From the NCBI GenBank assembly GCA_029962745.1, contig CM057153.1:38102307-38166306 (forward strand): a DNA stretch of 64,000 bases, written 5' to 3'. Source of the DNA: Echinometra lucunter. Lineage: Eukaryota; Echinodermata; Echinoidea; Camarodonta; Echinometridae. The notes beneath the pieces are model-generated. The model made no database searches and had not been told where the DNA came from. It worked only from the letters and a program-made list of their open reading frames with translations. This document shows, piece by piece, positions 1-64,000 of this stretch. Positions within the stretch are counted from its first letter, which is position 1; the number at the start of each line of letters is the position of its first letter. Position numbers and translations under genes: made by a program.

Positions 1-78
1 TCATTGTCATTGTCGTTGTTATTGTCATTGTCATTGTCATTGTCATTGCCATTGTCATTGTCATTGTCATTGTCACCT
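1..78. repeat. (TCATTG)n microsatellite
   Basis: A six-base period TCATTG/TCGTTG repeat fills the start of the window and ends at the splice acceptor of the SRCR-like exon of receptor copy A. The corresponding position beside copy B (just above 33,722) has no such repeat, so it expanded in one arm only. Confidence 0.9.
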
Positions 79-86
79 AATTGTAG

Positions 87-314
87 ACAGAACAAGCAAC
101 ATAAAACTCAAGAGCAGCACACGAGCTAATGACGGAATCTTGGAGGTTTTAAATCCAAATACATCGAACGAGTGGCTACCAGTTTGCGATGAGGGTTGGA
201 ATTCAACATTGGCAGAGATTAGCTGTGCGCAGCTAGGATTTCCTGGAGTATACCAATTTGCAAGTGAGGTGGATGAGCAATACAACAAAACGACATGTGC
301 AAAAATTGAATGCG
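87..314 (+). CDS. Copy A exon: SRCR-like module
   Basis: The acceptor is TTGTAG at 81-86. The exon encodes 75 residues with the first part of an SRCR pattern: an ILEVLN strand, W-LPVCDEGW, then ISCAQLGFPG, and a CAKIEC segment near the end. The usual C-terminal SRCR cysteines are not in this exon, so it is either a shortened SRCR domain or its rest lies on an exon I did not find. Two donors are possible, GTAAAT at 315 or GTAAGT at 321; both leave phase 1. Two NxT glycosylation sites (NST, NKT) are visible. Copy B carries the same exon at 33,720-33,493. Confidence 0.75.
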
Positions 315-3300
315 GTAAATGTAAGTTCGCACGGTCTTTCCATGAATTTAGATGCTCCTGAAGAAATGATGGAACGGGGGGGGGGGGGCGTAATTTCGTG
401 ATCTTAAATATTTTTGGGAATTTCTGAGCAAGAAATAAACGCACTAGAATGAGTTAAAGACGTTTTTCTAACCCCTTTTTTTTGGGGGGGGGGGGTGGGC
501 GAATTGAGGGGGAAAGTAGACCCTTCACGTTTCATGACAGATTTCCGTCCATGCGTGTTAACATGGTAAATGTTTGATTCAAGCAGTAAACCCATTTTGT
601 TTGAAAAATGGGCTTTCTCAAGCACTAATTCGGTTTGATTAAACAATCTGAACAGTTTGAGGGCAAAATAAACTTTTCGTTGATATTGTCCTTCCAAGTT
701 TCCTCACGTCTGCAACTCACAGTCGATGTGAAATCCTTCCTAGATATTTGCATTCTCCCACACGCTGATTTGCTCTCCGTCAGTGTTATTGATTTCAAAA
801 GTCAGTTTTCGTCTCTTTCCGGATATCTAATTCCAATAACGAATCACGGCACATCAACCGTTTACAACATAGATTTTTGCGCGTACAGGTATGTTCAGCA
901 TACGTTGGAAAAATGTTATACATTTGACTTGAAATTTGAATCTAAAATACATTATGAAAAATGGTAAAAAGAAAGGCAATAAGTTACTTCCTGTTGGAAA
1001 TGTCAGGCATACATGTACAGTTCATTATCAACAATCGTAATATGTTTCCTGAGAGGGTATAAGGTGTAGCATCGTAAGTGTTCTTTTGTTATGATGTTTT
1101 AAAGGATACCATACCAGGCGGTCGGTAATAAAACACAGAAACAGGAAAACAGTGTTCGAATCACATTTGTTGTTTTCAGGATATGCAATCATTATATTGG
1201 CGACGAGTAGAGTGAGGATGAATCTCCCACAATTTGAACGATTTTCTGTGCATGATGAGCCGGCAACAGTTGGACAAAGATGGGCGAAATACGTCCAGAG
1301 ACTCTATAATTTGTTCGCGGCATTTGCTATTACCGATGCCAAGCAGCAACGAGCGCTTCTCCTCCACTATGCTGGACCGGAGGTTTCGGACATTTTTTTT
1401 TTTTTTTTTTTTTACCTGATAGGGTGAGTCCTATGAATCAGCCAAAAAAGCACTCGAAAAGCATTTCTGTCCATCAGTGAACATTGAGTATGAGCGTTTT
1501 GTGTTCCGGCAGTGTAGACAAAATGAAGATGAGACTGTTGATCACTATTGTCAGCGATTGCAAAAACTTGCTGTTTCGTGTGATTTTGCTGACAAGGATG
1601 GCGAAATTAAGTCGCAAATTATTCTTGGATGCCATTCACAAAAGCTACACCGACATGCATTGCGAGAAACAATCTCGCTGGAGAAACTCCTTAGTGCAGC
1701 ACGGGCTTATGAACAAGCAGATCGTCATGCTGTAGTGATCGAGGGTGCTGAAGCTACCGCTGCGACCGTCCAAGCGGTCGGGGCTCGTAATCGTACACAC
1801 CCAGTGCAACGTCAGTGACAGTCGCAACAACACCATACAGCAAAGACTGAGCACTCTTCATGCCGGAACTGTTGTGGTGTGTTTCCACACCGACACAAAC
1901 CTTGTCCAGCCAAGGGCCAGACATGTCATGCCTGTGGAAAGTAGAATAATTTTGCCAAGTACTGTATATCTCAAAACAAAGCTAGAGCTGCTAGTGCTAA
2001 ACACGTCCAAGCCAGTACCATTACCACCTGTGACGTTGACCCTCAAACCAAGAGTTCAGGCCCAGAACTTCCAAGTACAGGTCAATATGAGCACTACCAG
2101 TTTCATGTCGAGGCACAATCACTACCTTATGTGCCTAAACCAACTGTAACTGTACATGTAAATGGCACCCCCATCAGTGCTGTCATCGATACAGGGGCGT
2201 CAGTCATGATGATGTCTCAGAGGACATTCGCACAGATCACGCCACAACCAAGTTTGGTTGTACATTCTGTTCCTGTGTACGGTTATGGCAGTAAAACCCC
2301 TCTTGATGTTCAAGGTACCTTACAGCGACAGTAAGCTGCAAGTCGTCGTCTGCTAACACTACAGTTTACGTTACCTCTCATGATGGTGATACGCTTCTGA
2401 ACTTAGCAACAGCCACTGCCCTCAATCTCGTAGAACTCACATATGCCACATCATCAGCTTCGCCTGAGTCAGTCTATCCGGATCGTTTTACCGGCATAGG
2501 CAAACTGAACAACTATCGCTATCACATAAAGGCAGGCACATCTGTAACTCCTGTAGCTGTTCCACATCGTCGTATACCATTTCACATGCGCGACAAAGTG
2601 GTAAAGGTGACCGGTTGTTGGAATGTGATATCATTGAAAAGGTGGAGAACACACCTACGCCATGGGTCTCGCCTATCACAGTCGTGCCCAAGCGGAATAG
2701 CGAGGCCATTCGCATCTGCGTTGATACGCGAAGTGTCAACACCGCCATCAAGCGTGAACGTCACATCATTCCAACAGTTGATGATCTTATTGCTTCTCTA
2801 AATGGGGCAACAACATTCAGCACGTTGGACTTAAATTCTGGTTATCACCAGATAGAGCTCGATGAAGAGTCGCGTCAGTACACAGTCTTTTCTACACACG
2901 TTGGGCTCTTTCGTTACAAGCGGCTCAATTTTGGTCTTTGTTCCGCGTCCGAGGTTTTCCAGCATGCAATACAGATAACCTTTCAGGACCTGTCAGGTGT
3001 GCTGAACATCAGCGATGATCTTCTTGTCTTCGGTCGCGACCAAGCAGAACATGATGCACGACTTCATGCTGTTTTGCAGCGTCTACGCGCAGTGAACTTG
3101 ACGCTAAACCCTGCTAAGTGTGTCTTTAGCACAGATCGAGTAGTGTACTTCGGGCATGTCTTCACAGCCAACGGTATCAGTCCTGATCCGCGTAAGGTGG
3201 ATGCAATCAACGCTGTTGCAGATCCACAAAACGTCTCAGAGATGCGCAGTTTCTTAGGCATGGTGACATACTGTGCTCGTTTCATTTCTGATCTCGCATC

Positions 3301-6065
3301 CATCTTTGCTCCTCTCAGACAACTCACAAAAGCTGACGTGCCATGGACATGGGGACCATCTAAAACATCAGCATTCCGTCGCATCAAGGAGCTTGTCTCC
3401 CAATACTGTACTATGGGATATTTCAACCCAGCAAACCCCTCAGAGGTTATCGTCGATGCAGGCCCTCTTGGCCTTGGGGCAGTTTTGGTCCAGCATGACT
3501 CGCGCACGAAGTCAGTCATCCCTATCGCGTTAGCTAGTCGGTCATTGACACCTGTAGAACAGCGATACTCCCAAACCGAAAGGGAGGCATTGGCCATCAC
3601 ATGGGCTGTCAGGCACTTTCATATCTATCTGTATGGTGGATCATTTATTGTAACCACAGATCACAAGCCACTGTTATCAATGTTCAATAACGCCAATTCA
3701 AAGCCACCGATCCGCATAGAACGCTGGTTACTGCGGTTACAAGCGTACGACTTCCAGGTCCAATACCACCCTGAAAAATTGAACCCAGCTGACTATATGT
3801 CACACCACCCGCGTATCGCGGAGAGCGCAGGATCATCAGCAGAAGAAGAAATTGCAGAACAGCAGGTCTCCTTCACTGCAGCACACGCGATTCCAAAGAC
3901 AGTCACGCATGAGGATATAATATCTGCAACAAGCACTGTCCATCAAAACTGTATGCGTGCTATCCAGGAGGATAGCTGGAGTGATCTTCTAGCAGCTGCA
4001 GATGCATCATTGCAGAGCGAATATAGAAGCCTACATGGAGTACGCGATCAACTCACTGTGTCGGATGGCAATAGCATGCTTTTACGCGATCATCGTATCG
4101 TCATTCCGCGTTCGCTTCGGCAGCGTATCATCGACATAGCACACGAGGGCCATCAAAGCATAACTAAGACAAAGGCTCTCTTGCGTGAGAAGGTGTGGTT
4201 CCCTTCCATTGATCGTATGACTGAACACACAGTTCGTGATTGTCTGTCCTGTCAGATGAATACCGTTGAGCACGCCAAGGAACCACTTAGAATGACGGAG
4301 CTTCCGCAACAGCCTTGGACAGAGGTTAGCGTAGACTTTGCCGACCTTCCTGGCGGTGATCACATGTTGGTAGTCATTGATGAATACTCGCGTTTCGTCG
4401 AAGTAGAGATTGTTTCCTCTACTGCAGCAAGTCAGGTCATTCCCAAACTTCACCGAATCTTCTCAAGCTTTGGAGTTCCTACTGTGGTCTGTACCGATAA
4501 CGGCCGCAATGGTGCGGAATTCAATCAGTTTGCCAACTACCTGGGATTCAGGCACAGGAAAGTTACACCGCGTTGGCCTCAAGCTAACGGTGAGGTTGAA
4601 AGGTTCATGAAAACACTCAAGAAAGTCTATCGCTATGCCATCGCGGAACGCAAGTGTTGGAAGCAAGAAATATACAAGTTCTTGCGCAACTATCGTGCGA
4701 CACCACACTTTACTACAGGGGTTCCCCCAGCGACTCTTCTTTTTGCAGACCGCTACGCACGCGTCTTCCGGAAGTGCCATCTCACCAACATCGCAATGAC
4801 CTTGATGCTTCTGTTCGCGATCGCGATAGAAACAAGAAACAGAGCATGAAAAGCTATGCAGACAGTCGCGGAAAAACTCAAACATCACCAATTGCTGTTG
4901 GCGATACTGTGCTTGTTCGTAGGGATGGAATGGTCCCAAAGCACCAGTCGCCATATCTTCCGCCGCCATACAAAGTTGTGAGAAAGCGTGGAGATCGAAT
5001 TACCGTTCGTTGTGCCAATCATTACATCACACGTAACTGTTCGCGATTCAAGTTGTATAGCGGTCCAATCCCTTCCAATCGCTATGATGATGATGATGAC
5101 ATGGAGACTCATTTTACTCCAAATGCGCACAATGTCCCAATGCCAGCAGGACATTCACAGCCTGCTGCACCACGGCGCAATCCGCGTCGTGAGCGCCGTC
5201 CTCCGTTACGTTTTCGTGACTTTGTACCATGACTAATTAGACATTCCAATCAAAAGTAACAACGCTTACCTGATGATGCAAAAGAACAAAAGAAAATTGG
5301 TAAGCAGACAGCAGTGCATTTTAATGCATATTCCATTTGTTTCTTTTGATAATTTCTGAAAGTGTCTAAGAATGGCAGACACATAACGAGTTTTGTCAAT
5401 TGTCTTCAAACATTTTTGTATAAATGTTATAATCGGCAGTATATTGTCTGAAGAGTTATGCATCTCCCTGAGTTGATGTTAAGATGAGTATAAAACAACC
5501 ATACAAGTTTCCTTGTTTTATCATTCAAAGTTATTGTACCCTCTGGATCTTAGTTCACTCATGTGATGACGATAAATCACTCTTCATATTGTACACCACA
5601 TTTCTAAAGGAGTACTCATATTCTATTGTTTTACCTGCAAACTGATAATGTGCTAACCAGTTTAATATTTACATTTACTTTTCAAAATGACACAGAATTG
5701 TATTTGTGTTTTGCAAGTAGACAGGGTGACAAATATCTGTGTAGTATAATTTTGACCATTTTTCTTTTCTTTTTAGCTTTGTGTAAAAAAAAAGGAGGAC
5801 TATGAGTGAATACTTAAAAAAAAAACCCAAACCCAGTTGTTTTATCTTATGATGAAGAAAATGAAAGTGAATACTTAAAAAAAAAAACCAGTTGTTTTAT
5901 CTTATGAATACGATGAAGAAAATGAAACTGACAAATTTATGGTGATATGTTTTATTTAGAGGTTTTGAAAGAAACTTGATTGATAGTGTTTGCATACAGG
6001 CGTTTGCATTATGTATTGTTATTGAGATGTAAAGGTAGAAAACACAGCTCAGTAAACCAAAAGAA

Positions 6066-6097
<32 letters not shown>

Positions 6098-9000
6098 AAG
6101 TTGAATGTTTTGATCATTAATCTTGGTTTATTTCAAAAGTGATTTGATGTTTATAAGAAAAATATTGGTGTTTTGGCCGTTGAACATGGTAAGAGCAATA
6201 TAGCAGTCAAGGAGTCCTGTATAACATTCAGTAGCTCCTCAGTTACACTGTACATTTGTATTTGCAATGTTTAAAGGCTTAACATTCAATCCAAGGTGAG
6301 GAGGAATGTAGTATCGTAAGTGTTCTTTTGTTATGATGTTTTAAAGGATACCATACCAGGCGGTCGGTAATAAAACACAGAAACAGGAAAACAGTGTTCG
6401 AACCACATTTGTTGTTTTCAGGATATGCAATCATTATATAACGGGGGCAGGGATATGAACTTGCACTGCAAGCTAATTGATTTCAATTTCATTATTTCTT
6501 TCTATATTAAGTTAATTTGTAATTATTGTGTTCATTTAATCTTAAGGGACCCCGAGGAAGAACAGATTAGTTATGTAAGCTAATCTGAAGCGGGCTATCT
6601 CTCGATCATATATTTCCTTTTGTCTTGTATTCTACCATTAAAATACATTATGATATATCATATCATATTATACATTTTAACCTGTATTTTTTATGATCGT
6701 AAAACCAACCAACCAACCAACCAACAATATTTTCAATGATTTGAAAAACAGATTTACTTTGATGAAAGCCATACTGATTATAATGTATATGCACCAGGAT
6801 ATCATTCATTGAATTATAAGTAAGTCAATCATTTGGAACAAACAATGCAACTCTGAAATGAGTATGTGATTTGTAGGATTGGTTATAGGTATAAAGCTTT
6901 ATATTTTCTCACAATCCAGTGGAGGGGGATTTCGCCCAGAGATTTTATGGAATAAAAAAGAATGAGTTTTGTTTACTTTGAACCCAATCTATCGAGAGTT
7001 CTTCTGTCGTATAAATAAATAAATTTCTTTAGGGAATCTTGAGAAAATGTCATAATATTGTCGGTGAATCACCTGATTAAGTGGAAACAACTGAACAGCC
7101 AAGAGTAGCATTGTCCTTGGACTCACAGGTTTCAGGAATCAAATAAGTTCATTCTGATTGCAACAATATTATACGCATGAATAAGTTAGGGTAATGGTTA
7201 GGGTTTGCTTATAGGGTTAACCTACTCCAAACTCCGTGCAATTCATAATAATGAAAAAACATGCAAACTAGACGTTTCAAATGTTGATTTGAGACGACCT
7301 TTAACAAGTATCAGGGAAATGCAAAAGGAAGATTCACCCACCTTTAACCAATATTTCATAACGCCTTGTTCACATTGTAAGTTTCCGTGTCTGTAGGCTA
7401 CTAAGCGAAAGTCCTCTAGGTCTTGTAAGCCCGTTACATGGATTTCTACAATACTTTTAAGAAGCCCTCTACGGCAAAGTAACGCTGTACTCAACAGAGC
7501 CATTTCGACAAGAAGCCTTTTCTTCTTTCCTGGACTTTCTTCTTTTATTATCTTTTATGAGATCTTGGACTGAATTTTGTTGCAAGCGTTCCTTTCTTTC
7601 ATTTTGACTCCCCTACTTCTTTCCTCTCCCTCGCAAAATGTGATTTGTATAGGGTAAGGGTTAATTTTAGTTATGATTTTATTTCGCACAGAAAAGATTA
7701 CCATTTTATTTTGTGATCGACATTATTTTAGACATCATACACTATATTTGAGATACACTATATTTCGTATGATTTGAACTGCAATCAATAAACATGATAA
7801 ATACTATTTTAAAACAAAATACATCAGTGATTACTTACTCTTTTCTCCAAGCTGACTTTCTGCTTCAGCAGTGCATTGTGGACCTTGAAAGACAAGATTC
7901 GATGAACGCAAGCAGACTAAATTGCTTCAGTAAGTACATAATCATTGTAGCTTAAACCTATATCCAAATTCAGCTTCAAATTCTCGTAATGTTTAGCTGT
8001 GTGTTTCAGTATGTGGTACTAACATGCTGGAGATAACGACATAATCATGTCTATTAGTTATCGCAAAAGTTGCCTTCAGCTTTATGATTGTATTTTCTTA
8101 CGCTAATCCTTGGTAGTGACTTCCACTTAAGCATTATGTAAAATTAATATTTCGTTATCAGTCATGCTTATTTCTTTACTTAAGTGTGCCCAGAGTCATG
8201 AGAGCTGGTTCTATAATTTTGTAACCCATGTCAATAATAAGATGCACTTAACTTATAATGATACTAATGGAGAGTGCGTTACACAAAATAAGAATTATAC
8301 CATTTCTTCCTCAGCATTTGGATATCGGGGCTGCTTCCCACTTCCTACAAATTCCGACACATTTCGGAGGTCCACTACAACTGAAGTTGGTGATTGTCTG
8401 CAAACGTGTTATGCGATGTCGTTTCAGCTAGCAGCGATTAGATGGGATGGATGCTACTGTCTTAACGTCTCTCAGTCTGAAATTCACAATCAGATTTCAG
8501 ATAATGGAAGGTGCATCCTAGAATGCGATTCCAGCCAAGGAACACAGTGCCCTCCCCAAAGAAAACACCGGGCCTTTCATTACGATGGTATGATGTTATT
8601 CGACATCCTATATGTACGATAAAATATCAGATAGAATTAAAATCAGGATCCATGATCCAGCCCTGCAGATCTACTTCTATGATCCAACCATGGAGAGAGG
8701 CAGTGGCGTAGATAGGCATTATGGCGCCCGGGACAAACAATGAAGTTGTGCCCCCCCCCCCCCCTCCTAAGTGTCCAAATGTATCTACATTATGGTACAA
8801 GCGAGGGAGCGAAGCGACCAAGCGGCGATTAAAAAAAAATAATCTTGTGCATTTTAGCCAGGAAATTTGGCAATTGATCACTGAAATTGAACGGTATAGA
8901 AGATCAAAATTAGATATTAATATACAGTTTCTATTTCCTCAATTTTAAAATTGGGAATATAATAACAAAAACCCTTGAGAAACAGTCGAGGCCTGATTTT

Positions 9001-12000
9001 AATAGCAAGGCGACAAAATGTTTAGATTTCTTTTAAATGTTTAACCTTTGCAAATGCTGTATTAGGCCATACTTCGGGCACAGTATGTAGCAAGAGGCAG
9101 ACATGACAGCGAGCAAAGCAATGCCAACTGCACCATTATTTTTCAAATTCTGAACCCCTTTAAAAAGGCTATTAAAAACACCTGAGATGCTGAAAGGAAA
9201 TACGTTTATGCGAGGGTGCAAGGCGTCCAAGCTTTAGAAAAATGTGGCCGTTTAACTCTAAAAAACTATATTTCTAAAGCATTTACCTTGTGGACGGGGA
9301 GGAGGCGCATGTCCCCTAAAGATTATGATTTTCTTTCATTTTCTCCTTTTTTTCTTTTTTTTTTCGCCCCAACAAGTGCCGCCCTTAGAATCAACCAAGA
9401 AGATGCACAACTTCCAATAATTACAATAGGCAATAAGCTGCAATAAATTGAACTTTCAGATTCAAATTTCCTCCACAACACAGTAGTTTGCCACCAAATC
9501 CTAAATGACCGATATCGATCAAAACAAATTTATTCTTTAGTTTGTGTTTCAATCAAAATAAACTCATACACATGATCACAAAATCATGGGCACTGATCAC
9601 AAAGATTATTACATCGATGGTTGCCAAAACCCAATTGATTTACATTAAAAAGTAAATCTTCCCTTTTTTGAGGATTTTTTCCCCCGCTAATAATCTAGAG
9701 AACAATATCAAGGGATTATTCCAATAGAATGAAATTACTCACATAGATGAACATCATTCACATAGTCCGAAATTATCCACATACATGGAAATTATCATGC
9801 AAGCATCATAAAAATAAAAATTCACTCAGCAGGCCTAATTTATCTTCCAATCCCAACAATGATCTTCAAGATCATTAATTTGCTACGTTGACGATCCTTT
9901 TGTCGTGCTTGCTCCAAGTTGCTTTGATGGACACGAAGTCCTATAAAAGTCAAAGTTAGTCGTTACCTGCTTCTCCATAAAATGGAATAATACATGATCA
10001 CTTAGATCGCGATTTCCCATCTGGCGACGACCAACATCGACCAGTCTGTGAATATGGCGACAACACACGTTTAATCATGTCTTCCGCCCGTGAGCATTCT
10101 TCCAACGACGACCAACGTCAACCCCTTGTGTCAACCTTCTTGGCGACTGCGAACGACCCCTTCATACACTGCCCTCAGCCGGTAGGGTATATAGCTCTTT
10201 CGGGCAACCGCCCAAGGAGTTACCTGGAAACGTGAAAAATCAACTACCCCTTCTAATGTTCTACACATACAAATGATTACAATTAGGAATAATTAGAAGA
10301 TACCTGCATTATAGTGAATTATTCATAGGCAGCTTCAGTTGACACCTAGTATATCAATTTAGAAGGTGAAACAAAAGACTATTTACGTAATTTAAATTAC
10401 AGTTCAGGTACATATTCACTGGAATCTTATTTCCCCCCCCCCCATGATATACATATAGACATATTAAAAGAAAACATCATAGCCTCCAGCACTACATTCA
10501 ATTAGACAAGACAGAAAATGGTCTTGCAGTTGGTTTAGAGACAGAAAAGCACATTAAAGTAAACAATCCAACTTACAATTCGTCACTGGATGAGACGGCC
10601 ATGAGGTGATTCGCCTGCTCCAACGATTCTGTGGATTTTTTCCACAGGTTTTAATGACAGACAACAGCAGAAAATATCATCACAGAGCAGGCATGGCAAC
10701 TTCATATCCATGCCCTGCAAACAGGCTGTGTGCTAGAATAAGAAATGGAACCTGGGTGTGGCACTTACACTACACTCTACTTTCCAACAACACACAAACA
10801 CACACACACACACACCCTATATCCCTATAGCTGCACCGTTCACCCAAGCATAAAAAGCACTTGCTTTCCAAACAAAAGAACCCATTCAAAGCATTGACTG
10901 GTGCAAACCTGACACTTCAGCTTGGTAGCTGACCTGACAGGGGTGCCAAATTAAGAGATTCTAAGAGGAAATGATCATGCGAGGGAGCGACCGAGCTTCA
11001 GAAAATTTTTGCACTTTAACCCCCCCCCCAATAAAAACAAAACCTCTATTTCTGACGCATTTACCCTACGAATCAGGGGGGGGGGGGGGCGGCGGAAATC
11101 CTTTTAAAAATGTGATTTTTTTCACTTTCCTCTTTTTATTTTTCTCTTTTGTATTTTTGCGCCCCCTCAAAGTGCCGCCCGGGGCACTTGCTCCCCTGCC
11201 CACACATAGATACGCGGATGTAGGAAAAAATCGTACTATGGACAGGCACTTACCCTTTAGGCATAAATGTGAAATACATAATTATTTCGCCAAAAATGGG
11301 TTAAATCTCGTCAAACTCTCAAAAGGAAATAGTCTCCCAAATAAAATAAGTTTATTGAAAGAAACATCGAATGAAAAAGATAGAGAATAGTTTTTCTGAC
11401 TATATCACCACTACTTACAAGAAGTCGGAACTAGGAAAATGATAATATGAGAATGTGCAGTAGAAGGATAAAATTCCATAACTTGAATGGAAGACAAACG
11501 TGAAAGACAAGCAGTACACCCAGGCTATCATGGCTATAAGCCTACAGTTTAGTTGTCTAGATTACATGGAGACTGCATAATTATATACCTCTAACTTTTT
11601 CAAAGCGTCTGTTTAATTTTGTATTATTCTTCTGCCGCGTTTGTTTTGAAAATGAGAAAAGTTTTTGGATAATTTCCCATCTTTAAATTTTTGATATCCA
11701 GCTTTTATAAGTACATACAAATCTCCTGACTGATAAACAATCTCCTAAAGTTCCTTCTTTCATTGTTTTTTGTCCTAGTTAACACCTTTTTTTGTTCACT
11801 TGCAAATTTTATGGATTACCTGTTCCAAGCACAGCAATAATTCTTATGGGCATTAACTGCAACATGATATACTGTACAATAGTAATCTCTGGGCGTCTTG
11901 GCGTGGTGTATGAATTATGTTCATGCAAATAAATTTATACTTTGGATAAGTCCCCGAATTGAAAATTGGAGCATTTCAAAACCCGAATCTTTGAGTAGAT

Positions 12001-15000
12001 AAGCCGTCTGTTTGCTTTCTTGCCTTGTTAAATCACAATTCCATCATGTTCATACTATTCAGTCACTATAGGGTTTTGTGAACATCCTGGAGACGTTGCC
12101 CACGGCTGGTGGTCATCAAACTACACCTATCCTGGCTCCAGACTCACATTAACATGTGATACTGATTACGCCATCAACGGGAGCAAAACGATCGAGTGCA
12201 AACCACGTGACGCTGATCAGAAGATTGACTGGGACAATGAGATTCCACATTGCCAACCCCTGACAAGTACATTGCAACCAACAGAAGGTATGTACATACA
12301 TCTAACCTGATACGTAAACGTCCACATTCATCATGATTACGATCCACTATTACCCCTTCATTCACCACAGCTCAAAATCTCAAACTTAACCCAAGATCAA
12401 CTAGTTTCATATGACTTCAATACACTCGAATGACCTGCATTTGGAACGGGTATAAGGGACAAGGTTGTTAAAATCCCAACAAAATTATTCGACGCATAAA
12501 TGTCATTTTGACAAATGAATAGACATATCAATTTGGGATTGATCAGGAAGCTAAAATCTTACATAACGACACCCATCCCTGATTTTATCTCATACATGCA
12601 GAAAGGAGACTTATTTCACTTCCATTTATTGTACTATCAAGCGATTCGAATACTTTTGAATGTATATATCCTCAAGTGATGTGAATATGGATTGCTTCTC
12701 AGTAATCACAGAGTGCAAGTGTGTAAGTAGGTAGTGATTCTGTGATGCAATTATCGTAGTTGATGCCTAAATGAGGAATTCAGTGAATACCAACTAATCT
12801 TGTAATTATAACATAATTTTACCAACTGTTTAATTTCTGTGAAGCTGCTTTCCATATGTTCTATGTTCATGATCTTGTCTACACTTAACTATGAGCACAT
12901 TTATGAGGCTATGCGCTTTATGCATGCCCGTTATTGAATAGGCTTTACTGATTGCAAAGCAATGCACAATAAATAGTTACGTGAATGCTTGTCATGCCAT
13001 GATGAATGGTAAATCAAGAAGTAATCATAATCTAAAATATTCTAGCAAAGGTAAACACTAAACGATTCCAGAATAAAAAAAATTCCCAGCGATATGGATA
13101 TATGATCCATTCCGATCGAACGTGCCTTTTATAAAGCAATATCATAAGCTCAGAGGAATTTAATGTTTCCTTCTGAAATATATTAAAAGACCAACATTTG
13201 ATTCCATCAGATTTTGTCTTTCAGAGAAACTGATATTTTTTAATCTGAAATCTGAATCTAAAATTTGGCAGATCTATCAGAATCACATCGACCGATAGGT
13301 AATTGACTTTTTAAAATCCAGCATAATCGTGTCTTCAGATATTGATTCACCTGATCCACAAGCTATGCTTTTAAAGGTTTCCTCCACAATACAACGAGCA
13401 TTTATTTATTCACTTATCATTCATTTGTACTAAATTATGATATATCGTTGATTTCATAATGATTTTGATATGCGAAAGTCAATGTTAACATTTTATTTGC
13501 TGTTATTGTAGAAATAAATGAAATGAAATATTTTACCATCTTTGTTACTTTGTTGTTTTGTTCCATTTTACTAGAGTACATCACTGGCTATTGTTTCTTG
13601 ACGATGTGCAATCGAATGCCATTGAAAGTGCAATAACATTCATTCAGTCCTTAGTTCTTATAGATATTAAATATCATGTTACATCAAAGACTTGGGAAAA
13701 CATCAGTTGCATGCAAACCCAAATCCCTGCACGCTCTCTCTCACACACGCACAAACCAATGAGTAGGCCTATACACATTTTACGCTCTTGCAACCATAAG
13801 CACTGCTATGATTTTTTGTTGTTGATAGGAATAGGGGCTGCAGCTCTCTCGTCCCAGACACGCCTGTTATGTAAGCCGATAACTGGCACAAAGCAGTAGA
13901 TAACAGTGTGTGATTACAATTACAACAGGGAATTTTTATACCAACATTTCAATGCATGTTCTTCGAAAGCGTTGATTTTTAACTGTTACAGTAGGCCGAT
14001 GGATCTTTATCCTTAAAACAAAGCATTTTTTTTTTCCTCAATCTAGAATTAATTCAAATATAGATATAGTAAACAGGATATGTAGAATATGCAGTGTGAT
14101 TGGTGAGATTTGCATCACGTGATGTGCAGAAATTTTGTTATAGTGCATGATCGTAAAACAAAACTGCACTCGGGATAATTCAGTATAATACGTCGTAAAC
14201 ATAATCCAGTATACAAGTAGTGCATGATATAGACAATGCACTATTTACATAATAGCTAAAATACCTTTTTGGTACCACATGATGAAATGGATAGGAAATC
14301 TCCACAAAAAAAAAAAAAAAAAAATAAGGGGATGTGATCCTACATGTATCTTCTACATGTCTATGCGAAACTGACTTGTCATGAAATAATCAAGAGAAGC
14401 TGATACGAATTTAACATTTTTTATTTACTTGTTATTTTACATAGGTTCAAAAAGAAAGTACCTGGTTCCCCTTTTCTTCTAACTATTTTTCCTTCATTTT
14501 TGGCCATTATTTTTAGGCTTGTACACCATCACTCCTCCTCTCCATATATGATATATCTAAACCGATATGAACAACACAAACAATTCTTTATAAGTGCACT
14601 GTCTACGCAGGGAAATGTAACTGGTCTACGTGAACATAATTTAGAGTAAGCAGAGAAATGTAACTTTCCCTGGAGTAAGAGTCAGTGGAGAAGGAACTAT
14701 TTATTAAAGCATTCACAAATTACTTATAGATTTTCTTTTGCTTCGTACACAGCAGCCAGTGGCGTCCGGCATCATATCCAAATGGTTCATTTACCAGTAA
14801 GTGATCTAACCCACACCTTTCTTTAGTTGAACAGAATCAACACATTTTAAATGCACTGGAAAGTTAAACAGGGGATATACAGTGCGTCCCCCCTAAAAAC
14901 TCCCATCTAGCCGACAAAGTCTCACCCTATCTCACCTCCCCAACAACACGTACCACCACCCAATCCTGACTCCCATGAACACATCACTGAGTCTACCAGG

Positions 15001-18000
15001 GAAAGGTACAATGCTACAATAATGAATGGAATTCCCGTTCACTCATGCATAAAATTTTGATTTAATAAACCATAAAATTCACTCAGTAAACCTAAACTGA
15101 TTGCAACTGATCATGAATTCATCATATCACCCTCAATTCTGTAACCTCCAAAGGACTCATTTCTCACAAATTGAAAGGTGCAATTCCTGCGCAACCTAAT
15201 TTTTATACCCTTTACAAAAGTGAGCAGTGCTCACCCAAGCATGAATTATTTTTGGCCTTTTTGGTCTCATATGAAAGTTGAGTCCATGAGCTATCCGTAC
15301 ATATAAACCTTTTCTTCCAGAATCATGTGTTTTTTATTTTGCAGCCATTTCAAAAGTGTAAAGTTTTTTGGGGGACGCACTGTATATCAGTTGAAAGTTA
15401 CTTATATCAAATATGTGATAGGTAGCTGCACTTGTTTTTCTTTTTATGTAGTCATTGTTGCTGTTACACACTCTTTGCAAAAGAGAGGCCAGAATGCGAA
15501 ATGAGTCCCTACCATGTCTACTGACCCTACCTGCTTCCGCTTTATTATGATTTACCCGATTTAGACTCATCCTAAACATGCTAAAGAAAAGCAGATTGCA
15601 CAAATTTTCATTTTGCTAAACATTGCTATCACAACTAGTCTTTCCTGTCTCTTCGGAATAAAGATAATCTTTCACAATTGATTTATCATTTTTCACTTTA
15701 TGTTGCCGTGTCAACTATGATTAATTTAGACAATGTTTGAAATGTTCACGGGGGTTCACGGCCTCTGTATTAATGTATCAAGAAAATAAAATTGATTGTT
15801 CTTAAGTTATAGGGGGCTGGAATCTACAAGCTCAGCTTTTAGGCAGTCCCCTCCATTACCAACCTTTTTTCAGGCTCTTGTACACGGTGAACTATTTATA
15901 TTTACGAATCCACTGATAAGTTTCATTGTTTTACCTTGTACGATGGTTACTTTGTATTCTGTTTATGTTGGAAATGGAAAATAAACGAAACGAAATGAAA
16001 TTAAATGAAATGTAGTTGGGGTTTCTTTCCAATGGTTAATTACTTGCCCTTGTCTTCTTACCTCATATTACAGTTAATTTCATTCCTGGCGTCGTCTGTG
16101 CTGTGGTAATCACGCTAATTGTTCTACTACTCTTATGTTACCTTTGGAAGAGGTGGGCAAACAAAAGTGTTCATTATTAGAATACTTATTATTTAATTTG
16201 TATTGATAAAGACTGGCAATAATGTTGCTGGGTGATCTACAGATTCGAAAACTCTTTATATAAATACTGAACAATTCATAAATATTAAATATCATTTCAG
16301 CATTATGTTTAGGCCTATTTATTTTGTTTGTGTTAACTTATTCACTACATTTTCTCTAAAATTGAGATAACTCTGTTCAGAAATACATGGTAGGACATGC
16401 TGCTGAAGCACATATCGAAGACATACATTGCTAAGTAATACCACATTGACGATTATAACAGGTTCACAGTCGATATATTTGTATTCATAAACTTATCTCA
16501 CTTTCTTTAAAAAGGAGGTAACCATTTGAATATTTTCAAGATAGATTCAAATGATGAACGTAACAGTTTAGCTCGTGTAAATCTGTTGATGGATTGCTTG
16601 CAGTCTGTGCTAATTATCTGTAGACGTTGGATGGTATTCTACTATTTCAATTAAACCCGACTTTCGCTATAAACATGGGTGTCGATCCAAGGGGGGGGGG
16701 GGATGGCGTGTACAATCATTCCCCCTAATAATTCACCATGAAAAGCATGAAAAATTTCATAGCCTCCTATAATCCTAAAAATATAAAGAAAAAAAAAAGA
16801 GAATAAAGAGAAAAAATAAACATTTTTTAAAAAATGAAAGGTCAAGGAAAAGGTTTTCAGCGTTCGCTCGCTTCGCTCGCATTTTAGTGTATCCCAACCA
16901 ATGAGGTTATAACACTGTCTTGATGAAAGCAAATCGGTTTGCATCTCGTCTTTCTATCAAATAGTATGCTACTACTGTTCTACTCATAGTCAATATCTTT
17001 TGTTATTTGAACCAATGCCAGTTAATATTTTATCAGGGTTTATTATGAAATGATACTGGTTTGCATCTCGTATTTCTATCCATTGTTATATATGTACTAG
17101 TTTGATATTACTTCAAGGAGTCGAACGGCAAGAAGACCCATAACAGAAGAATTTTCATGAAATAATGGCCTGTGCTGTGACCGGTAGCCCATTCCTATCT
17201 TACCAAATATATGAGAAAGGAGGAAGCTGATAAAATGTACGTTATCAAAATCATAAAATTGGCGTAACAGAAGAACCTAGCTGTTCTCAGTATTAAAAGA
17301 TAGCCCTTTCTCGCTCGCTCGCTCCGCTCACTAATAGAAACAAGATCAGGAGGCAAGCGCTCTTATACCCTCAGCAAAGTGTCCGAATATTGTGATATTT
17401 TTACAGCGAGATGTAAAGCTTCTCTCGAATACAGGGAAATGGTACATCATAAAACCCATCTAATTCATTCGATCTCCATCTCCAAATTTTATTGTCCGAG
17501 AAAGGACATTTTTTTTTGCCCAATTCATCGTGGGCCCGGCAGCCACTGAGCAGCGCCAGATCGACGTTGCTCTATCCTTTTCAATTCTTGAACGCCAAAG
17601 AAGGTAGCAGCAACTCCCATCTTTTAACGTCTAATGGTATGACGCGGCCGGGGTTCGAACCCGCGACCTCCCGATTGTGAGGCGGACGCTCTACCTACTG
17701 AGGCAACACATCGGTTTGGTGGAAAGTCTACGTTTTACTAGAAAGAAACGGGGTTTTTGTCGGTAGCTCGCTTCGCTTGCTCATAGAAACAAAATGGTTT
17801 TAGATGGCAAGCGATGCACCAAAAAGCATCATATTTGGCAATCAGGTGATCAAAACTATTTAGATATCTTTGAGGCTATCAAAGAATGTAAATTTTTCCC
17901 TTGCTCGCTGCGCTCACTCGAGGGGGCCCTTTGGCTCAGTGGTAGAGCAGTGGTCTCGTAACCGGGAGTACCCGGGTTCGAAACCAAGTAAATGCGCTAA

Positions 18001-20095
18001 TACCCTTTGGTAAGGTATTAATCCTCATAACCAAGTCCTTCGGAAAGGACTTAAAGCCGTCAGTCCCCTGGTTGCGTATTAACAAGCATGCACATGCTTT
18101 CTTAGCAGTCAGGTAAAATAACCAACCATTTATATATATATACTTTATGTAGATAATTTATATACCTATAGTGGATTTTGATGACAAAATAACACTTCTA
18201 ACTAAAAGAGTGTGTTTTCCGCTGTCTCCCCTCCCTCGCTTGTAATATTTGAAATAGGGTGGTTTAGAAAAGTAAACAATAATTGGACCAGCGAGGAGTG
18301 CTGAATTAGTCAGACATTTTAAATTGCTTAATTGAGTGTACTTTGAGGACAAATAAAATTTCTTATATAGCTAGAAAGTGAAATTTTCGGCTCGCTCGCT
18401 CGCTTCGCTCGCTCCCTAAATAAAAAACGGGATAGTTCATACTCCAAGTAAAGGTCAAAATCCCCCAAAGTTCTCATTCAAGTGATGAGGATGCCCCTCT
18501 GCGATATTGTTTGAAAACAATTTTGTATGCTTAACTGGAGGAACGGTATATTAGACTAATAATGCAGAGATATGGGCAGCAAAAACAAGTCCTATCCCCC
18601 CCTCTTATTTAGTCCATCCTTCACGTTTGATCCTCCACACCCTTTCCCCCGCTCGGTCACTTTGCTCAGCGGTCGAGGATATTTGGCATCAGTCATCCCC
18701 CAACCGCGAACACAAATCGACACCCATGGCCATTAAGTCATGTTAAACAAAAGGAAAGCTCATAGCTCGGTCCAACTTCCTTCGTTAAAACTTTAGACCA
18801 GGGACGGGTTTAGTTTTAGCAGAATACAGGCCATAAAGTCAAAAGGAAAGCCGTTTAGCAAGCAAGTAAGCAAGCAAAATGATGGTTTGGCTGAAAAAAC
18901 ACAGTGATGATAGTACAAAGATGGAAATTATTTTCTCCTCATCTTTTACAGAAAGCTGCATGGATCATTCACTAACAAGCAGTTAACTGTGAGAAACGGA
19001 CCTACTACAAGTGCTGATGACTCGTCAGTGGCTAGTGTAACACCTATCAAGTCCACTAGTCAAGAAGCAGAAATCGAGTCACTTATTTCGGTAACTTCTA
19101 CTCAGATTTGCTCGGAGTCATCCAATCGTAATGGACCGTGCGAAAAAACGGTCAAAGAGAACCCCCAGCAAGGAGAAAGTCCTTCATCAGTACAATCTGA
19201 GATAAAATCACAAACAGATGTAAACATAGTTTATGCTACAGTTAATAAAGACAGTCGAGATCATCAAAATTCATCAACCCCAGAAGTGGATAAACGGGAG
19301 ACGAGAGCAGATGCTATTCTTGAAGGCTGTGATGAGAGGGCGGAAATCCCAGTCCAGTACCCTCAACAAACCTTCTGTGGTAAATCTCACACCATGAGGA
19401 ACCGACCACTGCCTCAGTGCCCGAAGGATGAAGCCATCAAACCTCCGGTAGCTCCCAGGAAAGCCCAAACCTTAACGCGAAAGGATCGAGCTAGAGCTAG
19501 CGACTTTTCGATTGACACCACTAAAGAGAATCTTGCACCATCTACTGCTCCTCGAGACAAGGTTCATGTAAACAAGAAGGCACCAGGTGGATCCACGCCG
19601 TATGTGAAGGCTAGAGGCAAGCGGGCTACGAATACGAAGAATAAAGTCGATCATCAGGTTGAAGGGGTTTCTTGTGATGACAACGCAGTCTCTGCTTCTC
19701 AAAGGTTTTCGGATGTGTCATCATCTGCATATAGCACAATCGATCATTCTCCAGAAAAAGGGAATATGTCGTCTCTGGACAAAACTGAAAATTCACTGTC
19801 AAGCAACAATAATTCAAATTCTGCTTTGCAGGTCATCAAAGCCGTGCCTCCAGAACAAGTGTACTTCGATATTGATGACGCAAATGGCGACGAGGTGTCT
19901 AAGGGCATGACCGGAAGTGATTTGGGATTCAATGGAATATTCGGCGATAACTTAAATCCGTCTACTACAGCAGTCCAGCATGCGAGCAACCTGTACCATA
20001 CACTGGAGCCGACAGACGCAGAATATGACGACATTAGAGACACTGAAGCTAAATTTGACGGTAATGGATCTTATGATCTTTTGAATTTTGAATAG
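87..20095 (+). CDS. Receptor copy A: SRCR-like/WSC/CCP/TM protein with tyrosine-motif tail (5' end outside window)
   Basis: This is a gene-level entry. The best-supported exons are 87-314 (SRCR-like), 8315-8587 (WSC), 12072-12287 (CCP/sushi), 16074-16152 (transmembrane) and 18952-20095 (cytoplasmic tail, stop at 20093). Every one has AG/GT borders, and each extracellular module exon starts after one base of a codon and ends with one base of the next (phase 1-1), so they join in frame; the TM exon ends in phase 2, which the tail exon completes to Arg. The architecture is a type I membrane receptor: extracellular modules, one helix, then a tail of about 380 residues. By comparison with copy B, a CUB exon should lie left of position 1, and no signal peptide is in view. 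Possible extra exons are 699-888, 7215-7376 and 7869-7929. A Ty3 element, a hAT-like element and a MITE sit in its introns. Ligand and function are unknown; a pattern-recognition or adhesion role is inference from the modules. Confidence 0.75.
699..888 (+). CDS. Possible exon of copy A, unrecognised
   Basis: It has a plausible acceptor (CTTCCAAG), a donor (ACAG|GTATGT) and an open frame that follows the SRCR-like exon in phase 1, encoding about 63 residues with two cysteines (DICILP and DFCAYR). It ends in phase 2, which does not match the phase-1 start of the WSC exon, and copy B has no matching sequence. It may be a chance open frame. Confidence 0.25.
1065..1197 (+). repeat. 5' LTR
   Basis: Begins TGTAGCATCG and ends in ATTATA(T). 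It matches the 3' LTR over its full length with a C/T difference near the start (1070) and a T/C difference near 1161. It is very short for a Ty3 LTR. No clear CA terminal dinucleotide is present. Confidence 0.9.
1198..1207 (+). promoter_or_regulatory. Primer-binding site of the Ty3 element
   Basis: TGGCGACGAG lies directly after the 5' LTR. It is complementary to the CTCGTCG-CCA 3' end expected for a tRNA-Ser(GCU)-type primer; the tRNA end is recalled from general knowledge of animal tRNA-Ser, not from this window. Confidence 0.65.
1218..1980 (+). pseudogene. gag of the Ty3 element, broken
   Basis: The frame opens with ATG at 1218 (MNLPQFERFS) and carries a capsid-like region. A run of 21 T at 1393-1413 interrupts it; the capsid reading resumes near 1430 (ESAKKALEKHF). 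A zinc knuckle of the C-x2-C type with a PHRHKPCPAKG core lies at about 1861-1941. In-frame stops TGA (1816) and TAG (1942) break the frame around the knuckle. The knuckle form is typical of the mag/SURL group. Confidence 0.75.
2131..5232 (+). pseudogene. pol of the Ty3 element: protease, RT, RNase H, integrase, broken
   Basis: The protease motif VIDTGAS lies near 2185. From 2615 to 4849 a single frame of about 744 residues holds reverse transcriptase (TLDLNSGYHQIEL; catalytic NISDDLLVFG, where many Ty3 elements have YxDD), RNase H (TDHKPL and an N-terminal VDAGPLGLGAVL), the integrase zinc finger (HEGHQ then CLSCQ) and the DDE core (VDFADL, CTDNG, NGEVERF). A frame change separates the protease from RT (2334-2615), and another near 4770 moves the integrase C-terminal region into a different frame ending at 5232. 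That C-terminal part is basic, with an Asp run and an Arg/Pro-rich end. Length and order are normal for the family; the breaks make it non-functional as it stands. Confidence 0.85.
5233..6306. other. Non-coding tail of the Ty3 element
   Basis: About 1.07 kb between pol and the 3' LTR with no open frame of note. It holds a two-copy tandem repeat of about 60 bp (5806-5935, unit containing AGTTGTTTTATCTTATGA), an A28 run at 6069-6096, and the polypurine tract AAGGTGAGGAGGAA at 6293-6306 directly before the 3' LTR. Confidence 0.7.
6307..6439 (+). repeat. 3' LTR
   Basis: Begins TGTAGTATCG; two base differences from the 5' LTR over 133 bp. It is preceded by a purine tract and followed by unique AACGGGGGCAGG. 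Confidence 0.9.
7215..7376 (+). CDS. Possible exon of copy A, faintly MRH/CIMR-like
   Basis: The acceptor is TTATAG (7209-7214) and the donor is ATT|GTAAGT at 7377. The exon encodes 53 complete codons with phase 1-1 borders like the other modules. Visible pattern: a cysteine (KTCKLD), VDLRRPL, then YFITPCSHC. A Cys...DL-pL...Y-x-x-x-PC layout recalls the first half of mannose-6-phosphate-receptor-homology domains, but the similarity is weak. Copy B lacks the surrounding ~600 bp altogether. Confidence 0.35.
7869..7929 (+). CDS. Possible 61-bp exon of copy A
   Basis: A strong acceptor (TTTCTGCTTCAG) and donor (GTAAGT) enclose 61 bases open only in phase 0, giving 20 codons with two cysteines (QCIVDL to LNCF). 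Copy B has the same signals and an open frame at 31,894-31,834. It ends in phase 1, which fits the WSC exon, but no exon found upstream ends in phase 0. It may be optional or not used. Confidence 0.35.
8315..8587 (+). CDS. Copy A exon: WSC domain
   Basis: The acceptor is TTCTTCCTCAG and the donor is GATG|GTATGA; the exon is 273 bp, phase 1-1. It encodes a full WSC module: FGYRGCF at the start, then CLQTCYAMSFQLAAIRW, DGCYCLN, RCILECDS, GTQCPP and a final FHYD. Spacing of the eight cysteines fits WSC domains, which are carbohydrate-linked modules in yeast stress sensors and polycystin-type proteins. Copy B has the same module one codon shorter. Confidence 0.85.
8701..11213. mobile_element. Composite hAT-like insert in copy A
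   Basis: Comparison with copy B shows an extra block of about 2.5 kb in the WSC-CCP intron of A. It opens with CAGTGGCGTAGATAGG, a terminus like that of the hAT-type elements elsewhere in the window, and closes near CATAGATACGCG. Inside are two related ~200-bp units (about 9205-9390 and 10970-11200), each starting with a GCGAGGG-type motif and containing TCTAAAGCATTTACC-like sequence and a GTGCCGCCC end. Target duplication could not be resolved, so the outer ends are approximate. No coding region is seen. Confidence 0.55.
12072..12287 (+). CDS. Copy A exon: CCP/sushi domain
   Basis: The acceptor is CACTATAG and the donor is AGAAG|GTATGT; 216 bp, phase 1-1. It encodes a complement-control-protein module with four cysteines in order (FCEHPGDVAHG, LTLTCDTDY, TIECKP, EIPHC) and the WD..IPHC closing signature. 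One NYT and one NGS glycosylation site are visible. Such modules mediate protein binding on cell surfaces. Directly upstream of the membrane exon in both copies. Confidence 0.85.
12288..14879. other. CCP-TM intron of copy A, no gene
   Basis: AT-rich sequence that largely matches copy B in reverse. Candidate splice signals around 14755-14796 occur but the donor is missing in copy B. Nothing else recognisable. Confidence 0.5.
14880..15382. mobile_element. Mariner-like MITE in copy A
   Basis: Terminal inverted repeats CAGTGCGTCCCCC at both ends, 503 bp, flanked by TA on each side. The same place in copy B (near 26,861, minus strand) reads as an uninterrupted GGGATATATCAG, so the element inserted into a TA in copy A, or left B precisely. 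No transposase frame is present. Confidence 0.85.
16074..16152 (+). CDS. Copy A exon: transmembrane helix
   Basis: The acceptor is CATATTACAG and the donor is AAGAG|GTGGGC; 79 bp, phase 1 in and phase 2 out. It encodes one hydrophobic helix (core VVCAVVITLIVLLLLCYL) followed by WKR, the basic stop-transfer end on the cytoplasmic side. This sets the topology: modules outside, tail inside. Copy B has a much longer version of this exon (148 bp). Confidence 0.85.
17640..17712 (-). repeat. tRNA-like SINE head
   Basis: On the minus strand an A box (CCTCAGTAGGTAGAGC) and a B box (GGGTTCGAACCCC) are clear and CTCACAA stands in the anticodon region (CAC, Val-like). The anticodon and acceptor stems pair poorly, so it is a tRNA-derived repeat and not a working tRNA gene. 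It lies inside the 2-kb hAT-like element. Confidence 0.7.
17925..18141 (+). repeat. tRNA-Thr-derived SINE
   Basis: The head has GGCTCAGTGGTAGAGC and GGGTTCGAAACC with a TCTCGTAA anticodon loop (CGT, Thr-like). The body contains CCTTCGGAAAGGACTTAAAG and CAGTCCCCTGGTTGC, of a type shared by many marine-invertebrate SINEs, and the 3' end is a short TA repeat. Nested in the hAT-like element, so it is younger than that insertion or moved with it. Confidence 0.75.
18952..20095 (+). CDS. Copy A exon: cytoplasmic tail with ITAM/ITIM-like motifs
   Basis: The acceptor is CATCTTTTACAG; the leading A completes the Arg codon begun in the TM exon (YLWK-R-KLHGSF). About 380 residues, Ser/Thr-rich and with no fold that I recognise. 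Counting from the GTG codon at 18989, tyrosine motifs are IVYATV (Y82), VQYPQQ (Y124, YxxQ), SAYSTI (Y248), QVYFDI (Y292), LYHTL (Y336), EYDDI (Y346) and SYDLL (Y362). YHTL and YDDI are six residues apart, the spacing of an ITAM; Y82 and Y248 fit the ITIM consensus. RPLPQCP (139-145) and PVAPRK (153-158) fit class I and class II SH3 ligands. Together they suggest a Src/Syk-type signalling tail; this is inference from motifs. Confidence 0.85.
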
Positions 20096-23011
20096 ATGAA
20101 CAACAATCAACATAATCAGAAAATTTGTTTTTCTCACTCACATGAAAGACAAAGGATAATTATAGATAGCGACCAATAACAAAACTTAAAATTGCCCCTC
20201 CATTTATGCGTTCGGAAAGAAATGATTATCAAGTTCAGGTAATTTCTTTGACTCATCTCTATGCGATCGCCTCCTAAAAACTAATGAAGTTATCTGAGAG
20301 ACCAGTTAAATTCTGAAAAGTCGCTTCATATGTTTCTTTCGTTACGGCCACACTGGTAAAAAACTTCTAAAAAGTGTGATGCTTGGAATTCCGATTCTTG
20401 TGTTCTTCTCATAAACCTCAAAACACATACGCACACAACTTCGCATTGCATAAAAAATAATTGATATTGTAGGAAATTCACTTCTGCAGCATGACTGCTA
20501 TACATATTCTAAATTTAATGATAATCTACTTTGCAATGTAAAGGAATGAATTTTTCAAATGCATAAACAACATTCACCCTATGAAAACTTTTTGAAACTA
20601 ATGAAATTACACATTAAGGTAGGGCACATATAGCTAAGAACATTATATCTGATAAGAACATAATTGTATATGATACTATTATCACGCAGTGTTTGTACAT
20701 CTACATCATTATATTTTTTGCATGTTACTTCAATATCTTTAGGATTGATGTGAATTGGGTGTTATCTATCCGGGGTAGCTACATAAGTACTAATACTGAT
20801 CTATCGGCTAGATCTGCAATATACATATGCTTATTCATTCTTTTTTGGGGTGTGTGTGTTTTATTAAGGAATCAAAACATAATACAATCTTCACAGACAG
20901 ATATAAACTGATAGGTTACAAAAAATTACGGCATATTACAATATTCACAAATAATTGGGATTATCAGTGCGCTTATTCACTCTTGTTTTCCATCTTGCAG
21001 GATGTCTGTGAATTTTGTGTTAATTTCTTTCTTTTCTTTTTCCTTTCTGTGGAATATTTTCCAATGGAAATCCAATTTCATTTCCAACTTTTCTACCTTA
21101 CGTAATCAATGATGAAAATAATTAGTTTACTTTCTTTTATCCTTTTCTTTCATTTCCTTCTTTCTTACTTTCTATTCTCCTTTCTGTAAAGGGGCTTTTC
21201 CCGTTTTGACAGTGCCAAAGGTACAAAATTTGAATATTTATATGGAAGTATATGCAATAATTTCTTATGAACTTTGATACTTTACGGACGTCGCAATGTA
21301 GACATTAGGTATATGTGGTGCTATGAAGTACTTTTGTATTCTTATTTACGGTGCATACTAGTAATAATCAATTATAACATTTCTTATATTCCATTTTGAA
21401 ATATTTTATTCATTCTTATACAAAAACAAGAAATAAAAAAAAACAACTTCTGATACTATCTGAACGTTCTAATGAATATATTTGATATTAACATTTTTAT
21501 TATCATTATACATTATCTTCAAGAGGTATTTTCATATTCTCGTGTGTAGTGGACGAAATATTATGCAATTTAGCAATATTTTTTATACACTTTTTAAAAA
21601 AAAAATCGTGCATTTTCCGTGTATATGGGTCAAAGCTATTTCTGATAAACTACAATGAAACAACACTGTTATCAGACTACACCGCAATTTATTTTGATAC
21701 TGTCCATTATATCTTGAATGAGTCTCATTTTATCACTTGTTTATGTCTAAAATATATATATTTAATTTTAGCTTTCATTGTACTTTGTTTTACTTTCGAC
21801 GTGCAATAATGAGTAAGCTAATTATTTCTATAGATAATGAAAATGAATGCTATACTCTCATATCCTTAACACTGTCGGATAGTAATGATGTGACAGATTA
21901 TAAGTTTCAAATTTTTATTTCTGTATTTACTCATATCATTGTGCACTGGCTCCGAAACATCACATGCCTTTCACGCTGGTGGCAGATAAGATCACTAGTG
22001 AAATACATTTTGAATTATATCACGGACCTAACGCCTCTTACTTCTTGACTTTGTTATGAGTACTCTACGTTTGTGAGTGAGCATAGTGATGATGAAAGAT
22101 GGTAATGATTGATTATAAAGTTAGTAAATAATACAAAATCATAGACCATAATAATAACAAGAGAGAACGCTCAATGACATCAAAAAATAATGGACCATAT
22201 TTACAATAAAGAGATGAATTCCAAATGACCTATGTATGTTCATGATAGCTATATATAGAACCCAAATAAAAATGATTTTTTTTTTGTGTCTGGCAGCCCT
22301 GAAATAATGTTTTTTATTGATTCTCCCAGGGATGAAAATTTAACTCAAGCCTCATTCGCAACAACACATTTTTAAAAGCTTTCTTGTCTTGTTTTGTTTT
22401 GTTTTGGTTTGGGGGATCAGCTACATTTCTTTAGTCATACTTCTCAACCGACTCCAAACCGATTCCAAACCATGGGTAAAATGGGTTACTACCTTTATTT
22501 ATACCGGAAGATCAGGCCTATATAGTATTGCTCTTGCCTTAAATCTACAAGCTGCAAGGAAGAGATCGTGGAGTTAATAGAATGAGACATTAATTGGAAT
22601 TGCTTGCCGTCGGGGGGGGGGGGGGGGGGGGGCGTATGTCTCACTGAGGTCTGTACATCAGTCGCGTGAACGAAAACGTAGAAAAGGGTTGTTTTTCAGA
22701 ACCAGACGGGGAACCCGGGGATCCCGTTAATGATATAAAACATAGAAAAAATATGGAAAAGGGGTTAATTCAGAGGTATGATGATGCAATCCTTGAATAA
22801 AATCCCTGTTAATGGTACAAAACTCGGAGATGTTAAACACCCTTCCCTAGCTCAGCTTAGGGTATCAAAACCACTCCTAATTTAATCCCGTTCCCACGGG
22901 GTATGTCTAATTGAGGACTGTATATCATCCACCACACGCAAAAAAGGAAAAAGGGTACCGTTATAGCCTTTTTTCAGCACAGGCGGAGAAAGACGGGGAA
23001 CCCGCGTATTC
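20096..23011. other. 3' flank of copy A and spacer of the inverted duplication
   Basis: From 20,096 to about 20,825 the sequence matches, in reverse, 24,362-23,640 beside copy B. After that the match stops and AT-rich unique spacer follows, with a G22-class tract near 22,612-22,632. No gene is seen. Confidence 0.7.
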
Positions 23012-23511
23012 NNNNNNNNNNNNNNNNNNNNNNNNNNNNNNNNNNNNNNNNNNNNNNNNNNNNNNNNNNNNNNNNNNNNNNNNNNNNNNNNNNNNNNNNN
23101 NNNNNNNNNNNNNNNNNNNNNNNNNNNNNNNNNNNNNNNNNNNNNNNNNNNNNNNNNNNNNNNNNNNNNNNNNNNNNNNNNNNNNNNNNNNNNNNNNNNN
23201 NNNNNNNNNNNNNNNNNNNNNNNNNNNNNNNNNNNNNNNNNNNNNNNNNNNNNNNNNNNNNNNNNNNNNNNNNNNNNNNNNNNNNNNNNNNNNNNNNNNN
23301 NNNNNNNNNNNNNNNNNNNNNNNNNNNNNNNNNNNNNNNNNNNNNNNNNNNNNNNNNNNNNNNNNNNNNNNNNNNNNNNNNNNNNNNNNNNNNNNNNNNN
23401 NNNNNNNNNNNNNNNNNNNNNNNNNNNNNNNNNNNNNNNNNNNNNNNNNNNNNNNNNNNNNNNNNNNNNNNNNNNNNNNNNNNNNNNNNNNNNNNNNNNN
23501 NNNNNNNNNNN
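23012..23511. other. Assembly gap of 500 N
   Basis: Exactly 500 N, a conventional placeholder length, so the true distance and even the relative orientation of the two flanks depend on scaffolding. All open frames crossing it are meaningless. Confidence 0.99.
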
Positions 23512-24362
23512 ACAACACTCAATAGTTGCAAACAAAAATCATGAAATAGAGAAAGGCTTATAACTCACAAAGGCATAGCATATTTAGCTATGTTGCAATA
23601 CTTATGGCACGGGAGGGTATATACATGTATGTATATGTTGCAGGTCTAGCCGATAGATCAGTAGTAGTACTTATGTAGCTACCCTTGATATATAACACCC
23701 AATTCATTTCCATCCTAAAGATATTGAAGTAACATGCAAAAAATATAATGCTGTAGATGTACAAACACTGCGTGATAGTAGTATCATATATAACTATGTT
23801 CTTATCAGATATATGTTCTTAGCTATGTGCCCTACCTTAATGTGTAATTTCATTAGTTTCAAAAAGTTTTCATAGGGTGAATGTTGCTTATGCATTTGAA
23901 AAATTCATTCCTTTACATTGCAAAGTAGATTATCATTAGATTTTTTAGAATATGTATGTATTGCAGTCATGCTGCAGAAGTGAATTTCCGACAATATCAG
24001 TTATTTTTATGCAATGAGAAGTTGTGTGCGTATGTGTTTTGAGGTTTATGAGAAGAACACAAGAATCGGAATTCCAAGCATCACACTTTTTAGAAGATTT
24101 TTACCAGTGTGGCCGTAACGAAAGAAACATATGAAGCGACTTTTCAGAATTTAATAGGTCTCTCAGATAACTTCATTAGTTTTTAGGAGGCGATCGCATA
24201 GAGACGAGTTAAAGAAATTACCTTAACTTATCATTTCTTTCCGAACGCATAAATGGAGGGGTAATTTTAAGTTTTTGTTATTGGTCACTATCTTTAATTA
24301 TCCTTTGTCTTTCACGGGAGTGAGAAAACAATTATCTGATCATGTTGATTACTGTTCATCTA

Positions 24363-25482
24363 TTAAAAATCCAAAAGATCATAAGCTCCATTACCGTCAA
24401 ATTTAGCTTCAGTGTCTCTAATGTCGTCATATTCTACGTTTGTTGGCTCCAGTGTATGGTACAGGTTGCTTGCATGTTGGACTGCTGTAGCAGACGGATT
24501 TAAGTCATCGCCGAATATTCCATTGAGTCCCAAATCACATCCTGCCATGCCCTTAGACACCTCGTCGCCATTTGTGTCATCTATATCGAAATACACTTGT
24601 TCTGGAGGCACGACATTGATGACCTGCAAAACAGAATTGGAATTATTGTTGCTTGACAGTGAATTTTTAATTTTGTCCAGAGACGACATATTCCCTTTTT
24701 CGGGAGAATGATCGATTGTGCTATATGCAGATGATGACACATCCGAAAACCATTGAGAAGCAGAGATTGCGTTGTCATCACAAGAAACCCCTTCAACCTG
24801 ATGATCGCCTTTATTCTTCGTATTCGTAGCCCGCTTGCCTCTAGCCTTCACATACGGCGTGGATCCACCCGGTGCCTTCTTGTTTACATGAACCTTGTCT
24901 CGAGGAGCAGTAGATGGTGCAAGATTCTCTTTAGGAGTGCCAATCGAAAAGTCACTATCTCTAGCTCGATCCTTTCGCGTTAAGGTTTGGGCTTTCCTGG
25001 GAGCTACGGGAGGTTTGATGGCTTCATCCTTCGGGCACTGAGGTAGTGGTCGGTTCCTCAGGGTGTGAGACTTACCACAGAAAGTCTGTTGAGGGTACTG
25101 GGCTGGGATTTTCGCCCTCTCATCACATCCTTCAAGAATAGCATCTGCTCTCGTCTCCCGTTTTTCCACTTCTGCGGGTGATGAATTTTGATGATCTTGA
25201 CTGTCTTCATTAACTGTAGCATAAACTATGTTTACATCTGCTTGTGATTTTATCTGAGATTGTACAGATGAAGGACTTTCTCCTTGCTGGGGGTTCTCTT
25301 TGACCGTTTCTTCGCAGGGTCCATTCAGATTAGATGACTCCGAGCAAATCTGAGTAGAAGTTACCGAAACAAGTGGCTCGATTTCTGCTTCTTGACTAGT
25401 GGACTTGATAGGTGTTACACTAGCCACTGACGAGTCATCAGCACTTGTAGTAGGTCCGTTTCTCACAGTTAACTGCTTGTTT
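24363..25482 (-). CDS. Copy B exon: cytoplasmic tail with ITAM/ITIM-like motifs
   Basis: The acceptor is ATGTTTTACAG; the first A completes Arg from the TM exon, then NKQLTVRNGP follows; stop TAA at 24365-24363. All tyrosine motifs of copy A are present: IVYATV, AQYPQQ, SAYSTI, QVYFDI, LYHTL, EYDDI and AYDLL, and the YHTL-x6-YDDI spacing is unchanged although neighbouring residues differ (EPTNVE for EPTDAE). RPLPQCP and PVAPRK are also unchanged. Substitutions between copies fall outside the motif positions, which suggests constraint on the motifs. Confidence 0.88.
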
Positions 25483-28400
25483 CTGTAAAACATGACAATA
25501 AAATAATTTCCATCTTTGTACTATCATGATTGTGTTTTCTCGGCCAAACCATCATTTGCTTGCTTTACTTGCTCGCTACACGGCTTTCCTTTCGACTTTA
25601 TGGCCCGTATTCTGCTTAAACCAAACACGTCCCTGGGTCTAAAGTTTTAACAAAGGAAGTTGGGCCGAGATCTAAGCTTTCCTTTTCTTAAACATGACTT
25701 TATGGCGAAAGTCGGATTTAACTGAAATAGTAGAATACCAACCAATGTCTACAGATAAACACATACTGAAAGCAATCTACAGATAAACCCGAGCTAAAGG
25801 GTTACGTTCATCATTTAATATATCTTGAAAATATCTAAATGGTTACCTGCTTTTTAAAGAAAGTGGGAGTGGTGTATGAATATGAATATCTCGACTGTGA
25901 ACCTGTTATAATCATCAATGTGATATTTAGCAATGTATGTCTTCGATGTATGCCGTATGTACCTCTGAACAGGGCTATTCCAATTTTAGAGAAAAGGTAG
26001 TGAATAATACAAACAAAATGAATATCTGAACTCGTCAGTCAGCATGGTCTGGATGGGCTTGAACATTATGTTGAAGTAACATTTGATATATAAGTTATTC
26101 AGCAAATTCACAAATAATTTCGAAGCTCTATCTCACCCAGCAACACTATTGCCAGTCTTCGTAATGAACATTCTAATAAAGAACACTTTTGTCTGCATAC
26201 CTCTTTCGAAACCAAACTACGCAATCATCTTTCGCCAAGAGGACGACGATGAGGTTGACGATGACGATGAGGACGACGACGGCGAAGAGGACGACGACGA
26301 CGATGAGGACGACGACGAGGGGATGGATATTTTTAGCCTGGTTGTTCGCTGGAATATGAGGTACGAAGACAAGGGCACGTAGTTAATCATTCAATAGACA
26401 TGAAGGACATGGATGTCGAAATTCTTTTTATCAAGGCAAAATATCACCGGTAAAATTCTATTTCATATTATCCGACTTTCTTGATACACCAATTTGCAGA
26501 AGCAATGAACATTTCAAAAATTATCTAAATTAATCATATTTGTACGGCAACATTATACTGAAAACTAATAAATTGAATTGTGAAAGATTATATTTTGTCC
26601 GGAGAGGCAAGAAAGACTAGTTGTGATAACGATGTTAAGCAAAGTGAAAATTTGTACATTCTGCTTTTCTTTAGGATTACCCAGAATCGAGTAGTAAGTC
26701 ATGATAAAATGGGAGTAAATATGGTTATCTGTTAGTGGGGATTCCTTTCGCATTTTGACCTCTCGTTTGCAAATTAATGTGTAAAAGCAGTAATTTCAAC
26801 AACAAAAACCAAGTGCAGCTACGTATCACACATTTGATATAGCTAACTTTCTTCGACTGATATATCCCTAGTTTCCAGTGCCTTTAAAAAATGTTGATTC
26901 TGCTTTAAACTAAAGAAAGGTCTTGGATGAACCACTGGGATATTCGGACACCATTAGCTGCTGTGTATGAAACAAAAGATAATCTATAAGTAATTTGTGG
27001 CTACTATGAAATAAAAAGGACGAGCATGGAGAGGGTATGATGCGGTGGGGTACCAGGGTTTCACTCCCACAGTGGCGTAGCTAGGATTTCCTTTTAGTGA
27101 GGCGGTAGTGAGCATGCGAAGCGTGTGAATCACTTAATGAGAGCGCTCCCTAAGGGGGAGGGTGCAGGGAGGGGAAGCTCCGACGTTTCTTTGAATTGTT
27201 CCTTGTCTGCTCCCGCTCTTTCTTACGTTCTCTTACCTTTTTTCTTTTCTCGCTCCGGCTTTTTTTCCTTCTACTTTTTTCTTTCTTTTTTGTTGGTGTT
27301 TTGGAGGGGGTGACCGCCCCCATCGCCCCCCCCCCCCTTGGCTACGCAAGTGCACTCCCATGGTAAAGGAGTTTTTTGCAGTATTGATGGTTTGCAACTC
27401 TGTAAAAGAACTCTATTTGGGACTACAAACTTAAAGCCCGTGTCTAGTTTTGGTAAATCTAAGAATATTCATTATCAAAGTTTGAATCCATTGTCGATAA
27501 ACAGATAAAACCAAGTGTTATATCATACAACACATTAGTATTGATATTATGCATGTTTTCGGCCTTGCTATGCATGCTATTTGGGAAACTGTGAATGCGT
27601 TACTTAACACTAGAAAGGGAGTCTAGGGAGAAGTAATGAAATTCGCGTGATATCACTAATACAAAATTGAAAATAAACCATGGTTGAAATTTATGTGGGG
27701 GCGTCAGCCCCCCCCCCCCCCGCCCCCTCCAGTACGCCACTGATATCAATCCACCGTATATAAGAACTAAGGACCGAATGAATATTATTCAACTCTCAAT
27801 GGCATTCGATTGCACATAGTCAAGAAAAAATAGTCAATGTTATACTCTAGTAAAACTGAATAAAACAATAACTTACAATAACAATAACAACTTATATAAC
27901 AATAAAACAATAAAAGATGGAAAAAATATAGCTCGATTTTAAGACAAAATCATGCTAAATAAAGAAAAAGCATGTCAATTACCTATCGACGTTGTCCGTG
28001 GTTCAGAGGCATCTGCTAATTTCAGATTGAAAAATATTCATTTCATTGAAAGAAAATATCTGATGGATTAATGTTGATTTTTTAATATATTTCAGATATT
28101 AACTTCCTGTGGGCTTATGATAGGTATATCGCTTTATAAAAGGCATGTTCGATTGGATTCGGAATTGAACTACAATTGATGATATGAAATATTAATAGGC
28201 CTGTTTATCTTAATTTTTTTCTGGCATTGTTTAGTGTTTACTTTTGCTAGAACATTTAAGATTATAATTAGTTCTTGATTTATCATTCATCATGGCATGG
28301 CAAGCATTCAAGTAACTACTTATTGTGCATTGCTCCGCAATCAGTAAAGCGTACATGTATTCACTATAACAGGCATGTAATGCGCATAGCCTCTTAAGTG

Positions 28401-31400
28401 TGCTCATAGTAAAGTGTAGATAAGATCATAGAACATAGCTTCACATAAATTAAGTAGGTGGTAAACAATATTATATTTTAATCACAAGATTAGCTGGTAT
28501 TCATTGAATGCCTCATTTATGCATCAACTACGATAATTTCATCACAAAATCACTACCTACGTACACACTAGCAAACATATTCTGTGATCACATGAGACAC
28601 AATCCATATTCACATCACTTGAGGATATATCATACATTCATAAGCATTCGAATTGCTTTACAGTGCAATATAAATGGAAATCAAATAAGTCTCCTTTCTG
28701 CATGTATGAGATAAAATCAGACATGGGTGTTGTTATGTAAGATTTTAGCTTCCTGAGCAATCCACAAATTGATATGTCTATTACATTTATCAAAATGACA
28801 TTTATGCGTCGAATAATTTTTGTTGAGATTTTAACAACCTTGTCCCTTATACCCGTTCCAAATTCTGGTCATTCGAGTGTATTGAAGTCATATGAAATTA
28901 GTTGATATTAGGTGTAAGTTTGAGATGTTGAACTGTGGTGATTAAAGGGGTAATGATGGATCATAATCATGATGAATGTGGATGTTTACTACATATACAT
29001 GTATCAGGTTAGATGTACATGTACACACCTCCTGTTGGCATGGTTGGTTGCGATGTACTTGTCAGGGATTGGCAATGTGGAATCTCATTGTCCCAGTCAA
29101 TCTTCTGATCAGCATCAAATGGTATGCACTCGATCGTTTTGCTCCCGATGAGGACGTAACCAGGTTCACATGTTAATGTGAGTCTGGCGCCAAGATAGGT
29201 GTGGTAAGTTGATGACCACCAGCCGTGGGCAACGTCTCCAGGGTGTTCACAAAACCCTATAGTGACTGGGAAGTATGGAAATGATGGAATGGTGATTTAG
29301 CAAGGTAAGAACTTGGCTCACTCGATTTACAAATGTCAACAACAAACAATACAGGTTTTCTGCTCTTATAAACTGGTCCTTTTTATCGGCGAATCTACTC
29401 TAGCATTCAGGTTTGGATTGTCAACTTGGGAACTTACAGTCATGATATGACCTCGAAATACAATGTGCAACGCCTTGGACTATGTCCCAAGTAAAAAATC
29501 ATTTTCATGAACAAAATTCATACAACACCAATCATTCCCAGACATCCCACAGATTACCACTGTATAGACTAATAATATTATAGCTGAATAATGTCTATAA
29601 CTATTATCTCTGTGCTTAAAACAGGAATTCCATAAAATCTGCAAGTGCTTGAGTAAGAAACAAGGCGTTGTTAACTAGACAAAAGAAGGGAGTGTATAGG
29701 AAATTCTTTATCAATCAGGTGGAGATATGGGTGTACTTGTAAACACTGGAAATTAAAAATCCGTAATGTGAAATTATGCAAAACCATTACTTATTCTCAA
29801 AACAAACACAGTATGGAAATGATAATACAAAACGTAAACAGACATTTGAAAAAAGCTAGGAGGTATATATTTGCAAACGCCATGTGATTGGTGTTGTATG
29901 AATTTTGTTCAAGAAAATGAATTTTTTACTCCGATACAACTACATTGTAGCCCTGTAGCCCTGTAGCCATGGTATAGTCAGAGCATACTATTTCTTTATG
30001 TTTGTCTTCCATTTCAAAGTTTTAAAAAGTGATCCTAATACTTGACATTTTCATATCATTATTTTTCTACTTCTGAATTCTTGTAAGTAGTTTATATTCC
30101 AAGAATCCACGATGTATCTTTTCTATTCTTAGGATATTATTTTTTATTCTTAGGATAAACTACTTTTAATTTGGGGAATTTCAACTTTCGAGAGTTCAAC
30201 GAGACTCAGTGGTGTTTTGCGCTAATAGTAAATATTTCAGATATTTACCAACAGGGCGTTTTTTCCGTTTTTTTATTCTTTGTTATGATTTTCCCTACAT
30301 ACCTTCTTGGTTAGATCATAGAAATACATCAACAATGCTTGATCTGGGATTCTGACAAAAATATCCTTTCTTTTATCTAACATTTTAACCACAATGTAGA
30401 AGTCCAGTAACATCATACCATTGTAATGAAAGGCCCAGTCTTTCCCTGCCGGTGGGCACTGTGTTCCTTGGATGGAATCACATTCTAGGATGCACACTGT
30501 ATTATCCGAAGTCTCAATGTGAATTTCGGACTGAGAGACGTTAAGACAGTAGCATCCATCCCATCTAATCGCCGCTAGCTGAAACGACATCTCAGAACAC
30601 GTATGCAGGCATTCACCAACTTCAGTTGTATTGGACCGAAACGTGTCGGAATTTGTAGGAATCGGGAAGCAACCACGATAGCCAAATGCTGAGGGGAAAA
30701 TGCTATAAATTATCTCTCAGAACACACCCCATAAGTATCAAAATAAGTGAAGTGCATCCCAGTATTGACTCAGGTTACATATACTACTCAGCTCTCATGA
30801 CCATAGGCACACTTAAGTAAAGAAATAAGCATGTTAACAAAAGATCAAGTTTACATAATGCTTAGACATACTAGAGTGGAAGTTGTGTAAATCAAAGGAG
30901 TTTCAAGAGCTGGAGTCACATCTAACTCATCCCTTTGAAGTGACGTTTGATGCCGCCAGGAAAAAAATGTCAGGCATGTGCTTAACTCGATCTTCCTTGC
31001 AGATACGTAGACAAAAGTTTTTTGCCTAGCTGCAAAACTTACGGGCGATTTTCAAAGGGAAATATGCTTTTGTAATGATAATACTTTTCGCCACCACTCG
31101 TCTGATAATATGAGCAGTACACAGTGCTTACGTTTACAGGAGGCAAGTGAAAGGAAATGGTGCAAAATTTGCTGAAATATGAATCAAAATTTCTCGACTG
31201 GGCATGTGTGGGCACTAATCTGACATATAACATCATAAATAACTGTACTTCAACATATTCACTTTTTATTTTCGTTTGCAGGAAGTAAACGGAAAAGTAT
31301 CAAATTGCGGGTTTCAAGATTGTCCAATTTTACTCTTTTTCACAAATTAAAACTGCTATCATGCGACATACGCATATTTCTGGATACAGATAGGCTTTTG

Positions 31401-34400
31401 TATTCATATTTTATCATCCCTCATTTTTCTCTCTGTTAATTCAAATAAAAAGTGAAATATTGACGATATTTTATTTGTGACAAAATCCATTACTCAAACT
31501 TTCCCATGATGTTGGCGGCATCGAACCTAGACATCAAAGGCAACAGCACACCTGTAGATTCTATTGTGCAATCTTAGAAAGGGACAGCTGCTTGAAATAA
31601 TTTGTTGCCTGTTGGTACTCCAGCTCTTAAAACTCCTTGGTAAATCTAATTGTGATATGTGGGATACTACCAAGGATTATCGTAAGAAAATACAATCATG
31701 AAAATGAAGGCAGCCTTAACGAGATTTACTAGAAGACACAATATTCCTATTTAGATATTTTCTTTAGCCATGCAAAAAACATTGCGAGAATTGGAGGCTT
31801 AATTCGGATATGGATTTAAGTTACAATACTTACAAAAGCAGTTTAGTCTGCTTGCGCTCATCGAATCTTGCCGTTTAAGTCTCAAGGCGCACTGCTGAAG
31901 CAGAAAGTCAGCTTAAAATAAAGAGTAAGTAATCATTCATTGAGGAATTAGAAGTGCTTTATCTTAATCTTATAAAATAATGTAGATCGCATAATGTAAA
32001 GCTTCAAACCCAGTGCGAAATAAAATCAGAACTAAAATGAAAAGATTATAACATTTTCTCAAGATTCCCTCAAGAAAATGTTTTGATTCAGACGACGAAA
32101 GTCCTCTTCATAGATCACGTAGATTGGGTTGAAACAGAACTCATCTGTTTTTTTTTAAATTTCATGAAATCTACCACTGATTTATTTAATTATAGCCAAT
32201 AATGTTCAAAGTGTCGCAACAGTTCACAAATCATGAGACTGTAAATCGTAAACAAGTGAAGCAATTGAACGAGTGAGCGAGAGACGAATCGAACGAATCA
32301 GTGATGACTGAGTATGAGTGAATGAGTGTGCTAATGAGTGGTTCGCTGTAATACAAGAAGATAAGATATATGATCAACAATCGTTATATCGAATAACTAA
32401 CAATAACACGAACTAAAACAGTCAAGCGAAACGTAATACAAGTTTCTGACCATATAATGATAATTCATGATACCAACACCCACAAAGTTAATACAGTTGT
32501 TTAGGCCTATGTACAATGAAGATACAACATAACAACTACTTAATATCAACTTAATCTCATCCTGAACCAAAGATAAATCGGTACTAACTTTAATCCTGAT
32601 ACTACTGAACGCAAGCAGTTGTGCAAACAAGCCCCTCTTCTCAGAACTTCGTACCCATGGCAACAGGCTAGCTGACTGCCTCGCCACAACTTTCGCCCAC
32701 TAACAATTTCAACTCACCGCTTGTTTGACCTCCACAATTCTGCAATTTTCCTAAAGTTTTGCTGTAAAAATGATGGACACCTTTTGACTGTGGAACTTTC
32801 TTTTGTCTTCTGAAGCCAAGTGGGATAACTTCTTGGTATCTCCCTTGGTATCTGAGTCATGTTTGAGTAGCATATCTGGCCAATGTGTTGACCAATTGGA
32901 TTACTGTTGCTACCAGGTTCAGGGCTGGGTATGGTCAGTCTGACCAACCAGAATCAGTACACTTATAAACAATTTTGTTACTAGGGTGGAAAGTGAGTTG
33001 ATAACCAGTGAACATTGGGAAAAAACATTAAACATGCAAGTGAACTAGTAGAGATATTAGTCTTGAATTTACAGACCCTTTTACTTCATGCCGCTACAGA
33101 CAATATCACCAAAATTTATTTGTCCTCAAACCACTCAGATTGTTTATCACACAGAATATTGTAATACTTGAGAAGGTCTCTTTCAACCTTATTTGGATTA
33201 CCCTCAGTAGGCCTATCTGCTTAGATGCATGGACGGAAATTAGTCAGGGAAAGTGAGGGGTTTCAGGGTTAATTGTACAAAGTGAGGGAGGGGAAAAAGG
33301 TTAGAAAGCGGGTCCTTAGCTCATCCGAATGCCTTTATTTTCATTCAGAAATTCAAACAAAAAAAAATGTGTAAGATTACGAAATTCCGGGGGTACGCCC
33401 CGCCCCCCCCCCCCCCCCCATTTCCATCAATTCTTACAAGAATTATTCAGAAGCATCTAAATAATGGAAAGTCCATGCTAACTTACATTTACCGCAGTCA
33501 ATTTTTGCGCATGTCGATTTGTTGTATTGCTCATCCACCTCACTTGTGAAATGGTATACTCCAGGAAATCCCAGCTGTGTACAGCTAATCTCTGCCAATG
33601 TTAAATTCCAACTCTCGTCGCATACGGGTAGCCACTCGTCCGATGTATTTGGATTTAAAACCTCCAAGATTCCGTCATTGGCTCGTGTGCTGCTCTTGAG
33701 TTTTATGTTTCTTATTCTGTCTACAATTAGGTAGCATTACATAAAGGCGATTGATGAATTTAGGGCGAGATTGAACGAGGATTACGAATAATAAGTAAAT
33801 CAAATGAATAAGATAAACTGATACTCACATGACAAATAAAACAAAGTGTTAAGATGAACAAACTTAATATGATAATCAATACAGATTCATATTATCACTC
33901 TTGTGTTTCATCTTAAAAGAAAACCTTAAAAGTGAGTTCATTTGAATTGCAACTTCATACAATTTTTTTTATCATTGTGGTAATTTTTATTGCTTTAGAT
34001 TTAACTCTGCGTGAAATCAGTATATTCCTGCAAAGTTCTTCACTGGCCTTCCTTGCCTTGAGCTCTTTTTTTTTAATGAAATATAAAAAAGTAAATATGT
34101 TGATTTTCTTTATAATTCAAATTTGTTTTAATTATTCTGTTCTCCGAAAAATTACTCTAGAAAAAAAGCCTATCCTCCTACGCTCATCAAAATCAACGAA
34201 TGTTTTTTATTTCTTTCAAATTAGGATCAGATGACTAGAATGATTTTGATTTATTTAGTCACATATCGTACATAATTGTAAGTCAAATCATATTACAAGA
34301 ATAGGGACTACCAAGGGATCGTTTCTTCCTTTTGATAACGTGTTCTTCATTCGGCATATCAAAAGAATGGGACATTATTGATCCACGTTTTAAAAGTGAC

Positions 34401-35053
34401 CACCCATTTTGGCTGGAAACAAACTTTAGAGCAAAATAAGAAAATATGAATTTTAAAGCAAGGAGTTCGATCGATTTTACAAATAGGTTTACCATTATCA
34501 AGAAATCATATCATGAGTAGTGTAAAGATTTCTATAAGGGCTCAGTGATGCCTCCCAAATAAGAACTTATAATATAGAATATAAAATCATAGATTTTTCT
34601 GTGTCCAAGAACTAAGTCTAATATTTTTGGATATCGAGGAACTTGTCACAATTCAACTATATTCTTGATTTTATCATTATTCCATGATTTTACATTTATG
34701 GACTGAGCACATACCTGATGTTTCATAACAATGAAGTTCTAGACTGAAACCTTTGTCAGAATCCCTACCATCCGACTGAAAATTGATGTGAAGAGATGAT
34801 CCTATTGAGAGGAATGGCGAAAATGTTTTCAGTGATCCTGAATAGTTACGGCTGCTGAAGCTTCTCATAGGATCCTGTATTCTCAAAATGTCATCTCCTC
34901 GCTCAGTACTGAATTCTCTAAAGACTACGGCGATTCCCTTGTATGCTGGTGCTGTGATATTCCACGTGATATTCGCGTTGATGTTATATCTGTCTGGGTA
35001 ATTGGGGGATTGCAGCATCCTTATCTCATTGCATGCCAGGCCTATGTTTCCCC
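24363..35053 (-). CDS. Receptor copy B: CUB/SRCR-like/WSC/CCP/TM protein with tyrosine-motif tail (signal exon not found)
   Basis: This is a gene-level entry on the minus strand. Best-supported exons in gene order: 35053-34715 (CUB), 33720-33493 (SRCR-like), 30688-30419 (WSC), 29256-29029 (CCP), 26348-26201 (TM), 25482-24363 (tail). All have AG/GT borders; extracellular exons are phase 1-1 and the TM-tail junction is phase 2, as in copy A, so the chain is open throughout. It is the paralogue of copy A in convergent orientation, with about 90% identity over the tail (some 36 differences in 368 residues). It lacks the transposons that fill the introns of A, so the gene is half as long, but has its own small hAT MITE and a rebuilt TM exon. 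No signal-peptide exon was recognised above 35,053. Function as for copy A: likely cell-surface signalling receptor, ligand unknown. Confidence 0.8.
25699..25706 (-). other. Empty target site of the 2-kb hAT-like element
   Basis: GCCATAAA on the minus strand, in sequence that matches both flanks of the element in copy A. It is the undivided form of the 8-bp target duplication there. Confidence 0.85.
26201..26348 (-). CDS. Copy B exon: transmembrane helix made by a trinucleotide repeat
   Basis: The acceptor CATATTCCAG is homologous to that of copy A and the donor is AAGAG|GTATGC; 148 bp, phase 1 in, phase 2 out. It encodes a Pro, then 29 mostly Val/Leu/Ile residues (LVVVLIVVVVL, FAVVVLIVIV, one Asn, LIVVLLA) followed by KDDCVVWFRK. 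The DNA is a GTC/CTC/ATC repeat; read on the plus strand it looks like an Asp/Glu-rich protein, which is a shadow. The exon is 69 bp longer than in copy A, exactly 23 codons, so the frame is kept. A 29-residue helix is long, and the embedded Asn is unusual. Confidence 0.8.
27070..27352. mobile_element. hAT MITE in copy B
   Basis: 283 bp with ends CAGTGGCGTAGCTAGG and CTTGGCTACGCAAGTG, flanked by a perfect 8-bp direct repeat CACTCCCA (27062-27069 and 27353-27360). It lies in the CCP-TM intron of copy B. Internal sequence has a GTGAGCATGCGAAGCG segment and a poly-C tract near the right end. Confidence 0.88.
29029..29256 (-). CDS. Copy B exon: CCP/sushi domain
   Basis: The acceptor is CACTATAG and the donor is AGGAG|GTGTGT; 228 bp, phase 1-1. 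Same four-cysteine CCP module as copy A (FCEHPGDVAHG, LTLTCEPGY, TIECIP, EIPHC). It is 12 bases longer than in A, an exact multiple of three, with the extra residues mainly at the C-terminal stalk (QPTMPTG). Confidence 0.85.
30419..30688 (-). CDS. Copy B exon: WSC domain
   Basis: The acceptor is TTTCCCCTCAG and the donor is AATG|GTATGA; 270 bp, phase 1-1. WSC cysteine pattern intact: FGYRGCF, ECLHTCSE, DGCYCLN, CILECDS, GTQCPP. One codon shorter than copy A in the TFR loop. An open frame continues past the donor in B but not in A; because the donor is shared this is intron in both. Confidence 0.85.
31834..31894 (-). CDS. Possible 61-bp exon of copy B
   Basis: Counterpart of 7869-7929: same acceptor and GTAAGT donor, same length, open in phase 0 (QCALRL to LNCF). 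Phase 0 at its start does not match the exon upstream, so use is uncertain. Confidence 0.35.
32170..33225. other. Segment of copy B with no match in copy A
   Basis: About 1.05 kb between the SRCR-like exon and the homologous intron part. It replaces roughly 570-6950 of copy A, the block that carries the Ty3 element. On the minus strand 32947-32714 has an open frame (…SFLQQNFRKIAELWRSNKR) that I do not recognise. No repeat ends identified. Confidence 0.4.
33493..33720 (-). CDS. Copy B exon: SRCR-like module
   Basis: The acceptor is AATTGTAG and the donor is GCG|GTAAAT (or AAT|GTAAGT six bases on, also phase 1). 228 bp, phase 1-1. Same incomplete SRCR pattern as copy A: ILEVLN, WLPVCDESW, ISCTQLGFPG, CAKIDC, with N-glycosylation sites NLT and NKS. 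Confidence 0.75.
34715..35053 (-). CDS. Copy B exon: CUB domain
   Basis: The acceptor is TTTTAACAG and the donor is TCAG|GTATGT; 339 bp, phase 1-1, so a complete module on one exon. CUB landmarks: a first Cys (LACNEIRM), LQSPNYPDRY, ITWNITAP, VVFREFSTERGDDILRI, LHINFQSDGRDSDKGFSLEL and a closing HCYE. One cysteine pair is visible; the second pair usual in CUB domains is absent. CUB modules bind proteins and glycans, often with Ca. It is the most N-terminal exon recognised. Confidence 0.85.
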
Positions 35054-36930
35054 CTGTTAAAACATTGAACGTTTGACGAATATTATATCCACACCAATGT
35101 ATAAAAGTTGCATGTATCTATACATTACAGAATTATTATTATCATTTTAATCATTGTTATAGCTGTTAGCAAAATTTAAGCCACAATGCAGACAACAGTG
35201 ACAACATTAGATATCATGTCCATCCTCTGTCTCACATTTTCACACAATATCATTTTAAACCAAGCTATCACACTATAGCCGAATTGAAGAAAATATGTGG
35301 AATATATTTTGATTGCATAAACACGCTGTGGAAAACTTTCCATTTTTACCGTATGCCCATGTCGTTTGAGATAAGATTCCAAAGTAAATGATTAAATCCA
35401 AATATAATCCTATTTCCATGATTTCTCAGTAGGTGTAGTCGTCACGCGGTGATTTTAGAATACTGCTATACTTCCTTGTACAACTAGCAATAACAGGTCT
35501 TTAGTGTAAGGTTGTTCTTCATGTAAATCGATACTGGAAGAGGCGGAGCGATTGTGAAAGAACACACCTCCCTCTTTCAATCTCTCTTTATGTTCATGAT
35601 TTGTCTATCTATAACTGATTATATTCTTTCTTAGATCTTGATTATGAGGCATAAACCTATAACGAAATCGACAATAATGATGTAGATGTCAAATGAATAT
35701 GTTTGTTTTCTACAATTTATGTGCGTGGTTTTGAATCAAATATCAAATCATGTACATGATTAACATGATGCAAGACGTGAATTTTAAAAGTAAAATACAT
35801 CGGAACACCGACCAAATCTGGCATTTAGTCAAACTGTTTTGTCTGTGAAATTTTGATTGCCATACAAGTAACAAATTTCTAAATTTGAAAGTGTGTGCGT
35901 GTTTGTGTATGTGTTTATTCGTGTTTATACAATTTAATTACCTCTTATTATGTAGCCTATATTATATCTAAATGTCATATAGTGTCTGTATGCTTGCATT
36001 GGTATTTTATTTTTGTCGTTTTGTCATTGTAGTGTAACTATATTGATTGTTATACTTATGTATTTATGTTTCCAAATTTGTAAACTGATCCTTTCAGCTT
36101 TCTGCTGATCAGTCATTTTATATACCAATGAATAAATAAACAAATGGAATTATAAATATTTTGTTTTGGAAAGTACTCTGTAAAAAAAAACTCTTGCCTT
36201 GGCAATAGTCATTTTTACTGCTTTCCGAAGCCCAAACACTTCTATTGGTAATATTTTCAAAAGTTGTTTTAGGATTACCATTAGCAATATGGCCCCTTAA
36301 GCCTCCATTTCCGGTACATACCTGATACCAAAACTATGCATCTGTTACAGTCATTCAAAATAATTAAGTCACAAGATGGCGTTATTTATTTTATGACACA
36401 TTTAAAACATCTCTGGCTTTCTCCTTTTCTTGTCTGCTTTCTATATTGTTGTTGTTGTTTAGGTTTTAATTGTTGCTGCAGATGTTATTTTTGTTTCCTT
36501 ATTAGTTTTGCTTTGTTTAGTTCCAAGGGACTTTTTTTTCTCCCTTATGCATTTTATATTCTCAAAATGCATTTTCAAACATCAATCAAGGCAAGTATCT
36601 CATTTTCTAGATAATGACGGTATCCAGGTATCTGTTCGGTTTTACAAAAACGACATGTGGTGTAAAAGTGTAATTCCCAGTCACTTCAGGAGAGCGTGAA
36701 ATTTGAATCTGAATTTACTTACATTACTGGGCAAAATTTAGAGATAACTGTAGATGAGATTAATTCATTTAACTATTTTATTTCCAGTATGCAACTTGTG
36801 CATAAACGTGTACAGACAACTTAAGTGTCAAATTGACCACTACATAAATAATTCACTGAATTCATTTTTCTTAAATAACATATCATATTATTTAACTCAG
36901 AAAAAGCTAATAAGTCTGGGCGTGAGTACA
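35054..36930. other. Upstream of copy B, no gene recognised
   Basis: AT-rich, with short T and GT-rich stretches. The promoter and signal-peptide exon of copy B should lie here or beyond, but no convincing exon or TATA context was found. Confidence 0.45.
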
Positions 36931-36932
36931 AG

Positions 36933-36983
<51 letters not shown>
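36933..36983. repeat. (TA)n microsatellite
   Basis: TA repeat with one TG interruption; it abuts the inverted-repeat element that carries the tRNA. Further TA/TG runs lie at 37216-37264 and 37285-37326. Confidence 0.95.
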
Positions 36984-37161
36984 TGTGAGACAATTGATTT
37001 TGAGTCGCCGAAACCACTGGCCCGTCTCCGTGGTCTAGTGGTTAAGGCATTGGCGTTCATAGCCAAAGGCCCGGGTTCGATTCCCGGCGGAGACATTTTT
37101 TCAACCTTTGCAAAAATTTCCAAAATGGTAGGACAGCTATTATTCTCTCAATTGTCTCACA
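36984..37161. mobile_element. Small inverted-repeat element carrying a tRNA gene
   Basis: TGTGAGACAATTGA at 36984-36997 is repeated as its exact complement TCAATTGTCTCACA at 37148-37161, a 14-bp perfect inverted repeat 178 bp end to end. The tRNA sits between. The left end adjoins a TA microsatellite, so a TA target is possible but cannot be proven. Confidence 0.65.
37024..37095 (+). tRNA. tRNA with anticodon TCA (Glu-like body)
   Basis: 72 nt. The acceptor stem GTCTCCG/CGGAGAC pairs at all seven positions, the anticodon stem TTGGC/GCCAA at five, the T stem CCGGG/CCCGG at five; the D arm is GTCTAGTGGTTAAGGC. A box and B box (GGGTTCGATTCCC) are intact and a T6 run follows directly (37096-37101), a Pol III terminator. 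The seven-base anticodon loop GTTCATA puts TCA (37057-37059) at positions 34-36, which would read UGA. The body resembles tRNA-Glu. It is far too short for tRNA-Sec. It may be a real suppressor-type tRNA, or a transposed copy whose loop has drifted. Confidence 0.7.
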
Positions 37162-37212
37162 TGTACTTATTTCCATGAGAGTTGCCAAAGCTGTTGTATA
37201 TGTTACCTGATC

Positions 37213-37265
<53 letters not shown>

Positions 37266-37280
37266 ATACTGAAAGAAATG

Positions 37281-37326
<46 letters not shown>

Positions 37327-37332
<6 letters not shown>

Positions 37333-39660
37333 CGGCCTAGACAGCAATACAATAAGGAGAAGAAAAACTCAAGAATACAGATAAGATATTGTAAAGAGAA
37401 AGTGTGGCCCTCTTACATTAAAAAAATGCGATTGAATGCAACTTTGAAAATCAAACATAAGTTCACAATACTCAGTCCTGATTTGTTGAAAATCAAGGTG
37501 CTTTTAATTCTGAGTTGCGTTAAATCGCAAGTGTTAAGCAAGAGGGCCCCGAAACCCTACCTCCTTTATTCCTGCACCATTCGCTAGCGAATTTTTTTTT
37601 ATTGAAAAATGATGAAAGGAAGCTTTAAGACAGTGATTGTGATAATTAGAAAATCAAATTTCCAATTTGCGTACCATGCGATACAATAGCAGAATCCATG
37701 TACTGGGATTCAAATCTTAATCCTGAAAAGTTTCGTTTCAATTAATTCAAATGCACACCCTTGCTGGTCTTTGCAACCTTGCTGGGCCCTTGCACTTGTT
37801 GGGTGTCCGAAGGGAATGTGATGATGGCCTTTGTTGTGAATTCTTAATCTTTTTTTCTGCTTTAATCGTACCGTCTGCATGTACTTTCATTCAATCTACC
37901 ATTTTCACAAAAGTACAACAAACTGTTAACGTGCTGGGGTGTAGAGAAAAACTTTTATTTCACCTTATTTTCATTTCAATGAGTTACTTATTGAACACAT
38001 CAATATTTGGGGTCACTAATTTCATTTTTGAAAAAAGTTGCGAGAGAATTCTCAGGTAAATATGTATGTGTGACTGAAGCAAAGAATACATCCATTCTAC
38101 AACCTTTAATTAGATCTATTTATATCTAACACACTACTGAACTTGGTATTATATATAGCCATTCAATTGAGTTCATTTTTAAATGAAATAAGATTTTTTT
38201 AAAAAGGTATGTTGATTTTTTAAATTTAAAAATAACACTCTAAATTGTATATACAAATAATGTAGGAGAGAATCAACAGCTATTGGGGAATCGATAAACA
38301 TGATAAAGGAATGAATGAATGATTTTATTTCTATTTACATGGAGAATGGTTGATTTTTTTAAATCTAATTTCAAATGCATTTGTTGTATGCCAAGAGAAT
38401 AGTCGAAAATCTCTATTAACACTTGAGAGTGAGACACTCTTGTACTACAAAATTCTCAAATAAGTATCTAAGCAAGGGGGGGGGGGGGTAATATTGTGCC
38501 CCTTGCCTCCCCGGCCTGATCCCCAGTAGTTTTTTAATATTTATGTACTTTATGATTTCTTTAAAAAATATGATACAACAAATGGTCATATAGTTCCTTA
38601 ATATAATCATATGAACTGACCAAAATCACTGAAAATTTATATTGGAAAAGTCCAATTACTCCCATTCTTATCATGAAAAATCAAAAATTCTTTCTAGGCT
38701 TAAAACAAGACTTTGAAATGCGATTGTGCAATGTGCTTTGCAGTATGAATCACAACAATAAGACAATGTTTCTTCGGCCTACTCAAAAGAAGATTTGAAG
38801 AAAACATGATGTAGGATGTGGTTGCAATCAATAACTACCAGGACTGACAACGATGGAAAATGAATCGACATTGTGTAATATTTTGGCTTTATGTAGTATG
38901 TTCCAAAATGAATAGTTATCGTTTTAAATTCACATGTCCACTAAGATTTAATGAGACGATATCAAATTCTGAACTCTCCCGTGCTGAAGATATGCTGTTC
39001 TCAAGGAAAAATATATAACGCCAACAACATCGATGTGTGCAATGCTTTTGCACTTTCTGTTCTCGCTTTTTTTTAGTAACACCTACCTTACTAAAATTCG
39101 AATAAAAATCATACAACATGCCAGGTTAATTTTTGTTACGCAAGCATCTTTGATATTCCTTCCATCTTTTTCACCCTTTCTTCTTCATATTTTTCTATGT
39201 CAGGAAAGCGAAGAAAGTCAAAATCAAAGTCTTATTGTTAAAAATAGTTGGACACGGCTCTGAAACGTGGGATAGACCTTTTCACCAGTTCACCGGAGTA
39301 GTGAGGGTAGAAAGTTTCACCATGCAACAAGGTAAAAATGTCTTCAAATTTTGGTTTGCCCTTTGTCACTCGAAAGTTGCTGAAAGTCACATGAGGAATT
39401 TCTGAAATACTCCGGAAAGTGATCTGTTTAGTGTATGGAGACGTATGGGATCTTATTCTGTATCATGTTACCTGTCATGTGAGAGGTAGGATCGTTTTCA
39501 TCATGGATATATTCTAGTTACATGACGTGTTCTGTAGTGCCTTCATATATGTGGGAAAATTTTATTCCAGCAGACATTTTTTTCACCTTTTACCAAGAGA
39601 ATTTAAGGAAAGAGTCATTTTCTTCGTCATAACAAGGAAAAGCGTTGAAAAATGTTGTTA
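37327..39660. other. Intergenic, no gene recognised
   Basis: AT-rich with scattered short open frames on both strands, none with a family pattern or splice context. A G13 tract near 38,476 with CCCCTTGCCTCCCC beside it resembles the edge of the hAT-type repeats but no second end was found. Confidence 0.45.
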
Positions 39661-39678
39661 TCCGTTATCGTCCAAATA

Positions 39679-40970
39679 TCAAGGAAGGCGTACTTTGCAG
39701 CGCTTCAAATCACACGCCCAACGATCAAGGAGCAGGTAATGTCGAAATCTGCGGCGATAGTGCACGTTAGTGGCAGCGTATATGAACGGATTTAGCAAGG
39801 CATTACACCACACGAGTAAATTCGTGATCTCCCAGCAAAGAATCGACGCGCAGTTGTCACCAAAACGGCATACATAACGGTTGTTACTTGGATATAGGCA
39901 GCCAGCAGATCAAGAAACACCCCACTAGGACTGCAAGGACTACAGCGACTTTCCGATGTCTTGCGAATGTCCGTTCTCTAGACTCAGAACTGTAGATCGT
40001 GACACTGTTGATAGGTAGGTAGGTGGTCATTTCGATGGTGTTCACTGCCTTCAGCAACAACATTTACGGCATCGTAAGATCCATGGTTGTCAAAGACTGC
40101 AGAACGACCGTCGTTGGGTGGGCATGATGAGTGGTTCGTTTGTTCCTGGTTTCTCGACACAGATAGGGGCCTTTGGTTGGTCGAAGGACCCGGACCTACA
40201 ACACCTTTTGATCTCCGTTTGATATTGGCATATACAGCTGTATTCAAAACGAGTAGGACTGTGAGCGGAATGAAGAACTCTATTACATTCGCGATTACTG
40301 TTCCACCAAGACTGAATGTGAATTCCATTTCACAATTATTAGCATAGTTCACGTGCTGATGTCCAGTAATGGAACTCCATGCGAACGCAAGGAAGGTGTA
40401 CCAAGTAAAAACGACAGTCCATGTGACACAGAGGATCAATGCCAATCGTTTCTTGGTCTGAAATGTCTGATACTGCACTCACATAATCAATAGACAGTAA
40501 CGGTCCCAACTGATCAACACCATGGTTAAAACAGACACCACGCTCACCGTGTAATCAGCTATCAACCATACCTTGCAAAACACCTCACCATATGACCAGC
40601 GATCTTTGATTAACCATGCCAGGTTAACAGGCCACATGAAGGCTCCTACGATGAAATCAGTGATGGCCAGGTTGAGGATAAAGGTATTAGTCACATTAGC
40701 TTGGATGCATTGACTCTGGTAGTAAGCAACAATCGCCATGACATTACCAACGATGGTGATAGAACTGACGACTGAAACCACCAAGGGAACTATTGCAAGC
40801 CAAGCGGTTGAATAAGGATATTCATAATTGTATTCGTATGAATAATTATAATCAGTTGAATTATTATCATCAACAGAAAAAATTGCTACCAGTTGAATAA
40901 CTACTCGTCGAGCCTTCCATCGCTCACATAACTCAAAAAAGAAGCTCAAGAAGAAATCTAATGGCGACAA
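39679..40970 (-). pseudogene. Aminergic (histamine H3-like) GPCR pseudogene
   Basis: Read on the minus strand, most of a rhodopsin-family receptor is visible. TM1 has IVGNVMAIVAYY; TM2 has NLAITDFIVGAFMWPVNLAW; TM3 has CKVWLIADYT (the Asp typical of amine receptors) and ISWDRY; TM5 ends NIKRRSKG; TM6 has FLICWLP; TM7 has NALLNPFIY (NPxxY). The N-terminus carries NNST and NYS glycosylation sites. Breaks: an in-frame TGA at 40481-40479 in the loop after DRY; a frame change near 40,020 in the third intracellular loop; another near 39,890 between TM6 and TM7. The last part then runs to a TGA at 39681-39679. The overall pattern is closest to histamine H3-like receptors, with muscarinic as the alternative. 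Single-exon, so a retrocopy or intronless family member. Confidence 0.85.
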
Positions 40971-41208
40971 AGTTTGATAAAATCGTTGTAATCATTCAAT
41001 AACATTTTAAAACGCTGGTATGCCAAGTTTAATCGTATAAGGACAAATAAAGATCGAAAACAACTTTTAGGCTGGATTTGTTGTCTTTGAGAAAAAAAAA
41101 TATATGCAAACAGTCGCTATAATATGCCTACATTCGATGACTTGCAAGAAAGACCTCTTGTATGCGTTCTCGTCAGTGCTTCGTGATCTACCTCTGATAT
41201 CTGAGAGT

Positions 41209-43065
41209 CAGGGCTGCCAACACTCACGCATTGAGCGTGAGACTCACTCATTTCACCCATTTCTCACGCTCTCACGCTAATCATGAAATTTCTCACGCAC
41301 GAATCTGAAATAACTAAATATAATAATAAAAAATGATAGATTTCAATAAAATGGCGACCAATTCAAGAATTTAAGAAGCACTGAAAAACTTGTGAAAGTT
41401 TTCCCGCCTTTTGTCAAAAGCTGTGAAAGTTTTCCCGCCTTTTGTTGAAAGCCCTCGATCTCATTTCGAGCGCCTGCGTATGTAAGATCCATAGGGATTA
41501 TAGGATCTCTATCATGTATGTGGTAAGATCTGATCCGGGCCTAGCAGGGCTAGGCTATATTATATGTATCGCTACCCTGACCAGGGTGACCAGACGTCCC
41601 GGATTTTAAGGGACAGTCCCGTATTTGATCCATTTGTCCCGCGTCCCGTACGACCCTCCCCGGGACGCCGTTTTGTCCCGTATTTCAAACTTACTGTTGA
41701 AATAATGGAATATTTAGCCCAAAGTAGATAATTTCGATGTACTTTATTCATAAAATGATCCTGCAGAAGTATATAATTTCAATATTTTTTGCTCGCTCGC
41801 TTCGCTCGCTCGTTTAGATTTGATTATTCATTACCTGCACAAACATAATACCCCTCCTCACGAGCTGGGTATTAACTTCAATCAAGATCCATATGAATGG
41901 CTTGGCATCTTCAGCGCCAATTATGAGAACAATTTAACAATTTTGAAGCGATCCTTTATTCTTTTATTAGAAAAGGTGGAGACGAAAATCTGAAAACCAC
42001 TGAAGTGTAACATCACTGTTCCAACTTTAGTATCTATTTTCTCAAGAAGAGGCCAACCGATGAATGGCAAAGCAAAAAGCGAGGTAATAAGCTAAAAATT
42101 TTGCACCCTTTCCCTCTTCTGTCCATGTTGGCCTACTTCCGTGAACATTCTGATCTGCACCTTGGAACTTTAAGTGCCCAGGATGCATTTTTTGTCAACC
42201 AACCTAATAGAGAAGTATATTGAAAATATCGTTTTATCATTTATAACCTTACCAAATACTGGCGTAAGTTGCAATACGAGTCCAGTGTTGTTTTCATTAT
42301 CTACAAATTTACTTTAACCATAAATCTATCAACGAACACGGCCTCCTCATTCATTTGAAAAAGAATACAAGACTGTGTCACTGTGGATCTACATAAAACA
42401 CCTCATCCATGGGAAGAGGTGCAGAAATTAGAATCAGTATAATTACCCTTCTCATAATGGGATTCCGCTGAATACACTAGTTTTGTTTGGCGTCAACTTT
42501 TAGACGGATGCCAGTGAAGATGATTCTCATAATTTTTGCTCGCTCGCTGCGCTCGCTCGCAATTATCCTTAATATTTTGCCTTGTGCTCTGGAGTCGAGG
42601 CCCAACAAAGTCCCGTATTTCAGTATCGCAAATCTGGTCACCCTGACCCTAACATGACCGGCCCGTGCACATAATGACAATGTTTGGATGCTTGCTTGTT
42701 GCATCTTCCCATCATCTGCACCCAAGAGTACCTACATCCAAACCTGGGTCAAACAGAGAAGGAAACCAAATAAAGACATGATTGGCATTACAACAAGTGG
42801 GTATTCCATGTTTATCACTTTCTTTGCATGTAAAATTGTATATTTTTTCTCTTCATAATGCCTTTAGGTATATGTTAAAATACTCTATAAAGTATGCACC
42901 AGATCTTGAAAAATAAAAAAAGCTCCACACCGTAGGAGGGGGGTCGCCCCCCACACCCTCCCCCACTCCCTCGCTTCGCTCGGTGGGGATTGGTCGCTTC
43001 GTTCCCTCGCAATTCGCTTCTCGTATAATCTCACTCTCAACCATTATCCAATGTTGGCAGCACTG
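41209..43065. mobile_element. hAT-like element, outer member of a nest
   Basis: Ends CAGGGCTGCCAACA and TGTTGGCAGCACTG are inverted repeats with one mismatch; GAGAGT flanks both sides, part of an expected 8-bp duplication. A second element (41582-42645) is inserted in it. The right part holds CGCTTCGCTCGG-type motifs and G/C runs. No transposase is seen. Confidence 0.7.
41582..42645. mobile_element. hAT-like element, inner member of the nest
   Basis: Ends CAGGGTGACCAGA and TCTGGTCACCCTG are perfect inverted repeats, followed by GTCCCGGAT-type subterminal sequence. Flanking 8-mers ACCCTGAC (41574-41581) and ACCCTAAC (42646-42653) match at seven of eight. GCTCGC-type motifs lie at 41791 and 42539. 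Short relics of coding sequence may exist inside but no frame is intact. Confidence 0.85.
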
Positions 43066-43353
43066 GAGAGTGAGTCTGATTAATTTCGAAGGAGATGCTC
43101 GTACTTTGCCCGTTATCATAATAAGGGTGTAGCTATCTAATCATGCTTAATATTAGCAATATCTCTAATTGGTAGGATATGTGAGACGGGGTTATGCAAA
43201 CTCCGAAAGGCCTCGAATGGCACAGCTAGCCGGGAGAAGCTATGAAATAAACCTTCCATAAATGCAAGATGAAATGAATCAATGCCGGCTAAATATATTG
43301 ATGGTTCGTCTCAACAGCTACAACTAAAATATAGTGGCTTAAATATCTGGCCA

Positions 43354-44787
43354 CAGAGGCGTCGATCCTGGGGGGGGGGGGGGGGGGGGGGGGTGGGGGG
43401 GGGGGGAGGGGGGGGCAGTTGCCCCCCCCCCCCCCCAAGAAAATTTCGGGGGGCAAAGATATCTTTGCCCCCCCCCCCCCCCGCCCCCAATAATTTTCAA
43501 CCAAAAAAAAAAAAGAAAAAAGGAAAAAGAAAGAAGAAAGAGAAAAGAAAGGAAAAGGAAGGAAGGAAGTGAAATGAAAGCGTAAAACAAGAAAAAAAGA
43601 AAGAAAATGGGACACTGGGAAGCGCTCGCTCGCTTCGTTCGCTCGCATTTATTGTATCTTAACCTTTGCCGATGATAATTACTATTCTCATGAAAGGAAA
43701 TCGGTTTGCGTCCTGTGTTTCTATTTAATGTTATACTGTTCTTCTACTCATAGGAAGTAATATAACCAAACAAGATATCACTCCTAGAAATCGAGCGGCC
43801 AGTTGACCTAAAAATAAATAAAATTTCAGGAGATAACGGCCTGGATAAAAAAACCCCGCAAAACAAAAACATATTTTTCATTAACTCGCTCGCTACTCTC
43901 GCTGGTAAAAGCTAGATACAAGATGATTTCGGGCAGTAAGTAGCTTATTATAGCAGCGATATTTCAGAGTATCAGTATATATGGGCAGCAAGGTGGTTGA
44001 CAAAGATTTTGGGACGAATCCATATAATTTTGCCGGGATCGGTCGTTGACTTTGCTCGCTATAGTAGAAATAGAATAGATTCGGACTGCAAGCGAGGAAA
44101 CTAAAACAGTGTCATATTCGGCACACAGGTGATCGGATGTATTATTTAGATATCATACAGGCATGACAGGTTTATAGTGTATGATGATGATAATGATAAT
44201 AATATTCCGTTCTTGTATAGCGCATATCACATTTTTATCACATTTTTATGATGACGAAATAACACTTCTGTCATATGGAAAAGGGTATATTTTTCCTCGC
44301 TCCCTGCGCTCGCTCGTTTCGTATAATGGTTTTGAAAAGCAAACGAATTCGGTGAGATGAGACCGAATAGATAATGTAGATGTTTCATTGACTCACAGCG
44401 TAATTTTCCGAAGGGTTTACTACATCTACCATGAAAAACGGTGTGTGCTTCCTCGCTCGCTTCGCTCGCTCGTAATATTACAAAACAGAGTGGTTTAGGG
44501 GGTGGGGCAGCAACAATGGACCAGCGATGTGACAAAATAGAGTTCATATCCGGCAGCGAGGTAGCCATATACATATATATCTGGTATCATTTATGCCTAT
44601 ATGATAACTACACTCTTCTTTCATAACAAGAAATTTGTTATTTTATTGCTCGCTTCGCTCGCTCGCAAAATTAAAAAAAAAAGCAGGATGGTTCACATAG
44701 CATATTGCTTAATTTCCCCAATTTGAAAATGCTTCACGTTGATATAGGCCTATGTTTTAAATATACATATATATATATATAAATATA

Positions 44788-44840
<53 letters not shown>

Positions 44841-44841
44841 T

Positions 44842-44872
<31 letters not shown>

Positions 44873-44957
44873 ACAAATAGTAGCCGTGGGTTCATCTCCG
44901 CTTGGTCGTCTTGCCCCCCCCCCCCCCCCCCATCCGGAAAATGGATCGACGCCTCTG
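43354..44957. mobile_element. hAT-like element, 1.6 kb, complete
   Basis: Ends CAGAGGCGTCGATCC and GGATCGACGCCTCTG are perfect 15-bp inverted repeats, flanked by a perfect 8-bp direct repeat TCTGGCCA (43346-43353, 44958-44965). It shares blocks with the 16674-18728 element (for example GAAATCGGTTTGC and TCTTCTACTCATAG near 43,700-43,753) and has the same spaced GCTCGC-type motifs at 43625, 43886, 44296, 44451 and 44649. TA and TG repeats (44766-44871) lie near its right end. Non-autonomous. Confidence 0.9.
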
Positions 44958-44965
44958 TCTGGCCA

Positions 44966-47381
44966 TTGGCTTTATGGAGAGGGTTGGGGATATATAGGGT
45001 GGTATTTTTCTAAGAAAAGTAACAAAAAGGCATTTATCATATTATTTTTAAGGAAGATGTTAAGGAGCCTGGGATTTATGAATCAAATAAATCCGATTTA
45101 CATTTCGGTGGAACATTTTCTTTTTCATATGCTATAATTTCCGAGAAGTGAAATCTTTGATGTGTGCGTGTTAGAGTGAGAGAGAGAGAGAGAGAGAGAG
45201 AAAGATAGAAAACAAAAGAGATTTGTGCATTTCAAAGCAGTGAAAACTTACATGTCAATATCCATTTTGAAGTTCATCCGAAAAGAAAAAGTCGAATGAC
45301 AAATAAGAAAGAAATTAGAGTATGGTTAAAAGAAATTGGTGCTGATATTCTTAAAGAATTCTTAACCTAATTCAAAAGGTAGAAAACATACAGATAAGAT
45401 ATATGGAATATATCGGGAGTGACAAGAGAGTGATTTAATCCAAACAAAACAATAGGGTGGCAGGATCATGTGTAATGGGTTCCTGCATCACGTGTACCGT
45501 GAAAACTAAATGGACAGGATATCGTTTCGTATCCACACATCTTTCAAAAACGCTCGCATATTTAAAATGCTTATCTGCTTATGGAGTATGTAATAGAGAC
45601 GCACAGAGGAGAGAAAAAATTCTCTTTCAGACCAGCAGGCGCAACCTAAATTCGACTTTTAAGTACTAGTATCATTTCGACAAAGCCTTTTTTATCCTCG
45701 ATCGAGATATTTCAAGCTAAATGTCAGAACGATCCTGGAAGATTATTTATGATACTTAATGCATCTGCAGTTCTCAAAAGAACATTTGGAAAGACGAACC
45801 TTCATGCACGCAAAGATATGTTTCACCCTGGCCAGTGCCTCCATCGTTTGCGGAGTATGGCGCTTTTGGATTACAATCGGATTCTGTTCCACTACCATTT
45901 CTCTCTCTCTCTCTCTCTCTCTTGATGTTGCGTTAAGTAGCCGCCGTCAAAACCAATTTTAGAAATATGTTTTCAAAAACTACATCCAAGGCATCAAGCT
46001 GTGTACCCTGAATTCTGAAAATTTTACAAAGAAAACAATATTTGTCCATGTCTGATTCAGACATAACACTTTATATGGTAAGAAAAATATCTCGTATAGG
46101 TATGCATATACTCCCTTGGGAGACTCGAGATGACTTCATCGATTTGCAGCGACTGCAATAGACCCCCTCCCCCCCCCCCCCCATCTCCCTCCTGGTGCCT
46201 CTTACACCCTTTCTACCCATACCATTTATGGTTATTTTTCCCCGATCTTACGATACAGTTTATCATGATACATAGACAAAAGCAATGAGATAATGATAAT
46301 GATAAAATAGATAAAATAAAAATTATAATGAAATGAAAAAAAAAAATCCTAAATCTCCTTGTCTCATCAATATTCCTTGACTTAAATGTATGTTCTTTCT
46401 GCTATCGCCTCTTTCCCGCGTTCTATGTGGTTATCCCTCCCTCCCTCCCTCCCTCCTGTCTCTCTCTCTCTCTCTCTCTCTCTCCCTCTCTCCCCATAAT
46501 GTACATTCCGTATTCTTCTCATCTTCTGCCTATAGTTACATGTATGTTCCTTTACCTCTCTCCATCGATTAGTAGATTCGCCTCCCCCCAAAAAATCATG
46601 TTTAAATGCATGTCTCTTTTATGATCATATAATTTCATACATAGTTAGTCTGATTTCTGTAGTGACGTCGAATATTTCGCTCTACTTCATAACCAGAAAG
46701 TCTTCACGAGAGTCAAGAAATTATGTCAAATTTATTTTGATCTGAAGCAAAGAGGCGCATTCCTCCCCCCCCCCCTCCCCTTTAGCTCCATGGTAAACCG
46801 CATGCCTCTCCCCTCCCCCCCCCCCCCCCCCCCCCCCATCTCGTTCCTTTTGGACTTTGCAGTCAAGATAAGTCAACAGTAACGGAAGGGGTGACCTACC
46901 GTTTCCTCGCTTACCGCTGAGTCCTAGCCATGTATATCCGGGGATCTAAATACGATGACACATCGGTGCATCTCACAACCTAACCTCACCTAAATTTCAG
47001 TATGTACATGTACATAAGATGATAGTTCAACATAAACTGATTGAACTTTGGTATACAGACATAATGGAAGGAATGGCTGCAATGCATGAAATGACTGAGG
47101 GGACTAACTGATACTTTACAGCTCTATGCAGAGGATACAGGTAAGTTTTATGGAAATTTGCTTGATAGTTTAGGATGTTCCACAGTTTACACTTTATTCG
47201 ATACTGACATTTAGTGAGCGTGTTGTCCAACATTAAACCAGCACGAACAGTGATAATGTTGTAGTCAAACTTATTTTGAAAGCATTCTTTTGGTTCAAGT
47301 TTAAGCATTAGCGTGGACAAAATTAAGGATGGCCCCTTAATTTGGGGGTATGGGTATTAGATTTGATTTGGTTGGTGGACT
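44966..47381. other. Intergenic, microsatellite-rich
   Basis: Contains (GA)n at 45178-45202, (CT)n at 45899-45922 and 46457-46487, and C tracts near 46166, 46765 and 46818. No gene recognised; the promoter and any non-coding first exon of the NWD1-type gene should be in or near this stretch. Confidence 0.5.
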
Positions 47382-47802
47382 ATGCACAAGCTATTAAACA
47401 TGTTTATTACGATATCATTTAGACCGGAATTAGCCTTATGGAACAAGATTCTCCAGTATGTACATCATCAAATTCTCTCCCCCCCCCCCCCTTTCTCAAA
47501 TTTCTCGTCGTTTTTTACCAAGCTCTAACCTTCGTTGCTCGCTGATTATTTTCTCTCCATCCTTTCCATCAGAGGTGTTAAACCCGGTACAGGTTAATAG
47601 ATGCACAAGCTATTTACTATTTTTATTACGATATCAATTAGACCAGAATTAGCGTTATGGAGCAAGATTATCCGATAAGTGCATCATCAAACTTACCCCC
47701 CCCCCCCTCTTTCGTCATTCATGACAATATTTCATGTTTTTACCAAGCTCTAAGCTTCAGTGATCACTGATTATTTTATCTATATCTCAAATTATCCTCA
47801 CA

Positions 47803-47842
<40 letters not shown>

Positions 47843-47880
47843 ATCCTTTCCATCAGAGGTGTTAAACCTGATACAATGGA
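47382..47880. repeat. Tandem duplication including the exon-1 acceptor of the NWD1-type gene
   Basis: Two diverged copies of about 220-280 bp start with ATGCACAAGCTATT at 47382 and 47601. Each ends with CCATCAG|AGGTGTTAAACC, a splice acceptor and exon start. Only the second copy has the ATG (47876); the first reads GGTACAGG there. The second also gained a CT microsatellite (about 47805-47834) that lengthens its polypyrimidine tract. Confidence 0.8.
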
Positions 47881-48005
47881 GGACGAACCTTCACCCACCC
47901 TGCCGGCGGGATCGGCGTTTGAAGCCCTGGTCAGGGGTGAGACAGAGGCCCTTCCAGAGCAAGAATCCAACACTGTGAGAATCTTCTTAAGTTCAACCTT
48001 CACAG
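47876..48005 (+). CDS. NWD1-type exon 1
   Basis: ATG at 47876, 43 codons plus one base, donor ACAG|GTAAAT. It encodes an acidic/Pro start and the TVRIFLSSTFT strand that opens the NWD1/NPHP3-type N-terminal domain; the next exon completes the Asp of the FTD motif. An acceptor at 47856 implies an untranslated exon upstream. Confidence 0.85.
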
Positions 48006-51000
48006 GTAAATGATATTAAAGTTTACCAATGTCCTAAATACAGAGGAACAAGTACAGTGATGAATAGTTTCTCATCCTATGCCTTCTAACCTCAGGAGTT
48101 CGGATAATTTTTCGTTTGATACAATCCCGGTATTCGAAATTGTGTAGTTTATATTATTCATGATGGCGGCTGGGAATGTGATGTATAGTGTTCAGTGTTA
48201 GCCCCTTCCTTTCACTGTATTTCAATCTTTCTGTCTCTCTCTCTCTCTCTCTCTGTCTTTCTCCTTCTACGTCCCTCTCTCTCTCTCTTTCCTTTTCTCT
48301 TTTTTGTTTCTGCCTCTTCCCTTCTCTTTCATCCTTCCACTGGGCCGTATCGATAAAACTCTACGCCTAGCAAATGTTTTTCTAACCTTCTGCTTGTATC
48401 TTTAGATATTCCAAATAATTATTTGCTAGCAAAAAGAAGCAGAAGCTTGTTTCCTCGACAGCATGAGCTAACATTCCTCTTCAAATTTTCCTGAAAATCA
48501 AAATCAAAGGTTTTGTTCTTGTACACAAAGGCTTGTCGGATTAGGAAATGTCTGTATGAAAAGGAGGAATTTTCTTTCTTCAACAAGCATTTGCCTGATT
48601 TTTGCAAGCTCCTAGCTCTCCTAGAAGCTCACGCTTTTCCTTGCAAAACATGATGTAAATTACCAGTCATCATTTTTTAATTTGAAATCTGCCCTCACTT
48701 TCTTTCAAAAACCATTAGTAACCCGAAACATGTGTTTATCTTCAGTTTCAAAAGTTTGTTATAAAATTGAATATTAAAACCATTTTGGTTATATTTAAAA
48801 GCAGTAGGTACGTTTTCTGCATCAAATTTGGAAAGTGAGCGAGGAATAATACTTTCGACAAGGCTTACGCATCGGAGCACAAATCTCCTTTGTACCATTT
48901 TCATGAAGGCATTTTGATCTGATGTTTGAGTACATAAACTGTTGTAAACTTTCAAACAACCACCTGGCAAACACTTACATTGCAATACTGGGCCCTAGAA
49001 ACATTTAACTGATAACGTTTTATATAATAAGAGCCCAAGGAGATGCCCATTCAGAACAATTTTTGAATCGCAGACTGTGCACGAGCTATACCAGGTGTCC
49101 CAAAAAAGTTTAACGGCAGCTTATTTGCTTTCGAAAAGTATTTTTACATCAGCATGATCAGTGGGAGCATTGGGTAAGATCACTGAAACCGGCTACGACT
49201 CTATGCACTTTCATTTAGATGCAGTTATTTTCATTTATTTCGCATGTCTTGGGGGACCGATGAGAGTAGACTTGTCGAGAATAGCCTTTCAAAAGGCATG
49301 TACCATGGGTGGTAGAGAAGTTATCCGTCATGTCAGTTGCCACATGAAATAGCATACTGGACAACTGATTACTTCTCTACCACTCAGTATATTACTCCAC
49401 GATGATCAATCTCTCCCGTTCTATAGGCATGTAACATGTTACAATGGTTGAGGAAAGCCCATTGACATGAATGTTGCAATTAATCAAAAGAAACATGCCA
49501 TAAAAAGGAATGTTTTAGGAAAAAGGCATAGATGATCTCGGTATTTTTCTCTCTGATAGAAGATGTTTTACAAAAATGATGTTAAATATTTATATATATA
49601 TTATATTATATATATATAGTTTTTGAAGGCAAAGTAGGCCCCCTATACTGAAAATCCGCCTTTCCGCTTTTTGGGACACCCGGCATAGATCTCTGACCAG
49701 GGAAAGGGTCGGACACGAGTGATCGCTTAAGCATTTACATGTTTACGTGGGCATGATAAGTTCTTCTAAGCAAATGCTGCTTTTATCGATACTGCGTGTG
49801 TAGCTTATTTGACAACCTCCCACAAGGCATATTGTCATAGCATTTTTCGTACTATTTGTAAACGTAGGTCTATATCAAAAGAACTGTTGACTGTACCACA
49901 AGCTATAACCTCCCTGTACTCCGGTTCTGCAATATGGATAAATAATTATTCTTCCCAATCTCACTCACTGAACAAATAGCAAAGCCTGGAAAGAGTCAGG
50001 GTTACACGAAGTACAGTTTGCGGTTTGTCTCTGTCAGTGCAATTTCCGAACTATGTCCAAAAGACTGAACGCATTTTAAGAACAGTAGTATGTCGTATAT
50101 CACGATATTTAGTGACTTGAGTCAAGCCAGAAGCAATTTACATGGAAACCCAACATGCAGTTTGGTCTATTCATGTTAAGATTGTGCAATAAATCATGAT
50201 AAGCTTCCATAGTAATCCTTGCTGTTCATTATTTAAGGTCTAAAGTGATCAAAAGATAGGAACCCGCTATACATATTATTATTTCTCAAAGCAGAATTTT
50301 GATTTTATATCAAGTCCCACATTTCGTTGGCGTTTAGTTTATGAATGTCCTTGGTCAACCAAATTACTGTAATAATCATGAGATACAGTATAATAATGGA
50401 TATTTATATAACACACGAATCCACCAAACAAGGTGCTCAAGGCGCTCCCAATATTACCCCGGCTAAGCTAGGCTACCAATTTCAGTGCTCTCAGCTTTCA
50501 AGGATTAATGATTTCATCTCTAACTGTGGATATTTTGTATCATCTTAAAACCTTTAGTAATTGTAAACTTGATAACAAGGTGTTATTTTCAGCATTGCTG
50601 ATTGACTGATAAAACTATGTTCTAAATAGGTTTGGAAGTGATCGTGACGATTTACACAAGCAGCACCCCCCACCCCCCCCCCCCCCCCCCCATCTGCTAT
50701 GTACCCACAAACTCTCTCGAGACGAAGAAAAGGGTAGAAGAACATCGCATGGTAGAAAAACATTAAGCAAATAGGAAAGAATAGGAACGAAATACATGTA
50801 GTTTATTGAATATAAATTTTGGTTAAATGCAAGCCTTTGATTCGGAATACTAAAATCCAGATTTGGTTAAATACAATCATTTAATTCGGAATAAGTGCAA
50901 AAATCGGCTTCAAATCGTAGCCAATCGCAAGATTGGTGCCGTGACTGATCGCAAGTAAAGGTGCCGTGGTTGAGTGGTTTAAAGCGCTCGACAGGAGACG

Positions 51001-54000
51001 CGAATGTCGGAGGTTCGATCCCTGGCACGGCATTTATGCCCTTCAGGAAGGCATTTTTTTTTTAATTCTATATTGCTGTTTTATCGTATATCAAATAAAT
51101 TATTGTGCTATATGCATATTGATATCAACGGGTGTATGTGTTGTTTAAAAAAAAAAGAAGAAGACTGCTATGACGTCACTACGATTCGGAATTGACTTCG
51201 TTTTTATACATACAAAGAGGCTCGCGGTAGCCCGGAGTTGTAACTTTAGTATTCATACGACGCCTTGGAACTTTGGACGTTATGATTTTTCATGTTTAAA
51301 TGTTCATATCAAATACTATAAAAAATTTCCAAAATCGGATCGCAGACAGATCGGTATAGTGTGCGGTGGACTTCAGATAACCAAAGGGAGGCACATATTA
51401 TCAAACATTTTCACAAAAACTTTAAAAACTTTTGGGACCTCGTGACGGTCGTGGGGCTATTGGTGGTGCGGGTTGCGGCTTATATAATTTATCAGCCCAT
51501 TGGTATTTCGTTCTGCCCTTAAGCGAATTATGTCTATTATGGTATGTACTTCCTATTTAAAGTAACAGAACAATGCACAAACTCTTATCTTACAGACATG
51601 AAGGAGGAAAGAAATAAGTTAATGCAGGAAGTGTTTCCAAAGCTTCGACGGTATTGCCAGCAAAGGAAGCTAGAGTTTGAAGTGGTCGATATGATATGGG
51701 GTGTACGGGACAGTGCTACGGCAGATCATCTGACATCGTTCCTATGTCTCAATGAAATTGACAGATGCAAGCGCTTGTCCCAGGGACCATACTTTGTGGT
51801 AAGGGCTTGAATACACCTTCCTAATTATTCTTTGGAACTTTATGTAGTCCTAAAGAGGGTCTAAGCTTAAAGTGGACATTACGGAGGTACTATATTGGTA
51901 TTACTAAGCCATGTAGACTACAGTGATAGTTTTGCTTTGAGGAAGGTTTGTCCTTTCAGAGGTTCGTCACAGTATATCAACGTCCCACACAAGGATATTT
52001 TTTGTATTAAAAAAACAAACAAACATTCAAACCTTTAATGCATTTAGCTCCCCACCTTCCTTTCAAACTCCCTATATTGTTACGGACCAGGGTAATCCCG
52101 CATTGATTATACCACTCTTACTACAGGGATTTCTTGGCAACAAGTACGGCTACAGACCACTGAAATCAACCATACCTTCTCCAATGTTCCGGGAGCTAAA
52201 GCCATCATTTCACAAAACTACCGCGTCAACCAGGCCGATATCGATCTCCTGAGGGCGTGGTATACCGAGGATACTAACGCCGTCCCTTCCGTGTACGCCC
52301 TTCGACCTATCACCGCTCTTTTGCCGGACTACCACAACAAGAAGGAGCCCGAAAAGGAGAATGAGGCTAGGGATACGTGGTGGAAGATGTATGCGAGAAT
52401 GAGGAAGGTCTTTGATGAGTTTGCTGGGTCATCAGCAGCGGAAGAAGCGTATAGTGAGGAGGAGGTCCACTCCTTCATTATGTCTGGTAAATATTTCAGT
52501 CATTAATTTCTTTCTATGTTTATTTTTCAAAAGCTTAAAATTTAGCTGTAAATAGAAAATGTTATCTTTCACGACTTGCACATCATTGTCAGCACAGGAA
52601 GTACAAGATTAAGAGGAAATCAGCCTACGTGAATTAATATATCCATTCCAGCCATCTATCCGCACCTTTCTTCTATGGCATGATGATTCTATTGGCTATG
52701 AAAATAGTATTAACCAAAAAATTTTACCTGAATAATTTTTTATATCCAGGTTTTTCCCATGTCCACTGCTATTTTTGTTATGTGTATTTCGGGTATATTC
52801 CAGTGACAGAAGAAGAAATACGACATGCGCTGAAAGACAACACCAACATCCAAGAAACCTGCATCTTCTTCGTGCGAGATTTCCAGAATCTAGTGCCCTC
52901 GATCAAAAACAAAAGTGTGGTCGCCAACTACGCGGACGTTGAGACGACAACGTAAGTAGGCCTGTTGTAATAGTTTGAAAATGGTGGCTGTGGAGGGGGG
53001 GGGGTCAGAATAGTCGGTAACAGCTAAGACTAAAACAGTCGTTCGTAAATTTGATTTGAAGAATATTCCAAAAGACATTATCACAGTAATAACAAAATGC
53101 AGATTTGTTAAAAAAAAAAATTTACTCATTGCCAATCTACTGACTGAAATCATCTCTTGCCAATAATAAAAGCCTTCTGTTCCATAAAACTACATGAAGA
53201 GCATTCTTCTCTTCACTTTTTAAAACGTTTTTGTTGTGTAAACTGCTGCTGAATGGGGAAAGATATTGTGGTTATGGTATTTTACGTTGTTGTTTGGATG
53301 ACATTGTTTTGTTGAAATTTTTGTCTGTTTAGGGATCAAAACGACATTCAGTTCATGGAACTTCCCAAAGACAAGCTATCCCGACTGAAGACTGAGTACA
53401 TCCCCAGTGTTGTCCCATCGAAATCCATCAAGAAGTACAGTCTACCATGGACGGAGAAGGGTCTAGACCCTGCAGATTGTCCCGAACATGCCGAGTATCT
53501 GAATGAGATCTGCAAGGTCTTTGAAAGCAGTATGAAGGCTATGATCCACAAGAAACTAGAAGACCGTACAACTGCTAGTAAAGATCTGCTGAGGACAGAT
53601 ATGTACAAAGAACTCCTGCATCACGCGTCTTTCTGTAAAACCAAATGCAGGTGAGGGATTCATGATGACATTATGTCCAGTAATATATTGAAGGTATATC
53701 TGTTGTAAAATCATTGTAATAGTACAAAACCATTAAGCAAGAATCCATGAGTATTTTATATTTTCAAAGAAAATCCAGCCTTAGCATTTCTATTACAGAT
53801 TCCCAAGTTGCAATGGAGAAGAATGTTATGACGATTTTTAAAAAAATCCTTTCAATCATCATACCGCAATGTATCAAGAGGATTAAAGGTTAAGATACGC
53901 TTCTTCATGTTGCAGCACATTTCAAGGACGAGAGAAATTAATCAGCTCAATCCAGGCACGCCTCAGAGAAAACTTCAGAAGACCATTAGTCGTCCATGGT

Positions 54001-57000
54001 GTCTCTGGATCAGGAAAGACCTCCGTCATGGCCATGGTGGCCAGACACAGCAAGGAAATGGTTGGAAGGGACTGTGTGACTGTCCTACGATTCCTGGGAA
54101 CATCTGCACAGACCTCCTCCATACATATGACCCTTCAAAGCATCTGTAGACAGGTATTTACCATTGAGGATACCAGTAAGTTTGTTATGGTAAAGTAAGA
54201 ATGGAATCCTTAAACCAGATGAAACCAGTGACACCTTGTATACAAATGGTCTAACTGCAGACTTTGATCTTCAAAAGGCCTTTTTAAAAAGGCCTCGGGG
54301 AAAGTCTTTAAAAGCAATGTTGAATTAGACATCATCCTCTGGCTATTTCCCTTTTCATCGATCTCTTAACACTGTTTGAACCAAACTAATAGAGGCATCT
54401 CCATAATGGAGCGACTATTTCAATATAGGCCTAACCCCGTGGTACTGGTACAGAGAGGATTCCTGACTATCTACTGTGGACCCCTACTATGGACCCCTAC
54501 GAAAAACAGCATATGCTGATAGGGTGTTCCGTCCCACAAGTGGTAAATAAATAAATAAATTTAAAAAAAAAACTGTTGTCTTTTTATCAATCGAAATGCC
54601 ATATTATGAGAGAGAGTCCAAAGTTCTCCGAACTGCTATAAACGTTACGTGCTTTATTTTTTTCTTATACAGATCTGTTTTGCCTATGGTGTAGAACAAC
54701 CGACAGGTGAACATTTGGAGGATTTCTCAGAAACAGTTCAGACATTCAACACCCTGATAAAAAGCCTCCCATCCCAAGAGAAACCTCTTCTACTTATCTT
54801 AGACAGCATTGATCAGTTGGCCTCCAATAACAATGCCCATACGATGAACTGGTTGCCTAAAACCCTCCACGAAAACACCTACATAGTTGTATCAATGCTT
54901 GAAGAAGAGCACCAGTGCCTGTACAACATCAAAGTGAATTTGAAAGACACCAGGTGTTACATTCCAATGGACGCTGTCGGAAAAGACAATGGCCTTGCAA
55001 TCATGAAGAGTTTGCTCAAAAGCAAAGGAAGAACACTTACCAGTGAGCAGGTCAGCATTGCCACTGAAGCCTTCACGAAATGTCCCCAGCCTCTGTTCTT
55101 GAAACTGCTGTTCGAAGAATTTGTTACATGGCCATCTTTCAAGAAGACGGAAGAGATAAAGCTTCCTAGTACTGTTGTTGAAGCCATCTTGTCCTTGTAC
55201 AAAGATCTGGAGGATCGTCATGGCGAACTGTTTGTAGCTCATGCTCTTGGTTATCTAACTGCTGGCAAGAGTGGTTTGACAGAAGCAGAGATAGAGGATG
55301 TCCTTTCTTGCGATGACCAGGTTCTCAATGACGTCTACCAGTACTGGGATCCTCCTGATGAAGATGTTGTTCGAATCCCCCCATCCCTCTGGAAGCGACT
55401 ACGCTTGGACATCGACGAATTCATAACTGAACGGCAAGCAGGTGGAAAGACTGTGATTGCGTGGTATCATCGACAATTTATTGACACTGCTCGGAAGAAG
55501 TACCTTGGTGATTCAAATATTATGGAAGCTCGGCACCTTCTACTTGCAGATATGTTTAGGGGAGAGTACAGTGATGGTGCCATCAAACCGATCAGACTTC
55601 ACGGTCGCAACAAAAACTTCCCAAGAGCAGATCGTCAAGCAGCCGCTCAGCCGTTGATGTTCGGAGAAGATGTGTTCAATTTGCGTAAGTTGCAGGAGCT
55701 TCCCTACCACCTCATGCAATGTAAACCTAGTAATGGCATTCCAGAAGGTTTGATCAAGTACGTCATGTACAACTTCGAGTGGATTCTGACGAAGTTGAGA
55801 GCTCTAAATTTCATAGAGCTCATTGTTGATTTCGTGCAGTATAATGATGAGAGTGCGCTACTGATAGATGCGCTCTACCTGTCCGGCAGCAATATCAAGG
55901 AAGATGCATTCTCATTAGCAGGGCAACTTATCGGTCGGTTGTCCGATTTTTCCGATGTGTATCCAAACGTTGGAAGGCTACTTAATGAAGCAAAGGCCTG
56001 GATACAAACAACTTCTCGACCTCTGATCATTCCCAGAGGAGCATGCCTCATCCCTCCCGGAGGGCAGTTGAAAGCATCCCTTGCAGGTCATCCGAGTAGA
56101 GTAGAAGCTATTGCCTTTGCTAGTTCTGCAGGTGTCCTTGTGACTGTCTGCAAAGACAATGACGGGCAACCAATGGCAAATGTGTGGGATGAATCGAAGA
56201 CAGAACTCATTCACACCCTCGAGATAAAGGCTAAGCAGAAAGCTTCTGGAAAATTAACACTTGTTGTCAGCCCTGATGAGAAGCATGTTATCTTTGGTTG
56301 TCAGGTTCTTGGCATGTTCGAACTCTCTAGTGGTGAAATGGCATGCAAGCTAGAAACCGGTAGGAACCATGCTATCACTTCATTCCAGATACAAGATGAT
56401 GGGTCTCTGGCCATATCTGGAGCAGAGAAAGGCACGAATGTGTACCTATGGGATTTGAAGAGCGGACAACTTCTGACTACTTTGAGTCATCCAGCAGCTG
56501 TGCACTTCGTCTTTTACGAAGGTAACTCGGAAATCATGTCAGTATGTCAGGACGGGCGAATCAGACGATGGTCCATCGAAACCAAGGAATGCATCAAAAG
56601 TCTTGAGGTTCACAGGGCTGGTGATATCAGGGAAGCTCTACAAGCAGCATCCATCAAGACCCTTATCACAGGAGGTAGCGACGGAACCATCAAGTTATCT
56701 AATTATCTAGGTGAAGAAAGCGATCCCATCAAAATACTCAAAGGACACAAGAAAGCCATTTCCTGCTTCTTGGTCTTGTCAAATAAGCGCCTTGCTTCTG
56801 GGTCTGGGGACTCCACGGTTTTTATCTGGGATATGAAAACAGGAAATGCTTTGTTGACGTTCAAAGGTTAGTGATTTCTTTGTCGCGATACCATATTTTT
56901 CTTTTAAAACACTTTCGGTCATTTTCACTGAAATCTTACATTATCCATGGATACATGCTCGTTTACATTACCGGAACTGCAAAAGTGTAGTCAAGTTCAG

Positions 57001-60000
57001 CATTTCCCTTTATTTTTTTTTAAAACTTCTTATTCTAATATTAACCTAATGTAAGCTCTTGATAATCTGATGAACACATCAGAAGGTCTTCAGAATTCTC
57101 GATTTTTCTTTATTTAGGTCATGTTGGCATGATTACGTCTCTGTGGTATGGCCCAGCGAATCCAATTGATGCCAACTCACAAGAGATTCTACTGACTGGA
57201 TCCAAGGATGATTGCCTAAGTGTATGGAGTCTTAAAACTGACGACACTGGCAATTCCCTCATCACTACCCTGGAGGGACATTCATCCTGGATTTCAGATG
57301 TAACAGGATCAAGCAGTCAGAAAATCTACTCTGCATCTAATGACAAGAGTGCGAAAGTGTGGGACTACACAAGAAAAACTGTGAGTTTTAAATCTCTGTG
57401 GCTTGAACTTGAAAAGCAAATGACAAATCATGCTTTTTTTTCCTCTTTTATTTATAAGCATAATAATAGTTGGACAACCATACCAAATAAAAGAAAAGAG
57501 ACATTTTTGAATGGCAGTTGTGATGCTGTTTGGAGTAGTGTGTCACTTCTTGTCTGTGTATCATTTGTCGCCAACCTTTCAGGTAATAAAAAGGGAGAGG
57601 CATAAAGAGCACGCCTTTGGACTACTCTTTGGACCAGACAAATCAACAGTCATCACCAGTGGCCAAGAATCCACTGTCAAATTTTCAAGGTTCCATGACT
57701 GCCAAGTGATAAGACGAGAAACTGGGTTTGCATACACTCTCCTGGTGAGTAGCGATGGCAAAAAGCTGGTTGGTGGAATGGTAGATGAAGGCGTGGCTCG
57801 TGTCTGGGATATTGACCAATCCGAGGACAGCAATGCTGCGTTCGATCTTGAAGGTCATAAAAAGGACGTTGTGTGCATAGCCGAGGGACATGATGGTGAA
57901 ATCATCACGGGGTCACTTGACATGACAGTAAAAGTTTGGTCCTTGAAGAACAGATCTTGTAGGAAAACTCTGGAAGGTAATTTAATTGTTAAGTTCTTTA
58001 TAAAGGTCAGAACAAGGATAATACGTTAGTCCGAAAACTATGCAAAAGTGACATCTAGCGTTTTTTATCGTTGAAATGGCTTTCAACTACAGAAGTAATT
58101 GCAAGCACTAAACAATTATCATTAAATTTCTTTCTTTCTTCTTCCTTTTTTTTTTTTTTTTTTGGTTGCGTATATCACTTTTGCATGAATAAGATTGAGA
58201 TTGATTCCAAAATCTAAATTTGTTCTGCAAGTACCTTGCATGTTTACTTGAATAAATCTTGATAAAAACGGAGCAATCTTTAAAAAAAAATCAACAACGA
58301 TATCCACTCATTTTTAATGGTTCCAAACTCGCTCCTGTTACATATTAACGCATTATTACTGTTGTTATTGTTATCATCATCATGATCATCATTATTGTAT
58401 GATCATCAGTGTTGTCACTGTTTTCATCATTATTTTTAACTTTGAACTTTGTTTATTTTCATTTTAAACAAATACAAATAAAAAATACCATCATTGTAAT
58501 AACCAGGAGTATAATGAAAATTTTACATTAGCATTACATCTGAAATAAACATAGAACAGTGTAAATGACATGCGATAAACAGAAAAGCAAAATAGTTACA
58601 TATGAACCTTGATTTATATTCTGAGGAAATTGAGGGGTCCACTTAAAAGCACAGATTGTAGTTTGTGGACCCCTCAAAATAGAAACAGCATGCAGACAAA
58701 AGGCGAAGTCTTCACAAATAGCAAGAAAGGGAGAGATAGTGGCGAACAGAGACATTATAACTAGAACAGTGAATACTGGAAAAAAGGCGTAGAAGTATGA
58801 AATTATTTGATAAGGAAAGAATAAATGAAAGAAAAAAACAACTGAATGAAATGAACGAAAAGAAAGAGAATGGAAAGAAGAAAAGGGAAAGAGGGTTAAT
58901 CCATATGGGCTGCATATGGATTGGGGAGGATGAGTAAGAAATAGCGAGCGCACAAAATCATTGGGAAATTTAAAGAAAAAAAAAATAGCGAGTGGTGATG
59001 ATTTCATAGTGATGATTATATGATTGTAATAGGATTATAACAATGAATATGTGGTTGTAATAAGAAAGTATTTAATATTCTTTTAAAGGTGTTTAGAGTA
59101 ATTTTCATTAGGTTTCCTAGGCCAATTTCACTTTTTTTTTTCAGTCCATTCGATAAAGCGTTCATTCAATTTAGCAACAAAAAAAAATCGTTTACCAGTA
59201 TTCTGTTATTTCAAAAATGTATCGAAGTATCAGTTAAACGTTTCGAGCAAGGGATTTTGCTTTTCTGTCATCAAATTCATCTCTGTGCAATTCTAATTCA
59301 AATTCGTCTGCGAATTCAAATTCGAATTCATATTCATCATTCAAATTCGTCAAATGGGCAGTGCAATTCGCAACATGTTTATTCATATTGATATGCCTTT
59401 AGGTAATCGAACTATTATGTTTAGAATTTTCCTGAAATATATGTAGTATCTAATCAAAAGTTGTGTATAAAATTTCCTTGAAAAAATGGCGCTGATTTCG
59501 ATTTTCATTTCCTCTTCGAGTCAATAATAGCAGTTCATCTAACTTCGTTTACATGTAATTTCCCTGAAAAAAGATTGATTTTGAGTCCATATATAGTAGT
59601 TAATGGAACTGTTTTGTTTAGCATTCTCCAGAAAACAGAAAAGCTCTGATTTCAAATATCATTTCCTCCTTGAGCAGTTGAGTCCATAATTTTTTTTAAA
59701 GGATGGATTGCAATCTACACATTTTTTCTAACTCACGCAAGAATTACCTCAAAGATTAATTTGAAAATATGGGTCTATTTTGAAGGATACGAATTGATGT
59801 GTCTCCCCGAGGAATGGGTGAAGGCCACAACTTAAGATAACCAGCTTTTACATATGCTTTTGATCATCTAACTTTAAGGTATTCAAAGTACTCATACTTA
59901 GAATTCAAATTTCAAATTCGTTTTTATTGATTTCCTACAGAAAGAAAGGAAATACATCGGCATTGCATAGGGATTTTTACAAAAAAGAAGAAATAATACA

Positions 60001-63000
60001 TATACATATTCATTTGATAAGTACACATAATGAATCATTAATTTAATTATGTATTCTTATATTCTTTGGACATGGAGGAATTCATTAAAAAGCAATGCTT
60101 GTAATTTGTGGATCCCTCAGAAGAACCATGATATATTCGTTCAAATCCGGTGCATTAAAGAGCGGTAAAAGAATTTTTGTCTTTAGAAATATCTTCTATA
60201 ATAAGTAGTATATCCTTCCTTAGAAATGAAAGAATTACATGATGAGGTCTTTATTTGCATTATTCTGATTCTTGTCTTTAACATGTGGTATTTTCTTGTG
60301 AATAAAAAAATAAACAGGCCCTTAGTTGCCAAATTACGGTGAGATGAATAAAGGCATTATAAAAACACCTTTGCTCCGTATTGAAAGACAGATATAATGT
60401 CAAATACACATACAAATTTGCAAAGATATAAAAATTCATACTGAAAAAAATTCAATGCACAACTCGTTAAGCTAGATGCTCAAAAAATATTTTGAATGCA
60501 CGAGGGTGTGTGTTGCGTGATCACGTAACCATGCGATATCAAATTCAATGAAGCTTCACAAACTATGCGCGAAAACTTTGAAATTGGATGGGAAAGTGGT
60601 CATTTGAATGTCTAAAATACTCATGCTTCCAAAATGAATTTGAAATCACCAATCATGAATTAAATTGCAGGATAGCACGAGCTTGGCCAAAATGATAAAT
60701 GGTCGTTATATTAATTAGACTGACACAGTTGCGAAATTTGTCGGGAAAACATATTTTATATATTCATTTTATCATTGAATCTTTCAATTCTGTTACTGTT
60801 ATTTCATTCTGTTTTAAGGGCATAAAGGTTCAGTAGAGCTTGTGAAAGTGGCAAAGCAACCGGCAGATACTTTCATCTTGTCTGCTGATAGCAAGGGTAT
60901 GCTCAACATATGGACATATGAAACTGGAGAATGTCTGCTATCAGCCAAAGAACATCGGACATCAATTCGATGTCTTTGCGTTGCAGACGATGGTAAGAAG
61001 CTTAATTTCGTTTTCTATTAATTTGCCTATCCAAGAGTTTGGAGAGTTATTAAAATTTCTTACATGTTATGACAAAATTGTTTGAAAAATGTCTGAAAAA
61101 TTGACATACGAAATTGTGTTTTTCTTTTAGTACACTGGAACTTCATTTCGTGACAGACAGAGGGATGCATCTGGATTACTGTAGGTTTTATTCCCAATTT
61201 CTTGCTAGGCTTAAGCATATAAGCCTAATTAAAGTTTGGGTTCAGCCAGGGTGGAAGTTTAGAATTCGGCGGGACTTTACGAAAGATATATACCGTGGAG
61301 CATTGTGTTGTAGTTTCCCTTGAGACCATGGGCGTATCTAGGGAAAACGGTGCCTGAGGCAAGCGCTGATATTGCGCCCCCTTCCAACTTCTCACGCCAA
61401 TAAAAAAAAAAAAAACTTGAAATCTAAAATAACAGGATGTTGCTTTTTTCCCTTTTCCTTTTGCTTTTTTTTTTTTTGGGGGGGTGGCCTCTAAAAATGG
61501 CGCCTGGGGCTGGTGCCTCGACCCTTGCCCCCCCCCCCCCATACGACACTGATCGAGGCGCAGAGAGGCATCGATAACCCGTTTAATAATTCATCTTCTC
61601 CCTCGCAGGTAAATACGCCGTTACAGGAGGGAATGACAAGAAGGCTCTTTTGTGGTCACTTCGGACATCCGATGGGTCATTTGGTAAAGTGGTCAAGCTA
61701 CTGAGCATCCACACATCAGAAGTTGTGTGTGCTGTATTCACACATGATGGTCAGAGGGTCATCACTGGTTCTCATTCTGGGCAGAAACAACTCCATATAT
61801 GGAATATATGGGAAGATGAGACAGAACAGCAGTAAGTAAACTCCTCCTCTTCCTCTTCTTCCTCCTCCTCCTCCTCCTCCTCCTCCTTCTCCTCCTCCTC
61901 TTCTTCTTCTCCTCCTTCTTTTCTTCACGAATAAAGTTACAGGTCATCTGTATGCAGCCGAGAAACTCCAAATCATACTGTCACAAGGATGATGTTGTTG
62001 CAGCACAGATTGCCTGCAGATTTTTAAATTATTGCATTTGAAAATAGCTTATCACTAGAATATAGACGGAGATGTGAAGAATGATACTGTAAATGTATTA
62101 GAAAACAAATCTATAGAACTTATAAGAAACCTATTAATGCTTTAGTTTCATCTATAAAAAGTATGTATGTCTTTAACCACGAACAAATCTATTCATCAAA
62201 TAAATTATGATGAATAGAATGATGTAATCTTTGTTTTTGATGCCTCCTCAATCCTCCCACCGCATGGATTATGTATTTGGTTGTCTGTCAGTAAAGTGAA
62301 TACAGGCGGAGGCATGTAGGAGACTCAGCTGCACATGTAAGATGAAATTGAAAGTGGAGGCAGGATAGAAGCACTTAATTACAGGAATTAAAGGCATTGG
62401 CTAACATTGTTATGATTTTAAAAAAATCTCATTTTGTTACTCAAAAATGGGATAAACATTAGGGTTATAGTGTAAAAATACCAGTGTGAAAGTTTCAGAG
62501 CATAATATCCACGGGAAGTATTTCTAAATATTAGAAATGTGAACCAATGTTTGAAAAATATACGAGGGTCGGTTGCATAGACCCAACGTAAGGAGTGCGC
62601 ATGCGCACATGACTCAACGGACCGCACTGTGTGTATTGACGTATCACGCGGCGAAGGCAAGTAACGGTATTTTTGAATTCGCGCAAACGGTCCTCTTAGT
62701 TCAGTGTCTCTCGAGACGAAAGCTATTAAAATCGCGGTTTGCGTCTAACTTACAGCTTTTCCTTCCAAATTATGGTTAGTTTCAGGGTTTTTGAGTATAA
62801 ATACTAGTACTCATACACATGTTTCATATTAGTTTGAGAATTTTTTTAATCAGCTGCTCACAAAGTTAGCCAATGCCTTTAACTCAACTTTCACATTTTT
62901 CCTATAGTCATTTATAAAACATATAATTAGATTATTGACAGATTTCATTCTAATTCACTTTCATTTTACTTTGTTTTACTCTTGCTCTGTAGTTTCTTAA

Positions 63001-63284
63001 TTGGGCATACCCACGCAATCATGGCCATGTGTTTATCAGTTGACGACTGTTACCTGGTTACCGCATCGCGTGACTGTACCATCAAGGCGTGGCATCTTCC
63101 GTCTCAGCAGTTGATGGCATCCTTTGACTGCAAGTCTCAGATCAAGCATATTGATCTGGTGTACGTCAGTGCAGATCGTTATCGCATTGCAGGAGAAAAT
63201 AAGACGGGTACTATTCTTCTGCTCGATCTGTTTCTTCCAAAAGCAGACAGGTGCGAAATAAATACCGAATCTCATTCATCTTGA
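47876..63284 (+). CDS. NWD1: NWD1-type NACHT-WD40 protein, 12 exons, one frame break
   Basis: Coding exons: 47876-48005, 51596-51798, 52127-52486, 52804-52951, 53333-53650, 53916-54153, 54673-56866, 57118-57380, 57583-57976, 60819-60992, 61609-61831, 62993-63284. All have AG/GT borders and all junction phases agree except inside exon 3. Total about 1,645 residues, close to vertebrate NWD1. Order: N-terminal IFLSSTF domain shared with NWD1/NPHP3/TEP1; NACHT/STAND NTPase (Walker A GVSGSGKTS, Walker B LLLILDSIDQL); helical/winged region; about 14 WD40 repeats, enough for two propellers. STAND ATPases of this type are cytosolic switches that assemble on sensing a ligand; NWD1 is Apaf1-like in layout. 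A one-base deficit in exon 3 near 52,200 would truncate the protein early; because every other exon is clean it may be an assembly error or a recent allele. Symbol is by family resemblance, not proven orthology. Confidence 0.88.
49091..49685. mobile_element. Mariner-like MITE in intron 1 of the NWD1-type gene
   Basis: Ends CCAGGTGTCCCAAAAAAG and, inverted, GCCGGGTGTCCCAAAAAG; TA flanks both sides (49089-49090 and 49686-49687). 595 bp with no intact frame. Confidence 0.75.
50962..51032 (+). repeat. tRNA-derived repeat
   Basis: Acceptor halves TGCCGTG/CACGGCA pair perfectly and A-box (GGTTGAGTGG) and B-box (GGTTCGATCCC) words are present, but the anticodon stem CGACA/TGTCG encloses 11 bases and the T stem pairs badly. 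Followed by GCCCTTCAGGAAGGCA and a T run. Best read as a SINE head in NWD1 intron 1. Confidence 0.6.
51596..51798 (+). CDS. NWD1-type exon 2
   Basis: 203 bp, phase 1 to 0. Encodes DMKEERNKLMQEVFPKLRRY, FEVVDMIWGVRD and EIDRCKRLSQGPYFV, the conserved core of the N-terminal domain (compare the VD-x-RWG-x-R-D pattern of the family; Ile stands where Arg is usual). Confidence 0.9.
52127..52486 (+). CDS. NWD1-type exon 3, frame break near 52,200
   Basis: Begins GFLGNKYGYRPL in the expected frame, reaches FRELK at about 52,200, then the family-like reading continues in another frame (IISQNYRVNQADIDLLRAWY, then NAVPSVYALRPI) to a phase-1 donor. The exon is 360 bp where 361 (or 358) is needed. Staying in the first frame gives a stop at about 52,250. 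Confidence 0.88.
52804..52951 (+). CDS. NWD1-type exon 4
   Basis: 148 bp, phase 1 to 2. VTEEEIRHALKDN, TCIFFVRDFQNL and a Thr-rich end; helical linker region between the N-terminal domain and NACHT in this family. Confidence 0.85.
53333..53650 (+). CDS. NWD1-type exon 5
   Basis: 318 bp, phase 2 to 2. Encodes LPKDKLSRLKTEYIP, PWTEKGLDP and a helix-rich stretch up to FCKTKC, leading into the NACHT domain. Confidence 0.85.
53916..54153 (+). CDS. NWD1-type exon 6: NACHT Walker A
   Basis: 238 bp, phase 2 to 0. STFQGREKLISSIQARL precedes the P-loop VVHGVSGSGKTSVMAMVA; then VTVLRFLGTSAQTSS and a CRQ end. The P-loop lysine and threonine are intact. Confidence 0.92.
54673..56866 (+). CDS. NWD1-type exon 7: rest of NACHT, helical region, first WD40 repeats
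   Basis: One 2,194-bp exon, phase 0 to 1. Walker B LLLILDSIDQL lies near residue 40 of the exon and a sensor-like IVVSMLEE follows. A winged-helix-type region includes VAHALGYLTAGKSGLTEAEI and VIAWYHRQFIDTA. WD40 repeats begin near SLAGHPSRVEAIAF and about five are encoded here, ending with the VFIWDMKTGNALLTF strand. Confidence 0.93.
57118..57380 (+). CDS. NWD1-type exon 8: WD40 repeats
   Basis: 263 bp, phase 1 to 0. Two repeats: GHVGMITSLWYGP to LSVWSLK, and EGHSSWISDV to AKVWDYTRKT. The open frame runs on into the intron but the GTGAGT donor and the next exon fit the repeat pattern. Confidence 0.9.
57583..57976 (+). CDS. NWD1-type exon 9: WD40 repeats
   Basis: 394 bp, phase 0 to 1. Starts VIKRERHKEHAFGLLF and includes ARVWDIDQ and TVKVWSLKNRSCRKTLEG; three repeats. 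Confidence 0.9.
57977..60818. other. Intron of the NWD1-type gene, no gene
   Basis: 2.8 kb, AT-rich. Holds a T-rich run (58146-58163), a cluster of AATTCAAATTCG-like words (59297-59350) and ATCATC-type simple repeats (58369-58395). Nothing else supported. Confidence 0.6.
60819..60992 (+). CDS. NWD1-type exon 10: WD40 repeats
   Basis: 174 bp, phase 1-1. GHKGSVELVKVA to LNIWTYETGECL, then EHRTSIRCLCVADD, the start of the next repeat. Confidence 0.9.
61327..61551. mobile_element. hAT-type MITE in intron 10 of the NWD1-type gene
   Basis: Starts CATGGGCGTATCTAGG and ends CATACGACACTG after a C tract, with GTGCCTGAGG-like inner sequence as in the other CAGTGGCGTA-type elements. Flanks CTTGAGAC and ATCGAGGC match at only five of eight, so the boundaries are tentative. 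Confidence 0.55.
61609..61831 (+). CDS. NWD1-type exon 11: WD40 repeats
   Basis: 223 bp, phase 1 to 2. GKYAVTGGNDKKALLWSLR and HTSEVVCAVFTHDGQRVITG to LHIWNIWEDE. Donor GTAAGT at 61832, directly followed by a CTC repeat. Confidence 0.9.
61840..61922. repeat. (CTC/CTT)n tract
   Basis: Pyrimidine trinucleotide repeat starting eight bases after the donor of exon 11. Confidence 0.95.
62993..63284 (+). CDS. NWD1-type exon 12: last WD40 repeat and C-terminus
   Basis: 292 bp, phase 2 to stop. GHTHAIMAMCLSVDD to IKAWHLPSQQL, then a final blade-like stretch ending in a polar tail and TGA at 63282-63284. Confidence 0.9.
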
Positions 63285-64000
63285 ATTGCACAGTAAGCAT
63301 TAATGAGTGGGTGAAAACGGAGTGCAAAAAGAGGCTGCCCAATAAAAAGACAGATTGTATTTTGAGACAGGAGAACCGATGGTCAATGGATCTATTTTAA
63401 CGAAAAATGGCATCAAGAAGATTAATCCATTTCTATGAGAGTACTCATGCCAGGGATAGATAATGATGATGATGATGATGATGTTGATGATGATAATGAA
63501 AATTGCAAATTCAAGTTGCTATGCAGCTTAATTTACTTCTTTATACAACCTGCAATCATATAAAATTAAAATCTTGTTCCTTAAAATACCCTGCAATGCC
63601 ATATATCTGAATATTCTTTCCCAAGCTATAAACAAACACAAAAGCTGACCCTGTACATCCAATATACCAGGCTTTTCAAAGCTCTGACATTTGTTAAATT
63701 ATTGAACTACTGAAGATGAAAGTTTGAAGCTATCAATTACATCCTGTGTGCTTAATCGGTTGTAAAATTGAAACTGAAACCATGCGCACAATGACTATGA
63801 TAAAACCAAGTACAAACCACTAAAGAGCTCTGCGATAGATTTTCACATCAGATCCACTTCCTTGAAATTTTCTCAGCCATTCTTCTGTACATAAATATTG
63901 GTTTATCTGCACAGACTAAACATGATCAACTAGTCACAGGACAGAAGAAACTTCAAAGATTTAGGGTTTTATCACTGGTTTAGTCAAACAAATATACCAT
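63285..64000. other. 3' flank of the NWD1-type gene
   Basis: AATAAA at 63341-63346, 57 bases after the stop, is a plausible polyadenylation signal. A GATGAT repeat lies at 63465-63495. No further gene is seen to the end of the window. Confidence 0.6.

Follow-up and report, generated by a model that had tools for sequence, protein, structure and literature searches.

Inverted receptor genes of the sea urchin Echinometra lucunter combine a CUB-SRCR-WSC-Sushi ectodomain with a tail bearing ITAM- and ITIM-like motifs

A pair of related genes on contig CM057153.1 of the sea urchin Echinometra lucunter raises the question of whether echinoderm scavenger-type receptors carry activating and inhibitory tyrosine motifs within the same cytoplasmic tail. 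The two genes face each other in inverted orientation across an assembly gap of 500 N (23012..23511) in the window, that is, the whole stretch of 64,000 nucleotides that was analyzed, and a preliminary description proposed that they encode an unusual invertebrate immunoreceptor.

In both copies, seven exons with AG/GT borders join into a single open frame, with phase 1 junctions between the modules and a phase 2 junction into the tail, and the modules follow in the order CUB-SRCR-WSC-Sushi-transmembrane (TM)-tail. Copy 1, on the + strand, starts upstream of the window, with a CUB exon found in the flanking sequence (-2096 to -1749), and continues with the two halves of the SRCR domain (87..314, Pfam PF15494, E 1.9e-9; 7852..7929, AG/GT borders, phase 1, homologous to copy 2), the WSC exon (8315..8587, PF01822, E 1.1e-4, with splice sites), the Sushi/CCP exon (12063..12287, PF00084, E 7.8e-9, with splice sites), the TM exon, IPGVVCAVVITLIVLLLLCYLWKR (16074..16152, from a hydropathy scan and splice dinucleotides, phase 1 in and phase 2 out), and the tail exon (18952..20095, an open frame with an AG acceptor). 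Copy 2, on the - strand, consists of the CUB exon (34715..35053, PF00431, E 6.8e-12), the SRCR halves (33493..33720, PF15494, E 6.8e-9; 31834..31911), the WSC exon (30419..30688, PF01822, E 2.2e-5), the Sushi/CCP exon (29029..29265, PF00084, E 2e-9, with splice sites), the TM exon (26201..26348, again from hydropathy and splice dinucleotides) and an open tail exon (24363..25482). The WSC scores of copies 1 and 2 (22.8 and 25 bits, respectively) lie below the curated Pfam cut-off of 27.8 bits. Much of the hydrophobic core of the copy 2 TM segment is encoded by a triplet array detected by Tandem Repeats Finder (26242-26318, GAC-type on the + strand). The PF15494 domain, which is split across two exons and contains six cysteines, is in frame with the TM exon in both copies, placing both proteins in the SRCR superfamily; no signal-peptide exon was identified for either gene. 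Since the Sushi exon is joined to either tail through the TM exon without loss of frame, both tails are expected to lie in the cytoplasm. The tail shared by the two copies, hereafter tail A, is predicted to be disordered (mean pLDDT 39.8 in copy 1), and its pLDDT peaks (blocks at 53 and 57) coincide with the SH3-ligand stretch. Pfam matches, splicing and predicted disorder thus agree with the originally proposed type I receptor, with CUB, SRCR, WSC and CCP modules outside and a long, motif-bearing tail.

Every motif listed in the preliminary description, namely, YHTL-x6-YDDI, IVYATV, SAYSTI, YPQQ, YFDI, YDLL, RPLPQCP and PVAPRK, is present in both tail exons, and each falls at the same place in their alignment. 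In both copies, YHTL-x6-YDDI conforms to the ITAM definition YxxL/I-x6-8-YxxL/I, and IVYATV and SAYSTI to the ITIM consensus [SIVL]xYxx[ILV]; copy 2 has a third strict ITIM match, VEYDDI, created by the change A349V. Six of the eight tyrosines of tail A are of the form Yxx[ILV]. The eighth, in TPYVKA, had been overlooked, and the block KKAPGGSTPYVKARGK was missing from the original list. When the copy 1 tail was shuffled 20,000 times, at least six Yxx[ILV] arose with P=0.0001 (1.2 expected on average), one ITAM-spaced pair with P=0.0025 and two or more strict ITIMs in 3.7% of the shuffles (P=0.037). In the same shuffles, YxxQ (P=0.32) and the class I and class II SH3 ligands (P=0.14 each) showed no enrichment over composition. 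All of these values are flattering, as the motifs were chosen after the sequence had been read.

A third receptor in the same genome, on contig C2112, combines the same CUB-SRCR-WSC-Sushi exons with a different TM exon and an unrelated short tail, tail B; its five ectodomain exons, TM exon and tail form one open frame, although C2112 is an isolated 25-kb contig in which a misassembled join is possible. The ectodomains of copy 1 and C2112 are identical at 320 of 379 positions, and BLASTP detects no similarity between the two tail types (best E 2.2). When tail B was searched against its own genome, with all four candidates scored, it was found at three places at E<=10: C2112, C1919 (57%) and C20 (63%). 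The last two loci each also contain a Sushi-related exon and a TM exon, but the full ectodomain occurs at C2112 alone: the matches listed for C1919 and for the surroundings of C20:7.636 Mb include no CUB, SRCR or WSC, and both Sushi exons look degenerate, lacking the 5' half, with one stop in the C20 match. YEDM, a YxxM motif matching the PI3-kinase p85 consensus, and FGYxLAR are preserved at all three loci. Related ectodomains and different tails thus coexist in one genome, with one full tail B locus, an arrangement that resembles paired receptors. The tail-swapped receptor and the two further tail B loci had escaped the preliminary description.

Beyond the exon structure, reading frames, topology by sequence, motif content and two tail types, all of which are directly observed, the best explanation, which we consider moderately probable when taken as a whole, is that both genes are intact and encode type I receptors that span the membrane once and fall into the echinoderm SRCR/scavenger class; that they are members of a small family, its similar ectodomain exons being joined to at least two unrelated tails, A and B; and that, judging from the motifs, the tails may recruit SH2 and SH3 proteins, a proposal that assigns no sign to the signaling. 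The long disordered tail A would most likely serve as a docking scaffold. Upon ligand clustering, a Src-family kinase could phosphorylate several of the YxxI/L/V tyrosines, which would then bind SH2 proteins, possibly Syk-like, SHP-like or adaptors, and the two proline motifs might be bound constitutively by SH3 proteins, presumably in receptors expressed by immune cells.

How much the agreement between the copies says about the motifs depends on the history of the copies. The preliminary description counted about 36 differing residues, none in the motif cores, and we find 35 changes among 372 aligned residues, plus length differences at both ends, and none in the 45 core residues. Random sets of 45 residues avoid all 35 changes with P=0.009, and the eight tyrosines alone with P=0.45. 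When every tyrosine is taken, with no selection of motifs, the segment from Y to Y+3 contains no changes between the copies (3.0 expected, P=0.037), that from Y-2 to Y+3 contains three (4.5 expected, P=0.31) and that from Y-3 to Y+4 five (6.0 expected, P=0.42). All 5 nucleotide changes in the cores are synonymous, compared with 35 nonsynonymous and 16 synonymous ones in the rest of the tail (Fisher P=0.005, with motifs chosen post hoc). The dN/dS of the CUB exon between the copies is 1.12. Divergence between the copies amounts to 5-6% in the tail exon and the 3' flank next to it, compared with 16.1% over 6,291 aligned bases for the receptor core; the tails are therefore young or homogenized relative to the remainder of the gene, so that the claimed conservation in both copies holds for the cores but lends little weight to their functional importance.

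That weight would shrink further if the copies were two haplotypes of one locus that the scaffolder joined head-on across the gap, in which case 'conserved in both' would merely mean the same gene seen twice. We consider this quite possible, though not the likelier case. The inverted homology does not stop at the receptor but takes in a GPCR and an NWD1-like gene (-29904 to 20827 versus 66805 to 23628), with 4.2% substitutions in the four outer alignments pooled, and the contig ends U2/U1 and U1/A overlap at two of the four gaps seen, with 1.9-3.5% substitutions, indicating that this scaffold does contain haplotypes left unmerged. Conversely, the homology in inverted orientation ends within both contigs, a second type of NWD-like gene sits in the opposite relative orientation, the receptor core is far more divergent than these arms, and the C2112 ectodomain is a third, distinct one, which implies at least two loci if the assembly represents one diploid animal. 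We suggest, tentatively and as a reading less likely than not, an echinoderm paired-receptor system in which one fast-diverging CUB-SRCR-WSC-Sushi family is exchanged by recombination between tail A, the long ITAM/ITIM/SH3 scaffold, and tail B, the short YxxM (PI3-kinase) tail. On this reading, the receptor cores would persist as old, 16%-divergent versions within arms that are some 4% apart, a pattern like that of balanced recognition loci, whereas the tail would be homogenized.

Comparison across species bears on the tyrosines themselves. The sole relative of tail A found outside the species is XP_011660829.1 of S. purpuratus, a 360-aa predicted protein without an ectodomain, possibly a truncated model; when a full-length sequence served as query and its tail region was scored, none of 6,044 candidates qualified as a relative at E<=0.001. 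This protein retains RPLPxCP, PPVxxRK, PYVKA and the KKAPGGSTPYVKARGK block, which, at 16 residues, is the longest block identical across both copies and the relative. Free loss of the tyrosines in related species had been named in advance as evidence against the motifs, and it is seen in part: of the five tail A tyrosines that align to this possibly truncated model, three are kept and two lost, YPQQ becoming HPQQ and SAYSTI becoming SACSI, with His and Cys in place of tyrosine. YxDI is retained under all three gap settings and YATV under two of the three, the latter as NEYATV, without the ITIM residue at position -2, so that, with SACSI, neither of the two shared ITIM matches is conserved in the one relative found. 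The three C-terminal tyrosines of tail A, where the ITAM-spaced pair and YDLL would be, have no tyrosine counterpart in the model, the C-terminus of which may reflect a model or sequencing error. These losses, and the concentration of the best-conserved 20-residue stretches among the three sequences in the KKAPGGSTPYVKARGK stretch (17/20) and the two SH3 stretches (13/20 and 14/20), would be expected if constraint fell on RPLPxCP, PPVxxRK and KKAPGGSTPYVKARGK of a scaffold with drifting tyrosines, the ITAM-spaced pair and the ITIM matches being lineage-specific accidents. We consider this somewhat unlikely given the excess of Yxx[ILV], the retention of YATV and YxDI, and the uncertain C-terminus of the relative.

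Slightly less probable still is an endocytic scavenger receptor, in which the YxxI/L/V sites would be AP-2 type YxxPhi sorting signals for uptake and the ITAM and ITIM likeness incidental. All YxxI/L/V sites of tail A fit YxxPhi, the ectodomain is scavenger-like and the tail is otherwise predicted to be disordered. However, the first such tyrosine lies 88-95 residues past the membrane-side KR, whereas YxxPhi signals are usually nearer the membrane; six sites would seem to exceed what uptake needs, and this reading accounts for neither the pair of SH3 ligands nor the PYVKA block. Reversed topology or secretion, an objection raised in the preliminary description that would put the tails outside the cytoplasm, is very improbable, because in both copies the N-terminal cysteine-rich modules are followed by a TM exon and KR between Sushi and tail, the module order of type I receptors, notwithstanding the missing signal-peptide exon and the largely repeat-derived membrane segment of copy 2.

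Vertebrate paired receptors of the KIR, SIRP and PILR type combine similar ectodomains with different signaling tails and are best known in lymphocytes and NK cells. The urchin genes differ from these in that motif types are already mixed within tail A, and in that tail B has YxxM instead of depending on a charged residue in the membrane to engage an ITAM adaptor. If the family is what it appears to be, such a layout on an echinoderm scavenger-receptor ectodomain would show that paired-receptor logic originated in families other than Ig and lectin, coelomocytes would offer a tractable system for asking whether a tail with both ITAM and ITIM motifs combines activating and inhibitory signals, and the island of receptor-core divergence would make recognition polymorphism directly approachable by resequencing.

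Group B SRCR domains, those of the CD5/CD6 type, are encoded by one exon and contain eight cysteines, whereas the urchin domain, with two exons and six cysteines, does not belong to group B and is accompanied by CUB, WSC and Sushi. The likeness to CD5 and CD6, as these are described, consists in an SRCR ectodomain and a multi-tyrosine tail. The CD5 tail is reported to contain a pseudo-ITAM, YSQP-x8-YPAL, and a pseudo-ITIM, so that motif mixing was already known (PMC5983667), and CD6, with nine tyrosines, is described as a signalosome (PMC6305463). Sushi, WSC and CUB are given among the commonest partner domains of SRCR proteins in the sea urchin genome in PMC10855680, in the main text of which the word 'tyrosine' does not occur. 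Draper/Megf10, phagocyte receptors that cross the membrane once, are described as having an ITAM, additional phosphotyrosines and a Syk-family reader, and in Draper a SHP-2-type eraser works via an ITIM isoform (PMC8092387). That class has an EMI/NIM/EGF-type ectodomain and an NPxY tail; the Pfam matches of the urchin receptors are CUB, SRCR, WSC and Sushi, none being of the EMI/NIM type, and NPxY is absent from both tails. In amphioxus, DDYATV and HDYSEV are reported as two of three tyrosine sites that, when all are mutated together, no longer support inhibition (PMC8211107). The Botryllus fester co-receptors (FcoR) have a Sushi domain and an extended tail in which ITIM, hemITAM or core Yxx[ILV] occurs, and their loci exchange the motif through splicing (PMC12065747); they differ in an Ig-superfamily ectodomain and an allorecognition locus, and SRCR, WSC and CUB are not named for them in the sections of that report considered here. 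The mixed ITAM- and ITIM-like motifs of the urchin tails are real, but the novelty originally attributed to them was overstated, since CD5, as described, mixes both and invertebrate receptors with ITIM, hemITAM or ITAM have been published.

The two receptor genes lie tail to tail in the window and have the same set of exons. In copy 2 ((-) strand), exons for CUB (34715-35053), SRCR (33493-33720 and 31834-31911), WSC (30419-30688), Sushi (29029-29265), the transmembrane (TM) segment (26201-26348) and the tail (24363-25482), with AG/GT borders, splice into a single frame of 805 residues. Copy 1 ((+) strand) begins with a CUB exon just outside the window (-2096 to -1749; negative coordinates are upstream of the window start), runs to the tail end at 20095 and yields a single frame of 790 residues. 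The CUB/SRCR/WSC/CCP modules that the preliminary description placed above the tail are in frame with it in both copies, with WSC matches (22.8 and 25 bits) below the curated Pfam cut-off of 27.8. No signal-peptide exon was recognised by eye in the open frames that precede the CUB exon. The hydrophobic core of the copy 2 TM segment comes largely from an 18-bp/triplet array (26242-26318, (-)) in a Val/Leu/Ile frame; the copy 1 TM exon is ordinary at the equivalent place, and a microsatellite may have rebuilt a membrane span in copy 2. The intron between the SRCR exons measures 7.5 kb in copy 1 versus about 1.6 kb in copy 2, and in copy 1 it holds retroelement frames (1423-5229, (+)) with reverse transcriptase, RNase H and integrase (Pfam) within 2468-4846, a domain order that suggests a Ty3/Gypsy-like element.

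Both copies end in the same long tail exon (tail A), and the same kind of ectodomain is joined elsewhere to a different tail. Searches of the 743 Mb assembly, in which the window is C3:38102307-38166306, found tail A only in copies 1 and 2 (2 matches at E ≤ 0.001; 5/5 candidates scored) and at least 102 matches to the ectodomain (107 of 621 candidates scored). Contig C2112 (25,000 bases) carries the complete set of five ectodomain exons, in order, and these splice in frame to a TM exon (8592-8716) different from that of the copies and to a tail exon (8082-8408; tail B) different from tail A; the spliced product is a single 538-residue open frame. Tail B matches nothing in Pfam and does not resemble tail A (best E 2.2). 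Its three matches in the genome at E ≤ 10 (4/4 candidates scored) are C2112 itself, C1919 (57%) and C20 (63%). The latter two have Sushi-related and TM exons beside tail B, with matching borders; these Sushi exons look degenerate, and the ectodomain matches listed include no CUB, SRCR or WSC beside either tail, a full ectodomain being present at one of the three tail B loci (C2112). YEDM and FGYxLAR are retained in all three tail B sequences, and the last ~20 residues in C2112 are unlike those in C1919 and C20. The C-termini YLKL-x7-YAEA (C1919) and YQML-x7-YAEV (C20) are near ITAM spacing, with no L/I at the final position.

The ectodomain of copy 1 is identical to that of copy 2 at 299/375 residues (dS 0.184) and to that of C2112 at 320/379 (dS 0.139); copy 2 and C2112 agree at 299/378 (dS 0.256). 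By all codon differences, copy 1 is nearer C2112 (100/1137) than copy 2 (131/1125; P=0.026); synonymous sites on their own give no significant difference (P=0.26). In its ectodomain, then, copy 1 is no nearer to copy 2 than to C2112. Ectodomain and tail therefore have different histories, as recombination that links members of one ectodomain family to either of two tails would produce.

The divergence between copies 1 and 2 also changes along the gene. It is 5.1% in the tail exon and 5.7% over the 722 aligned bases on the 3' side of that exon, whereas the 223 intron bases immediately 5' differ by 13% (3' versus 5' flank, Fisher P=0.0006), and dS is 0.085 in the tail versus 0.183 in the ectodomain, CUB included (P=0.0045). 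Compared with the flanking genes (dS 0.052), tail dS is not significantly raised (P=0.09). Binned at 2.5 kb, divergence is 14.5-21.0% across the receptor core (26.0-38.5 kb) and 6.4% in the tail bin; outward, it is 10.8% in the GPCR bin (38.5-41.0 kb), 1.8-5.1% in the bins between 41.0 and 63.5 kb, and 9.7% and 12.7% in the outermost two. Being less divergent, the tails therefore either split from a common ancestor more recently than the ectodomains did or have undergone homogenisation. The CUB exon has a dN/dS of 1.12 versus 0.28 in the adjacent NWD1-like exon (35.3/9.7 versus 19/20 nonsynonymous/synonymous changes; P=0.007), and its difference from the tail (35 nonsynonymous, 21 synonymous) is not significant (P=0.13).

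Copies 1 and 2 are separated by a 500-N gap within inverted homology that spans -29904 to 66805 and takes in a GPCR and an NWD1-like gene. They might be two haplotypes of one locus, a reading that we entertain tentatively: the ends of neighbouring contigs overlap, with 1.9-3.5% substitutions, at two of the four observed gaps, and unmerged haplotypes therefore exist on this scaffold. However, the inverted homology stops within both contigs, a second type of NWD-like gene has the opposite relative orientation, and a third ectodomain exists in C2112. Whether the copies are paralogues or haplotypes, their tails do not count as two independent evolutionary observations. The four gaps (-99669, -58626, 23012 and 124006) are all exactly 500 N, and the overlaps are about 6-7 kb long. 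The GPCR, of the rhodopsin family (7tm_1; 39682-40991, (-)), lies between the copy 2 receptor and the NWD-like gene; its counterpart on the inverted arm sits near -7.4 to -5.6 kb. The NWD1/TEP1-like gene encodes a STAND NTPase with WD40 repeats (51500-63300, (+)), and a copy in inverted orientation lies near -27 to -14 kb. Genes of the second type, located roughly from -43 to -31 kb and at 78-116 kb, differ from it by ~31% in the long exon and from each other by 8%; the NWD-like genes here are a local cluster.

The tyrosine and SH3 motifs that the preliminary description listed in tail A are present in both tails at matching aligned positions, and, as it stated, their cores do not differ: 35 of 372 aligned residues differ between the copies, none within the 45 core residues. 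Judged by 20,000 shuffled versions of the copy 1 tail, the presence of an ITAM-spaced pair (P=0.0025) and of at least six Yxx[ILV] motifs (P=0.0001) exceeds chance; that of YxxQ and the SH3 motifs does not (P=0.14-0.32). The proposed dN/dS comparison along the tail gives 0 nonsynonymous and 5 synonymous changes in the cores versus 35 and 16 outside them (Fisher P=0.005), a contrast that is partly circular because the reader who picked the cores had seen both copies. Taken unselected, all 8 tyrosines with their next three positions (Y to Y+3) show 0 changes versus 3.0 expected (P=0.037), a weak signal; wider windows show no significant deficit (P=0.31 and P=0.42). The unchanged cores stand, but as support for function their conservation in both copies is weak, the tails being younger or homogenised relative to the ectodomains. 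Tail A has no Pfam match and is predicted to be disordered (mean pLDDT 39.8, from an input alignment of 3 sequences only). The sole weak match in a PDB profile search, 1ks6 (E 0.03), is taken as chance.

Outside its own genome, tail A matches one protein, XP_011660829.1 (LOC105436703) of Strongylocentrotus purpuratus, a 360-residue prediction that lacks an ectodomain (E 4.2e-45, 40% identity over 85%; 1 of 2,584 candidates at E ≤ 0.001). With the full-length receptor as query and the tail region scored, 0 of 6,044 candidates reached E ≤ 0.001, and profile A1 at E ≤ 10 found nothing further among the 8,000 scored candidates richest in common words; these searches can recover only relatives that have short exact words in common with the query and are 0.55-1.75 times as long. 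The S. purpuratus protein retains RPLPxCP, PPVxxRK and YxDI, and YATV in 2 of 3 gap settings; YPQQ is replaced by HPQQ and SAYSTI by SACSI, and it lacks tyrosines where YHTL-x6-YDDI and YDLL stand in tail A. Free loss of the tyrosines in orthologues, checked on this species alone, is thus partly borne out: YxDI and YATV (2 of 3 settings) are kept, but the YPQQ and SAYSTI tyrosines are lost and the ITAM-spaced pair is absent from the prediction. We considered a frameshift in this gene model as hiding the pair. Core versus other identity is 20/36 versus 125/296 under one gap cost (P=0.15), and 24/35 versus 126/294 (P=0.006) and 24/32 versus 135/287 (P=0.003) under others. The longest invariant block and most constrained part of the tail is one that the preliminary description did not list, KKAPGGSTPYVKARGK (19574-19621, (+), and 24834-24881, (-)), a run of 16 residues that the two tails and the S. 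purpuratus protein share without a change.

Tail A would most likely work as a docking scaffold. A Src-family kinase would phosphorylate the Yxx[ILV] tyrosines, which would then recruit SH2 proteins, and the proline motifs would bind SH3 domains constitutively; tail B would dock PI3-kinase via YEDM, which fits the PI3-kinase consensus. Candidate partners would be Syk-like tandem SH2 proteins for YHTL-x6-YDDI, SHP-like proteins for IVYATV and SAYSTI, and p85 for YEDM. Judged by its motifs, tail A could be activating, inhibitory or both.

Among the open-licence PMC papers that our searches listed, we found no description of tail A or of the swapped-tail family, no mention of LOC105436703 and no SRCR receptor from an echinoderm with a tail of this kind. 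The proposal of an unusual invertebrate immunoreceptor is overstated, since invertebrate receptors of ITAM/ITIM type have precedents: Botryllus has ITIM/hemITAM receptors (PMC12065747), amphioxus has ITIMs (PMC8211107), and Drosophila has an ITAM receptor and an ITIM isoform of it (PMC8092387; PMC9008705). In sea urchins, SRCR proteins that also contain WSC, CUB and Sushi modules are a known class (PMC10855680). The tail A receptor is a member of the SRCR superfamily; its SRCR domain, encoded in two exons with six cysteines, does not match group B, and the receptor is not a member of Draper/Megf10. Among SRCR receptors, passages of the cited reports describe CD5 as carrying a pseudo-ITAM and a pseudo-ITIM and lowering TCR signalling (PMC5983667) and characterise CD6 as a hub (PMC6305463). 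By analogy, the working of tail A would be most like that of CD5/CD6 or of a Draper-type engulfment receptor.
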